DNA of 64,000 nucleotides from Isoetes taiwanensis. Lineage: Eukaryota; Streptophyta; Lycopodiopsida; Isoetales; Isoetaceae. The stretch is from the NCBI GenBank assembly GCA_021234155.1, contig JAJEKV010000063.1, positions 7,956,095 to 8,020,094 on the forward strand, in the 5' to 3' direction. This document shows positions 1 to 64,000 of this stretch, one piece after another (position 1 is the first letter of the stretch; each line of letters starts with the position of its first letter). The translations under genes and the position numbers were made by a program. A model generated the notes under the pieces. The model was not told the DNA's origin. It made no database searches and worked only from the letters and a program-made list of their open reading frames with translations.

Positions 1-42
1 AATTCTGAGAAAGTTTTCTAGTAAAACCATGGAATTTTTATA

Positions 43-3000
43 AAGTCGCATTTTAATTAAAGTGGGTGAGATCCCACATTTGGGTCTCATGCCGAAATGG
101 AACTCATGTAAAAAAAATAAAGTTGCCATTGAATCATTATTAGATTTTTTCTTGATAAAATAAGAATAATATTTGGCTTACGACAATCCAGAAAATGAAG
201 GGGATGGTGGAGAAAGAAGGAAGGAAGGAAGGAAGCATATTTTAAGGCCCATGGAGTCCAACTAGACTATGAGACGAGCGGTTATAGACATCAATATATC
301 TGACAGTATCCAAACACAAAAAGAAACCATAAAAGCCATCGACGAATGTCTACTACTGGGACTAAAACCCCTATGTGGGAGGAAAATATGGTAAGCGTTC
401 AAATTCCTATATGGGCGCTCAAATTCCCCGCGTTGTATGGGACTCCTCTAACGGTGGAGACTTTTGCGTCGGTAGGATCGCGAGATCCAAACGACATGGG
501 CTTAGTTGATTGAAATTGCTATCTCGTGAGCATCCGAGATGCGGCATGAGCGGCTCCTGATGTGCATATGCCTTTTTGACACTCTAGAGCATGGTGTTCA
601 TCTTCTACTATCCGTGATGTGACAACACCGCATAATCTCTCATTGTCATAAAGAAGGAGATGTGAGGGGAGGGAGGAGGGAAAAAGGCAAAGGAGCATGA
701 TGAGAGGGCAAAAGACAGATGGGGGAGGGGCAGTGGCATGGAAAAAGAGGAGGAGGGGCAAAGGGGAGAGCAAAGAGGCAAAGGGGATAATGGACCATCC
801 AAAGGGGGCAGGTAGGGCAAAAAGAACTGGGATATATGGGTGAGGGGCAAAGGGGGTGGGTTAGGAAAGGGGCAAGGGTGGGCAAGGGCAAAAAGGGGTG
901 GATGGGGAGGGGCAAAAAGGATGAAAAAAGAAGGGAGGAGGAGGGAGGGAGGAGGGGTTCCATGGCTAAACACCTATTCGGAAAAAAAAATAAAAAGATT
1001 TAATTAGACAGCTTAAATAATATAATACAATTAATTAATTAATTAATTAATTATTTACAATAAATAATTAAACAAGAGAGGTGCTTTTTCGCCACGAAGC
1101 GAAAATACCGTAACGATTCTATAAAATACAAAATCAAATGTGTTTTTGAGGAACATGTGACATCTCATGAATTTAATCCTCGCGAATGGCCGAAATCAAC
1201 GCAGAACACAAGATGTCATGAACCAAAGATAGGTTATAGAATGATAAAATCCAGCAAGGCATCTCCAATTGGAAGGAGAAAATCATTGTTAGCAACGCAT
1301 TAGAAGAGTACATGCTTGTAGAAGAAGAACCCAATAAGAGAAACGAATCCTAGGAGCAACAACAACGGCAAAAAGAAAATGGATAACAATGCACGAGAAT
1401 CAGAGTTTCATCGGCTAAGGTATTCTTGCTATTATGCATCCGTGACTTTGAGGACATGGCGCTTTGAGACTAACTTCAACATTTAACCGCTGACTGACTC
1501 ATCAGAAAGCTTTTTGAATTTTCCCAACCGAAGTTCGCTTTAAGAACGACGAACATCTTTCTCCTTCGACGACGAGGAGAACTGGTGCAGTAATCATTTT
1601 CGAGGACGGAAGGGTCGGATACTCAGGGCACCAACCAGGTCGGTTGTCTAATCGTGAGCCGGGGCTGGAGGGGAAGCAGGGCCATCATCATGGGAATGAT
1701 CGGGATTTGAAGGAGGTGGGCGACTGGGAGGACCACAGCCTGTGAGGCCGCCTGCCCACAAAGACTGCATCGGATCCCCGCCCAACACAACAAACACCAG
1801 ATTTGCCTCGCACTGGATTGTTGTTCTGGTCAGGTTCATCCTCCGATCCTTGTAGCCTGCCCGCGATGAAATGAGAATGACGGGTAATCGCCTCGATGGC
1901 TCGATTCAATTCGCCATCGATCATCCTCGTGCATATCCGGCGCCCAAGGTGATCCGTACGGCTGAAGGTATGGCCGGCCGAGCCTAGCCTAGAAAAATTT
2001 TCAACTCTTCGTCCGCTTGAGCTATGGCTATGTGGTACAAAAAGGATATTCGCTCTTAAAGGTATGTACCAAATTTTAAATTTCAAGCATGTATGGGAAA
2101 AAGGGATTGTACAAAAAAAGCGGGTAAAAAATACGAATGTAAAAATAAAATGCTAATATAGGATTATAATTTGACGCTTTATTTATATGTCCTCAATTTC
2201 TTTTTCTTATGTGTGTGTTACTATTTTCACACGTTCGCATTATGTTTGCCATGGTGCATGCGTTTTCTAGGCATATATTTCTTATTCTAAAGGTAAAAAT
2301 TTAACTTTCAAGGATCATGATATACTTTACACTTTTGTTTAATCCATTTTGAAGGTTTAAGACACAAAATGGAGACAAGTACTTTGATGCACATGATCAT
2401 CCTCCAGAAGTTCCCAACACAATGTAAGGTTTACATATTAATAGATTTAATGCATAGGTTTAATAAGGCTCATAGGTTTAATGCACAGTGTTTACATTGG
2501 TTTAATCATTTCAATGTGCTTTCATAGGTTTATTACATAGATTTACATATTTTAATGTATAGCTTTATAGGTTTAATGCATAGGTTTGGTACCTCGCAAA
2601 AATAATCTATGGTTCAAACTGCTTTTTCTTTTACCGCCAACGTTTTTTCGGGAACGAGAAAGGCCCTCGTGACTTGTGTTTTTCACTGAAAGTTGCTTTT
2701 CTCGACCAAAGAGCGAGAAAGGTTTTAGAGGGTCTTGGAGGGTAAGGTCCTCAAAACTTTTTTTTTAAAAAGGTCTTTTTTTTTTTTTTTTTTTGGCTCT
2801 AAGTTACATTATCTTGACTTTGTGAGTCGAAGGCCTTTCAGAGGTTTTGAGGGCCCTCCTTTCTCGACCGGCGAGTCGGTGAAAGGCTTTCGCATCCCGC
2901 TTTTAAAAATGGCCCTTAGAACTCTAGAGCATCAATTGCATTAACTTGATTTTGCCTTTCCAAAGATGTGATCGCGAACGTAAAGGACATGATCAGAGCC

Positions 3001-3481
3001 ATGGAAAGACCTGCTCATTAAAGAAAGAGGATGAGAAGAGGTTGATGACATGCATTGGTCAAGCCAAAGACGCTTCCAGATTTCTATTTTCTTTCAAGTT
3101 GCTCTGGTGGCTTGGGAACACTGGGACCTTGATTCACACGTTGTTCCCGGTAGGTGGTGATGGTAAGATGATGTAATATTTGTGCCACCACCATTATGGT
3201 CTTCAAATCCATCAGAAAATACAATGTAATGAAATTATTTAAGTATAAAATCAGGGGTAGATTAACACTTTGTTTACAACGAGTGATAGCATTTCCATTA
3301 GTTTAGGTGTGCTCTTTACCTTTCTCGCTAAGAGAAGTAGACCATGTAATTTTCCTTTAACATTTTTCACACATTCTAAAGCAATAAAGGGTTTCAAAAC
3401 TTTTCCTTTCGAGTGTAAAATAACATGGGTTCTCAAAAAGTGGGAAATGGCATGTGACCCACTTTTAATTAAATGTGACTT
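43..3481 (+). mobile_element. TIR DNA element, copy A
   Basis: The left end matches AAGTCGCATTTTAATTAAAG and the right end is its inverse (CTTTTAATTAAATGTGACTT), giving a terminal inverted repeat of about 22 bp. Length and internal order match the copies at 18,441-22,017 and, inverted, 59,867-63,434. No intact transposase is visible. The interior holds a LINE 3' fragment (about 216-660), a purine-rich tract, an ATTA microsatellite (1,030-1,060) and degraded palindromes near 2,640-2,890. I cannot assign a superfamily. Confidence 0.8.
216..660 (-). mobile_element. LINE 3' fragment nested in TIR element, copy A
   Basis: Read on the minus strand, this encodes a degraded piece of the cysteine/histidine-rich C-terminal domain of a LINE ORF2 (residues IVEDEHHALE are visible near 570-600). 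It ends in a (TTCC)n tail at about 216-236. The intact homologue of that domain is in the LINE at 41,367-41,744 (CHQGAIEDECHALQICP). Confidence 0.65.
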
Positions 3482-3539
3482 CATATTTTCGATCAAGACT
3501 AGTTTTTGCTCGATGCTTCGCTAGCTTAAATTACGAGGA

Positions 3540-3790
3540 AATTTGCCTTTTCAGACAAGATTTGTCGCCACAGTGATAATATCACCGCCTTAGATGGTTT
3601 GTCATAAATCGAATCGCTTTGCAACAAACACCGCACTGCTTTTACTTTGGCTACCAAGTTGGCCATGGCGGAGGTTAACTAACTTCAGCCGGGTCAAAAG
3701 CAACAAGCTCGACCATGATGAACCGCGCACAGGACTTTTAGAGGACTAATTCAAAACATAAATGTCGATCATGGGAGCAGTAATTTGCAA
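3540..3790 (-). pseudogene. Unknown coding relic, copy A
   Basis: This is the more degraded counterpart of the minus-strand relic at 22,075-22,345. It lies immediately outside the right end of the TIR element, as in copy B. No family is recognised. Confidence 0.45.
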
Positions 3791-4869
3791 GAGACTAATC
3801 AAGAACATCCCTGCAAAACACTAGTTAGCAAACCAAGAAGAAACCAACGTATCAAGCCATACACTATTTGTTCCGGAAATGGCGTAACCCAATGGTGCAA
3901 GGATGATTTAAAGGTGGCCAAAATACAATGTCAACTCGTTACACACATATGGCGAGGAAAAAGCTCATTACATGTATTAAAAATACTACCATAGCCACGC
4001 CTCAAGGAAAGTTGGTTAATATTCTTGCTTAATGTCCAATGGATGGCTTCTATGTGGCAAACCATTCTATCCAAGAATGACAAATGGCTTTGTCATTCTT
4101 AGGTGACTTGTTGTAACCAATTAAGTTAAAACTAAAAATTTTAGTTGATTTTAGTTTGAGAGTTCTGGATCGGTTACACATGATCTATTGTCTCGATTTT
4201 TGCATCTATTTATAACAATTATTACATCACTTTCGACAGCTTACATTGTTCAAACAGATGTCCAATTGCATTATATTCACATTCAAAAATTCCATCGTTT
4301 TGTACACTATCCGCTACATGCCATTAAGAAAATTCCTCATTTGTATTCCAGGTTTTTACATGTACCGCAGATGCAAGATAAATATAAATTAGATAGAACA
4401 TATCATTTTGATGAAACGAATGCAAATATCAAAAATCAAATAATACCATATCAAATTGGAAATTGAAAGTAAAAGAACAATTGTTGTAGACAGTTTTGCT
4501 ATGTTTTTCCTCCTCTATGCAAATCTTCTAGAAAAACATTATCATCATCAGTCGATTATTTCATTTATCAAAATTATTGTCACGATCACTAATTGCAAGA
4601 ATATAAAATGGTACTTTTGTTAATTTTGCAAGTAAACAAAGTAATTGCTAATTGCTAATCACAAGAAGATAAAAAGACTACCTATTTTTGAAGAGACCAT
4701 TACCATCGCTAACAGCTTGGATTCATGACTTACATTTTGAAGAGCATTACTAATGCCAATGTTTGGACCAACATCGCTATGATTAGCTTAATGAATTTTG
4801 CAATCAAGGAAAACGATAAATTAGTAATTGTACATACACGTAAATAATATATATGAAAAAAAATTACCT

Positions 4870-5704
4870 ATTTTAACAATATCAGTCAGCCAGAAGCATC
4901 AACAATGCTTGACCATCACTCAATACCTGGTCGGATTAATGGCGTGATTTTGCACCAGATAATGCATTTTCATAGCAGAATGTACCTTCGGTTATAACAA
5001 ACATGGCAGCAACAACTCGCATCCCCACTTTGGTCATACCTTTTGTATGCATCTATGCTCTTATGCCCCGTTATTTTCATCCCAACATCTTCGAACACCG
5101 CAAAGCCTACAACCAAGTAATGGATGAGCCCGACAAGACTTATTATCGTGAATCACTTTAATCCAGCATTTATAGCCATTTGTTTCAGCTTCATTTCGCA
5201 TTGTCCCTTCAAAAGAATGATTTGTACTATACCACACATGAGATATGTGCCCGTTAATTGGTTTGTGAAAAGACATACATGCTACCAAACTCATCGACCA
5301 CCTCATAGATCGCTAAATGGCTCAAAAAGGCCTTCCCAAGTAGAAAGCACATCATTTTCCTTGCATTTCACAAGAGCCTCTAAAATCCTCCTTTGTAGTG
5401 ATTTCTTATCGACATGATCTTGAGAAAATGCAAGATGCTTACAAAAACATCGTCTCAAACCAAAACATGATTATAAAAGTAACCTGCTTAACTTTTCCAC
5501 CTGTACAGAAATCTAGTCATGCAATGGCCAAAGCTTTGTGCAAACCCATAAGTATTATTAATGCGATCAATGCACCATGAGCTAAAAATTTTGCCTATCT
5601 GGCGCACTAAGATCCTAGATTTCTTCGTTGATTACCTTCGACCCTTACGGATCTCTTCATTGCTACTTCTAAGATTGATTAGACGGCTAGCAGAAAATGG
5701 ATGG
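4870..5704 (-). pseudogene. Crypton-like tyrosine recombinase, C-terminal half, copy A
   Basis: This is the decayed counterpart of 23,217-24,232. On the minus strand it still encodes pieces such as ISHVWYSTNHSFEGTMR and NKSCRA from the recombinase catalytic domain, interrupted by frameshifts. It is truncated by the LTR that begins at 5,705, exactly as in copy B. Confidence 0.75.
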
Positions 5705-7197
5705 TGATGCACTGTGAATATACTCTATATTCCTCGATTCGTCACCGCCAAGTCCACGATGTAGCTCCTGTATGCCTTAGAAAGCGGTGCGCCACTCCGG
5801 AGTGGCGTTTAACTTAGATAACCTTAGGATAAGCCCATTTCACATGGCCTTATCCCTATTGGGCAACCCCACACGGCCTCATCCATATTGGCTCTAACTC
5901 AACTCAGACCTTTCCTGACCTAGCACGAACTCTCATCCCGTGCCCAAACTTGGTTTTGCTTTACATCGCTGTAGTCTACTGGAGCAAGCCCCCTCGAAGG
6001 TGTATATGATCGTGAGGGAGCCAAATTGCCCGTCCACGCTGGCGAGCATGGAGACGGGATGGGAGGAGCACCTCGGAGGAGGGAGTTGAGTAGGGTTCAT
6101 GTTAGTTCATCTGGAAGTTAGCACTCAGGGATGGGTTAGTATTTCGTGTAGAAACCACCTAGAACCTTTGTTGAAATCTTGGACCTAATAAGGAACCCTA
6201 ACCGTAAGCTAGACGGTATGATTAGGTTAAGATGTTCTTATGATTATTCTCATGATGTGATGATTATATGATGATGGTTGATCATGTTTGCTCCTCTTTG
6301 TATTTGGAAGGGGGGTAGAGACCCAGAGCCATATGTAGTATGCTCCCAGATTGGATCCCTAGTTCCTAGCTAGCTGCGCCTGCATAGAACCCACCTGCCA
6401 TGGAAGTGATGTGACCTCAAGACTACACAACGGGGCTGTGAGGCAAGATGGAGGGTGGATCCCCGCCGAGTGGGGCCGGGATCCCGGGGAGTGGCCAGGG
6501 CTTATGGCCCGTAATACTAGTGGTCGAAAGCATGGTCCCACACCGTGGGCAATGGTGTCGCCCGCCTCAAGAGCTGTCACTGGCTCTTGTTTTGGGGTTC
6601 GCCGCACGAATCGCGTGTCGCCACGATTCTACGCCCGAGCCTAGACCCCGGAAGGAGATGCAACCCCTTCCTACCCTCGCCTGGACCAGTGAGATGCAAC
6701 TGGAGTAGTCCCTGGCTGGGTGGCTACAGATCTGTGATCCCAAGGTTAGAGTCATGCCACAGCCTGATTCAGCCCATCCGCAGCATGCATGTGGGAGGGC
6801 GATGGAGTGGTCAACCCACATTGTTCAATGCCACCGCCATCGGCCATGACTCGGCCTCGCTCTATCTTGAGGCTTAGCTTCTGGGCCGCCCTCCCATGAG
6901 TCGAGCCTCGGTAGGAGCTATCGTATGTTTTTACGCTTATGATTATCATCTATTGGTATATGTGTGATGGACTAACCCTTCGAGTAGTATTTATATGTTT
7001 GTGCCAGCCTTGACATGCTTGGTCGCTCACCGACCTTGTATCTATAGAAGTTGGCGCCAGCAAGACACCTTTCTGTCCCTCCCGAATTAGATCACCTCGA
7101 GTCAGAGGGGTGATAGACGAGGGGCCTGTCGCGGTTGTTGCGAGCGGACGGGGATTGCCTGCACGTTCGACTGTGATATTTATGAGGCTGCGTCACA
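5705..7197 (+). mobile_element. 5' LTR of the H3-carrying chromovirus, copy A
   Basis: Collinear with the LTRs at 24,233-25,978 and 34,274-35,916. The left flank is again GATGG and the right end is CGTCACA. It is followed by a mutated primer site (TGGTATCGAGAG, 7,199-7,210) that differs from the intact site at 25,980-25,991. Internal segments are lost compared with the other two LTRs. Confidence 0.85.
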
Positions 7198-7786
7198 ATG
7201 GTATCGAGAGTTTATGTTCTTGGTCGACCAGAACTAGCAGCGAATTAGTTAAACCAAGGAAGTCTAGTCTAACAAACAAAGAGGGGTGTGAATAAAATTT
7301 CCACCATCGAACCGACAATAGGAGGCTTTTTTCCTAGGTAGTGGGTTCGAAATTAGGATAATGTTAGGCAGAAAGAGTCGAATGAGTCAAATTCACCTTT
7401 TCAGTAAATTTGAGGAAAATTATGCATCTAGACTAAATTTCGTACCAAAATGGGTCAAAGAATTATGCCAATCAGGACTCCGATTGAAAAATGGCTTAAA
7501 TCCATAATTAATGCTTTAAACTATTAGGAAATTCCAAGCTAAAATTATAATGCAATTTAAGTATATATATTAGAAATTAAATAGACATTAATAATAAGGG
7601 TACTATATGGTGTAATTAATAAGGGGGCCATTAAGTACAGGGCCTATTAATGGTGGGGAATATTCCGGACCCTCCTTTTTAAATATCCCCGACACTTCCC
7701 ATTTTCCCTCTCCAACCTTTTCCTCCACCATCTCTCTCTCTCTTGCTCAAATTTCTTTACGCCATCCATTTCTACACCGCGTAAGT

Positions 7787-8550
7787 ATGGCTCAACCAAG
7801 GCATAAATGAGGGCTGGGGAGAGGCCCACGCTCGATGAGCAGGAGCAGTTAGGCCCAAGACACCAAGCAACCGAACACCTCGACCCAGTCGGGAAGGGCG
7901 CTTCCCGCCACAGCTAGCCGACGAAACTCCATCGGCCCTAAGAGGAGGCAGACCCAACAGTTAGCCAGCAGCCAGCCTTCGCCACGGGCACCCAGAGAAC
8001 CTGACGAGTCCCGCTTTGACTTTGGCCCCTGGACACCGAGGTAGTTGAGCAGGAAGAATGCAAGACCAAACTCTGGGAGGCAAGACCAAAGAAGCAAAGG
8101 CGGCGGAGAAGGTTTGAGCGCCCAGGACGTGACGAAGAAGAGAGGAGAGGGATTGCTGAGAGGAGAGGCTGACTGAAGAAACCTAATCGCCTGTGATTGA
8201 GGTGAGCCCGACGGAAGAAGCAGGGAAGCGGGGAAAGAAGGGGAGCACTAAGAGAATGAGGACGACGCTGGGGTCAGTTTGGGAAACCCCAACCTGGCTG
8301 CAAGACCCACCACCCCGAGGCCCAGACAGGCTATCAGCTGCAGGCCCAGCCACCGCCCGCCTGGGAGACGGGAGGAGCTCCCCACCTCAAAAGCCGCATC
8401 AGAATACCTTCATTGTTGGGATTGCGTGATAATGACCTGCACCAGCCGGCCAGAACTAGCCCGCCACCAGAAGGCGTCCAACACTGGACCAAAATTTTTC
8501 CAGCTGGAGAGGATTAGACACTTTCAACAGTGCACCAACTGCATCATTTA
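7787..8550 (+). pseudogene. H3-like ORF of the retrotransposon, copy A (broken and truncated)
   Basis: The start ATG is retained, but the tail is disrupted within the first codons by a frameshift and stop. Downstream pieces align with the intact frame of copy B. The AACTAGCCC stop context is also present here (near 8,455), so the TAG predates the duplication. The H3 fold is cut off just after IRHFQQCTN, at about 8,545. Confidence 0.8.
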
Positions 8551-11278
8551 TGGTTTAGAGTCTTTGATTGTGTGTTATCTTCCATAAATAACCAAAATTT
8601 ACTCTTAGCAACTATAGAACCGCTTAGTTGTAAGGACTAACCTATGTGGGCAAGGTAGTAACAGCCAAGGCTAGTAGGGACCTAAAGCCATGAGTCTAAC
8701 TTGAAAGACTTCTAATATAAGACGATTTTATGTGATGCATCGAATGGGATGATGTAAGCTCTAAATGTAAACAATTTTGGTAACAAGAGATTAGTACATG
8801 GAGGAGTGGGTGTCGGTTCATGATTCAAAATGGGTGGGAGTCCAAACCATGGCAAGAGTCCTTATTTTTCTTCTTCTTTTGCATGGCAAAATGTAAAGAA
8901 AGACGTTCCAATGTGGGAATACTACGGAAGGAGACTATCATGGAGAATTAATAGAAATTAATGTTGAAATTGTTAGATTTATATGTTTTATGAAACTATT
9001 GTTCCACCATCATATATTGCAAAAACAAATATGAATTCTATATGCCATAAGACAGACCTTGAGGTGGTGTATCCGAAAGTCACTCCCCGTCATAATCGGA
9101 TAAGGCAATTGCATATTTCCTCTCCGGAACTCGCAAAGTCATTTAGTGCAAGACACTTCAAAGTGTATTTGCTTACTTCATATAAGGTTCATACGTGCAC
9201 AAAGTTCGATTACTTAATTAACATAATTCCATGCACGGTTCGATTACTTAATTAACATAATTCCATGTAGCATCAATAGTGGAGCAATCTTTTTCAAAGT
9301 TGAATAAGTAATTAGTGTCGTGACTAAACTTGTATTTGCATTTATGAAGGTGGTTATGACTGGAAGAATCTTTTGGTGCAATACCAATCATTGCTTGGAT
9401 TGATCTTGGGCTATCAGTTGAGACTTCTTTTGCAGCTTGGTCGCACATCCTGGATTTGCCGCATTTTAACATTTTTCGTGGCCTAGAAGCTTTTGTAATT
9501 CATGTTGTATTTCTATGTAGATAATTTCACATTGAATCCATGTAGCATATGAAGATGTGGATAAGATAATGCAAAGCAATACGAATAGCTTTGTAATTCA
9601 TATTGATTTATGTTGATACACAGAAAACAATTTTGCAATTGTCAAAAAATGACTTAGCTTCAATATTTTACTTTTGACAATGTCTTAGGCAGTTGTTGAT
9701 GCCATGCCATGGGTTGTATAGTAACATCCTCCTTTTTAAACTAAAAAGGAGTATCATTGATAGTACAAATATTTCACCTAAGGCAAAATACTACTTGAAT
9801 TTCCCTAATGTTGCGTGAAGAATTGGCAAAAATATAGTGCTAATTGGGTACTCTATTCTCTGCCTCCACCGACTTAAGTACCTATCATTAAGGTGTTATT
9901 CCTTTCCGCTTTGGCACAAGTGTTCGCCCTCACGAGATGCGAACCCATGTCTTAAAAAACGTGATCACACTAGCCTAGACAAATTGCCATTTAGCATAAT
10001 CATCCCAGATTGGTCAATCCTCTACGGTATTATCAACCCAAAAATCTAAGTGAGTTCCTTAGATCCTTGGTATTAAACTATCCCCGCCCAAAATCTTAAA
10101 CATACAAAGTATATGCAATACTAGAAAGCTATTTAAGTACTAAACTCTTAAGATAAGAGGTAAATGGAACAACACTGCCTTATTGAATATAATGAAAGGA
10201 GCTTTTTCATATTAATAATACACATACTTCAACCTCGCTTGAACAAGTTCCGTTGAGACATTTATGATCGCACCTAAGCTTTCTTAAGCGGATCACAACT
10301 AACTCATTTAGTCTATTTTCACGCTCATAAATTTAAATAGCTATCCAAAACCACTACACAACAAAGATCGGGCCCAATAATGTAGCTACTAAGCATATAA
10401 TGCTGATTATTTGTGTTACAATCAATATTTCAAGACAACAAATTTCGATTGTAAAGGTACAATTGATCGTACATGTGCAGTGATAATTTAAAATAGGTAG
10501 TCCTTATAATAAGAGGAAGGATATTCATATACAAGTGTATAAGCATATATCGTTTGTTTAGAATCAAAATCATTGAGGTTTGTAAGTTGCTATGACCTGT
10601 AATAATGCCTCGGACTTTCAAAATCAAGATAAGCCTTCATATATGATGCAAAAATTTGAGCATTTAGCAAAACTATTCAAAGCTTAAGTCTATATGTTCA
10701 CCCTATGCAGAGAGCAAGAAAACTTATGTGTTCATGATACTATAGTAACATTAACACTTTAAAACGTGCCTAACTTAAACTAAGAGAGATTACGCCGTGT
10801 CCCGGATGCGCAGATCCTCCCATATATAGCTTCATGATTTTCCAATATCCGACCTTTAGAGTTGTACAACAAAGCAAAAGCATCACATCGAGAGAGGTGA
10901 AAAACCCGCACTCGGCACAACCAAAGACAGAATTAGCATAAAAATGGTAAATCTATGAGGGCCAAAAAGGTACATTGGTTTTTCCTGTATAGCTTTTCGC
11001 CAATGTAACACTTTTGCCCACTGTACTTCTAAAAAGGATTTACATATAATATAGAATTTAAAAACTCACAATGAGACATAAAACAGAGATATTACTAACA
11101 AATGTTCCTTAGCATGACCATATTAATGGCATAAAGCTTACTTATCGTGTTCATAGAGGAGCTTAACATGATATATTCAGAGTATCACTTACTTCATGTA
11201 TGGCATGTAAAAACTTGAAGTGTCAATAAAAGATATTATAACAAAGGTAACTCTATTAACCTATTTGCTCAAAGATAC
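8551..11278. other. No gene recognised
   Basis: AT-rich sequence with only short open frames. The one clear structure is a tandem duplication of about 32 bp at 9,207-9,267 (unit TTAATTAACATAATTCCATG). No coding homology was recognised. Confidence 0.5.
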
Positions 11279-11523
11279 CTGATAGATATCTGGGTCTGAG
11301 TTATATTTTTCATCCTGTTGCGTATCAGGAACAAAGGATCTATCATTATCAGTCTGACTGTATCCAACGCGTCCATATCCTCCCCCTCTTTTGGGAAATC
11401 TTGGGCCTTGATAATTATTGTAGCCTCTTTTGAATCAGATCCGTTACCCCTTCCAAATTTATCCATGTTTTCAAATTTTTCAATATCAAGGCCTACGTAA
11501 CTCCAGCTCCCTTTCAAGCACAA
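11279..11523 (-). pseudogene. Exon of an Arg/Gly/Tyr-rich protein (one frameshift)
   Basis: On the minus strand the segment encodes RGYNNYQGPRFPKRGGGYGR followed by an acidic/polar stretch ending SDPDIYQ. A splice donor (CAG|GTATCT) follows at 11,279/11,278. The upstream part (MDKFGRGNGSDS) is in a neighbouring frame, so one base appears to be missing near 11,440. RGG/YG-rich segments of this kind are typical of RNA-binding proteins; no folded domain is visible. It may belong with the minus-strand exons at 15.3-15.6 kb, but this is unproven. Confidence 0.45.
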
Positions 11524-11699
11524 TGTCGCTTAGAGTTTTTCCTTTGGCGGGAATGTTTAGAACTATGCACCATCACTTGTGATATTAAAGCCACGGGTGG
11601 AATTTGATCTTTACCCGATCCCTTTTTCTAAAAGCCATGCCGCCACCATACCGCATGTAATTTTAAGCCCGGAGCTAAGCCACAACTGGGCATCTCCAC

Positions 11700-11800
11700 T
11701 AAACAAATAATTCTCCACTAAACAAATAATATGAGTCACAACTATCTCCACTAAACAAATAATATGAGTCACAATAAACAAATAATATGAGTCACAACTG
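11700..11800. repeat. Tandem repeat of a ~24-40 bp unit
   Basis: Three to four imperfect copies of ACAAATAATATGAGTCACAA in direct orientation. Confidence 0.8.
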
Positions 11801-11849
11801 TTGATGCTGCCACTATGATCCCTCCAAACAGAGCTCAAGCATAAACAAG

Positions 11850-12050
11850 AGCCATACATTAGCCGTGATGCTAATGTCGCCGAACCACAAAGCTTCACCA
11901 AAATATAATAAGCACCACAACAACAAGCCACACATTAGCCATATGCTAATGTTGCTCAAAACACAAAGCTTTACCAAAACATAACATGCCCTACAGTGAT
12001 ATGAGCCACACATTAGCCATATGCTAATGCTACCTGAGCTACTATGTCTC
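11850..12050. repeat. Three imperfect ~80 bp tandem units
   Basis: Each unit contains CATTAGCCATATGCTAATG (itself partly palindromic) followed by CACAAAGCTT and ACCAAAAC. There are three direct copies with point differences. Confidence 0.8.
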
Positions 12051-12099
12051 CACAAAGAAACCCGCAAATATGAGGTGGACGATAGGGTGGGTGGGTCTG

Positions 12100-12345
12100 G
12101 GGAGGTTTGTCTATTCTCAAAGCCGAAAGAGATGCGATGAGGTGATGAGGAGAAAGGGAAGAATGGTATAAAAGGGCGCGGAGCACGAGGGTCTCACAAA
12201 ATCCAATAAATTCAAGGTGTGGGTGGGTGGGTGGGTGGGTGAGAAGCGGGGATCAAAGCCGGCTGGGAGATGAAGATGCTACCGATGAAGAAAAAGGAGG
12301 ACAGACTAAAGGGGTATGTAAAAGGCAAGGAAACCTAACCGTCAG
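12100..12345 (+). promoter_or_regulatory. Promoter-like segment with TATA box and GGTG tract
   Basis: A TATAAAA box lies at 12,167-12,173, followed by a GGTG repeat (about 12,217-12,241) that could form a G-quadruplex. No convincing coding frame follows on the + strand, so a target gene cannot be named. Confidence 0.3.
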
Positions 12346-13429
12346 GTAATCTAACTAACTAAATGGCACTGGTTTTTTATAATTACATTTATCTTCTTAT
12401 CATTATACGAAGATAAATTCAAGTCAAAACTAAATAGGCAGCACATAGAGAGAGAGGGAAGAGGAGACAAACTAAAATAGAGCATCTCCACGAAACCAAA
12501 AACTAGGATACAATGCTGAAGAACAGAGGCAGCAAGAACTAAGATTAGTGGTGCATGAGGAGGAGGCCAATAGAAGTTCCATGGAGCTACCATCAAAAGG
12601 TCCAACCCAATGAACGAGAAAACCAACATAGCTGATGAAGAGCCAGGTAGATAGAGATGTAACATTCCAAAGGGAGACTGAAAAGAAGCAAAATATGACA
12701 ATATATGAAAGGATACGTTATTTTTGTTGAAATTTTTAGGGGTGACCCAAGGATGTATATATCAGAATTCAGCTAAAGGATGCCCAACAATGGTGACAGA
12801 AGGAATATTGGTATTGACTCAGACATCATATTGGAATAGCAAAATATACAAGGGCAGACAATAGAACCGATGACAAATAGGCTAATATGGAGGACCAATT
12901 CAATGAGGCCAATCTCCAGAGCTAATATTGAATCTCAAATCTATCTCTGTTATTTTGCAAAACTGATGCTCAAATTTAGCCTCTGCAAGAGGATTCTTGA
13001 AACAACGACCTGGCTTCCTTACATATGAAGATTAGCAAGTGACAGCTTTGAGAAGTAAAGATTTTTTGCTAAAAAAATCACCACACAAAATCGTGGAAGC
13101 CAACAAGCAAATATTTTTGAACAAATGAACAAAGTCTTGCCTCCCCCACCTCTTTCCAAGGTCGAGCGAGAAGAGAGGAGGCTTACAAGTCGAAATCCTA
13201 ATAAGGCAATGCTCGAGCTTTGCATTTGTAAGGGAAAAAAACATTGGAATTATTTAAAAAAGAAAAAGAAAAAGAAAATGGAGTGTAGACCAATAAAATG
13301 TAACGACGCACTCTAGAAGTACTGATTAGTAGAGCTCGTGGAATGTAATTGCCAAATCATATGAAAACCATATTAACAAATGTATATATAAAAAAAAAAA
13401 AAACCAGTCGAACTTAGTGTTTTAGGTCA

Positions 13430-13720
13430 TGCATCAGCTTCGGCCAATCCCTCTACTGTATTATCAATCCAAAGACTTGAATCAAAGCATTCAAAACTGA
13501 TACAAACTTTTGATCCTTTATCCTTTATCCAATTTTCAACATTTTATACACAAACTTATGCGAAAGATGTAAACTCCAATGCCCTTCAATCCAAAGACTT
13601 GAATCAAAAGCATTCAAGACTGGTACACAATCTTTTGATCCTTTATCTTTATCCAACTTTCAACATTCTCGAATTAGGGCTCGCATGAAACAGACAAAAG
13701 CTCCCGACTAGCTAGGCTTT
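13430..13720. repeat. Tandem duplication (~125 bp unit)
   Basis: The block starting TCAATCCAAAGACTTGAATC occurs at about 13,464 and again at about 13,589, both followed by a TTTGATCCTTTATC stretch. The end (13,668-13,710) is also repeated at 14,249-14,290 (GGGCTCGCATGAAACAGACA). Confidence 0.85.
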
Positions 13721-13859
13721 TCATTCATCTCAGCAGTTTTTCTACAATGGTATAAAATGGGTAGCTGCACATCGCAAGCTACCCAAAAAATGAAAAACAT
13801 AAGGAATATCCAATTATAACACCTGGACCCCAAATAAAATTGTTTGTACAGATGTTGGC

Positions 13860-13962
13860 TAGTGTACCTGCCGAGAGCTTATCGCCGGGATTAAAAAACC
13901 CTGCTCTTTCGGGTTTTTGATGAAAAACCCTAGTGATAAGATCTCGGCAAGAGGTTTGAACA
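13860..13962 (-). mobile_element. Possible LINE 3'-end hairpin remnant
   Basis: The inverted repeat GCCGAGAGCTTATC / GATAAGATCTCGGC encloses a second inverted repeat of the AAAACCC/GGGTTTTT type. The same nested arrangement is seen near the 3' end of the LINE at 41.3 kb and near 18.78 kb. No LINE coding sequence is attached. Confidence 0.35.
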
Positions 13963-14065
13963 ACACAAGGCTGCTAAATGTTCCCATTAAAAAAAACCCA
14001 CGCTCCACAGAGAATAGATGCCACGCAACAAAAAACAGCATTTACAATAATATACACATTAAGGG

Positions 14066-14655
14066 AGGGTGGTGGGAGTCAAGGGAACTGCTGAGAGAGG
14101 AGAAAATGTCAATGAGAGGTCCATGAAGAACCTGCAAGAAATAGCGATCCCCAAACGAACCAGAGCCCCAGAAAATGCATGCATGCATGGGAGAGATGCA
14201 TGCTCGCCCTATTCGAGAATATGGATCTTATGGCTCGGATCGATGGCATTCTCAAACTAGGGCTCGCATGAAACAGACAAAAGCTCCCGACAAAAAGAGA
14301 ACTTCCTTATCAAAACAAGATCGAGATCGGAGGTCAAAGGATGATGGCCAAAAAAAGGATAAGATCGGGGAAGAACATGCCACAACATGGAAATAGACGC
14401 CAAAATTGTCAAACCAAGTAGGGAGAAGACCCTCTCCTGCCTGGCGTCAAAGAAAGAGAGTCAAGGAACTGCTGAGAGAGAAGAAAATGTCGATGAGAAG
14501 TCGATAAAGAACCTGCAAGAAATAGCGATCCCTAAGCAAACTAGAGCCCCAGAAAATGCATGCAATGCATGCATGCATGGGAGAGATGCATGCTCGCCCT
14601 ATTCGAGAATACCGATCCGATGGCTTGGATCGATGGCATTTTATACAAAAAAAAA
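14066..14655. repeat. Two ~190 bp direct repeats, ~374 bp apart
   Basis: The block 14,080-14,260 is repeated at 14,455-14,650 with high identity, including AACCTGCAAGAAATAGCGAT and the GCATGCATGCATGGGAGAGA palindromic stretch. Open frames in the + strand are shared by both copies but resemble no family I know. Confidence 0.85.
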
Positions 14656-15311
14656 TTGCAAACTTATGCCAAAGATGTAAAGTCCAATGCCTTTCAAGAA
14701 AGTGTTACATGCATAAGATCCCAAAGACTATATTTCAAATGTAAAATGTAAACAAGGACCCCTAGAGTCATCAAATCAGGACAAAGCTGAACAAAGCCCA
14801 CTGGCCAAATTAAACAGCACATGCAAGGAAATAATCATTGCAGAAGTAAAATACTCTTTAGCAGCCACCAATCAGCACGTCAATGCCATGATTTATTAGA
14901 CAGACTATATAATAGAAGGCTTTCTTGTAAATGCAATAATGTATGGACGGATTTTACATAATGTTTGAGAAGAAAAACATTCCCCATGTATAGCAGCAGC
15001 AACAAGTAATGTTGCAAACTAAGACATGGCAATGCAGAAGCCTTTCCAGCAAGATTAAACAATGTCTTGGAAGTAGAGAAAACAAAAGTACAGAGACAAT
15101 ACGAAAATTTGACCTCGCTAGACCAGGCCATATACAACATGTTTAAACCTTTACAAGTTTTGAAAGAGTAATTTAATGTCATGATTTATGGAGACGATTC
15201 TTCCATAGTAGAAAATCAGCAGACTGCATGTTGTAAATGCTTATTTCCACTTCCATTTTCAATACAACTAACAAACACAAAATAGCAACAAAAGCAGGCG
15301 AGGTCCAATAC

Positions 15312-15384
15312 CTGCAGCCACATCAAATCATTAGCAATAGGCTTGGTAATGAATGAAGGGCCAAAAGGTACAAATGGAGCCTCT
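15312..15384 (-). other. Candidate exon of an unidentified gene
   Basis: On the minus strand this reads EAPFVPFGPSFITKPIANDL followed by MWLQ and a GT donor (CAG|GTATTGG). Composition and the splice border suggest real coding sequence. No family was recognised. Confidence 0.4.
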
Positions 15385-15489
15385 CAGTTTATAGTCGATC
15401 AGTGTTAATTTAGAAAATATGAAACAAGGAAGGGATGATGAATGTATGAACCAATTATGTATGTTTAAGAAAGAATCTAGTAGTACTAT

Positions 15490-15573
15490 AATAATTTCCA
15501 GGTCCACATCATTGTTTACTTCAGGCATGAGGGGAATGTCACGTGGAGGTCATACATTGGGGGCTTCGATAAC
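15490..15573 (-). other. Candidate exon of an unidentified gene (contains a stop)
   Basis: It starts after an acceptor (ATATGCAG|GTTATC) and reads VIEAPNV, stop, PPRDIPLMPEVNNDVDL. It probably joins the exon at 15,312-15,384 and lies just downstream of the Replitron-like gene. Function unknown. Confidence 0.35.
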
Positions 15574-15710
15574 CTGCATATATTTAAAGTAAACAAAATG
15601 GTCATATTAGCTTTGGAAATAGTTGTTTATCAGCGATGTAGATTGAAATAAAATATTAAAAAATAATATTGATGACAACTACAATAATGTTTTTCCAGTA
15701 CCCGTCAATA

Positions 15711-17013
15711 TCACTCTGCTACAAAAGATAAGTTCAAGTTGGTGAGGTTAACTTCGTCATCACCCAAATCTCCAACTACAATTGTGTTTTGAAGTCTGTC
15801 TGCAATATGTGCTTGAATGATCTCGTCTGGGCCTTCGTTCACAGGTGGTGCTTGTTAAAGTACCTTGGGGGATTAGCAAATGGATTACTGCTACGGGATG
15901 AACGTATTGTGTCATTTGGAGGTGGCCCATAAAGAACAAGTGACACTTTCTCACGGGTTGCTTGGAATGGGTTCATCATTAGATCGTACGCTGCTCCGAC
16001 TTTTTTTTGCTCTACGTTTTGGCCATTGGTAGGTATAGCCCATTGCGTGCTCAGATAGAACTTTCCTGTTCTAATCAATTCCGTGATTGTATATGTCAAT
16101 GGTGGCTTGCAATGATTGGACATGCGATAATTGGCAAAATGACGGACTTTTAAAAGTAAGGTTTTGGGGTCTAGACAAACCTCATCTTTGATTTCATCTG
16201 CTCCGTAAAGCGCATATTTTTCTTCGCCCCTCATCAATTTTGTTGATGATACATTGTGCATGCGCATACTGAAATGAGGCTTTTCAAAATCCTTCATGCA
16301 ATAATCTAGTATACTTTGAGTTTTTAGAGTCCTACACATTATTTTTGCTCCAGCTGGTTTTGTTGTGTTCCATCTCATGGCTGCTTTGAGTAATGTTGCA
16401 GCACCTCTGACTCCTACTATTTTGAGTATGGATGTGGCTTGGAAGTGGGATGATCTAGATTTGATCCACGCTCTGTTACAACTAATCCTGCATGACAATG
16501 TTCAATGAAGAATTCAAAGATATTATCTATTAGTGTTGGATCATCTGTGCTTCCAATCCCTATTGTTATGAATACATCTCCACCAACTGGGTCTTTGGTT
16601 TTGTGTTCCTGCTTCTTCTTTCCTTGCTTCTTCCTTCTTTTTCATTTTCTTTGATTATTCTCAGAATGATCTGTGTCACTTGGGCTAGATGTATGAATGC
16701 TAATCGAATTTATGTCATGATCTTCAACTACAGATTGCTTTCCTTTTCTTGTATGTTTGATAGGACTAGATTCTCTAATAGGACTACAATCTCTGATATA
16801 GCTAGATGGTCCTGGCTCTTGACATGGCGGGGACTTATTTAAATGTAACACATTGCAAAATACCTCGACGCAGTGGTTGATTTCGGCTTCTTCAGGTGCT
16901 ATGGCATTTTCCTGTGCAGGGTGATTGATTTGATATGTGATGCCTTCTGCCTGCACCACTTCTATTCGTGATGATGAGTCCGGACCTCATCTATTTCCTG
17001 CCATTCTTCTCAT
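15711..17013 (-). pseudogene. Replitron-like HUH (Rep) endonuclease gene, decayed
   Basis: Rep-type HUH endonucleases nick and join single-stranded DNA; Replitrons are eukaryotic transposons encoding only a single-tyrosine Rep domain. Read on the minus strand, the N-terminal region (from about 17,013) is disordered and ends in a Lys/Arg-rich segment (KRRKKQGKKKQ), a likely nuclear signal. A Rep-like domain follows: motif I-like VFITIGIGS, motif II HFQATSI (H-hydrophobic-Q) after VVTERG, and motif III-like DYCMKDFEKPHF with the candidate catalytic Tyr and Lys. No helicase follows, which argues against Helitron or viral Rep. The C-terminal part ends at 15,711. Damage: in-frame stops near 16,988 and at 16,642, a frameshift just before HFQ (about 16,450) and another near 15,840. 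Family assignment rests on motif order only. Element ends were not identified. Confidence 0.65.
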
Positions 17014-18069
17014 TGTTATATGTGCATAGTTCAAAGGGACAATTGTGAGTGTATTTTACAAAACTAGTAATGCAATTTTTTTTTTTGGGCTTGGTAGGAA
17101 TGGTTATTGTTAATGGTTGTTTTTAGGGAACATGATCAACCAGTGCATAGTTTCGGATTGAAAAGAATCAGACAAAGGTTAGGATTTCATCATCTGTTAG
17201 ATGCATGGAAAGAGTTTGTGCAGATGGTATTCACAGATTGGGTGCTTCTACTTCCCATAAGAAGGTAAGATCTCGTCACTTTGTATATGCCTGGTAGGAG
17301 TTTTTGCAGATGACTTTTATAAATCGGTTGCTTCCCATAAGATTGGCATGCCGAAAGCTGAGAGCCTGAATTCGAACCTGTCATGCCTAAATCCAAAGCT
17401 GAGAGAGCTAACATGCCTAAATCTTTTCCTTAGATGCCTAAATTCGAAGCAATGAAGAGAAGAAGATGAGGGCTGTAGCATGGATCGAATGGATAGAGGA
17501 CAATAACGAAAGGGTTTGTTAATTCTTTAGGGTTTTCCTACATCTCAGCCATTTTGGCTGGAGCATGGCAAAAGGAAAGATTGGATTCTTTGAGGCAAAC
17601 ATTGGCATACAACTGCTGCTTTTACATCTGAAGGCATCGGAATAAGAAACAACAAACATGAAACATAAAAAAGAAACAAAAACACTAGTGAAGAATTGTA
17701 GAGTTAACCAACATGAGTTGAAAACAAAAACTTGTGCTTTTCAAAACATAAAAATAAAGAACAGGTTTGTTTAATCTAGCAATGCCTAGAAAACAAAAAA
17801 GCTTGTGGTTTGCAAAACACAAAATAAAATAGAGTTGTTTAATCCGATGATGCCTACAGTGATAGATATGCCCATGCTAAACCGTAAGGAATTAAAAAGT
17901 CAATCTCTAGCAATATTTAGCAACAAAAGCTTTAAACTCATACCAAGTATGTCGCAACAATCGACTCTGCCAGCAACAATAAGCTAATCTAAATGAACGC
18001 TCCAAAAAAGATGCAGTCTAAAAATACTAATTAGTATGCGCCAACGAATACAACACAAAAATCATAAGA
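17014..18069. other. No gene recognised
   Basis: AT-rich sequence upstream of the Replitron-like gene. It includes an A-rich stretch at 17,640-17,830. It may contain the Replitron terminus, but no diagnostic repeat was found. Confidence 0.4.
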
Positions 18070-18365
18070 TAATGATAAGATAAGATAAGATAAGATAAGA
18101 TAAGAAGTCTTTTAACGTCCACGAGAACCCAATGGGTTATGGGACCAGAGCAAAGAAAGAGGGCGAAAGCCCCAACAGGACCCGGGGACTATGCCCCATA
18201 AGAAATCACAACCACCTTTGGACAATAAAGGATGTACCCTAGTGGCCGCTATTCTAATTAACACCCCTTGCTCATGTAAATCCAAAGTACAGATTTTGCT
18301 AAGAGAGATCAATAGGATATGATCAATAAGCGACAAATACCGAGGAATCCTTGCCGCCTACCTGT
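18070..18365 (-). mobile_element. LINE 3' end with (TTATC)n tail
   Basis: Read on the minus strand, the segment ends GGTCCCATAACCCATTGGGT ... GTTAAAAGACTTC and then (TTATC)n (18,070-18,105 on +). The same motif order (GGTCCCATAGGCCAATCGG, then CTAAAAAATC and a (TATTC)n tail) ends the LINE at 41.2 kb, so this is a short 5'-truncated relative with a different tail. Confidence 0.6.
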
Positions 18366-18616
18366 TGGAATCAAGAATTTTCGATATAGAAAAAAAAAAT
18401 TCAGAAAGTTTTCTAGTAAAAAACCATGGAATTCTTTATAAAGTCGCATTTAATTAAAGTGGGTGAGATCCTGACATTTGGGTCTCATGCTGAAAATGGA
18501 ACTCATGCAAAAAAAAAATGTAAGTTGCCATTGAATCATTATTAGATTTTTTCTTGATAAAATAAGAATAATATTTACATACGACAATCCGAGAAAATGA
18601 AGGGGGATGGTGGAGA

Positions 18617-19075
18617 AAGAAGGAAGGAAGGAAGGAAGTATATTTTAAGGCCCATGGAGTCCAACTAGACTATGAGACGGTTATAGACATACAATATATC
18701 GGATAGTATCCAAACACAAAAGAAAACCATAAAAGCCACTGGGACGAATGTCTCTACCACTGGGACGAAAAACCCCCCATGTGGGAGGAAAAACCCTTGT
18801 AGTAGGCGTTCAAATTCCCTATATGGGCGTTCAAATTCCCTGTGCTGTAAGGGACTCTCTAACGGTGGAGACTTGCAGAATGTAGGACGCGAGACGTGCA
18901 ACTATTGGCGAAGCCAGCAGTTGATGAATTGCTATCTCAGAGCATCTGAGATCGGCATGAGCGGCTCGGATGTGTGCATATGCCGGACACTTCTGTAGAG
19001 CATGGTGTTCATCTTCTACTATCTGCATGTGACAACACTGGCATAATCTCTCATTGCCGAGTAGGAAGGAAGGGG
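18617..19075 (-). mobile_element. LINE 3' fragment nested in TIR element, copy B
   Basis: On the minus strand it encodes NERLCQCC...IVEDEHHALQKCPAYAH, the Cys/His-rich C-terminal domain of LINE ORF2. A 3' UTR with an AAAACCC/GGGTTTTT-type hairpin (near 18,770-18,800) follows, then a (TTCC)n tail. The inverted third copy of the TIR element (59.9-63.4 kb) lacks this insert, so the LINE inserted into the ancestor of copies A and B only. Confidence 0.75.
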
Positions 19076-19739
19076 AGACAGGAGGGAGGGAGGGGAAAGG
19101 CAAAGGAGCATGATGAGGGCAAAAGAGCGGGATGGGGGGGGGGGGGGGCATGGGAAAGAGGAGGAGGGGCAAAGGGGGAGAGCAAAGAGGCAAAGGGGAT
19201 ATGGGACCATATCCAAAGGGGTATGGGTAGGGGCAAAAGAACCTGGGATATATGGGTAGGGGCAAAGGGGTGGGTTAGGGAAAGGGGTATGGGTAGGGGC
19301 AAAGGGGCAAAAGGGGTGGGATATGGGGAGGGGCAAAAGGGATGAAAAAAGAAGGGAGGGAGGGAGGGAGGGAGGAGGGGTTCCATGGCTAAACACCTAT
19401 TCAAAAAAAATAAAAAGATTAATTAGACAACTTAAATAATATAATACAATTAATTAATTAATTAATTAATTATTTAGACAATAAATAATTAAACAAGAGA
19501 AGTTTTTTCTCGCCTCACGAGGCGAAAATGGGCACGATTCTATAAAATACAAAATCAAATGTGTTTTTTGAGGAACATGTGATATCTCATGAATTTAATC
19601 CCTGCAATGGCCGAAATCAACTGCAACACAAGATGCTGCGGGAATCCGGCATAGGTTATAGAATGATAAAATCCAGCAAGGCATCTCCAATTGGAAGGAG
19701 AAACTCTGCTGTTAATGCAGATTAGAAGAGTACAGGCTT

Positions 19740-20037
19740 GTAGAAGAAGAACCCAATAAGAGAAACGAACTTGTGGAGCAACAACAGCAACGGCAAGAAT
19801 GGATAACAATGCGACGAGAATCAGAGTTTCTTACTGAAGGTATTCTTGCTATTATGCATCCAGACTTTGAGGACATGGCGTTTGAGACTAACTTCGGCAC
19901 AGAACTGCTGGACTTCTGACTCATCGTGCTTTTTGAATTTTCCAACCGAGTTCGTCGGCAACGACGAACATCTTCTCCTTCTGATCGGAGGAGAACTTGG
20001 TGCAGAATCATTTTTCGAGGACGGAAGGGCCGGATAA
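19740..20037 (+). pseudogene. Coding relic inside TIR element
   Basis: A Gln-rich stretch ([20 protein letters not shown]) is followed by acidic/aromatic sequence ([16 protein letters not shown]) up to a stop at 19,917-19,919. Coding-like sequence resumes in another frame ([20 protein letters not shown]). Copy A retains parts of it. It could be the remains of a transposon-encoded protein, but I recognise no family. Confidence 0.35.
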
Positions 20038-21114
20038 ATTGTAAGCACCAACCAGGTCATGGTTGTCGGAATCAGAGCCGGGGGCGGGAGGGGCGAGGGC
20101 CATCATCATGGGAGCCGGGGATCTGGATGAAGGGAGGGCGACGTAATGGGGGAGGACCATAGCCGGGGGAGGCCGCCTCGTTTCCTCCTACAGCACTCGC
20201 AGAATGGATCCCCAGTCGGCTGTCAAATAAACACTAGATTTGCCCTTGCACTCCCCCTGGATTGTTGCTCCCGCTGTGTTCATCCTCCGATCCTTGTAGC
20301 TGCTCTGGCGTATGAAATGAGAATGACGTGGTAATCGCCCTGATGGCCCTCCTGAATCTAACCCTGCCATCGATCAACCTCTGTGCATATCTGACAGCTA
20401 GGCAGGATCTGTGCATGGCTTCTTGGAAGGTATGGCTGGGCCGAGCTTCTTAGAAGGCTTCTTAGAAAATTTTCAACTCTTCGTCCGTCGGAGCTATGGC
20501 TATGTGGTACAAAGGATATTCGTCTTAAAGGTATGTACCAAATTTTAAATTTCAAGCATGGGCGGGAAAAAAGGGCGGTGTACAGAAAAAAAGCGGGGTA
20601 AAAAAATACGAGTGTAAAATAAATGCTAATATAGGATTATAATTTGACGTTTATTTATATGTCCTCAATTTCTTTTCTTATGTGTGTGCTACTATTTTCA
20701 CACGTTTCGCATTATGTTGCCATGGTGCACGTTTTCTAGGCATATATTTCTTATTCTAAGGTAAAAATTTAACTTTTCAAGGATCATGATATACTTTACA
20801 CCTTGTTTAATCCATTTTGAAGGTTTAAGACACAAAATGGAGACAAGTACTCTTTGATGCACATGATCATCCTCTGTAGTTCCTAACACAATGTAAGGTT
20901 TACATATTAATAGATTTAATGCATAGGTTTAATAGGCTCTCATAGGTTTAATGCACAGGTTTACATTGGTTTAATCATTTCAATGTGCTTTCATAGGTTT
21001 ATTACATAGATTTACATATTTTTAATGTATAGCTTTCACAGGTTTAATGCATAGGTTTGGTACCTCTGCAAAAATAATCTATGGCTCTGAAAACTGTTTT
21101 TTTCACTATGAGTT

Positions 21115-21410
21115 GTCTTTCTCGACTCGCGAATCGAGAAAGGCCCTCAGACTTGTGTTTTTCACTCTGAGTTGCCTTTCTCGACTCACGAGTCGAGAAA
21201 GGTTATTAGAGGGGTCTTGAGGGTAAAGGCCCTCAAAAAACTTTTTTTTTCTTTTTAAAAAAAAGGAAAAAAAAGTTTTTTTTTTTGGCTCTAAGCTACA
21301 TTATCTTGACTCGCGAGTCGAGAAAGGCCTTCAGAGGGGCCTTGAGGGCCTTTCTCGACTCGTGAGTCGAGAAAAGCCCTCCTTTCTCGACTGGCGAGTC
21401 GAGAAAGGCT
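21115..21410. repeat. Array of near-perfect palindromes
   Basis: Five copies of a 26-28 bp palindrome centred on CTCGACTCGCGAGTCGAG, each flanked by CCTTT/AAAGG, within 300 bp and separated by A- or T-homopolymer runs. Some copies have one mismatch in the arm (for example GAATCGAG or GGCGAG). They lie near the right end of the TIR element and recur in the other two copies. Confidence 0.9.
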
Positions 21411-22074
21411 TTCAGACCCGCTTTTTTAAAAAATGGCCCTTAGAACTCTGTAGCATCAATTGCATTAACTTGATTTTGCCTTTTCCAGTACAGATCGCGA
21501 ACAGAAAGGACATGATCAGGAGCCATGGAAAGACCTGTTCATTAAAGAAAGAGGATGAGAAGAGGTTGATGACATGCATTGGTCAAGCCAGCACGTTCAG
21601 ATTTCTATTCTCTTCAAGTTGCTCTCGTGGCTTGGAACACCTCGGACCTTGATTCACACGTTGTTCCCAGTAGGTGGTCTGTGTGCGAAGATGATGTAAT
21701 ATTTGTGACAGCCCGACCATTATGGTCTCTTCAACCACTGTAAAATACAATGTAATGAAATTATTTAAGTATAAAAATTCAGGGTAGATTAACACTTTGT
21801 TTACAGCGAGATAGCATTTCCATTAGTTTTAGGTGTGCTCTTTACCTTTTCTCGCTAACTGAGAAAAGTAGACCATGTAATTTTCCTTTAACATTTTTTT
21901 TTTCACACATTCTAAAGCAATAAAGGGGTTTCAAAACTTTTCCTTTTCGTGTAAAATAACATGGGTTTCAAAAAAAAGTGGGAATGGCATGTGACCCACT
22001 TTAATTAAATGTGACTTCATATTTTCGACTGAAGACTAGTTTTTTGCTCGATGCTTTCTGCTAGCTTAAATTAC

Positions 22075-22345
22075 GTAGGAAATTTACCTTTTTCTGTACA
22101 GAGTTTGTCGCTCACAGGATATGATATCACTGCCTTAGATGGTTTGTCATAAACTGAATCCTTTGCAACAAACACCTGCACAATTTTACTTTGGCTAACA
22201 AGTCGGTCATGGCAGGTTAACTCAGGCTGGTCAAAAGCAACAAGCTCGACCATGATGAACCCTGCAACAGGACCTTTAGAGGACGACCAAAACATAAATG
22301 TCGATCATGGGAGCAGACTTGCAGAGACCAATCAAGAACATCCCT
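22075..22345 (-). pseudogene. Unknown coding relic
   Basis: Read on the minus strand after an acceptor-like TTTTGCAG, it encodes DVLDWSLQVCSHDRHLCFGR. After a frameshift it continues VELVAFDQPELTCHDRLVSQ and VFVAKDSVYDKPSKAVISYP, with a stop near 22,071. The sequence looks truly coding and is present in both segmental copies. It sits between the TIR element and the Crypton-like gene and might be a distal exon of the latter. Function unknown. Confidence 0.4.
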
Positions 22346-23216
22346 GCAAAACACTAGTTAGCAAACCAAGAAGAAACCAACGAATAAGCCATACATCGGT
22401 TTGTTCGGAAATGGCAGAACCCAATGGTGCAAGGATGATTTAAGGTGGCCAAAATACAACCGCAACTCTGTTACATGGCGAGGAAAAAGCTCTGTTACAT
22501 GTATTAAAAAAAATACTACCATAGCCACGGCCTCAAGGAAAGTTGGTTAATATTCTTGCTTAATGTCCAATGGATGGCTTCTATGTGGCAACCATTCTAT
22601 CCAAGAATGACAAATGGCTTTGTCATTCTTAGGTGACTTGTTGTAACCAGTTAAAGCGTAAAACTAAAATTCTTAGTTGACGAGTTTGAGAGTTACAGAT
22701 CAGTTACACATGATCTATTGTCTCAGACCTGCATCTATTTATAACAATTATTACATCACTTTTGACAGTTACATTGTTCAAACAGATGTCCAATTGCATT
22801 ATATTCACATTCAAAAATTCCATCGTTTGTACACTATCTGCTACATGCCATTAAGAAAATTCCCTCATTTGTATTCCAGGATTTTTTACATGTACCTGTA
22901 CCTGCAAGATAAATATAAATTAGATAGAACATATCATTTTGATGAAACGAATGCAAATATCAAAATCAAATAATACCATATCAGTGGAAATTGAAAGTAA
23001 AAGAACAATTGTTGTAGACAGTTTTGCTATGTTTTTCTGCCTCTATGCAAATCTTCTAGAAAACATTATCATCATCAGGTCAGATTATTTCATTTATCAA
23101 ATTATTGTCACGATCAGCTAATTGCAAGAATATAAAATGGTACTTTGTTAATTTTTGCAAGTAAACAAAGTAATTGCTAATTGCTAATCACAAGAAGATA
23201 AAAGACTACCTATTTT

Positions 23217-24232
23217 TTGAAGACCATTACCATCGCCAACAGTTGGACTATGACTTACATTTTGAAGAGCATTACCAATGCCAATGCTTGGACCAACACT
23301 GCTATGATTAGCGACGGAATTTTGCACCGAAGGAAAACGATAAATTAGTAATTGTACATACACAGAAATAATATATATGAAAAATTACCTATTTTAACAA
23401 TATCAACAGCGTCGTAGCATCAACAATGCTTGGACCATCACTCACACAGCTGGTCGGATTAATGGCAGGATTTTGCACCTGTATTAATGCATTTTCAGAG
23501 CGCAATGTACCTTCAGAAGCTATAACAGCCATGGCAGCAACAACTCTGGCATCCCCACTTTGGTCATACCTTTTGTATGCATCTATGCTCTTATGCCCTG
23601 TTACTTCCATCCCAACATCTTCTGGAACACCTGCAGCCTACAACCAAGTAATGGATGATGCCCGACAAGACTTATTATCGTAATCACTTCCTAATCCAGC
23701 ATTTATAGCCATTTGTTTCAGTCATTTCCGCATTGTCCCTTCAAAAGAATGATTTGTACTATACCACACATGAGATATGTGCCTGTTAATTGGTTGTGAA
23801 AAGACATACATGCTACCAAACTCATCGACCACCTCATAGATCGCTAAATGGCTCAAAAGGCCTTCCCAAGTAGAAAGCACATCATTTTCCTTGCATTTTA
23901 CAGTAGCCCTGCTTTGTAGTGATTCTTATCGACATGATCTTGAAAAATGCAAGATGCTTACAAAAAACATCGTCTCAAACCAAAACATGATATCCCGTAA
24001 CTTCGCTAACTCTTTTCCACCTCGCACAAGAAATCTAGTCATACAATAATAGCCAAATCGCCTTTGCAACCCATATGGCGTATTAATCTGATGTGCACCA
24101 TGAGCTAAAATTTTTGCCTCGTCTGCTGCACTAAGAATCCTAGATTTCTTACGTTGAGTTACCTTTCCAGCCTTACCGGATCTCTTCATTGCTACTTCTA
24201 GATTGATTACGGCTAGTAGAAAAAATGGATGG
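23217..24232 (-). pseudogene. Crypton-like tyrosine recombinase, C-terminal part
   Basis: Tyrosine recombinases of Crypton elements cut and rejoin DNA through a tyrosine nucleophile. On the minus strand the segment encodes an Arg-rich linker, then SRILSAADEAKILAHGA...NTPYGLQRRFGYYCMTRFLV, typical of Crypton/DUF3504 proteins. It goes on to STNHSFEGTM, NKSCRAS (HxxR-box position, with Lys for His), AGVPEDVGMEVTGHKSIDAY and KRY, giving the GH...Y motif with the catalytic Tyr. Two in-frame stops (both one transition from Trp or Gln) and an indel interrupt it. After a donor near 23,388, a second C-terminal exon (NHSSVGPSIGIGNALQ, about 23,219-23,330) repeats a theme of the previous exon end. The gene is cut at 24,232 by the LTR retrotransposon; the upstream coding sequence resumes at 35,917. 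Confidence 0.85.
24228..24232. repeat. Target site duplication GATGG (left)
   Basis: GATGG immediately precedes the 5' LTR and matches GATGG at 35,917-35,921 directly after the 3' LTR. Confidence 0.95.
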
Positions 24233-25978
24233 TGTGACGTTCCAGGGGAATATACGCCATAAAATACGTATATTCCTGGACCCGTCACCATACAAGTCTA
24301 CGTATGTAGCCTTGTATGCCTTAGAAAGTGGCAAGGGGTGCACATCTAAGTCAAGTGTTTAACTTAGATAACCTTAGGATAAGCCCATTTCCACATGGCC
24401 TTATCCTATTGGGCAACCGCCACACGGCCTCATCCTATATTGGCTCTAACCCTAACCCTAGACCCTTTTCCCTGACCTAGCACCTGAACTCTCATCCACG
24501 CGTCCCAAACCCCCGCGAAAGCATCGTCGTCATAGTCTAGCCTCGGAGCAAAGAGCCCCCCGGAAGGTGTATATGATCGTAGAGGGAGCCGTGCTTTCGC
24601 ACCCACGTCAAGGAGCATGGAGACGCCAGGGATGGGAGGGAGCACTTCTGGAGGAGGTAGGTTGAGTAGGGTTCATGTTAGTTCATCTGGAAGTTAGCAC
24701 TCCAGATGGGTTAGTATTTCGTGTAGAGCCACCCTAGAATTTTGTTGAACATCTTGAACCCTAATCAAGGAACCCTAACCGTAAGTTTAGATTTGTATGA
24801 TTAGGTTAAGATGTTCTTATGATTATTCTCATGATGTGATGATTATATGATGATGGTTGATCATGTTTGCTCCTCTTGTATTTGGAAGGGGGGTAGAGAC
24901 CTAGAGCCATATGTAGTATGCTCCTAGATTGGATCCCTTAGTTCCTATTAGTTGCCTCAGGCATAGGAACCCACCGGCTATGGAAGCTATGATGTGACTC
25001 AGCACTACACAACGGGCTAGAGGCAAGATGGAGGGTGGATCCCCCGCCGAAGTGGGGGCCGGGGGATCCCGTGAGTGGGCTAGGCTTATGGTGGTCACTT
25101 AGTGTGGGCCGAGCATGGGTCCCACACCTCCGGGCAATGGTGTCGCCGCCTCTCAAGAGTTGCAAGCGTCGCCTTGGCTCTTGTTTTGGGGGTTCACTGG
25201 GTACCTAATCGTGGTGTCGCCACGATTCTCTAGCCTGAGCCTCTAGACCCCGAAGGGGAGATGCAACCCTTCCTAGACCCGGAGTAGAATGGGGGATGGG
25301 ATGCAACCCTTCCTACCTGATCTAGCCTGTGGAGATGCGGATGGAGGGTCAACCCTAGCCATTGTTTATGGGTGAAAGCAGTAGTCCATCTAAAGTTCTT
25401 TTTAGGGTGATGCCATTGGGACGGAAACTTGTATGAATGTGTCAATAAAACAAGGTTTGAGAGTCATTTTAGCTAATAGTATTGTTACCTCCTAATACTA
25501 TAGATTGACTAGCCCATCAAAAAATTTGAATTGATTTTAATGGAAAGTATAGAAATGCTTTTAAAAGAGGGCGGATGGAGTGGTCAACCCTAGCCATTGT
25601 TCTTAAATGCCGCCATTGCCATGACTGGTCCCGCTTCTATCTTGAGGCTTAGCCCGGGCCGGTCCTCCTCCTTATGAGTCCGAGCCTGGGTAGGAGCTAT
25701 CATGTTTTACGGTTTATGATTATCATCTTTGCATTGGTATATGTGTGATGGACTACCCTTCGAGGTAGTATTTATATGTTTGAAGCTAGTTCTGACATGT
25801 TTATCGCTTCCGCTGATCTAGGAGCCCATAGGGGAAGGGCGCGCAAGACACCTTCGTGTCCCCTCCCCGAACTAGGATCACCTCAGAGTGCGGGGTAGAC
25901 GAGGGGCCTGTGCGGTTGTTGAGCCGGACGGGGATTTGCCGAGTACCGGCCAGCCGATATTTAGCAGGGAGCGTCACA
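24233..25978 (+). repeat. 5' LTR
   Basis: 1,746 bp, TGTGACG...CGTCACA. Compared with the 3' LTR it lacks a ~37 bp segment (GTGCCACGTGGCATCCCATG region). It has an extra ~270 bp at about 25,280-25,570 that partly duplicates the GATGCAACCCTTCCTA and GTCAACCCTAGCCATTG motifs. Confidence 0.95.
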
Positions 25979-25979
25979 A

Positions 25980-25991
25980 TGGTATCAGAGC
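25980..25991 (+). promoter_or_regulatory. Primer-binding site for initiator-Met tRNA
   Basis: TGGTATCAGAGC, one base after the LTR end. This is the standard plant complement to the 3' end of initiator methionine tRNA and starts minus-strand DNA synthesis. Confidence 0.95.
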
Positions 25992-26558
25992 GATGTTCTT
26001 GGTTGACCAGGAACTAGCACTGACCATAACCATGAAAGTAGTCTAACAAGCTTATAGGGGTGCGAAATAAAAATTTCCACCATCGAACCTCGACAATAGG
26101 AGAAAAATTTTTCTCCTAGGTAGTGGGTCCGAAATTAGGATAAGTGTTAGGCGAAGAAATGAATGAGTCAAATTCACCTTCTAGTAAATTTGGAGTGAAA
26201 ATTATGCATCTGCATCAAATTTCACCAAAAATGGGTCAAAGAATTATGCCAATCTGAGACTCGAGTGAAAAATGGCGCAAATCCATAATTAATACTTCAA
26301 ACTATTAGGAAATTCGAAATCCTAAGAGTATAATACGAATTTAAGTATATATATTAGAAATTAAATAGACATTAATAATAAGGGTACTATGGTGTAATTA
26401 ATAAGGGGGGCTAATAAGTAGGCCTATTAATGGTAGGGAATATTCCCAGGGACCCTCCTTTTTTAAATATCCCTGACACCTCATTTTCCCTCCAACCTTT
26501 TCCTCCACCATCTCTCTCTTGCTCAGCCTTACGTCATCCATTTCCCACACCGTTAAGT

Positions 26559-27689
26559 ATGGCTCGAACCAAGCAGACAGCTAGGAAGGCTGGGGAGAGG
26601 CCTACGCTCTCGATGGCGCAGGCAGCAGCAGGTCGGCACACCAAGCAAATCCTTGAACACCTTCGACCTAAGCCGGGGGAAGGGGCGTTTCCCCCCAGCA
26701 GCAGCGACGAAACCTTCCACGTCTCGGAAGAGGAGGCACCCAACAGCAGCAGCAGCAGTTCTTCGTCGGCGGGCACCCAGAGAACCGACGAGTCCCGCCA
26801 CTTTGGGCCCTCGTCGGACACCGAGGTGGAAGAGCAGGTGGAAGAACAGCCCCAGCACCAAACTCAGGAGGCGGGCCCTTCGGCACCAAAGAAGAAGGGC
26901 AAGAAGAAGGTTGCAGAGTGGCCGGAGGACAGGGCAGCACGAAAGAAGAGAGAGAGGGAGCTGCTTGAGAGGGAGAGGCGGACCAAGAGAAGAAACGACG
27001 GCCCTCGCCGGACCGTCGTGATTGAGGAGCCTCCCCGACGAGAAGAAGAGGAAGTGGGAGAAGAAGGGGGAGCAGACGAAGAGGAAGAACAGGAGGACGA
27101 CGAAGTCGTCGGGGAAACCTCAAACCCCGATGCAAGACCACCTTACCCGAAGTGGCCCAAGCCACCTAAGGTGGTCAAGAAGCAGAAGGCCGGCGAGCGA
27201 CCGTTCGCCCTACGGGAGGAGCGCCTCTTCAGACGCCGCCTCAAAGCGTACCAGGAATACCTTCATTGTTGGACGAGGTATAATGACTGGTACTGCCGCC
27301 AGAATGTGCAGCGCTACGTGAAGGGCGGCCGACCCAGCAAGAACTAGCCCAAGCCGCCGCCGCCACGCCCAGAGAAACCCAAGAAGGTCCACCACGGACC
27401 AAACTCCCTGCACGCCCGAGTTTTTCGAGAGATTAGACACTTTCAGCAGTGCACTAATCTCTTGATTAGGAAGGCACCTTTCGAGCGGCTCATGCGAGAG
27501 GTGATGCAGGAGTTCGTCACCGACTATAGAGTGACGTCGCTCACGACAAGGGTGCTGCAGGTAGCTGCGGAGGCCGAGCTCACCCAATTGTTCGAGGAAG
27601 GAAACCTCTGCGCAATCCATGCGAAGAGGGTAACGCTGATGCCCAAGGACTTATACTTGGCGCGCCGTATCCGCAAGGAGTACCCTTGA
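26559..27689 (+). CDS. Retrotransposon-borne histone H3-like protein with H3 tail (one in-frame TAG)
   Basis: The frame starts at an ATG in good context (A at -3, G at +4) and reads [16 protein letters not shown], identical to the histone H3 tail through Lys9. A Ser-rich stretch (residues ~75-90), an acidic and Lys/Arg-rich segment with coiled-coil character (~120-190) and a Trp/Tyr/Pro-rich part (~195-262) follow, up to TAG at 27,345-27,347. The same frame continues: Pro/Lys linker, then [20 protein letters not shown] (alpha-N helix), [14 protein letters not shown] (loop 1 of canonical length), and [16 protein letters not shown] and LARRIR (alpha-2/alpha-3), to a stop at 27,687-27,689. H3 is normally ~136 residues; this would be 376. 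The EIRHFQ..TNLLI segment recalls plant CENH3, while loop 1 lacks the CENH3 insertion. It lies between the primer site and gag; copy A has the broken equivalent. Alternative: a host H3-family gene captured as a passenger. Confidence 0.85.
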
Positions 27690-28452
27690 GGATATAATTT
27701 TGTGTAAATTAATGTAATTGATAAATTTTCCCCTATAAATATAAAATTTTGTTTGCAAATTGACTTTGTTTTTTGTATGAAGATGTGTTTAGATTGTTCA
27801 AATTCTACCTTAGTTTTAGCCATCATAATTGTAAGGACCAAAATAGGTTAAATTAGTAAAGTTTCCGAGTCAAATTCGTCAAAATTCGGACCGAAGACCC
27901 GAAATCGGGCCCTCTGCGCTCTCTACGCAGGGCCTAAATTCGCATAGCCACCCAGTTTCGCTAATTCGAGGCCAAATCATACCCAATTAGCTCAGGAAAA
28001 GTCTTTAGTTAGGTAAGAATTGTCCAAATAATCATGCTAGTATCTTTAAATTTCCAAAAATCTTTGGTAGAAATCCAAAAGACCCGAAATCGGGTCGCTG
28101 CGCGAAAAACCCCTCTGCGCTCTCTACGTATGGCTTAATTTCGCATAACCCGGTTTCGCCCATTTTTTGCCCAAATTGACCAATTTTGATCCAACAAACT
28201 GCCATATAGTGTTTTTTGCCTCGATTTGCTTAGGTTCGCACTTCATGGTAGCTCATTTGGACACCCATAGCCATAGAACAGAAGTCTTCTCCATCAAGAA
28301 CCCTTGTGCACGGAACCCGAGGCATTCCTAGTCTATAAAAGGGGGCCTCATTTGTCATTTTCCCCCCATCCAAACTGCTCTCAGCCCTTTTTGGCGATTT
28401 TCTAGCTCCTTGCTCATTTTCACAAGCCATTTTTCATAGCCATCTCTACTCA
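27690..28452 (+). promoter_or_regulatory. Noncoding spacer with TATA box before gag
   Basis: No coding frame. An imperfect direct repeat starts GACCCGAAATCGGG at about 27,894 and again at about 28,080, each followed by CTCTGCGCTCTCTACG and TTCGCATA. A strong TATA box (TATAAAA, 28,334-28,340) lies ~115 bp before the gag-region ATG at 28,453. This suggests a second, internal promoter that would separate H3-like and gag-pol expression, or the scar of a captured promoter. Confidence 0.5.
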
Positions 28453-28800
28453 ATGGCGCCATCAAGCTTTGTTAGATGGTACAATGAGGCCAATCACATC
28501 CGTGATTTCCCTGCTGAGCAAGCCTTCCATGTCTTTGATCATCTCTTTGATCTTCATGCCACCTTGACTAGAACTCCCTATTACACCGACATCATTTGCC
28601 AGTATGACCAGCAGATCCTACCCTGGGAAGTTAGTCTGCCACCTAGGGGAGGGAAATGGGTTTCTCTAGATTCGCTGACCCAAGCCATAGGTGGGGGATC
28701 TAAGACGAAGAATAAGTTGTGGGATAGAACCAGAAACATGCCAGATTACATGACTGTAAGCATCATAGGCATAGATACCTCTCAAACCAAGCAGCCTTAG
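28453..28800 (+). CDS. Gag-region ORF, N-terminal part
   Basis: A 115-residue open frame starts MAPSSFVRWYNEANH and contains a hydrophobic/aromatic segment. It stops at 28,798-28,800; similar coding composition goes on in other frames, so the original gag was longer. I recognise no precise capsid motif. Position between leader and protease supports a gag assignment. Confidence 0.5.
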   Translation: MAPSSFVRWYNEANHIRDFPAEQAFHVFDHLFDLHATLTRTPYYTDIICQYDQQILPWEVSLPPRGGKWVSLDSLTQAIGGGSKTKNKLWDRTRNMPDYMTVSIIGIDTSQTKQP

Positions 28801-28802
28801 CT

Positions 28803-29960
28803 TTGTTCATGCAGTACAAGGCAGTCAACCAACCAGGGGAGCCGTCAATTCAACCTTTAGACCTGGCACCTCTCAACACTCGGAGGGCGCAGATAGACAT
28901 CCACGAGATCCAGGCTACGGAGTACGAGTACCACGGCTCTACATCAGGAACACCTATGTTGCAGATTGAGCAGGATTATGAAGAGGAAGAGGAACATAAC
29001 CCAAGTTGGGAAATGAGGGAGGCAAAAAGGATGGAGAGGCGTATAGCACGACAAGAAGAAGTATTAAGGCGAGACTTGAACCGTTTGTTTGGCAGATCAC
29101 GCCCCGACCCCGATCATCATCAATGGCGAGGAGTACATATTCGCCAACGACATCCTCAACCTTCCCTATTGTCAAGAAGAAGGTCCCAGGACCGATGAGC
29201 TCCTCAGCCTAATTGCAAAAGAACAGGGCAGCGACTTCATCGATTATGATTACCAAGAAATTCCAAAGGAGGTAGCCGAGCGACACTCCTACGCCGGGGC
29301 AACTATGTCAGACATTCAAGCTTACCAACGATAAGGCGATGTATCAAGAAGAAGAACCCGCCATTCCGTAAGAGGAATTCCAGGCGATCCAAAGCGGGCT
29401 ATACAAGCCGAAGAGGCCCAGATTGAACTAGGGTACCTTGTCAAGAGCAAAAGTACGAGGAATTCATGCGACTTAGGCTCCATGTTCCCTGAGTTTTGGA
29501 AAGGCAAGTTTATTGAAACTTACATTGAGGGATTGAACAAGAATATCAAAAGGCTAGTCCGAAAGTAATCAACCCAAAGTCGCTAAGGGTAAGCCCGGGA
29601 TAAAGCCATAAGTTTGGAAGAAGCTCCACCAACGCGGAGGAGAGAAACAAATGGGCCTTCAAGGGAAAGTCAACAGGCAAGCATTCAAGGGCAAAGATTT
29701 AGAGTAAGCAATCAAAGAATCACGCATCGAGGAGGCCAAAGCCAGGAAGAGCCGTGGTAAGACCTTTGGGGACCGTAAGCCACGTATCGCATCGGGGCTG
29801 CGTGCTAAAAGCGCCTTCTAGACAACCGGACTAAAGAGAAGAGACAGAGTGTATCGAGAAGAAGCTATGTTTCGTGTGCTTCCAGCCTGTGGCAATCAAC
29901 ACATGATTGCCCATTTGTCATGCAGCAGCTTTTAGCAGAGCTTGTGGATTGGGATTCACC
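28803..29960 (+). pseudogene. Gag remnants (acidic region, capsid-like part, zinc knuckle)
   Basis: Fragments in several frames: a Glu/Arg-rich stretch (EEEEEHNPSWEMREAKRMER), NGEEYIFANDILNLPYCQEE at 29.12 kb, a Gag-like GKFIETYIEGLNKNIKRLV at ~29.5 kb, and a degraded CCHC knuckle (KKLCFVCFQPVGNQH) at ~29.87 kb. Multiple frameshifts separate them. Confidence 0.65.
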
Positions 29961-30716
29961 AACGTAATGCATCTAAGATCGGCGACCAAAGATGAGACCC
30001 AGGACTTCATAGATGGTGAGTGCCACATATGTGCAAACATTGAGTCAGGTGATATAGAAAATCAGTCGACAGTCATTGCGGCTGATGGGATCATAGATAG
30101 TAACCCATATGTAGTCCTCATAGATATAGGTAGCTCTCACAACTTCGCCTCTCCTAGGCTGGCAGCCCTGATGAAGAACAAGGTATTGAAGTCTAAGCCA
30201 AGGCTAGTTGCTATGGCAAACGGCGCCATTCGGCACACTAAGGGGAGGAGGATCACATTCAACATAGACCTTAGTGGAAGTAAGTGGCCGATGGGGGCAG
30301 AGGTCATGGAAATTGGAAGGTATGACCTTATAGTAGGAATGGAGTTCCTAAAGCCAGCCAAAGCCATGATCGACTGTGACCGCAATGAAGTCGCCATGAC
30401 AGCACCGGACGGCACCAAATTCATAGTGAGAGGTAAGAAGGCAGCTTCTTCTATGCAGTGTATTTCTTTGAAGCAGCTAAGGAAAAGTATAGAAAGGAAT
30501 AAGGTGGATTACATTTTGAGGTTAGAAGCAATTGAGCCCAATAAGCAGGATGGAAGCGACCAAAAGGGGAATCAGTTGCCCAAGCCAGTAGCAAGGCTTA
30601 TTTCGGAGTTTAAGGATGTATTCCCGGATGAAATCCGGCAGCTACCACCTTATAGGGGTGTGGAATGTGAGATCACATTAGCTCCAGATGCAAAGCCTAC
30701 CAAGAAGGCGCAATGA
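29961..30716 (+). pseudogene. Retroelement aspartic protease and start of pol
   Basis: The pepsin-like protease active site appears as VVLIDIGSSHNFASP, with Ile where Thr or Ser normally follows the catalytic Asp. The flap region and YDLIVGMEFLKP follow. The frame then leads into the conserved pre-RT segment (DVFPDEIRQLPPYRGVECEI) and stops at 30,714-30,716. It would release Gag and Pol proteins in an active element. Confidence 0.85.
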
Positions 30717-31440
30717 GCATGTAATGAGCACACCGGAGTTGATTGAGCTTAAGAAGCAACTCCAGGAATTGCTTGAGCTTGGCTTTATTAGAGCAAGTGT
30801 GTCTCCTTTTGGAGCACCTATACTCTTCGTGAAGAAGAAAGATGAGAGCTTAAGAATGTGATAGACTATCGCCAAACTCAACAAGGCGATAAAGAATAAG
30901 TATGCATTGCCAAGGGCAGATGATTTAATGGACCAGCTCCAAGGAGCAAAGGTATTCTCTAAAATTGATTTGAGGTCAGGGTACCACCAAATAAGAATAA
31001 AAGAAGAGGATATCCATAAGACCGCCTTTAGAACGCGGGTATGGTCACTTTGAGTTTACAAAGAATGCCCCTTTGGATTGTCGAACGCTTCCAAAGAACT
31101 TTCATGCGCCTCATGAACGACATCTTCAGGGATTTCCTAGATGAGTTTGTCATTGTCTTCTTCGACGACATTCTAGTCTACAGCAAGTCCATTGAAGATC
31201 ATGGTCGGCATTTGAGAAGAGTGTTGGAAAAGTTGAGGCGGCATCGCTTGTATGGAAAGCTCTCCAAATGCCACTTTGCTACGGAAAGAGTGGAGTACTT
31301 GGGCCATGTCATATCGGGCGAAGGGATCTCCACCGACCCAATAAAGATCGGCAAGAGTGGATTGGCCAGCTCCAAAGAATGTGGAGGAAGTAAGAAGCTT
31401 TCTAGGTCCTGGTGTTATTACAGAAGTTCATGAAGGACTT
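30717..31440 (+). pseudogene. Reverse transcriptase, frameshifted
   Basis: Ty3-type RT motifs across frames: [14 protein letters not shown] near 30,960, then FVIVFFDDILVYSKS (catalytic DD pair) near 31,150, and YGKLSKCHFATERVEYLGHV near 31,250. Several stops and indels make it inactive. Confidence 0.9.
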
Positions 31441-31559
31441 CGCCAAGTGGGGCCCCTTTGTGGACCTCACTAAGAGTGTTAAGGTGAAAGATGGAGAACA
31501 CATTGGCTACAAAATGTTCAAGCTTCATTTGAAAAGCTTAAGGAAGCCTTAACAACATT

Positions 31560-31960
31560 CCCGGTGCTAGTTCTCGCCGTGATCCGCATAAGGACAAGAT
31601 AGTAGCAACAGATGCAAGTAAGATAGCGACAGATGGAGTCCTTATGCAAGAAGGAAGAGTAGTGGCCTATGATTCCAAGAAGTTGAACGACACCGAGAAG
31701 CGCTATTCAACCCATGATCAGGAACTTCTAGCTATTGTCGAGCTCTTCAGATTTGGAGGCACTATTTGTTTGGGAGGAAGTTTCAGTTAGATACTGATCA
31801 CCAGAGCCTCCAATACATCTTTACCCAACCGCTCCTCAATCTAAGGCAAAGGAGGTGGATGGAATTTCTAGAAGAGTATGATTTCGAGATTGCTTATAAG
31901 CCAGGTAAGTTGAACGTGGTTGCTGATGCTCTTTCTAGCAGACCTTTTGAGACGAGAACG
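31560..31960 (+). pseudogene. RNase H domain
   Basis: Motifs VATDASKIATDGVL, RYSTHDQELLAIV and LDTDHQSLQYIF place the catalytic acidic residues of a Ty3-type RNase H. A frameshift separates the first two from the third. Confidence 0.85.
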
Positions 31961-33135
31961 CATTGTAATGCGATTTCCACTCTTTCGAGTGAGTTTGGTA
32001 AGAAGATCGAAGAGACCCTGCAATCAGATAGAGATTTCAAGGAGGTATGTGAAAGTCTCTCCAGGGAGGCTAGAATGGACAAGGAACGAGAAGCCTTCAA
32101 GCATTATAAGAAGGAAGGCAACTTGTTATACCATAAGGACAAATTGTGTGTGCCCGAGTCGTCAGGTATAAGAAAGCTGATTCTCCATGACACACACAAC
32201 AGCCCAATAGCAGGGCATGCAGGGTTCATGAAGACCTACTTCAAGATTCGGAGTAGCTACTTCTGGCCGGGAATGAAGAAGCACATAGCCAGGTTTAGAG
32301 CCTTTGGGGGTGCCAAATGCTAAGTGGGAGGTCATAAGCATGGATTTTATAACAGGACTTCCCAAAACTCTTCGAGGCAAGGATGCATTGATGGTCGTAG
32401 TAGACAAACTATCTAAGATGGCGCATTTTGTGCCTTGTAAGACTACGGACACAGCATTAGATACTGCCAAGCTATTTGTGAAGGAGATTTTTAGGCTCCA
32501 TGGCATGCCTCGGGAGATAATATCTGACAGGGATTCTAAGTTTTATGAGTGCTTTTTGGTAGGACCTCTTTAGCACCATTCAGACGAAGCTCTCCATGAG
32601 CACGGCATATCATCCCCAAACAGATGGTCAGACGGAGAGGACGAATCGAATCATTGAGGATATGCTTAGAAGCTTCGTGTGGAATAAGCAGTCCAAGTGG
32701 GATGAGTACATCCACTTGGTGGAATTCGCCTACAACAGTGCCAAGCAGGAGTCATCTCAGATGTCTCCTTTCATGGTGAATTACGGGTACCAGTGCTTAA
32801 CCCTGGATACTTGGCACAACCCCGTGTCAAAGGTTGAAGTATCCCAGCAGATGCTCGGAGATATGCAGCAGCTGGTGGAAGAAGTAAGGGGTTACCTCCT
32901 AGCAGCAAGAAGTCGGCAGAAGAGTGTAGCCGACAAGCACAGGACCGTAAGAGAGTTCAAGGTAGGCGATAGCGTGTGGTTGAAGATCAAGGTCAAGCAA
33001 GCTAAGCTTCGGATTGGGAGTTGCAAGAAGCTTGCCCCTAGGTGGGCTGGTCCGTTCAAGATTTTGGAGAGAGTGGGCTCCCAAGCCTACAAGTTGGATC
33101 TTCTGGCCCATCTCAAAGTTCACAAGGTCTTCCAT
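31961..33135 (+). pseudogene. Integrase, with deletion and frameshift
   Basis: The N-terminal zinc domain keeps its His pair (LHDTHNSPIAGHAGFMKTYF) but the Cys pair is missing, apparently through a deletion near 32,300. The core has MDFITGLPK (first Asp), IISDRDSKF (second Asp) and, after a frameshift near 32,555, HPQTDGQTERTNRIIEDML (Glu). The GPF/Y-like segment follows (APRWAGPFKILERVG). Confidence 0.9.
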
Positions 33136-33372
33136 GTAAGTTTATTAAAAAGGCACAATCCTAACCCTGAGGAGGTCTTGGATACTCCAACTTTGTTGGA
33201 AATGACGGAAGAGCAGGTCGAAATTGTGCCTGAGTTACTTCTTGATAAGTCATTCAAGAAGACCAGGAGGTCTCGTTCTCAAAGTATTTGGTCAAGTGGA
33301 AGCACTTGCCCGTGGGAAGACGCGACATGGGTATTGAAGCGTGATTTGGAGAAACAATACCCGAATTTATGA
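33136..33372 (+). pseudogene. C-terminal chromodomain of the integrase
   Basis: After LKVHKVFHVSLLK the frame gives PELLLDKSFKKTRR. The core YLVKWKHLP is readable only in a second frame (33,280-33,310), and DATWVLKRDLEKQYP closes it in the first. Chromodomains read methylated H3 tails and steer chromovirus insertion to heterochromatin. Two compensating indels interrupt this copy. Confidence 0.8.
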
Positions 33373-34260
33373 AGGAGTTCGATGGGCGAAGTCGTCTCCC
33401 CACTTGGTTTAACTCTCGACTTGCCAAGAGGTTAGCTTAGTATGTTCTTAGTTAGTTTTCTACCTCCGCAGATGTATTCTAGTTAGTGGAATACATATGC
33501 GTAATCTTGGAACATGTGGGCGATGATGAGATAAGCCTTTAAGGCGTTCTCTAGGCCAACATGCACCAAGAGGTGCGCATGACCAATAGGGTCATGCGAG
33601 TGAGAGAGAAGTAAGGCATAGTGTGCAATGATGGGACATCGGTCGGATGCTCCCTATGCCACGATGCGGGGTTCGCACACCTGGCCATAGGGGGGTCATG
33701 GTGAAGGTCAAAGTGATCATAAAAGCGATGATGGGATCGCGGAGACGTTCCCTAGCTTAAAACCCTTGGGGCATGATGCACTAGGGGTACTTTGCAGACC
33801 GGTAACCGAGTACAAGGTAGCACTTGATCATGGGCGATGATGGGATCATCTTAAATGGTCCTTAAGCTCAAATCCGAAAGGGCCATGATCGAGTGCAAGG
33901 TATTGGTAAGGGGGGTGGTCCCCTAAAACCACAAACTTATTAATTAAACTAACGTAATGTGCTCCTTGTGCAGGAAAGTGAGAAGAGAGCATCGAGGTGG
34001 GGCGCATTACGAGAGGATGGGGGAGCCATAATTTAGATTATGAACCCTAATAACTCTTATAGTAATGTTTTGAATTATTATAAGAAGGAACCTTGTTAAG
34101 GCTATATAATTTTGTATAAGTACAAATATAGCCTAAATTTTGACATTTAACTCTTTAATAGGAAGATTGATCGTTTAAATTTAAGTGTATGTTCTTGTGT
34201 TGTTTTGTAGGATAGATTAGGCTCGTCACCTTAGCGCAATGCTGAGGACAGCATTGTCCT
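33373..34260 (+). repeat. 3' noncoding region with degenerate tandem repeats
   Basis: From about 33,515 to 33,900 there are four diverged units with GCGATGATGGGATC-like cores followed by a CTCCCTA/CCTAGGCC-like stretch. The remainder to the polypurine tract is AT-rich with no coding signal. Confidence 0.6.
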
Positions 34261-34273
34261 AAGGGGGGGAGAA
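34261..34273 (+). promoter_or_regulatory. Polypurine tract
   Basis: AAGGGGGGGAGAA abuts the 3' LTR and would prime plus-strand DNA synthesis. Confidence 0.9.
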
Positions 34274-35916
34274 TGTGACGTTCCAGGGGAATATACGCCA
34301 TAAAATATGTATATTCCTGGACCCGTCACCATACAAGTCTACGTATGTAGCCTTGTATGCCTTAGAAAGTGGCAAGGGGTGCACATCTAAGTCAAGTGTT
34401 TAACTTAGATAACCTTAGGATAAGCCCATTTCCACATGGCCTTATCCTATTGGGCAACCGCCACACGGCCTCATCCTAGTGGTGCCACGTGGCATCCCAT
34501 GTGGACCCACACCTATATTGGCTCTAACCCTAACCCTAGACCCTTTTCCCTGACCTAGCACCTGAACTCTCATCCACGTGCCCGAAACCCCGTTTCGAGC
34601 ACCGTTCGTCATAGTCTAGCCTGGAGCAGCAGCCCCTGGAAGGTGTGTATGATCGTAGAGGAAGCCAGCCTTCGACCCACGTCAAGGAGCATGGAGACGC
34701 CAGGGATGGGAGGGAGCGCTTCTGGAGGAGGTAGGTTGAGTAGGGTTCATGTTAGTTCATCTGGAAGTTAGCACTCCAGATGGGTTAGTATTTCGTGTCT
34801 AGAGTAGAGCCACCCTAGAACCTTTGTTGAACATCTTGAACCCTAATCAAGGAACCCTAACTGTAAGCTAGATTTGTATGATTAGGTTAAGATGTTCTTA
34901 TGATTATTCTCATGATGTGATGATTATATGATGATGGTTGATCATGTTTGCTCCTCTTGTATTTGGAAGGGGGGTAGAGACCTAGAGCCATATGTAGTAT
35001 GCTCCTAGATTGGATCCCTTAGTTCCTATTAGTTGCGGCCTGTGCATAGGAACCCAGGGCTATGGAAGCTATGATGTGACTCAAGCACTACACAACGGGC
35101 TAGAGGCAAGATGGAGGGTGGATCCCCGCCGAGTGGGGGCCGGGGGGATCCCGTGAGTGGGCTAGGCTTATGGTCTGGTCACTTGCGGTGGGCCGAGCAT
35201 GGGTCCCGACACCTCCTGGGGCAATGGTGTCGCCCCGCCTCTCAAGAGTTGCAAGTGTCAGCTTGGCTCTTGTTTTGGGGGTTCGGTCGGGTACGAATCG
35301 TGTGTCGTCACGATTCCCTAGCTGCCCGTGGAGCCTCTAGACCCGGGAAGGGGAGATGCAACCCTTCCTACCCGGCTTCCGGACTGGGGAGATGCAACCT
35401 GGAGTAGTCCCGATGGGTGATGCCATGGGACTGCGTATCCGGAAGGTTAGAGTCATGCCACAGCTTGATCTAGCCCATCTGCAAAGTATGCACAGGAGGG
35501 GCGGATGGAGTGGTCAACCCTAGCCATTGTCTTATGCCAGCCCTCGCCATTGCCATGACTCGGTCTGCTCTATCTTGAGGCTTAGCCGGTCAGTCCTCCT
35601 CCTTATGAGTCTGAGCCTGGGTAGGAGCTATCATGTTTTACGGTTTATGATTATCATCTTTGCATTGGTATATGTGTGATGGACTACCCTTCGAGGTAGT
35701 ATTTATATGTTTGATGCTAGTTCTGACATGTTTATCGCTTCCGCTGATCTAGGAGCCCATAGGGGAAGGGCGCGCAAGACACCTTCGTGTCCTCTCCCCG
35801 CACTAGGATCACCTCTGAGTGCGGGGTAGACGAGGGGCCTGTGCGGTTGTTGAGCCGGACGGGGGATTCCTGCCGAGTGTACGGCCAGGCGCCGTATATT
35901 TAGCAAGGGCGTCACA
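34274..35916 (+). repeat. 3' LTR
   Basis: 1,643 bp, TGTGACG...CGTCACA, followed by the GATGG target duplication. It is similar to the 5' LTR but differs by several indels and many point changes, so the insertion is not recent. Confidence 0.95.
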
Positions 35917-36887
35917 GATGGGTCATGATGTCAAACGCCATCTCTGGATTACTTGATTGAGCTGACCTACGATTTCTCTCCATTCGAATCATCCGGTTGA
36001 AGCATAAAAATAATGACCACAACCTGCATACCAAATTAGAATAAATACAAGAACAGAAACACAGAAAATAGAAACATAACTAAATAAGATACAAAGAAAG
36101 TAAAATACATATGTTTATGGAGGAAATAGAGTTCCATCAAGTCACTGAACTTGCAGAATGAATGTTTTGAGCATGCCTGCAAATTGTTTCAAATCCAGAG
36201 CTTCAACTGGAATATCTATGCTAAACCCTTTAACATGCCTCCAAGCATCAAATCTGCATCTTGCCCATCCATCCTTCTCTTCAGAATTATTGTCACCACC
36301 TTTTGCAATAAGTTTCTGAATTTCGTCATCAATTTCCAGTAGAGGACCACATTTAAGGATTGTTTTTGCACGCAGATGCTTTTTTCTTGTTGCAGGCCTC
36401 GCTTTAACTATTGCAAAGAAGAGGGTGGATCAAGACTAGACAAAGGAGCAAATGTACTATATGATCCTTCTTAGCAACCGAATTTACTATTATCCGATCT
36501 TCTCTAGCAAGCAAATCTACTATTGTCTCCTCTTCCCTATCAAGAGTTGCAAGTCATCAAATATTAAGGGAAAAACTAGGAGTAGCACCATCAATAGATT
36601 TTTTCTCAAGACTCCAACATTCTCACGCTCATCATCCTGGCTAAGAACATAACTAGAGGCAGATGTAGAGGCAATTTCTCCAACAATACGGATATTGCTA
36701 AGAACATTACTTGAAATTTCTCTCGATGGAAATGATGCACCTAAAAAAATAAAAGCACCTAAATCTAAAGAACCTAAATAAAAGCACCTAAATCAAAGAA
36801 ACTTACCTCTACTTCTATCCGGCCTCTACCACGACATGCAAGATCCCCCCGGACACCACGGTTTCCACGAGCTTGTTGAAGCATATT
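35917..36887 (-). pseudogene. Crypton-like tyrosine recombinase, N-terminal part
   Basis: On the minus strand, an exon at 36,807-36,887 encodes an Arg/Gly-rich start (NMLQQARGNRGVRGD) with good acceptor and donor (GTAAGT). Coding relics at 36,142-36,740 read GASFPSREISSNVL, LDREEETIVDLLAREDRIIV, then IVKARPATRKKHLRAK. The core-binding-like segment follows: WARCRFDAWRHVKGFSIDIP and LKQFAGMLKTFILQVQ, resembling the N-terminal DNA-binding domain of Crypton/DUF3504 recombinases. After an intron (acceptor at 36,024) the last exon runs into MAFDIMTH at the retrotransposon junction. With one GATGG removed, the frame is continuous into LLAVINLEVAMKRSGK at 24,232 and below. In-frame stops and a frameshift show decay. 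Confidence 0.75.
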
Positions 36888-37459
36888 CTAAAAATTTCAA
36901 GAGAATAAAAAATAGCAGATTTAAGAAAACAAACATAGTAGAATTAAGGGAAACTAGTTATGGTGCCCGGCATTGCCAGGCTTTAGAAATATGGATTGTA
37001 GAAGAGGGCATGTAGTTTTGCATTTGTAGGTTTTAGGACATTGTTGTAAGGATGTTTTTCCTTTGTATGTTTTAGAATAGTTGTGTTAGGTTGTATCTAA
37101 CTCGAAGAGGTTGTATTTGTGGAGCTTCAATTATATGTAAAAGACGCACCACAATGTATTAGGAATCAAGTTTAGTCTTCTTGATAAGTAATTTTATGGG
37201 GGTTTTATTTATCAAACTTTACAAAAGGTTATGTGCCAGGCATTTAGCACCTTCATGTAATTGCATTGCGTAACTCCTCATCTAAGTTGCGGATAGATGA
37301 CCTGAGGATGAAGCACTTCTAGAATAAAAAGCTTGTAACCAACATGTATATGGTTACTAAAACTGCTTGTTGAATGTGAAATGGAGGAATCAATGAATAA
37401 TTAACTACATCTAAAGGAATCAATTTACGTCATGTTTATTTGTTATTGAGAACATGATG
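36888..37459. other. No gene recognised
   Basis: AT-rich, possibly the 5' flank or an intron of the minus-strand recombinase gene. Nothing else is identified. Confidence 0.4.
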
Positions 37460-37809
37460 TTATTTTGGATGTGTGACCTTGATGTATGGATGTTTGTTTT
37501 CATATATGCATGGGCAGTCTAGCATTGGTAATATGTCCTGCCATCTAAAATGAGAACACTTTCTACAGCATTGAGAAAAAGAAGCACCTAAGCCACAACG
37601 ATATTGATGCTTAACATGATGTACATCTCTAATCTTAGTGGTCAGACCTCTGAAATCATTATTGCTTCCAAGACTGAGGTGACATCTTCCTTGGTTTTTA
37701 GAGGATGATATCCTTTGCCTCTTCACATTTCCAGCTGGCCCATAACGTGCAATTGGAGAAATGTGAATTACAAATAAGTTTGATAAAAGCTGCTTCTGTG
37801 GAACCCACC
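37460..37809 (-). other. Candidate terminal exon, unknown protein
   Basis: An acceptor (TTTCAAATAG|G) opens a 116-residue frame (WVPQKQLLSNLFVIHISPIA...) ending at a stop at 37,460. It contains a Cys-rich part (CGLGASFSQCCRKCSHF). Composition is protein-like, but no family is recognised. It lies upstream of the Crypton-like gene on the same strand. Confidence 0.35.
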
Positions 37810-37964
37810 TATTTGAAACAACCAAAGATTAAACCTTAAAAGAATGTTACATAATGTCATCTAGAGAAGCAAAATGTAGTTTTCTAACTGAGAGTCTTCT
37901 GATCCAATTATTGTAAAATAAGTGGCACAATGCACCCACAATATCGCTGTAGATTTTGCTACAT

Positions 37965-38365
37965 CTCAAATTAACAATTAACATGCTCTCCCGTTATAAA
38001 CATATTCTTATCAATATGTTCCTCATCTCGAATTAATGATTAATGTGCTCTTCCTTTATAAACATATCCTTACTAATATGCTTCTCATGATGAGTGCCCA
38101 CAGACACAGCAAATTGTTGCATCATTGGCAAATAAAGAAAGGATAAGATAGATTAGAACAAAGATTTATGATACTTGGTTGCTAAGTCTAGGTCTAGTCG
38201 ACTCATCTCAAATTAATGATTAATGTGCTCTCCCAACATATTTTTATCAATATGCTTCTTATGATGAGTTCCCACAAACACAACAGATTGTTGCATCATT
38301 GGCAAATAAAGAAAGGATAAAATAGATTAGAACAAAGATTTATGTAACTTGGTTGCAAAGTCTAA
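37965..38365. repeat. Tandem ~175 bp repeats
   Basis: The block with AATTAATGATTAATGTGCTC and GTTGCATCATTGGCAAATAA occurs at 38,030-38,198 and 38,205-38,365. A partial copy precedes at 37,965-38,024. Confidence 0.85.
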
Positions 38366-38394
38366 GTTTAGTTGAAGAGCAAAATAGGATCCTC

Positions 38395-38585
38395 TAAGCA
38401 ACATAGAAACTTATCATAATGTAAGTGAAAAGGCAAGAAACTAAGAAACATGCACAACACTATGGCTTCATAACCAAGATGCAACTGCAGAACAGATCAT
38501 CAAGATGGAGGGAAAGGAGAGAGGGAGTAGTCTCGAGGAGGGGATGGGGAGACTTACAAAAGAAATCAGTGTTGTTGATACTTTA
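38395..38585 (-). repeat. Repeated exon-like module 1
   Basis: Similar to 42,905-43,085 and 43,140-43,320. On the minus strand each module begins with AACAACACTGATTTCTTT-like sequence ending in a GTAAGT/GTAACT donor, followed by intron-like sequence with a shared CATAACCAAGATGCAACTGC block. Confidence 0.6.
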
Positions 38586-41180
38586 CATAGAGAGTTAATG
38601 ATAACATTGGTATAATATGACAAAGTTCCATTGCAGCATCACGAGTTCCTAACCCTGAATAATGTAGGGGGGAAGGGGTAAAATAGATGGCAATAAATTG
38701 TGTAGGAAGTGTCATGTATTACTGTTGCTATATTGGTCGCAAGATTGTGAACTTGGAAGTATGTGCAATAGATCTGGATAGAGGCTGGAATAGTTTTTTT
38801 TTTTTTAGTTGCTATATGTGCACATGCTACGTGATTCCCATATGCGCAATTGGTACTCAACATGTGAGTGGTAATTATTAAAAAAGCAACTGGATCTCAT
38901 ATTGTAATAGTACGATTTTAGTATCTTTTGATTAAAGTCATGTGTGGAAGATAAATGCATAAGGACAACTTTGTTTAAGTATATGAAAGCTCATGATATA
39001 TACGTTTCTGAGGCCCCACGATAGTCCTTCCCCATGGTCAACAATCAAAATCAACTGCTATTATTTGTCAACAGGATAGCCTAAATATGTTCGATGGGTG
39101 CAAAATGTATGCTCGACTGGTGCAAAATGTTTTGTTGATTATCATTACAAAAGGTGCATATAGTCTTTGCTTGAGTTATTTGGGATATAATCTCTCGAAT
39201 TAGAGAAAGCTTGATCATGGTAAACCGCGAGACTTATTAATGATCTCTAATCACAACAGTTAAGGACTAAGATGCAATGAATACTTAGATTTGAGGAATG
39301 ACAATGTATTATACATTCTTGCTTGAATTCCATATGCTGCATCTTGTTACTGCACATGATTGAAATTGGGCTCAGACCAACGATCTCACTATTGAACTTG
39401 CATAGCTCCATATGCTTACTTGCAGAGCCCACAACACGTATGCAGCTAGAAAACTATACGTAACTTCACATATATACCTGTAGCAGAATATGGAACATCT
39501 ATAGTGAAGGTGTTCCATAAGAAGAAAATAGCAATTGGGCATTAAGTATATTATATACAATTTAGGCAATTGTAACTAATTGAGATATGTACCTGCAGCA
39601 GAAAAACACCACAACTGTGGTTAATGTCCACCTTCAGTTACCCACTAAACACTTGAATTGCAACTTCGAGTTATGGTCAACACATGTTGGACACTCTAAT
39701 GCCCGATGTACTACTTCATTATGTCATATGAGGCCATGGGCAAAATGATTATATAAACTGAGGCCCTTACCGTCTAGCTTGTGAGATCCACCTGGTACAA
39801 AGGCAATTGATGTATATAAACTGAGGCCCTTACCAAATTACATCTTAGAAGTGCAAAATCTTCAGTGTGTTTTAGCTAATCAACTATACATGGAATGATT
39901 ACATAAGGTTATATGTGTTATGCTTATAGAAGGCTCCATAAGTGTGAAAATCTGTAGATGAAACGAAAGCAGATCCTTTGTCCTATGTCTCCTTTTCCAT
40001 TTACACCAGTTTCTTTTTACAACCCTCAGAGCTAGCTCATCATGTTGCTTCGTTCTAATGTCTGCATATTTGGATCCCCAAGATATCAGTTTACAAATAT
40101 CAAAATTATGAATTGAAAGTATGGAATATGATACTTACATAGAAGGATGTTAGAGCATATCCATTCATGTATCTTGGTTTCTTGTGGAATGGCATATGTA
40201 CTTGCATTTCATATCGCATGCAGATGACACTGTTTGTGCATAACCTTTTTTGTATTTTTCTTTGAATAGATAATAAGCATCCTAACTTGAAGTTTTCAAA
40301 AGAAATAATTGTTGGCAATTCTAGAACACTCTTGCTTCTGAAAGAGGTCATCCAGGGCCTCTAAAACTTCATTCTAGAAGAAGTCATCGGAATGTAGCCC
40401 CTGCACTGGACGTCATGTAAGAATGCTTAAGTTCAAGAGCATCTATAGATAGAGAGGATACAAAACACATATCTAACTTCCAAAGATTCTATAGCACTGG
40501 AAGATGCGGATTGAACTATCTCATCTATAAGATGAATTGAAATACCTAAGAGAACATTTCAATTTGCAAAGGGTTTAGGATTGACTTGTGCAAATCCAAT
40601 ATCCATATATGAAACTCTATATTTTAAAGTTTGTGCTAAAAGCAGGCAAAATAATATATGTCGCAGTCCCAGAAATCTTATCCATTCCACATCCTTTCTC
40701 TCTGCCATAGCCAGGAGCAAATGAAGCCCAAAAAGTATTAGAATGAAAAGAGTTTAGCAATAATCCTCTCATTTGAGCGATTCGGCAGCTTTCGTGAGTA
40801 AATGAAAGACAAAGCACGCCAAATGAACTTACTATGTTCATCACTTGATGTAGCCTTCAAGCACTAATATACCCTTTCAATATAGGTTAGCTTGTCTTGC
40901 ATGATCTTGCTTGAAGGAATATAACTTGTGGAAAATATAATCAATAAACAATGCTTGCGAAAAGCAGTAGCTACAATGGACATCCATAATGGACAATTTA
41001 ATAGTTCCAGAAATGCATTGTGAAGTGAATGGCTTTTCCAGAAATGCAGCTATGATTGCCATCATATATATGTGAAATAGCCTTGAAGAAAGCATAGATG
41101 GCAAATTATGTCTTCCTTTCAAATAGTTGAGATGCTGTTAACCTTTTCATATAACAACTGGCATGTTCTTCATCTACCTA
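38586..41180. other. No gene recognised
   Basis: Long AT-rich stretch with short frames and several ACCTGCAG/ACCTGTAG sites that could be minus-strand splice donors (near 39,478 and 39,592). It may be intronic. No coding homology seen. Confidence 0.4.
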
Positions 41181-42868
41181 GAATTGAATTGAATAGAATA
41201 GAATAGAATAGAATAGAATAGAATAGAATAGAATAGAATAGAATAGAATAGATTTTTTAGCGTTCACGAAGACCGATTGGCCTATGGGACCCAAAGAAAA
41301 AGAGAGCATCAAACGACATCGACTTGTGATTAAAAACCCCCCACCAAGGGTTTTTGAGGGAAAACCTTAGATAATAAGTATCTTCGGGCACGCCATACAA
41401 TTGTATAGGACAGGTTCAATACCGCCCGGCGACACAACCGAAAGTCCGCGGCATCCATAACCTCCTGGAGGTATGACCCCAACAAACCCACTGACGCCGT
41501 ATAACTCATGCAACGGTTGGCCAGGCACTAGTAATCGAACATACTGCTCTCGGATATGGGCAAATGCTGGGCAGATCTGGAGGGCATGACATTCATCCTC
41601 AATGGCGCCCTGGTGGCAACACTCGCAAAGCCTTTGCTCCCGTGCTTCCCGAGCCCAACGTCCTGTCTCAAAGTGGAGACGATGTGCACCCGTGCGAATG
41701 GAAGCTATAAGTCTGCGCTTCTTCATGGGCAACTGGGTGTACAAGTACTGGTGTGGGCCTCTCGTGAGCCTTAGATTGACTTGCTGCTGATAGTGTACCA
41801 GCTTAACGCGCGTCAGAGCATTTGCATCCCAGAGCTTGCGAGGTACCGCTTAAGTGCCTTGCGATCTTTCTTTGTCCTTACATGTACGCATCTGTTTGCC
41901 TGTACACGCCAGCTGAGAACCACTGAGCTTGCTTGTCCTTCTAGCAGGCTTTGAGGCATTGGGGACCCATCGCCATGGCCAAAACAAGGTTGGGCAAACG
42001 TGTATCACCCATAACGACCACCTTCTGGAAGTAAATGATATGGCGTTCCAATGCAGCCTGTTGAAGGGGTAGAAAACCTGTCTCCTGGAGTAGGATCTGG
42101 TATGGGACTGTGGACTTTACCCTCAAGGGCTCGTGCCAAGAAGGCTTTCTGCACCTGCTCGAGGTCATTCAGGTGTTGAGGGATATCACCGGACCCCACA
42201 CTTCTGCCCCATACAAGAGGACCGACTCGACCAAGGCCCGAAACAAGTGTGATTGGTGGCCTCAGGCATACAACTCTGTCTTGTGGCTGTTGTTCTGCAT
42301 GGCATATAGTGCTTTCCAACCCGCCGTGACCCTCAACCTGATGGCAGCATCCCAGTGGGTGGTAGCAGAGAACTCGATCCCCAAGTACTTGTAGGTCGGA
42401 TCCACCTCTACATCTTGTCCCTGGTAAGTGAATGAGGGAAGCCTTGGCTGACGGGATGATGAAACTAGCAGCACCCTAGTTTTGGCCAAGTTAACTTGCA
42501 TGCCAGTGAATCGGCAAAAAGTGTCAAGAGCATCCAGGTGACGTTGCATGTCCTCTGGAGTATAGACCAGGAGGTTTGACATCGTCAGCATATATGAGTT
42601 GTCGGATTGTGTGATGCATGAGATGGGCGCCCGCACCTCCATGCTCAGAGAGCCAATCTTCCAGCTGGTCAATGTATAGGCTAAAGAGTGTGGGGAAAAG
42701 GGGGCAACCCTGACGCACTCCAATACTACTGATTACCGATTGTCCTAACGATGTGATACGGCCTGAGCATGCCTCGTATAGTCTATACATTGCATTCTGC
42801 AAGTCAAGGGGAGTTCCCAGCTGCCGCACTCTGTCCCATAACTTGTCCCGGGGGACTGTGTCAAAAGC
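41181..42868 (-). mobile_element. 5'-truncated LINE with (TATTC)n tail
   Basis: On the minus strand it starts inside reverse transcriptase (FDTVPRDKLWDRVRQLG), then GVRQGCPLFPTLFSLYIDQL and LIYADD (catalytic site). Next come LAKTRVLLVSS, a linker (NDLEQVQKAFLARALEGKV) and the C-terminal Cys/His domain (RLCECCHQ...EDECHALQICPAFAH). The 3' UTR contains a hairpin of AAAACCC/GGGTTTT type (41,330-41,360) and ends ...CTAAAAAATC then (TATTC)n at 41,181-41,250. At least three frameshifts interrupt it. The abrupt 5' end at 42,868 is a typical truncation. Confidence 0.9.
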
Positions 42869-42904
42869 TAATCACAACAAATGCTAATGGTAGGACGAAG
42901 ACAT

Positions 42905-43085
42905 TTTTGAGTATTGTAAGCAATAGAGAAGCTTGTAATGATGAAGTGAAAGTTAAAAGGCAAGAACCTAAAAAGTTTGCACATTTCATAACCAAGATGC
43001 AACTGCCCAATAGATCAGGAAGATGGACGAAAAAGAAAGAAGGTAGTCTCGGGGGAAAATAACTTACCAAAGAAATCAGTGTTGT
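42905..43085 (-). repeat. Repeated exon-like module 2
   Basis: On the minus strand the candidate exon reads MLEILLMGDSGINNTDFF then |GTAAGT. It sits directly beside the truncated 5' end of the LINE. Related to modules 1 and 3. Confidence 0.55.
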
Positions 43086-43139
43086 TAATGCCACTATCGC
43101 CCATGAGCAAGATTTCCAGCATTCCGGACTCCAAAGCAA

Positions 43140-43531
43140 GATTTTATAAGCAACAGAGAAACTTGTAATAATGAAAGCAGATAGGTAAGAAACTAAAAAG
43201 CCTACACAGCACTATGGCTTCATATCCAACTACACGGCAGATCACCAAAATGGAGAGAAAGGAGACAGATCGGTTATGGAAAAAGAAAGTTACCAAAGAG
43301 ATCAGTGAAGTTAATGCCATATAGTCTGCACCATGCTTCTCTTATGTATAACAGATCCATGCTAACAACTAACAGGCATATCTCTCTGCCACCTGCAAGA
43401 ACCAATGCCGCTATCCTACGAAAAGCCGATATCTTGAACAACCATGGCATGCATGCTGAGATAGGGAGAATATTAAAACTCACAGCCAAAAAATTGGAAC
43501 AATTTAGATTGAGATGAGATGGAGCTCTCAA
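43140..43531 (-). repeat. Repeated exon-like module 3 with longer open frame
   Basis: The minus-strand frame (REICLLVVSMDLLYIREAWC then RLYGINFTDLF) ends at a donor (TTTG|GTAACT, about 43,287). It aligns at its end with GINNTDFF of module 2. Function not recognised. Confidence 0.45.
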
Positions 43532-44094
43532 ATCCCTCCTCTGCCATAGTCAAACACAGATTTCAGGAGCTTAAATGCACGCTGCAACAAAATACTGTAT
43601 AAAATTCAAGCAAATTGCAGAATAGATAGAAAAATACCCCTATTGCGTCCTCCACACGTCTCTCATGCCGTTTACATTCAAATTCCATGCCCCTATATCC
43701 GGGATAAGACTGCACAAAAGAATGCTCGAAATCGTAGCCAAAACATGCTCAAGATTTTTGGAAGAACGGAAATAATTTTCGGTCAAAAAAATACCAACAA
43801 TCTTAGGAAATGATGTAAAAAAAAAAAATCCAAAAAGTTTCCCACCAAACCTGAAAATCCCAAATTAACAAGATTGATAATAGCAAATCTAAGACAACAA
43901 ATAGCAGATTTAAGAGATTTAGGAACTAAAGCACATTGATTGCAAAGATTTAGAAGTGGGAACTAGATTTAGAAACTAGAATTTACTGTCAGATTTAGAA
44001 ACTAGAGCAGATTTACGAAAGAAACTACAGGGAAATTTAAGAAACCAGAGAGAAATTTACTATAAAGAAACTAGAGGAAAAATCTTACAGGTAA

Positions 44095-44275
44095 ATGAAT
44101 CTTATAAAGAAACTCGAGAATACTGAGGATTGAGCGGCCTAATACCTCCAGAATAAGAATGCTCGTTGAAACTCCAAAAATATTGAGGATTCAGTGGCCT
44201 AATACCTCCACAACAAGAATACTCCAAGAATACTCGCTGAAACTCCAAGAATACTGAGGATTCAGGGCTTCAAGA
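44095..44275. repeat. Three imperfect ~70 bp tandem units
   Basis: Units contain GCCTAATACCTCCA, AATGCTCGTTGAAACTCCAA and ATACTGAGGATTCAG-like blocks in direct order. Confidence 0.75.
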
Positions 44276-44461
44276 ACTCGAAATGAAGAAATTTCTAGAA
44301 ATCGGCCAGAAAACCAAGAATCAGAATCAAGAAATCATGCTGCACCATTTCACCATAGCTGCACCATCTGCGCCATGGCCAGATCTAGTCTATCTAAGCG
44401 CCATACCTGCGCCAAAATCAAACCAAAGACTCCCCTTCCCCTTTGTTCTTTCCTTGACGTC

Positions 44462-44611
44462 GTGGAATGAGAAAAGGTCGCCCATTCCCGACGGGAGGGC
44501 CACCAGTTGCCGTCGCCCATTCTGGCGTGGCGGGGCCACCGGCTACCGCGACGGCGGTGGTAGCCACCGCCCCCGCCACGCCAGGGATTGGGCGACCTTT
44601 TCCCATTCCAC
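44462..44611. repeat. GC-rich foldback (hairpin) upstream of the helicase
   Basis: Outer arms GTGGAATGAGAAAAGGTCGC / GCGACCTTTTCCCATTCCAC and inner arms CTGGCGTGGCGGGGCCACCG / GGTAGCCACCGCCCCCGCCA pair over about 50 bp, with a short loop near 44,548. The left side has an extra ~30 bp between outer and inner arms. It could be a MITE, a hairpin RNA locus or part of the 5' regulatory region. Confidence 0.7.
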
Positions 44612-45072
44612 ATCACAAGAACAACCTGCCATGTTCAAAACTCCACAGGGAATAGAGGGGAACTCTGTCGAAGTGTCTTAGTTCTTCGATTGGCCTATGG
44701 GTTCTTATGCGGCAAGAAGCCAAACAAGCATTCAAAATCTTCGGTTTGGCTTTCTCCGCCTAGATCCGGCAGCTCTGTACTCGCCATAGCTCCACTGCTT
44801 GGCGCTAACGCCCCCTCACGCCCTTCATGCACAATACACGTGGCCTGCAAAGCAGGTAACTAATCTACGCCTTCAAAACTTCATTTCCCCCCTCCACAAC
44901 AAGGGTTGCCCTCCTACGGGCAACTCAAAAAGAGTTAACAATATTCCAGGAATATTCATTGGAGCACATTTTCAGCCGTTAACTAAATGTGAAGCAAGAA
45001 GTAATGATAATTTGCGAAATTCCATACTTCTGCCCTATGTACTGGTCTTTGGTTGAAGGTGAATCTACAGCG

Positions 45073-48000
45073 ATGAATTCTAAGGGCAAACCCTCTAGAC
45101 ATGTCTACCGTACTGGAGCTGCTGGATGTGGTGGAAAAGCTGCCCCAACTAATGCGAAGAATTCAGGAACTGTATGTTCTAGTCGATCCATGTATTGGCT
45201 TTCTTAGTCTTACTTCTACATGCTTGGCTGAACCTTTGCTAATGCCAGGAACTGAAGAGAACTTTGGCCTGTGTTACAGCCCATTCCATGCCCTTTCTGC
45301 GATAGAATTTTCAAACAAGATGGTCGTTTGAAGGAACATTTGAAGAGCAAGCATCCAGATGGAGGTGCAATCCAGGATACACAGGAAGCATTTTTGGGAT
45401 CTGCAGTTCCTGCAGCGGACATTTTGCCTGCAATATCAATCCAGAATGATCAGGTTCCCCAGCAGTCATCATATCCCGTGAAGACACCTAAGACTTTGCT
45501 TCATGAATGGTGCCAGAAAAATAATCGACCTTCACCCAAATTTATGCATGTTGGTGATCTAATTTTCTCTTACATATTAGTCTTGAATTTATAGAAACAT
45601 TAAATAACACTTTTTTTTTCTCAAACGTGTAGGTCGAGATTGAGCAAGGTTTTCATTGCAGAGTCATTCTTCCTGATGCTAGGAAAAGAGAGGCGGATGT
45701 GATACTTTGGTACAGGGATCAGGCTGCTCCTACGTCACAGGAAGCTCAACATCGCGCTGCAATTGTAGCATTACATCATGTATTGGGAAACAGAAGGTAT
45801 ACTTCGGTCAATTTGCTTTCCTTGGTCAGACAAAGAGGAAGTTTTTGTAGTATTTTAGTGCCAAATGCTGTTTCAAGTGTAGGATAAAGTGTTGTAGGTC
45901 AACTGGCAGTTCCTTGCCTGCCAGGCTGCGTGCTTGGCATGGCTCATTGCTGTAAGAAGGTTTTGTTATTTTTGCAGTAAATATGCAATTGAGGTTGGTT
46001 AAAAATTTTTGAATTTACTTGTGACATCTCCTTCATGTGCCAAAAGACTTAAATGTTGGACATTAACTGTAACGTTCTAGTTGTGGTTACCTTGCTCAAG
46101 AGTTTCCTCTTTTCAGACTGGATCGGATCATTCCTGATGAGTATCGGCAGCAATGGTATGAACTGGATGCTGCGGCAGAAGCAAAAGAAGCAAGATCGAA
46201 GGCGGGCATTCCAAAAGCAAAAAAGCAAGTTCATACACCAGAATTGCAATCTGTCTATATGAGTGAGAGCAATAGGCGGTTGGTTGAAGGCATCCTAAAG
46301 GAAGGGTCTGGTGGGTCTAATGGGGCTGGAACTCATGTGAAAGACCAAATCAACAGAAGATGTGAAGTAGAGTATGACAATTGCCAAGCCGAGAAAATTA
46401 GCTGCATATTTGAAAAGGAGAGAGATATTTTGGAGGGTACATCAACTTCCAATATGTGTGCGCAGTTGTCACAACTAGGCTTTAAAGATTGTCATATAAA
46501 GGTGGCAATGGAAGTGGCAAACACGCTGTCCAGTGCTCTCGATTGGCTAGTCCTTAATGTCCCAGAGTGTGATCTTCCAGTGAATTTTGCTCCTGAAGCA
46601 TCCAAGTCATCTGTACGTGTACTTGTAAGGGAGTTGCAAGGGGCCATCATTAACGACGAGGGCATTTCGTATTTGATGAAGTATGGTTATTCACATGATG
46701 GTTGCATTGCGGCCTTACTTAAAACAAATGGAGATATAAACTTGGCATTACGTAATTTATTTGAAGACCTAATAAGAAATGAAACTTCCGATTACGTGGG
46801 AATAGATTATGATGAGTTGAATCAGTTAAGAGAAGACGAATTGATTGCATTACAGTCAATATTTGAAGGAGAGGAGGTGACATTTTCCAATGCACTTTTG
46901 AAAATACTAATCAACTTTCCGCTCGGCCATTTAGAGATGGAGGTAAACTGTTTGCTCATGTTTGTAAGTGGTTTGTGATTGTAGGAAGTAATACGAGAAA
47001 GACCTTTGATGTTTGATTGTTTTGCATTTGCAGGTTCATTTAGGAAACTTATACCCTTTTGAAATTCCAACAATTACCTTTTATAGCAAGATTTTACATT
47101 CAGGACTGTTGTTGCAACTTACTCGAATAACGGCTGATTATGCAGCTCAGCTTGTGGGGTCACCTATGATATATGAATTAGTATGCTTTGCAAAAGATTC
47201 TGTAGTAGACCTTATCCACAACTACGATGGAAGCTCCGCTAGCCAGTCAAGCAAGAAAGAGTTATCTAACAACAAGCCAACTCTTGGGAGCATAGTTGCC
47301 AAATATAACAAGCAGTCAATTCCAAATGGATGTGGTAAAATTACTCACGAGAGAGGAGAGATGATGGCATACAAAGATGCTGAGAAAGACACTGCTAGGC
47401 TGAGAGTCGAGTGGGATCATCTGCAAAATTCTCCAGAACATAAAAAAATGTTATCCTCCAGACAAAAACTTCCAGCTCACAGCATGAGAAATCAGTTAAT
47501 AGAGGCCATTGATAAAAATCCCGTCACTGTTATCTGTGGTGAAACTGGATGTGGAAAATCTACACAGGTATTATTGAGTTGTTGCATTTCTCAGGTCTCT
47601 TTCTCTAGATATATATAACTTCAAAGGAAATGGGAAAGCGTTGTTAATTTGAGATGATACCAAGAGCTTGCACTTGGAATAAGAAACATCAAGTTTCTAA
47701 TACAACATAGAATATATGGTTATATATGTAACGTTAATGGAAGACAAGTGTTAAGTTTGGATTCTTTAATAGTAATCTCAGTACTTGAATTGTTTCCTAT
47801 GCTCCTTTTTTATAAGTTATAAGCTTTATGCAGATCTCACTCTTCTTTTTTTCTCAAAAGGTACCACAGTACATATTGGAGTCATGGATTGAGAAAGGAC
47901 ATGATATATGCAATATATTGTGCACACAGCCGAGGAGGCTCTCTGCAATTGGACTGGCCAATCGTGTTGCAAGAGAAAGAGGGCAAGGTGTTGGAAAAAC

Positions 48001-51000
48001 TGTAAGTGCGTAGAGCCAAGTCCTTGTATAACGATTTATGATAATTTCTGCAGATATTTAAGATGTTCTATGATCTGGCTTCCAAATTTATATGCAGATT
48101 GGATACTCGGTGCGTCTAGAAAGTTGTCGGTCACATTACACCCGCTTGCTTTTTTGTACTACTGGCATTGTTTTACGGAGATTAATATCTGATCCCAGCC
48201 TTGAAGGAGTTACTCATGTCATTGTTGATGAAGTGCACGAGAGAACTGTAGAGAATGATCTTTTGCTGCTGCTTCTGAAGAAGCTTTTGAAGAGGTTCAA
48301 TGCTAACTTCCTCCTTGTCTTCCCTGTGGAATGAATTTTTTGGCTGATGCCTTATCTTTGCTCTTCTGTTTTACCAAGGTCAGCGAGCATTCGTCTGATA
48401 CTGATGTCAGCAACACTTAATTCAAGCGTTTTTGCTGGATATTTTCAAGAAATAGTTGGTCACTGCCCAATGGTCTGTCATATTCCAGGATTTACATTTC
48501 CTGTAAAAGAGTTGTTCTTAGAAGATGTCCTAGAGCTTACAGGATACAAAATAAATCGGAAATCAAAGTATTCAAAAGGCAAATCTAGTCAATTGCTGTC
48601 CTCCATGAAGCCAGTTATGCCAACTTCAGATGTAGACAGTTGGGAGGTGCAGGGTGAACAGCAGGATTTTAGATTTTTCCCAGTTACATACAGCGAGCTC
48701 ACGCTGCAGGCAATGGCATATATAGATGAGAGCATTATTAATTTTGATCTTATTGAGACTCTATTATGCACAGTTCTCCAACTAGAGATGACTCCCTCAG
48801 AAGTTTATGGACCATTGATACCATGCGGAGAGGAAATTAATGGCTTGCAAAATAATGGATCTTTTCTGATTTTTCTTCCTGGCATGTTTGAAATAAGAAG
48901 ATTACAAGTCCGATTGCAATCTTCTAAAAAACTTGCAGAATATGGTGTTGATGGGAAGTGGGTGCTAGCATTACATGGCTCGCTTTCAAATGAGGAACAG
49001 AGCCGGGTATTTCTGAAGCCGCCACCAGGCGTAAGGAAAATAGTTCTTTCAACCAATATTGCTGAAACAAGCATTACCATTGATGATATTTTGTAAGCTT
49101 CTATCTCCGTTGTTTTCTGTTGGCACTTTTATCTGGGGGATGGAATTGGTGACAGTGTATAGTCACATAGCAAGACATGCATATGTGAAATTGGGTGATT
49201 AGGCTGTTTTCAATTCCTTTTCGCAGCCATACATTTTGGATGCTTGTATCTAATGAATGTCCTTTGTTAAGAGACCGTGCTGGTTTGTGTAAATTGCAAA
49301 GATCTTCAATCCTTAGGATAAACGTGTTCATATATTTGTGGAACTTAAAAGTTTCGTCTGATCTTGTTCAGGTATGTCATAGACACGGGTCGTCATAAAG
49401 AGATGGCATATGATCATACCAAGAGTCTTTCTTGCTTGGAGGATGCCTGGATTTCGAAGTCTAATGCAAAACAGAGGCGTGGACGTGCTGGCCGTGTTCA
49501 ATCAGGTTGTTGTTTACGACTTTTCAGCCAGGAAAAATTTAAAGAGATGCATGAGCAGCAACTTCCAGAAGTACTTCGTGTCTCCCTTGAAGGTTTATGC
49601 CTAAAAGTAAGTTCAAGCTGGTTATTTCATTATCTTGACATATGTAAAGACCTGGTTACCCTTGAGCCTTTAGATTGCACGACCCTCATTGTGCATGTTC
49701 CCTTGAAATGATGGACTTCTATGCAGTAATTCTTCCTCGGTTGCAGCTGACTACTACCCATATGGCATGCTGTGTAGATTGTTTAGGGTGGCCTTATGGG
49801 ACATTAAAATCTTATAGGGTTGTTCTGGGTAATTTTACATGCAATATGGTGCACCATATATTTGATAGCAATGATTTTGGACCTCTTAGGCAACTGTACA
49901 GTTGCACATAGAAATCAGCTCTTCAACTTGCTTGACCACAAAATTTCTTACTCTTAAAGTATGAGTTAAAACTTTTGCGTTATTTTGGGAATATTAGTGG
50001 GGTCAATATGGTCTACGAGTTGATGGCTTTGTTCTTTCATGTGTTCATTGTTAACATGTTATATAATTCAGTCCGATTGCTATGATAACTGGTTTTTTGC
50101 CACTCCAAAGTGGAACTTCTTTGTACGTGTTTCTTGATGGTGATATTATGATTGTCACTTCCGCTAATTATATTCTCTAATTGACAGATCAAATGCCTTG
50201 TACCAGGAGACTTGGTGACTGTATTGTCAGAGATGTTGACTTCTCCATTATCAGGTTCCATTGACATGGCTGTGAAAAGCCTGCAAGATCTAAATGCATT
50301 AGATGGGGAAGAAAGCCTCACACCCCTCGGTCGGCATCTTGCACAAATGCCTGTCGACGTGCTTGGCGTTGGAAAAATGCTAATATTTGCCTGTATGCTA
50401 CGATGCATTGATCCCATGCTCACTATTGCTGCAGCATTGAGTGGGCGCTCTCCCTTTTTATCCCTCTCAGACCGGAGAGAAGAGACTACCAAAGTTAAAT
50501 GTAGCTTTTCTGATGGTAGCAAAAGTGATCACATTACATTGTTGCTGCTTATAATGGATGGGTATATGCTCGGAAACAGGGGCGTATTGCTGAAAACGAT
50601 TATTGTGCTGTTAATCTTTTATCAAAAGACAGTCTGCTTGGTATTGAGGCAAGTCGTATTGACTATTTAAAACTACTAGCAGATCTTGGTTTCATCTCAA
50701 AAACTAATTTGGACAGAGGCTCTGCAATCTCTGGGAATCTAGCAGATCCAGAACCTTTTGTTATCAATTCTACAAGTGTCAGAGTTATCAAAGCCATTGT
50801 CTGTGCTGGATTTTATCCAAACATAGCACGTGTCCAGCATCCTGAACAGACATATGTGCAGACAGAAGCCGGGACAGTTCCTAAGCCTGCTGCTGCTCAT
50901 GAAATCCATTACTTTACAAAACCAGATGGGCGGGTCTTTTTGCATCCTTCCAGTGTCAACTTCCAAGTTGCGAAGTATGAGAGCAATTGGCTTGCATATA

Positions 51001-51290
51001 CTGAGAAGTTGAAAACTTCCAAGATATTTCTAAAGGAAGTTTCAGTGGTTCCTGCTTATAGTCTGCTGCTTTTTGGTGGAAAGATAAGTGTCATGCATGA
51101 GAAACAGGCTATTGCAGTTGATGATTGGCTGGTGTTCGAAGCACCTGCACGTATAGCTGTTTTAATTAGGGAATTACGTACAAAGGTCGATTTTCTTTTG
51201 TTGGAAAAGATTAAAGATCCTACTCTAGATATCTCTGCGAGCTCAGTTGTTACGGCTGTTATTCGACTTTTGAGTACTGATGGGTTTTGA
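45073..51290 (+). CDS. DExH-box RNA helicase with zinc finger, UBA-like and RWD domains
   Basis: ATP-dependent RNA helicase of the DEAH/RHA group, most like plant DExH7/DHX57/DHX29-type proteins. Ten exons fit GT-AG borders: 45,073-45,171; 45,280-45,549; 45,633-45,796; 46,117-46,942; 47,034-47,568; 47,861-48,001; 48,098-48,294; 48,379-49,092; 49,372-49,606; 50,188-51,290 (about 1,430 codons). Domains in order: C2H2 finger [20 protein letters not shown] (residues ~37-58); UBA-like helix bundle (~285-325); RWD ([17 protein letters not shown], ~395-500); motif [11 protein letters not shown]; Ia [55 protein letters not shown]2; OB-fold region to the stop. Exon 10 needs one extra base near 50,540, where DHITL should pass directly into AAYNGW; this is the only break. 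Start chosen because it is followed by a clean phase-0 intron. Likely an expressed host gene. Confidence 0.9.
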
Positions 51291-52587
51291 GCTCTCATGC
51301 TCATCAACCATTCCTCGTATTCTTCTCAGTGGGTTTCTTCAAACTGCTTTTGAATGTTTTCCTTGTATGTTCTATAAGGTAAGGAGCCTGCAGTATTTGC
51401 CTTAACTTAGTATGTAGGGTTCTAATATATGTTTGATTCTTCAAAATGCAGCCAGGCATGATCTTTTGTGGCTTATGTATTGGTGGTCTGGTATCTGGTC
51501 TATGACTTATAGTTCTCGAACCTGCTTGTCTTTTAGCTTCAGGGGTAAGAAGATGTTCTATATAATATATACTATTATTCTCTGACGTCCCACAAACCCC
51601 TTGAGCAATTTGGTCATTTGCCTGCAGTGTTTGATTCAGTGGAAGAATTTGTTTTGTTTGAAGGGACAAGATTGTGTTACCTTTCCAATGATGATCTAAA
51701 AGGTGATAATGAAGAAGATTGGAACATGAAGATAGTTCGCTGTACATTTATGCAGAAGCAACAGACACAAGGGCAGAATCGGAATTATTTGTGTATCATT
51801 GAAAGAAATGCTTTTAGTAAGCGATAGCTCATAATACTGTGGGGTCTCAGTTCAGAAGGAAAGAAGAATGAGCTGCAAAGATGAATATTACATGTTATAA
51901 GAAATCCGTGAAGATTATATACAAAACATTTAAGTTGATTATATACAAAACGTTAAGTTGATTGAGAAGAGCAGTCACTATTCTAGTAATAGCTGGGGAA
52001 GCCTTCTGATCTTAAAAAAATGACAATGTAATGGGTCAATCATAGTTACCCACTTTGCCTATACTAATGGAAGATCTGTTTGCAATTTGTGAATATATAT
52101 ATAGCAGGCTATGTTGTCCTCCATCCCATCTCCTTCAAGGTGCAGGTGCCTCCTTAGGCTGGGTTCACATGCAACCATTGTCGGAGAGGGGCCCCTGCTT
52201 TTGCCATGTGCTAATTGGCGATAGAGGGATGGTCCATGTGAAAGAGTGAGCCTTTTAGGCAGTTGAAGCCCTCTCGATTCATCTCCTTTCCAAGCATCTA
52301 CGTATGGTTGTCAACCGCACTATGACAAGTTTTTTATCTTGTTGCTCTAGAGTGGAAAGTCAAAAGCTCCTCCAACATTATTTGGGCAAAAGCCCCGACT
52401 TTTATGATGATCTAGTTGTAGTTGAGGTTGTTTGCATAAAGTAGTTGGACATTGCATGTACTGGGGATAAAGCAGCAATGCAATGCTAGCTACTTGGTTG
52501 GAGAACATTTAGATATAGAGACAAGGTCAAGAAGATGATACTAATTTTGTCATCTAAAAGAACAAAGTTTTTCACGTCAAGAAGTAT
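51291..52587 (+). other. 3' region of the helicase and intergenic sequence
   Basis: Probably holds the 3' UTR. A 69-codon open frame (51,618-51,827) has no recognised homology. No polyadenylation signal can be fixed with confidence. Confidence 0.4.
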
Positions 52588-53040
52588 TGTAACGTTCCTA
52601 ACCGACATGCCCTTAGCCAACTGGGCAAAACCGTCTAGACGTTTATGAGTAGTCGCTTCTACCCATTTATGCTTGTCTCGGGGAACGCCCTACAGGCACA
52701 TTCAAGGTTCGAATACTCGAGCGGTCTACCATGGGCCCGTTACAGTCTCTCCCACTAGAACTATGCTCGTCCTCGAGCATCCAAGGTTATACCATGTCAC
52801 AATAATTACCAAGTCTTTGCAAATTACCCATGCATATAGGCACCCATGGAGACTCGAACTCGAGACCTGCTCTGATACCAACTGTAACGTTCCTAACCAA
52901 CATGCCCTTAACCAACTGGGCAAAACCGTCTAGACGTTTATGAGTAGTCGCTTCTACCCATTTATGCCGGTGTCTCGGGAACGCCCCACAGGCACATTCA
53001 AGGTTCGAATACTCGAGCGGTCTACCATGGGCCCGTTACA
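52588..53040 (-). mobile_element. TRIM (miniature LTR retrotransposon)
   Basis: Two near-identical terminal repeats (52,588-52,744 and 52,883-53,040) start TGTAACG and end CGTTACA. The target duplication AGTAT flanks the unit exactly (52,583-52,587 and 53,041-53,045). Read on the minus strand, TTGGTATCAGAGC follows the 5' repeat as primer site for initiator-Met tRNA, and AGTGGGAGAGAC precedes the 3' repeat as polypurine tract. The ~138 bp interior is noncoding. Confidence 0.95.
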
Positions 53041-53045
53041 AGTAT

Positions 53046-54889
53046 GGGGTTATTGAAATAATCCAAGAGGCTAATTTTTGATATATGTGGAGTCATTGGC
53101 CTAGACAATGTAGGATTTACCATGGCAAAGAGTGAATCAAGAAATAATGTACTTATGGTTTATCTATTGCTAGGAATAAATCTAATGGAAAATGCTATTG
53201 ACATTAACCTAGCTAGCCAAGTGTACCAACACCTTTGGCACGTCCCATAAATTACAAATTGTGCAGGACTTATTACTAATATTATTGAGGTCATCGATGA
53301 CTTGAGCATCGACATATAGTCAAGAGTTTGCTTTATGTCTATCTATGACATTAGTATTAACATCGGGGCTTATGATCCTGGTTGGCTACTTGCTGCATAG
53401 AGACTTTATTATTAGAATTTAAATTGACTGAATTTTATTATCGGTAGGGAAAAAGGCCTATGTGGTCCAATAGAATAGAATATTATACCTATTACTTCAT
53501 AGTTAAACAACCACTGAAGGGTTTTCAACCAAAACCTTAATAGTAATAAATGTATTGCCAAAAAAATTACATATTACAGCTTGTATGATTAATCAACCCT
53601 TACAGTATAGAGGTCTAGGTCTCAAACCTATCTAATCAACCGCTAGATTGTACATATGGTGATCCACTAGGTAAGTAAGTACTACAGAAAAAGAATGATG
53701 CCAAGGTTGCTAGCATGCCCAGTTGTGTTAGGGATTGTCGACACCTTCTTTATCTAGATGACATGAGACTTGCTCAACATCTTCCTCACCAAGGTAAGTA
53801 CTACAGGCATGTCTTTTAGCACTTTGACCATTCTCCATCTTCTACCTCAAGTACCTGGTGTGCTGCTAACAAAAAGATGCATAAATAATGAAAATAAAAG
53901 TCAAGACAAAGATAACTGATACTATAAGGATTTTATAGCAGAGGCCAAGCTGCAAAAAGTGTAAATCGAACTAAAAGTCCGCTATAATATGGTGCATGAA
54001 CTGAGTGCTGATGCCTTAATAATGTCAAAAAACTGTGAACTAAACAGAGGGTGCATATGAATTGTAAATGAAGGTAAGTACTATAAGCATCTTTTACAGG
54101 TTTACACATTGAAAGTAGCTTTTACACTTTCCACACATCCATGCTTCTAGTCATCAAATACCAAACAATATAATCCTTAGCACTACACATGTAATTCATT
54201 CTATTGTCTTCAATTTTTGTTCGTGGTCCTCCTCCAGAAATATTCTGCAATGCAATCGAAGTCTTTGTTTTGGTGCCACATTTTTGTTTCATCACAATTT
54301 TCAGTCATCCGATGCTATCACTATGACGACGACGAATCATCGATGCGATCGCTATTACTATGACGACGAGTCATCGCTCGATTATTTGTTTGCAGGAGGT
54401 ATCATAACTCAACCCTGGGATCGAGGATCTCCGGCACATCAAATCCGCCATAGATCCCTGGTCATGCCTTAGTTTTTGATATTTTTCTGTAGCATTTGTT
54501 CGCCTGCTAGATGAAACAACCTCGCAGGACTTTCATGAAAGCTACACTTGAAAGATACATGCCCTCTTTTGCAAATGCGGTCTTCAATGCGTCTAGAATC
54601 TCTATCTAGAAAAAAAGGGTCTCTGTTAAAATGGCGGCAAGGTCTTCATCCTGGAAGCATTTTGCCGCAAAAAACTAAGTTAAGGCACTTTTTCCACAGT
54701 AGTTGCAAAATATGGCTGTCATATACAATATATGACACCATTTGTGACTGCAGGGCTAAAAATGAGACACACAAATTAATTGAATTTTTTCATGAAGTCC
54801 TTCCATTTTCTGCTTCCTTTTTCCACTTTTCTGCATTGTGAGTGTCTATGGCAAACACAACATGGAAATTGGGTCCCAATTTTTTGTCG
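53046..54889. other. No gene recognised; possible LINE 3' relic
   Basis: Around 53,440-53,560, minus-strand sequence GGTTTTGGTTGAAAACCCTT and GGACCACATAGGCC resembles the 3' end of the LINE at 41.2 kb. At 54,300-54,370 a ~40 bp ATGACGACGA-containing unit is duplicated. Otherwise nothing recognisable. Confidence 0.4.
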
Positions 54890-55765
54890 GAAGTTAAGTT
54901 ATATACTGACACGTGGCATATCTGTTACGGCTTCAAGCTCTCGGTTCGATAGAACTTACTGAAATGTAGATGCAGCTGTGGCACCTTCAGGTCTCCTCCG
55001 GTTCTGTCTCAAAGACAACTCAGTTTCAGATCACCATCCGCAATTCCTTTCAGACGAGCCTTTGTAGCAACGACAACCTGGACGGACATGTTTTTGCTTA
55101 AATGTAAAGTTCTTGAAGGATGCTGACTTTCAGGAAGGCTGCAAGAATACCTTCAGCCGACGTCGAGACATGGTTGGCATAGTGGATGCAATTGCAGCAA
55201 TCAATGGTTTTTCCATACAGTGGGGCCAAGAGTCTGCAGCAGCAAGTCGCGTTTTATTGGACACCTTGTGTCAGGACCTGCTCCATACTCGACAGGGACT
55301 TCTTTCAGGTGTTCACGATCGAATTATTCTAGCACAGATCCAAGCATTGGAGGAGGACCAAATCCAACAAGCAAAGGCGAAAGCAGGTTTGCAGTGGTTT
55401 CATGATGGAGACCGTTGTACATGCTTCTTTTTCCGTGCGCCTAAGAGGCGTCGCATGACGTCAACCATGTCCTCACTGCTTTTGCCAGATGGCTCGGTGC
55501 TAACAGAGCCAATAGAGCTCAAGCAACATCATATAACCACTTTCAGATGTTTTTCGCTGAGAAACATCTTCCCCTTCAATCAGAACAGCGACATGCGGTT
55601 TTGTTTAGGATTCCCCCCATCATCTCTGACAAGCAACGCGTATCAATAGAGGCGTCTATGAAGCGTGTCAAGCGGTTTAGACTTGTTTTGTGCTGGTACG
55701 TCCTTTGCCTGAAGTTTGTTATTTGGCCTATATACTTCTTTATAGTTGGTGTGCACGTGAGTATA
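54890..55765 (+). mobile_element. LINE fragment: end of endonuclease and linker to RT
   Basis: The first part encodes LLRFCLKDNSVSDHHPQFLS, ending with the SDHxP motif that closes the APE-type endonuclease. A second frame encodes the linker typical of plant LINE ORF2 (KAGLQWFHDGDRCTCFFFRA; DGSVLTEPIE), running to the start of RT. A further hydrophobic stretch (about 55,650-55,765) recurs at 58,378-58,493. The RT catalytic part is absent. Confidence 0.75.
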
Positions 55766-55769
55766 TTGT

Positions 55770-56230
55770 GACATGTTTGTGTTCCTTTTAATTTGGACCT
55801 ACTTGAAAGTTTGGAATTTTAGTTCCAGTTGTTTATCGAATAATATCATTCGCAATTATGACATGTGAAGAGAAACAATATAGTGATGTAATATTTTCAG
55901 TTCGATTGTTAGAAACCTACATGAAAAAATATGGAGGCCTTTGTTTTCTTATTTTTTTCCCTTAAGGTAACAAAATAAACTTTATTGATTGGAAAATTTC
56001 TACAAAGCTATATTAGATCCATTTATGGATCAGAGCGATATCTAGCGGCCAACATGATAGCAGTTACATGACAAAATTATGTAGTACTTGGTTGGAACTG
56101 ATTCAACCTCTTCCCAAACAGCTAATACTATGGGGACCATAGCATTAGCTCTTTCAAACTAGTAAGTACTATGGAAAAGGGTTCTGCCCTTTCTTGTAAA
56201 CCATACTTTATAAAAGCTAGCATGCCTCTG
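55770..56230 (+). repeat. Dispersed repeat, copy 1
   Basis: Nearly the same sequence as 63,480-64,000 (shared blocks include TTTTAGTTCCAGTTGTTTAT and GATATCTAGCGGCCAACATG). It follows directly on the LINE fragment and may be its 3' tail or a target-site repeat. Confidence 0.85.
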
Positions 56231-56987
56231 CCTCTAAAAACAAAGGTCAGCGTCAAGATAAAAAGTTTAAAATTAAACTGTAGCGGAATTCTTCAATCAA
56301 CGGTCTAATAAGAATGCCATCAATTTGCTCCTAAACTTAATACCAAAATTCCCTTGAAGTTTCCTCTCAGAAGTCGCATGGATTATAACATTTCAAGAAC
56401 TTGCTCCCAATTGCGTGAGGCTAGAGCTTCCTATTATGTAAGGATTCAAAGACACTAGAGTACATAGACAAAGAACATGTCAGCTACATCTAATCCCATC
56501 TAGTCTTGTCACCTCAGGGGTCAAGTGCACAATAATCAAGAGCCTCCCATCTCATGCTCATGAATATAGCATTACTTACCATACTATCTATTGTAAATAT
56601 CTCCCATCGAGTTTCTCCTGGTTGGGATAGGATATCACAACCACTGAGAACTCATGCTTCAAAATTATTCCTTACATAGTATAGCATAAATTGTAGATAA
56701 TATATATAAAGTCAACATTTTGAAATAAAAACGGCTTATTACTCTATATCCCATGCAGTTCCATCAACATGGATATGCCTTCTAATGAAGGCACCAACAC
56801 TGTGTCTACAAATTAATCCATAAATGCGAGCTAAATAAATTTATGTATTACTGAAACGCCACAACTACTTGTCGAAATAAGAATAGCATAAACCATTTCA
56901 ATGAGCTTTATATGATATAAAAACTAATTGCTAGGCATCAGATGAACAAATAACAAGAGACTACACTAATAGCAGTGCATAACTATT
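56231..56987. other. No gene recognised
   Basis: AT-rich sequence with only short frames between the dispersed repeat and the second TRIM. Confidence 0.4.
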
Positions 56988-57550
56988 TGTAATGTTCCTT
57001 AACCACCCCGGGCTAAACCAATTGGCCAAAACATCCAGATCCATCTCACCCATTTATAGTGGTATTAGGAAACGCCACACCAAGTCTACTCGAGGGGTCT
57101 CATATGGGTCCGTTACAATCTCTCCCACTAGAACTGTGCTCATCCTCAAGCATCAACAAGACCATAGACCACACCATCCATGGTGTTCAAAACCAAGCCA
57201 AGGACATATTGTCAAACGGTATCCAAGTTATACATGCCCCCAGGGAAACTCGAACTCAAGCCCGGCCTTGATACCAAATGTAATCTTCCTCAACCACCCC
57301 GGCGTAAATCAATTGGCCTAAACATTCGGATATTTATGGGAAATCCATCCCACCCTCTTATGGTGGTATCAGGAAATGTGACACCAAGATCTACGGAGCA
57401 GTCTCCCATATGGGTCTGTTACAATCTCTCCCACTAGAACTATGCTCGTCCTCGAGCATCATAAGACCATGTACCAAACCATTCCATGGTGTCCAAGACA
57501 ATGCCAAGACCATAACGTTTAATGATATCCAAGTTATACATGCCCCCATG
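56988..57550 (-). mobile_element. Second TRIM, tandem and truncated
   Basis: Terminal repeats 56,988-57,117 and 57,279-57,423 (TGTAAT...GTTACA). On the minus strand the first internal region shows a degraded primer site (TTTGGTATCAAGG), and CTCTCCCACTAGAACT follows each repeat on the + strand as in the first TRIM. A second internal region (57,424-57,550) follows without a third repeat, giving LTR-int-LTR-int. Its right end runs into LINE sequence. Confidence 0.8.
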
Positions 57551-57559
57551 GTTGCGTAT

Positions 57560-58493
57560 TCTATGGTTTGCCACTTCACTGGCCTTTTCTTGGATCTGAA
57601 GCGTGTAGGATCTTGGCTATCTGGGCACCTCCACAAGCTAGGGCTTCCTACTTATCAATCTATCAAGCTTGTGGCAAAAGGTCAATGATACTTTCTTTTG
57701 ATGTTTGAATCTCCTGAACTGGCTCCTCAACTCATAGAACGAGGTGTTGATCCTCTTTGGAAGCACTTCTTGCTCTATCAGCAGTATGTTTCTGGCTCCT
57801 TTCCAGCTAAGCCAAATGCTTTACATGCCCCATTCTGGTTTGCTATTCAATATTTCCCTCCAAAGCTACAGGATTCCAAGTTTATACCAAATGTTGAGAT
57901 TGCTGAGTGGGATTCAGAGATTGCAAATGCAAATTGAAGAGGCTCGTGGACAGTACATGGACATTGATCGGCGTGGCATCCATTCAAGCACAAGTGTCGC
58001 AGGGGAGACGTATCAAAGCTTGTAGATATGATTGGTCGAAGATTCAATGTCCTTATCGCAGCAGCTGATTTTGCTAGTGCAAGGGTGGTGATAGCATGGA
58101 TTCCTTCCTTTCCAGTCATCCTCACCCAGGCTGATCGTTTTAGTCATTGGGCTCTAATTGTGTGGCAGGAACAGGGCGTTAAGTATGGCCTAATTAATGT
58201 TTATGTCCATAACATGCCCCATCAGAGGGCTTCACTACTCAAGCAACATCTGCGTAACCATTTTCAGACATTTTTCGCTAAGAAACATCTTCCCCTTCAA
58301 TCGGAAATGCAAGATGTTGTCTTGTCTAGGATTTCCCCCATCATCTCTGACGAGCAACGCATATCAATAGAGGCGGCTATGAAGCTTGTCAAATGGTTTG
58401 GATTTGTTTTGTGCTGCTACATCCTTTGCCTGAAGTTTGTTGTTTGGCCTATATACTTCTTCATAGTTGGTGTGCACGCGAGTATATTGTGAT
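57560..58493 (+). mobile_element. LINE fragment with internal deletion
   Basis: The upstream part has unassigned frames (PQLIERGVDPLWKHFLLYQQ). The clear part encodes an endonuclease segment (HWALIVWQEQGVKYGLINVY) that jumps at about 58,245 to FQTFFAKKHLPLQSEMQ. That second part matches 55,550-55,650 and belongs to the linker before RT. The end of the endonuclease and the KAGLQW linker are therefore deleted relative to 54,890-55,765. Confidence 0.7.
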
Positions 58494-58494
58494 A

Positions 58495-58774
58495 TTGGTT
58501 TGGGTGCATATTCAGACGGGGGGTGACTCCAGGCAACGAGAGCTGTTGGATAGGCATATTCACCCCTTATTCCTTAATCTACACCGTACGTAAAGTTCCT
58601 CGTTTGTGGGGTATAGAAGTACAAAATTTGCTATACTGTATAACAAGATTCGTAAAATACTATAAGATTTTAAGCGGAATACTATATGGTGTTGATTTCG
58701 TACGTGCAAAATACAATTATGAGGGCTCTCGCTGCCCTACGTCACCCCCCCGTGTGAATATGCACCCAAACCAA
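58495..58774. mobile_element. MITE-like element with 33-bp inverted repeats
   Basis: Left end TTGGTTTGGGTGCATATTCA followed by GACGGGGGGTGAC; the right end is its inverse with one base difference and one extra G. The ~280 bp unit has no coding capacity. It adjoins the LINE fragment end at 58,493. No clear target duplication was found. Confidence 0.75.
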
Positions 58775-59866
58775 AGGGGGTTTAAGGGGGATTTTAATTT
58801 AAATGTGTTGGACCCAATGGTTGTGTTAATTAATGTCAATGGTAGTTATGTGTTGGTTGTTAATTCAATGGTTGTTATGAGTTGGTTGTTATGTGTTGGG
58901 GGATTTAATTTTTATATGTTGGATGTTAATGGTTTGTGTTGCAAAAAAATTTTTTTTGGCCCCTTCGGGGCCTTAGGGACGATCAACCCCGGGTGTGACA
59001 AAAATTTTAGAATTCAAACCAGAAAAAAACTAGAATTCATTTGAGGCTTTCATCACCTGTAGCTTTTGAATTTCATCACAATAAAACAAATAGAACATAA
59101 GTAAAAGTTACCATAAAGATAGAGCAGATTGATTCCATTATTCTGAAAGTCATAAAGTTTGCAACACCCATACACAAACACTTTTCAACTGAACATTTTT
59201 CAACTGGGATTTAACAGCAGCCTTTGGCCTCCATGGATTCTTGTGGTGAGAAACCAAAGTGGGAATTCTTGTGGTGAGAAACCAAAGTGGGAAACTTTTC
59301 TGCTTGTTAGCACAAGGATCTAGAAGAATCAAAATCTAAAAATGCATGGTAATTTTTTGCAAGCTTCATTCGGAATGAGCCATAAAACAATATCCAATAG
59401 CGCAATCATGTATTAATCAGCTTGTAGGATGTGAAAGCCTACCAAACCCGGCCGAAAAATTGCTGTTTTAGCATAGATAATTTAACCAAACATATCCATA
59501 TCATACACTACCAAAAAGATCTCGGAGAGAGCTTTCCAACGCAATAAAAATCATCTCAAACAGAGCTCTGGATCAAAAGTTATGATAAGAAATGTGTTTC
59601 CGGCGGGAAAACTGCACTACATGCGCCATTCAAGCCCTTCATGTGCGCATTATGCACCACACAAACAAAAAGAGGGCTTTTGTTGTGAGCCATTGATTGT
59701 TGACCATTATGCACCACACGCACAAAAAAGGGCTTTTGTTGTGAGCCATTGGTTGTTGACCATTGGAAAAAAAAAGCTAAAATCAATGGCTCAGAAATGG
59801 TGCACTCTAGATGTACGCATTAGTACATCCATTTGAATACATCACGAAATCATAGAAAAACCTTAG
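58775..59866. repeat. Gene-free stretch with small tandem repeats
   Basis: GGTTGTTAT-type imperfect repeats (58,800-58,930), a GGCCCCTTCGGGGCC hairpin (58,959-58,973), a 29 bp direct duplication at 59,233-59,292 (TTGTGGTGAGAAACCAAAGT) and a ~57 bp duplication at 59,649-59,761 (ATTATGCACCACAC...GGGCTTTTGTTGTGAGCCAT). Confidence 0.75.
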
Positions 59867-60499
59867 AAGTCGTATTTAATTAAAGTGGGACTCATTCCAT
59901 TCCCATTTTTTTTCGGAACCCTGTTAATTTACATGAAAAGGAGCACCCCGACCCGAAAACTATCCTTAATTCGATTTTTGTCTAGAACTTGATCGAAGCT
60001 TTCCTCCGTTTTCCCCTCGGTTAGCGAGTCGAGAACAAGAACAATGCAATCAAAACAAAGGAAATTCATTAAAGATTGAAACCAAAGTTCTAGATTGAAA
60101 CCAAAGTTTACAATGGTTGAAGATACCATGATGGTCGGGCTGACACAAATATTACATCATCTTCGCACACAGACCACCTACTGGGAACAACATGCAGAGC
60201 AAGGTCTGAGGCGTTCCAAGCCACAAGAGTAACTTGAAGAGAATAGAAATCTGAACACGCTTAGCCCCGACATGGCTCCCGATCATGTCCTTTACATTCG
60301 CGATTTGTACTTGGGAAAGGCAAAAATCAAGTTAGTGCAAGTGATGCTACTGCATAATACAAATAAGAAAACAACCAGTTCTAAGGGCCATTTCTGAAGA
60401 ATGTAGGTATGAGGCCTTTCTCGATTAGAGCCCAAAAAAACAAAAAAACAAGAAAAAAAAAATTCCTTCTTTTTCTAAGTAGGCAAAAAAAAATTTTTT

Positions 60500-60820
60500 T
60501 GAGGGCCTTTCTCGACTCGCGAGTCGAGAAAGACCCTCAAGGCCCCTCTAATGGCCTTTTCGACCAAGGAAGTCGAGAAACGTAACTTCTGATAAAAAAA
60601 AAAATTTTTTTCTTTTTTTTAACTAGGAAAAAAAAAGTTTTTTTTTCAAGAAGATTTTTTTTAAGGGCCTTTCTCGACTCGTGGGTCGAGAAAAGCATCT
60701 GAGAGTAAAAAAACGAAGTTTTGGGGGGTTGAGAAAGGAAGTTCAAAGTGAAAAACAGAGTTCTGAGGTCGAGAAACGCAGTCCTGAGGACCTTTCTCGA
60801 CTCGCGAGTCGAGAAAGGCA
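60500..60820. repeat. Array of palindromes in copy C
   Basis: Perfect palindromes at 60,507-60,532 and 60,791-60,818 (centre CTCGACTCGCGAGTCGAG), plus two degraded units near 60,555 and 60,670, again separated by long A/T runs. Confidence 0.9.
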
Positions 60821-61004
60821 GCTCAGGGTGGAAAACACAGTTCTGAGGTTCATGACTAACTGGACCAGCAATGGTATTTTCTATGTATTTTCTAATGAAC
60901 ACCATATCTTATGCATTTATTATGTATACATATACGAAAAAATAGACCCTGCCCATAGCTTATTTCAAATATAGATTTTCCAAATGGGACACACCATAGT
61001 TTAT

Positions 61005-61210
61005 CACATTCTATCACACATTAGTTTATCACATTCTATCACACATTAGTATTAGCACACATTAGCATTTTTATACATTAGTACACATTAGTAGCACACA
61101 TTAGCATTTTATACTAGCACACATTAGTATTAGAACACATTAGCATTTTTATACTAGCACACCTTAATTAGCACACATTAGTACTTTATACTATCACAAT
61201 TTCATAATAC
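61005..61210. repeat. Minisatellite, unit around CACACATTAG
   Basis: About ten imperfect copies of GCACACATTAG with variable spacers (CATTTTTATA, TATTA). It corresponds in position to the TAATGCATAGGTTTA repeat of copy B. Confidence 0.85.
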
Positions 61211-62898
61211 ACGCATTAGCATACTAGCACACGGTCCACTTTTTATCTTAGACATAAGAATTATATGCCTAGCACCTCTAAGGTCAACATAAGGTGTAAA
61301 ATATGATTATACAAGCATACATATAAACATACAACCATGCTATGCTATCAATTTGCGACATAAATTCAAATATTTATACGGGTGACACTAATAAAATGAT
61401 ATCCCAATAATGGTATTTTTGTAATATATTACTTTAACCAGCTTTGTTTTCCCTTTGGCCTAGAAATTTAAAATTTTGTACGTGCCGCTTTTTTCCGCCC
61501 GTGTTGGAAATTTAGAATTTGGCACATACGTTTGGGCCTGTCGTTTGGGCCTGTCGTTTTGGGCATGGCTGTAATTTCCTGCTTCTGGAGTAACACCTGC
61601 TTCCGGAATAGATAGGCTGGAGTAATTCCCTGCTTCCCGAGTAACACCTGCTTCTGGAACCTGCTTTCTACAGTAAGAAAACTCTGTATGAATTCGACTT
61701 TAGAAGCCAGTTTTTTTAGAAGGTTTTGCTGATTAAGCAAAAGCATAAGATAAAATGCAAGAAGTTCTTACAAGAAGCGGTTCATCTCCAACTCCATATC
61801 CTCGATTCCGGCCATCTCCGACAGGGCTCTTAAGCTCATTTCTTGTTTGTTCTCAGTTCTGTTACCTCACGTATGTGCATATTGGCATGTAAGAACAAGA
61901 ACAAGAAAAAGAAAAGATTTCTTACAAGAAAAGAAAAGATTTCTTACCCCATGGTTGTTCCCGAAATCCGATTGAAAGAAAGAGCCCGGCAGGATCCAAG
62001 ATCCGAACATCCGGAAGATTTGAACATCGGAAGTTAAAAGCCGATTGAACGTGGCGCCATGCAACGAAAAAGAAAAGGGGCAAAAATCCGATCCCGGGCT
62101 TGAAGGCCCGGACTTGAAGGGGCTATGGCTATGGCGGCGAAGTTGGGCTTCTATGGGTGTTTGCATAAAAATAGAGCTGGTAGGTCGATTAAGACTCGCG
62201 CAAAGCTAGAAAAATACCGCATTGAAGCCGTTTCTTGGGCCTGCAGAGCAAATACTATCGATTCTGAAGCTCCTTGGAGGCTTCTTGAACAAGATCCGGC
62301 AGCACAGAGATTTCTTGAACAAGATCCCGTGATTTCTTGAACAAGATTCGCCATAGCTTCTTGAACAAGATCCGGCAGGATGTAGATTTCCGGCCGCCAT
62401 CGTTCGCCATAGCTGCTCATAAGTGGCGTGCTACAACAGCTTTCACATCATGCAATTCGTCAAAATTTGAATTACAACAGATTTATAAGGTAATTTTTTC
62501 CTTTCTGCTGCATCGCGAGCTTCCCTCTCCTTATTTGCCTGAAACAAATAGATGCAGGGCTCGGATTAGGCCAAAACAGAGAGGATGAAGAAGAAAAAAT
62601 TTATTAGAAGATTGAGAAGTCAACAAGAGATGGCTTTGATTCGCCACAGCTGAGAAAACAGGCTTTGACTCGCCATGTGGTCCTTCTCTGCTCGTCAGAT
62701 TTCATCCATTCTCTTTTTTTTCCATTCTCTTCGGTTGATTTATGCCCCCTCTCCCTCTCGAAGAATCTCTAGTGGGTTTTGTTCTGTTTGATATTTCTGT
62801 GAGTTAATTGCTTTGGTATTTATCGTGCTTTGTCACTAATGGGGACGCTCTCTGAATGGGCTTTCTTTGGTATGGACCCACTAATGGGGACACACTCG

Positions 62899-62937
62899 AA
62901 TGGGCTTTCGAAAGCCCATTCTCGCTCCTTGAGCGAG
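62899..62937. repeat. 22-bp perfect palindrome and adjacent hairpin
   Basis: A perfect palindrome with core GGGCTTTCGAAAGCCC (62,899-62,920) is followed directly by CTCGCTCCTTGAGCGAG, a 7-bp stem with a 3-base loop. Confidence 0.9.
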
Positions 62938-63039
62938 TAAAAACGATTTCATTGTAATTATATTTAATATAATAATAATAATTTAGTATTATTTATTATT
63001 TAATAATAATTTATTTATTATTATTATTTATTATTTTGA

Positions 63040-63335
63040 AGGGGGTAGGGGGAGACCCTTGCCCCCCTTTGCCCCTACCTCTCTCCCCCTTTGCTCCTCT
63101 CTACCCTCTCCCCCATCCCCCTCCTCTTCCCCTCCTCTTTTGCCTCTTCCCCCTCTCCCTCTCCTCGCCCCTTCCCTCCCCCTCCCCTTCGTATCCCCTC
63201 CGTCCCTCCCTGCCTTTTTTCTCTCCTCTCCCCCCCCTCGCCCGCCCCCTTCTTCCAACTTAGCCCCTTCCTCTCTTCAATTTGTGGCTCCTCCCTCCTT
63301 CTCCTCCTACCCTTCTCCTTATCAAGATGTGCCCC
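63040..63335. repeat. Polypyrimidine tract
   Basis: Nearly pure C/T on the + strand over about 290 bp; the inverted equivalent of the purine tracts at 660-960 and 19,070-19,380. Open frames here are Pro/Leu/Ser-rich or Gly/Arg/Glu-rich artefacts of composition. Confidence 0.9.
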
Positions 63336-63479
63336 CTCTCCCTCCCCCGCAGTCTGAATTCTCTTTATATGAGTCCCATTTTCAGTCTGAGTCCCAAAAT
63401 TCGAGATTTGTCCCACTTTAATTAAATGCGACTTTTAGTGAAAAGCGTACAAAAACACAAAGAAAACCCCCTGTTATTA

Positions 63480-64000
63480 TGCTACATATTTGTATTCCTC
63501 TTAATTTGTACCTACTTAAAACTTTGGAATTTTAGTTCCAGTTGTTTATCAAATAATATCATTCACAATTAATGACACGTGAATAGAAACAATATGCTTG
63601 AATGGAACATTGATGAAAACATGAGTGTTTAAGAGTTGTTGTAGATCATTCAAAAAATTTCATTGTAAACATGGTGGTGTTGTAATATTTTCAGTTTGAT
63701 CGTCAGAAACCTACATGAAAAAATATGGAGGTCTTTGTTTATTATTATTATTCTTATTTTTTTCCCTTAAGGTAACAAAATAAACTTTATTGATTGAAAA
63801 TTTTTTACAAAGCTATATTAGATCCATCTATAGATCAGAACGATATCTAGCGGCCAACATGATAGCAGTTACATGACAAAATTATGTAGTACCTGGTTGG
63901 AACTGATTCAACCTCTTCCAAAATAGCTAATACTATGGGGGCCATATCACTACCTCTTTCAAACTACTGAGTACTATAGAAAAGGGTTTTGTCCTTTTTT
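63480..64000 (+). repeat. Dispersed repeat, copy 2 (cut by window end)
   Basis: Collinear with 55,770-56,230. It has an extra ~80 bp (about 63,595-63,680) not found in copy 1. Confidence 0.85.

Follow-up and report, generated by a model that had tools for sequence, protein, structure and literature searches.

An LTR-retrotransposon lineage of Isoetes taiwanensis encodes a histone H3 that is under selection. The gene was recognised within a stretch of 64,000 nt of this genome (the window, here always meaning the whole stretch that was analysed), where positions 26559-27689 form a single frame whose translation consists of an H3 tail, an insert and an H3 fold ending in ARRIRKEYP. Among the copies of this family the protein is under purifying selection in both tail and fold. 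Histones serve the host in silencing retrotransposons, so hardly any gene would be less expected in one than a core histone. Our leading interpretation, to which we give nearly even chances, is that the element captured a host H3 long ago and kept it, and that the resulting long-tailed variant enters nucleosomes and shows its K4 end in favor of active chromatin. We infer the capture from the host, expression, pairing with H4, loading, binding of readers and benefit to the element. Such an element may build or disturb host chromatin.

The element and its histone H3 frame

By its sequence, the region 24233-35916 is a Ty3/gypsy LTR element, putatively of the chromovirus branch, with a chromodomain integrase. 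The hallmarks of LTR retrotransposons, namely paired LTRs, target duplication, primer-binding site and polypurine tract, are all present. The features are listed below with window positions and strand.

24228-24232 (no strand): target-site duplication GATGG, 5' side, identical to 35917-35921
24233-25978 (+): 5' LTR (TGTGACG...CGTCACA), 1746 b, paired with 34274-35916
25980-25991 (+): primer-binding site TGGTATCAGAGC, directly 3' of the 5' LTR
26559-26588 (+): exact histone H3 tail (ARTKQTARK), from translation; pooled dN/dS of the tail codons 0.061 in 15 copies
26589-27344 (+): charged insert, 252 aa, no Pfam family above cut-off; dN/dS 0.148
27345-27347 (+): in-frame TAG stop, private to the window copy among the copies read; open in 15 of 15 full copies
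27348-27689 (+): end of the linker and histone H3 fold (aN, a1, a2, a3), then TGA; from PF00125 (E 9.5e-29), AF2 and Foldseek
28453 to about 29334 (+): second accessory frame (ORF2), between the H3 gene and gag; frames broken here
29335-29906 (+): gag remnant with broken frames, assigned by eye; the sister copy L023 has an open gag frame after its H3 gene
29907-30716 (+): aspartic protease, RVP_2 (E 1.8e-10)
31041-31433 (+): part of the reverse transcriptase, RVT_1 (E 3e-15)
31766-32323 (+): end of RNase H and integrase zinc-binding domain (RT_RNaseH 4.7e-7, Integrase_H2C2 5.7e-13)
32596-33372 (+): C-terminal part of the integrase, SH3_Tf2-1 (7.5e-22), and frame-broken chromodomain with motifs in two frames
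34261-34273 (+): polypurine tract AAGGGGGGGAGAA, just 5' of the 3' LTR
34274-35916 (+): 3' LTR, 1643 b, paired with the 5' LTR
35917-35921 (no strand): target-site duplication GATGG, 3' side, identical to 24228-24232

An earlier reading of the sequence only had placed the H3 frame between primer-binding site and gag, inside paired LTRs with a perfect target duplication. This placement stands, with GATGG on both sides and TGGTATCAGAGC, presumably of the initiator tRNA-Met type, after the 5' LTR. The order protease, reverse transcriptase, RNase H, integrase was found in the window element and also in L023, although the pol of the window copy carries frame breaks. A chromodomain follows the integrase, in two frames in the window, in an open frame in L023 and as a PF00385 match in the closest integrase relatives (P0241-P0243, 74-75% identity). 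The next integrase matches (about 37-53%) include Tanacetum, the fern Adiantum nelumboides and proteins labelled PITA, a label that we take to mean pine. The two LTRs of the window element differ at 35 of 938 sites when ungapped blocks of at least 60 columns are compared; over the whole alignment 9.2% of aligned sites differ, with 29 gap openings, many of them in GC-rich patches.

No Pfam match was obtained for ORF2 of the window. The end of ORF2 has a weak match (E 0.02) at the corresponding place of L031 and L032, and L014 and L020 have frames there whose kinship to it was judged by eye. No second accessory frame was seen in L023, whose H3 gene is directly followed by a gag-like frame. Scanning the window for Rfam families and tRNAs gave no match. 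An internal promoter was considered and rejected, as the single TATA pattern was not above chance.

Translation confirms that the H3 frame opens with the H3 tail through Lys9, as had been claimed. The claim that it ends in an H3 fold is borne out as well: the PF00125 profile matches 27348-27686 with an E-value of 9.5e-29, a phmmer search of PDB gives a best E-value of 7e-30, and 55 of 87 core positions, aligned without a gap, carry the canonical H3 residue. Up to E 1, the PDB search gave 180 different sequences, and the 60 of these that were inspected are H3 or histone-domain chains. The portion of the frame before the inner stop had no Pfam family above the cut-off. A charged insert of about 275 residues separates K9 from the fold. 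The insert is balanced in charge (K+R 0.19, D+E 0.19, pI 7.2), and pI values are 9.4 for the fold and 11.2 for the short linker 264-287. In the window copy the in-frame stop sits between insert and fold, ahead of the final stop at 27687-27689. It also occurs in a duplicate representation of the locus (near 8457), so the inner stop is probably real in the window copy.

The AF2 model of the window fold was computed from an alignment of this fold and 49 H3-type relatives, an input therefore rich in H3s, and has a mean pLDDT of 79.6 with helices at 21-35, 42-56, 64-91 and 99-108 (aN-a1-a2-a3). The top Foldseek matches of the model are nucleosomal H3 chains (E 5.7e-8). As judged from sequence and predicted model, the window protein has a true H3 fold.

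Selection in the window family and its sister sub-families

We searched the host assembly (1.658 Gb) with the window fold and scored 150 of 9487 first-look candidates. These 150 match the window fold at 91-100% identity over nearly its whole length; the first is the window itself and the other 149 are at 91-98%. A stop inside the fold was seen in 10 of the 150. Twenty further copies were chosen for open frames of at least 348 aa and taken as gene-sized pieces, the LTRs of this family being established in the window copy. A complete frame of 361-385 aa starting with MARTKQT was found in 15 of these 20, which is more than chance would leave, and the H3 frame is without an intact start in the remaining five (L038, L040, L049, L052, L056). 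The tail is exact in nine of the 15 full copies, MARTKQTYRK in four and MARTKQTGRK in one, and one has R8 changed. Residues 1-6 (A-R-T-K-Q-T) and K9 are therefore invariant in 15 of 15, with A7 changed in five copies and R8 in one.

The sequence-only reading had proposed to measure dN/dS across element copies. Pooled over 105 pairs of the 15 full copies, with dS of 0.58-0.91, dN/dS was 0.050 for the fold, 0.061 for the tail, 0.119 for residues 264-287 and 0.148 for the insert. A dN of the fold about 20 times below dS cannot be produced by the choice of open frames alone, which drops stop-bearing copies. The number of stops alone is not decisive against neutral decay, since 18-19% of simulated runs of decay to 55/87 were free of stops; the pooled fold value of 0.05 does exclude it.

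A genome search with PF00125 gave 8705 first-look candidates, from which we scored the best 150; the list is ranked by score, and the counts that follow are lower bounds. All 150 were above the cut-off and five had a stop inside the match. Fifteen matched profile positions 2-122 in frames of 139-232 aa, and the three of these that were read (L006, L010, L012) are ordinary H3. Among the other 135, open frames reach at least 300 aa in 55 and at least 400 aa in 36. We took 10-kb stretches around 20 loci of the sister sub-families, chosen mostly for long frames. A near-canonical H3 fold lies at the end of the frame in all 20 and shares 73-77 of 87 residues with host H3, and all 20 differ from the host gene L010 at S86 and S87.

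The 16 sister copies with a readable start fall into three groups by their N-terminal domain; in L018, L028, L029 and L033 the start of the H3 frame is not visible. Starts are MANTKSAP in group C and MPRFKLT or MSRFKLT in group A. Allowing up to three changes, an H3 tail was found in 0 of the 20 copies (16 with a readable start), although the fifth letter, at the place of K4, is lysine in all 16. The N-terminal domain (L030:5153-6454(-) and kin) is confidently modelled as an alpha/beta structure, blocks within residues 11-220 having pLDDT of 78-96, and a structure search with the L030 model gave no PDB match at E 0.001. No similarity was detected between this domain and the insert of the window family. 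A protein from another source, P0002, aligns along the sister N-domain.

The sister genes likewise appear to lie in LTR elements. A primer-site motif of the TGGTATCAGAG type was found at 2.78-2.90 kb in 14 of the 20 stretches, in LTR-end context in 13, and protease or reverse transcriptase lies downstream of the H3 gene in 15; neither was seen within the 10-kb stretches of L024, L026, L027, L029 and L033. L023 reads LTR, primer site, H3 gene, gag-protease-RT, RNase H, integrase, LTR, and its integrase is 77% identical to that of the window. LTRs with target duplications were found in four of four copies tested (L014 GTGGC, L017 GGAAA, L023 CAATC, L031 GTGACC), the members of each LTR pair being 93-96.5% alike by BLAST. 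In at least 18 of the 20 sister copies the LTR region is similar to the window LTR, at 68-89% in patches of 47-329 columns, which argues for one lineage. The L030 locus (gene-strand numbering) has a 95.5% direct repeat, 1229-3463 / 7012-9263, holding LTR and leader, and may be a compound of two elements.

Sister dN/dS (Nei-Gojobori) was calculated from 39 within-group pairs of 15 copies, leaving out L018, L019, L028, L029 and L033. The median was 0.03 for the fold (37 pairs with dS over 0.05), 0.11 for the N-domain (30 pairs with usable dS) and 0.17 for the linker (37 pairs).

Origin, fold surfaces and proposed function

A tree built from 37 fold rows over 87 columns unites the sisters and P0002 in a clade (100/96), which is placed with host H3 (98/81). 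The window family makes up a separate clade (100/100), carried by the longest branch (0.77), and is joined to P0034 and P0123 (95/83). With so few columns the tree is compatible with one or two captures of H3. A 90-row tree of H3 folds did not place the window. An origin from CENH3, represented by the Festuca protein P0115, which we take to be a plant CENH3 by its motifs, is not supported: loop 1 of the window fold is not lengthened, the fold is closer to the H3 P0123 (57%) than to P0115 (51%), and the tree has no grouping with P0115. Both are divergent H3 variants and share the motifs TLM and YLARR, but unlike CENH3 the window fold has no lengthened loop 1 and keeps R63-K64. With canonical H3 the window protein shares tail residues 1-9, the fold and the length of loop 1; it differs in having about 275 residues after K9, in the absence of S10, in 32 of 87 core residues and in being encoded by a retrotransposon.

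The first protein search gave 145 matches, 120 of which were listed. Among the 120 listed, 47 proteins have an H3-type tail (up to two changes; exact in 34), then at least 100 residues and then an H3 fold. These proteins (P0005-P0106) are 362-453 aa long, one cluster has 282 members, and they are 97% alike in the tail, 91% in the fold and 74-84% in the insert. Their family is possibly mobile too; no homology was detected between the window insert and P0005 and kin. A further H3-fold family of 445-475 aa (P0100, P0103, P0104, P0107, P0109) has an internal ARTK[Q/K/R]TARK, 153-192 residues into the protein and 78-79 before the fold. The viral contigs searched gave no relative, and phage sequences gave no match for P0009. 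H3 genes were also seen at five loci (L001-L005) on contigs filed under prokaryotic or bacterial bins, probably as eukaryotic contamination.

The 32 core substitutions of the window fold lie mostly where H3 varies. Compared with 97 canonical-like H3s, 25 are in the variable half of sites (p<=5e-5), and compared with the 27 least similar H3s, 22 are (p 0.0017), for a comparison set that was itself collected by similarity to the window. The L2-a3 part, which makes the H3-H3' and H4 contacts in the nucleosome structure, keeps 14 of 17 residues, and the start of a2 (85-91), presumably the H3 patch that sets chaperone choice, keeps one of seven. Together with the S86 and S87 changes of the sisters, this would agree with an H3 variant that is loaded by a route of its own. 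Because the insert lies within the tail and not in the core, a core can form. K56 is Q, and R40 and R42 ahead of aN look lost by eye, which suggests that the DNA grip of the protein may be weak.

The mechanism that we propose would begin with the ancient capture of a host histone H3 gene, retained as an accessory gene that follows the primer site and precedes gag. Its product would consist of nine H3 residues, a flexible charged linker of about 275 residues replacing the rest of the tail, and an intact H3 core. Most likely it would pair with host H4 through the preserved L2-a3 surfaces and would then be loaded into nucleosomes, on element DNA or more widely. The K4-bearing H3 end, carried on a long arm, could cause chromatin around the element to be read as H3K4-type, that is active, rather than silenced. 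What speaks against this mechanism is the long branch of the window fold, the stop in the window copy and the five of 20 chosen copies without an intact start. Display of the tail cannot be the common job of all sub-families, as the sisters are without it. A broader version, possible although we lean against it, is that the lineage makes its own H3 variant and that K4-tailed, element-specific nucleosomes resist silencing, with the tail-insert-fold proteins found elsewhere as parallel or shared cases.

Several other explanations were weighed. The protein could be mostly soluble and act as a decoy that titrates H3 chaperones or H3-tail enzymes (K4/K9 writers, readers) and weakens silencing while not being incorporated into nucleosomes, as the earlier reading had partly suggested. 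Residues 1-6 and K9 are constant in 15 of 15 full copies while their neighbours vary, and the tail dN/dS of 0.061 would agree with such a role; yet a pure tail decoy needs no core, and the core is the most constrained part (0.05, sisters 0.03). In addition, 6 of 15 copies have a change at A7 or R8, residues that K9 enzymes need. This pattern would favor K4-side readers over K9 enzymes, so that the K9 half of the docking or decoy idea looks weaker than the K4 half. We consider a decoy unlikely. Still more improbable is a role in packaging, in which the histone protein would associate with RNA or cDNA of the element inside virus-like particles, or bring the pre-integration complex to chromatin. 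That the gene comes first in the internal region, ahead of gag, and that the fold and linker 264-287 are basic is in its favor, but the main insert is near neutral, and packaging alone would hardly preserve identity to host H3 at 73-77 of 87 core residues in the sisters, nor the tail of the window family.

The chromodomain integrase raises the question of self-tethering, by which this domain would bind methylated K9 of the element's own H3 and steer insertion. The chromodomains of the window and L023, however, have I/W/L at the three presumed aromatic-cage places, and the neighbours of K9 vary among copies; we regard this as very improbable. Least probable, to a degree that makes it practically negligible, is a chance passenger, that is a processed host H3 in one or few copies that is now decaying. 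The in-frame stop of the window copy would fit it. The sequence-only reading had itself considered that no other copy might carry the ORF, or that a recent processed host H3 might be in neutral decay. Neither is the case: there are 149 other scored matches at 91-98%, 15 of 20 chosen copies are full length, and dN/dS is 0.05-0.15, with 0.05 for the pooled fold.

Comparison with known systems and context in the window

A transposon-borne H3-like gene is already in print: a hAT DNA transposon of the fungus Pyrenophora tritici-repentis carries H3L, with 26 copies reported (PMC3538342, available text). This is also a transposable element that multiplies an H3-like gene with an H3-like tail. It is, however, a fungal DNA transposon with very similar recent copies, its function left open in that text, whereas here we have an LTR retrotransposon with divergent copies, strong purifying selection and a long insert between tail and fold. 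In the portions of the open-licence literature covered, no LTR retrotransposon with a histone gene was recognised and no report of such a case was found, which is no proof of priority. The other close parallel is that of single viral histones such as the H4 of a bracovirus, which has an extended tail and is reported to enter host nucleosomes (PMC9145170, in part), a precedent for the loading proposed here. The bracovirus H4 is likewise a single core histone with conserved fold and extended tail encoded by a viral element, but it is H4 rather than H3 and belongs to a polydnavirus of wasps; the portion of this review that was available has 0 mentions of retrotranspos or retrovir. Accessory genes of Ty3/gypsy elements (PMC7264820, PMC9289625) are a further parallel, and the orchid AlkB likewise edits a host-type regulatory mark. 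In the available text of these papers no histone is seen among them, the word occurring 0 times in the former and twice, incidentally, in the latter. Influenza NS1 (PMC12937675) is also a parasite protein presenting an H3-tail-like end to host factors; it is a short C-terminal mimic, with no histone fold mentioned in the text available.

A selected, multicopy H3 makes it directly testable whether a parasite writes its own chromatin state. The window family splits the first nine residues of the H3 tail from the rest, a natural experiment on their role alone, and in the sister sub-families H3 is joined to an N-terminal domain that, in the L030 model, has no PDB match at the above threshold.

The window holds the H3 locus in two representations. 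Positions 1-6673 align with 18398-25275 at 84% and 6795-8482 with 25567-27333 at 75%; both share the same flank and insertion site, and the first ends inside the H3 gene at about 8550. Across 29 windows of 200 columns, identity between them drops as GC rises (r -0.72), and 188 gaps open within the 5.7 kb of flank alone. The divergence between the representations exceeds that between the two LTRs, which is unlikely for a duplication after insertion. We read 1 to about 8550 as an error-rich second assembly of the locus at 18398 to about 27460, likely an artefact. Its use as a second copy for dN/dS was rejected because of the common flank and insertion site and the identity falling with GC.

Elsewhere in the window, 15839-16495 (-) has a frame resembling a Replitron HUH endonuclease (27.5 bits, cut-off 28.5) and 42265-42723 (-) a reverse transcriptase piece, probably non-LTR (RVT_1, 20.1 bits, below cut-off). 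Downstream of the element, 46244-51290 (+) contains pieces of a host DHX29-like helicase, with UBA_DHX29 and helicase C above the cut-off and a weak RWD match.
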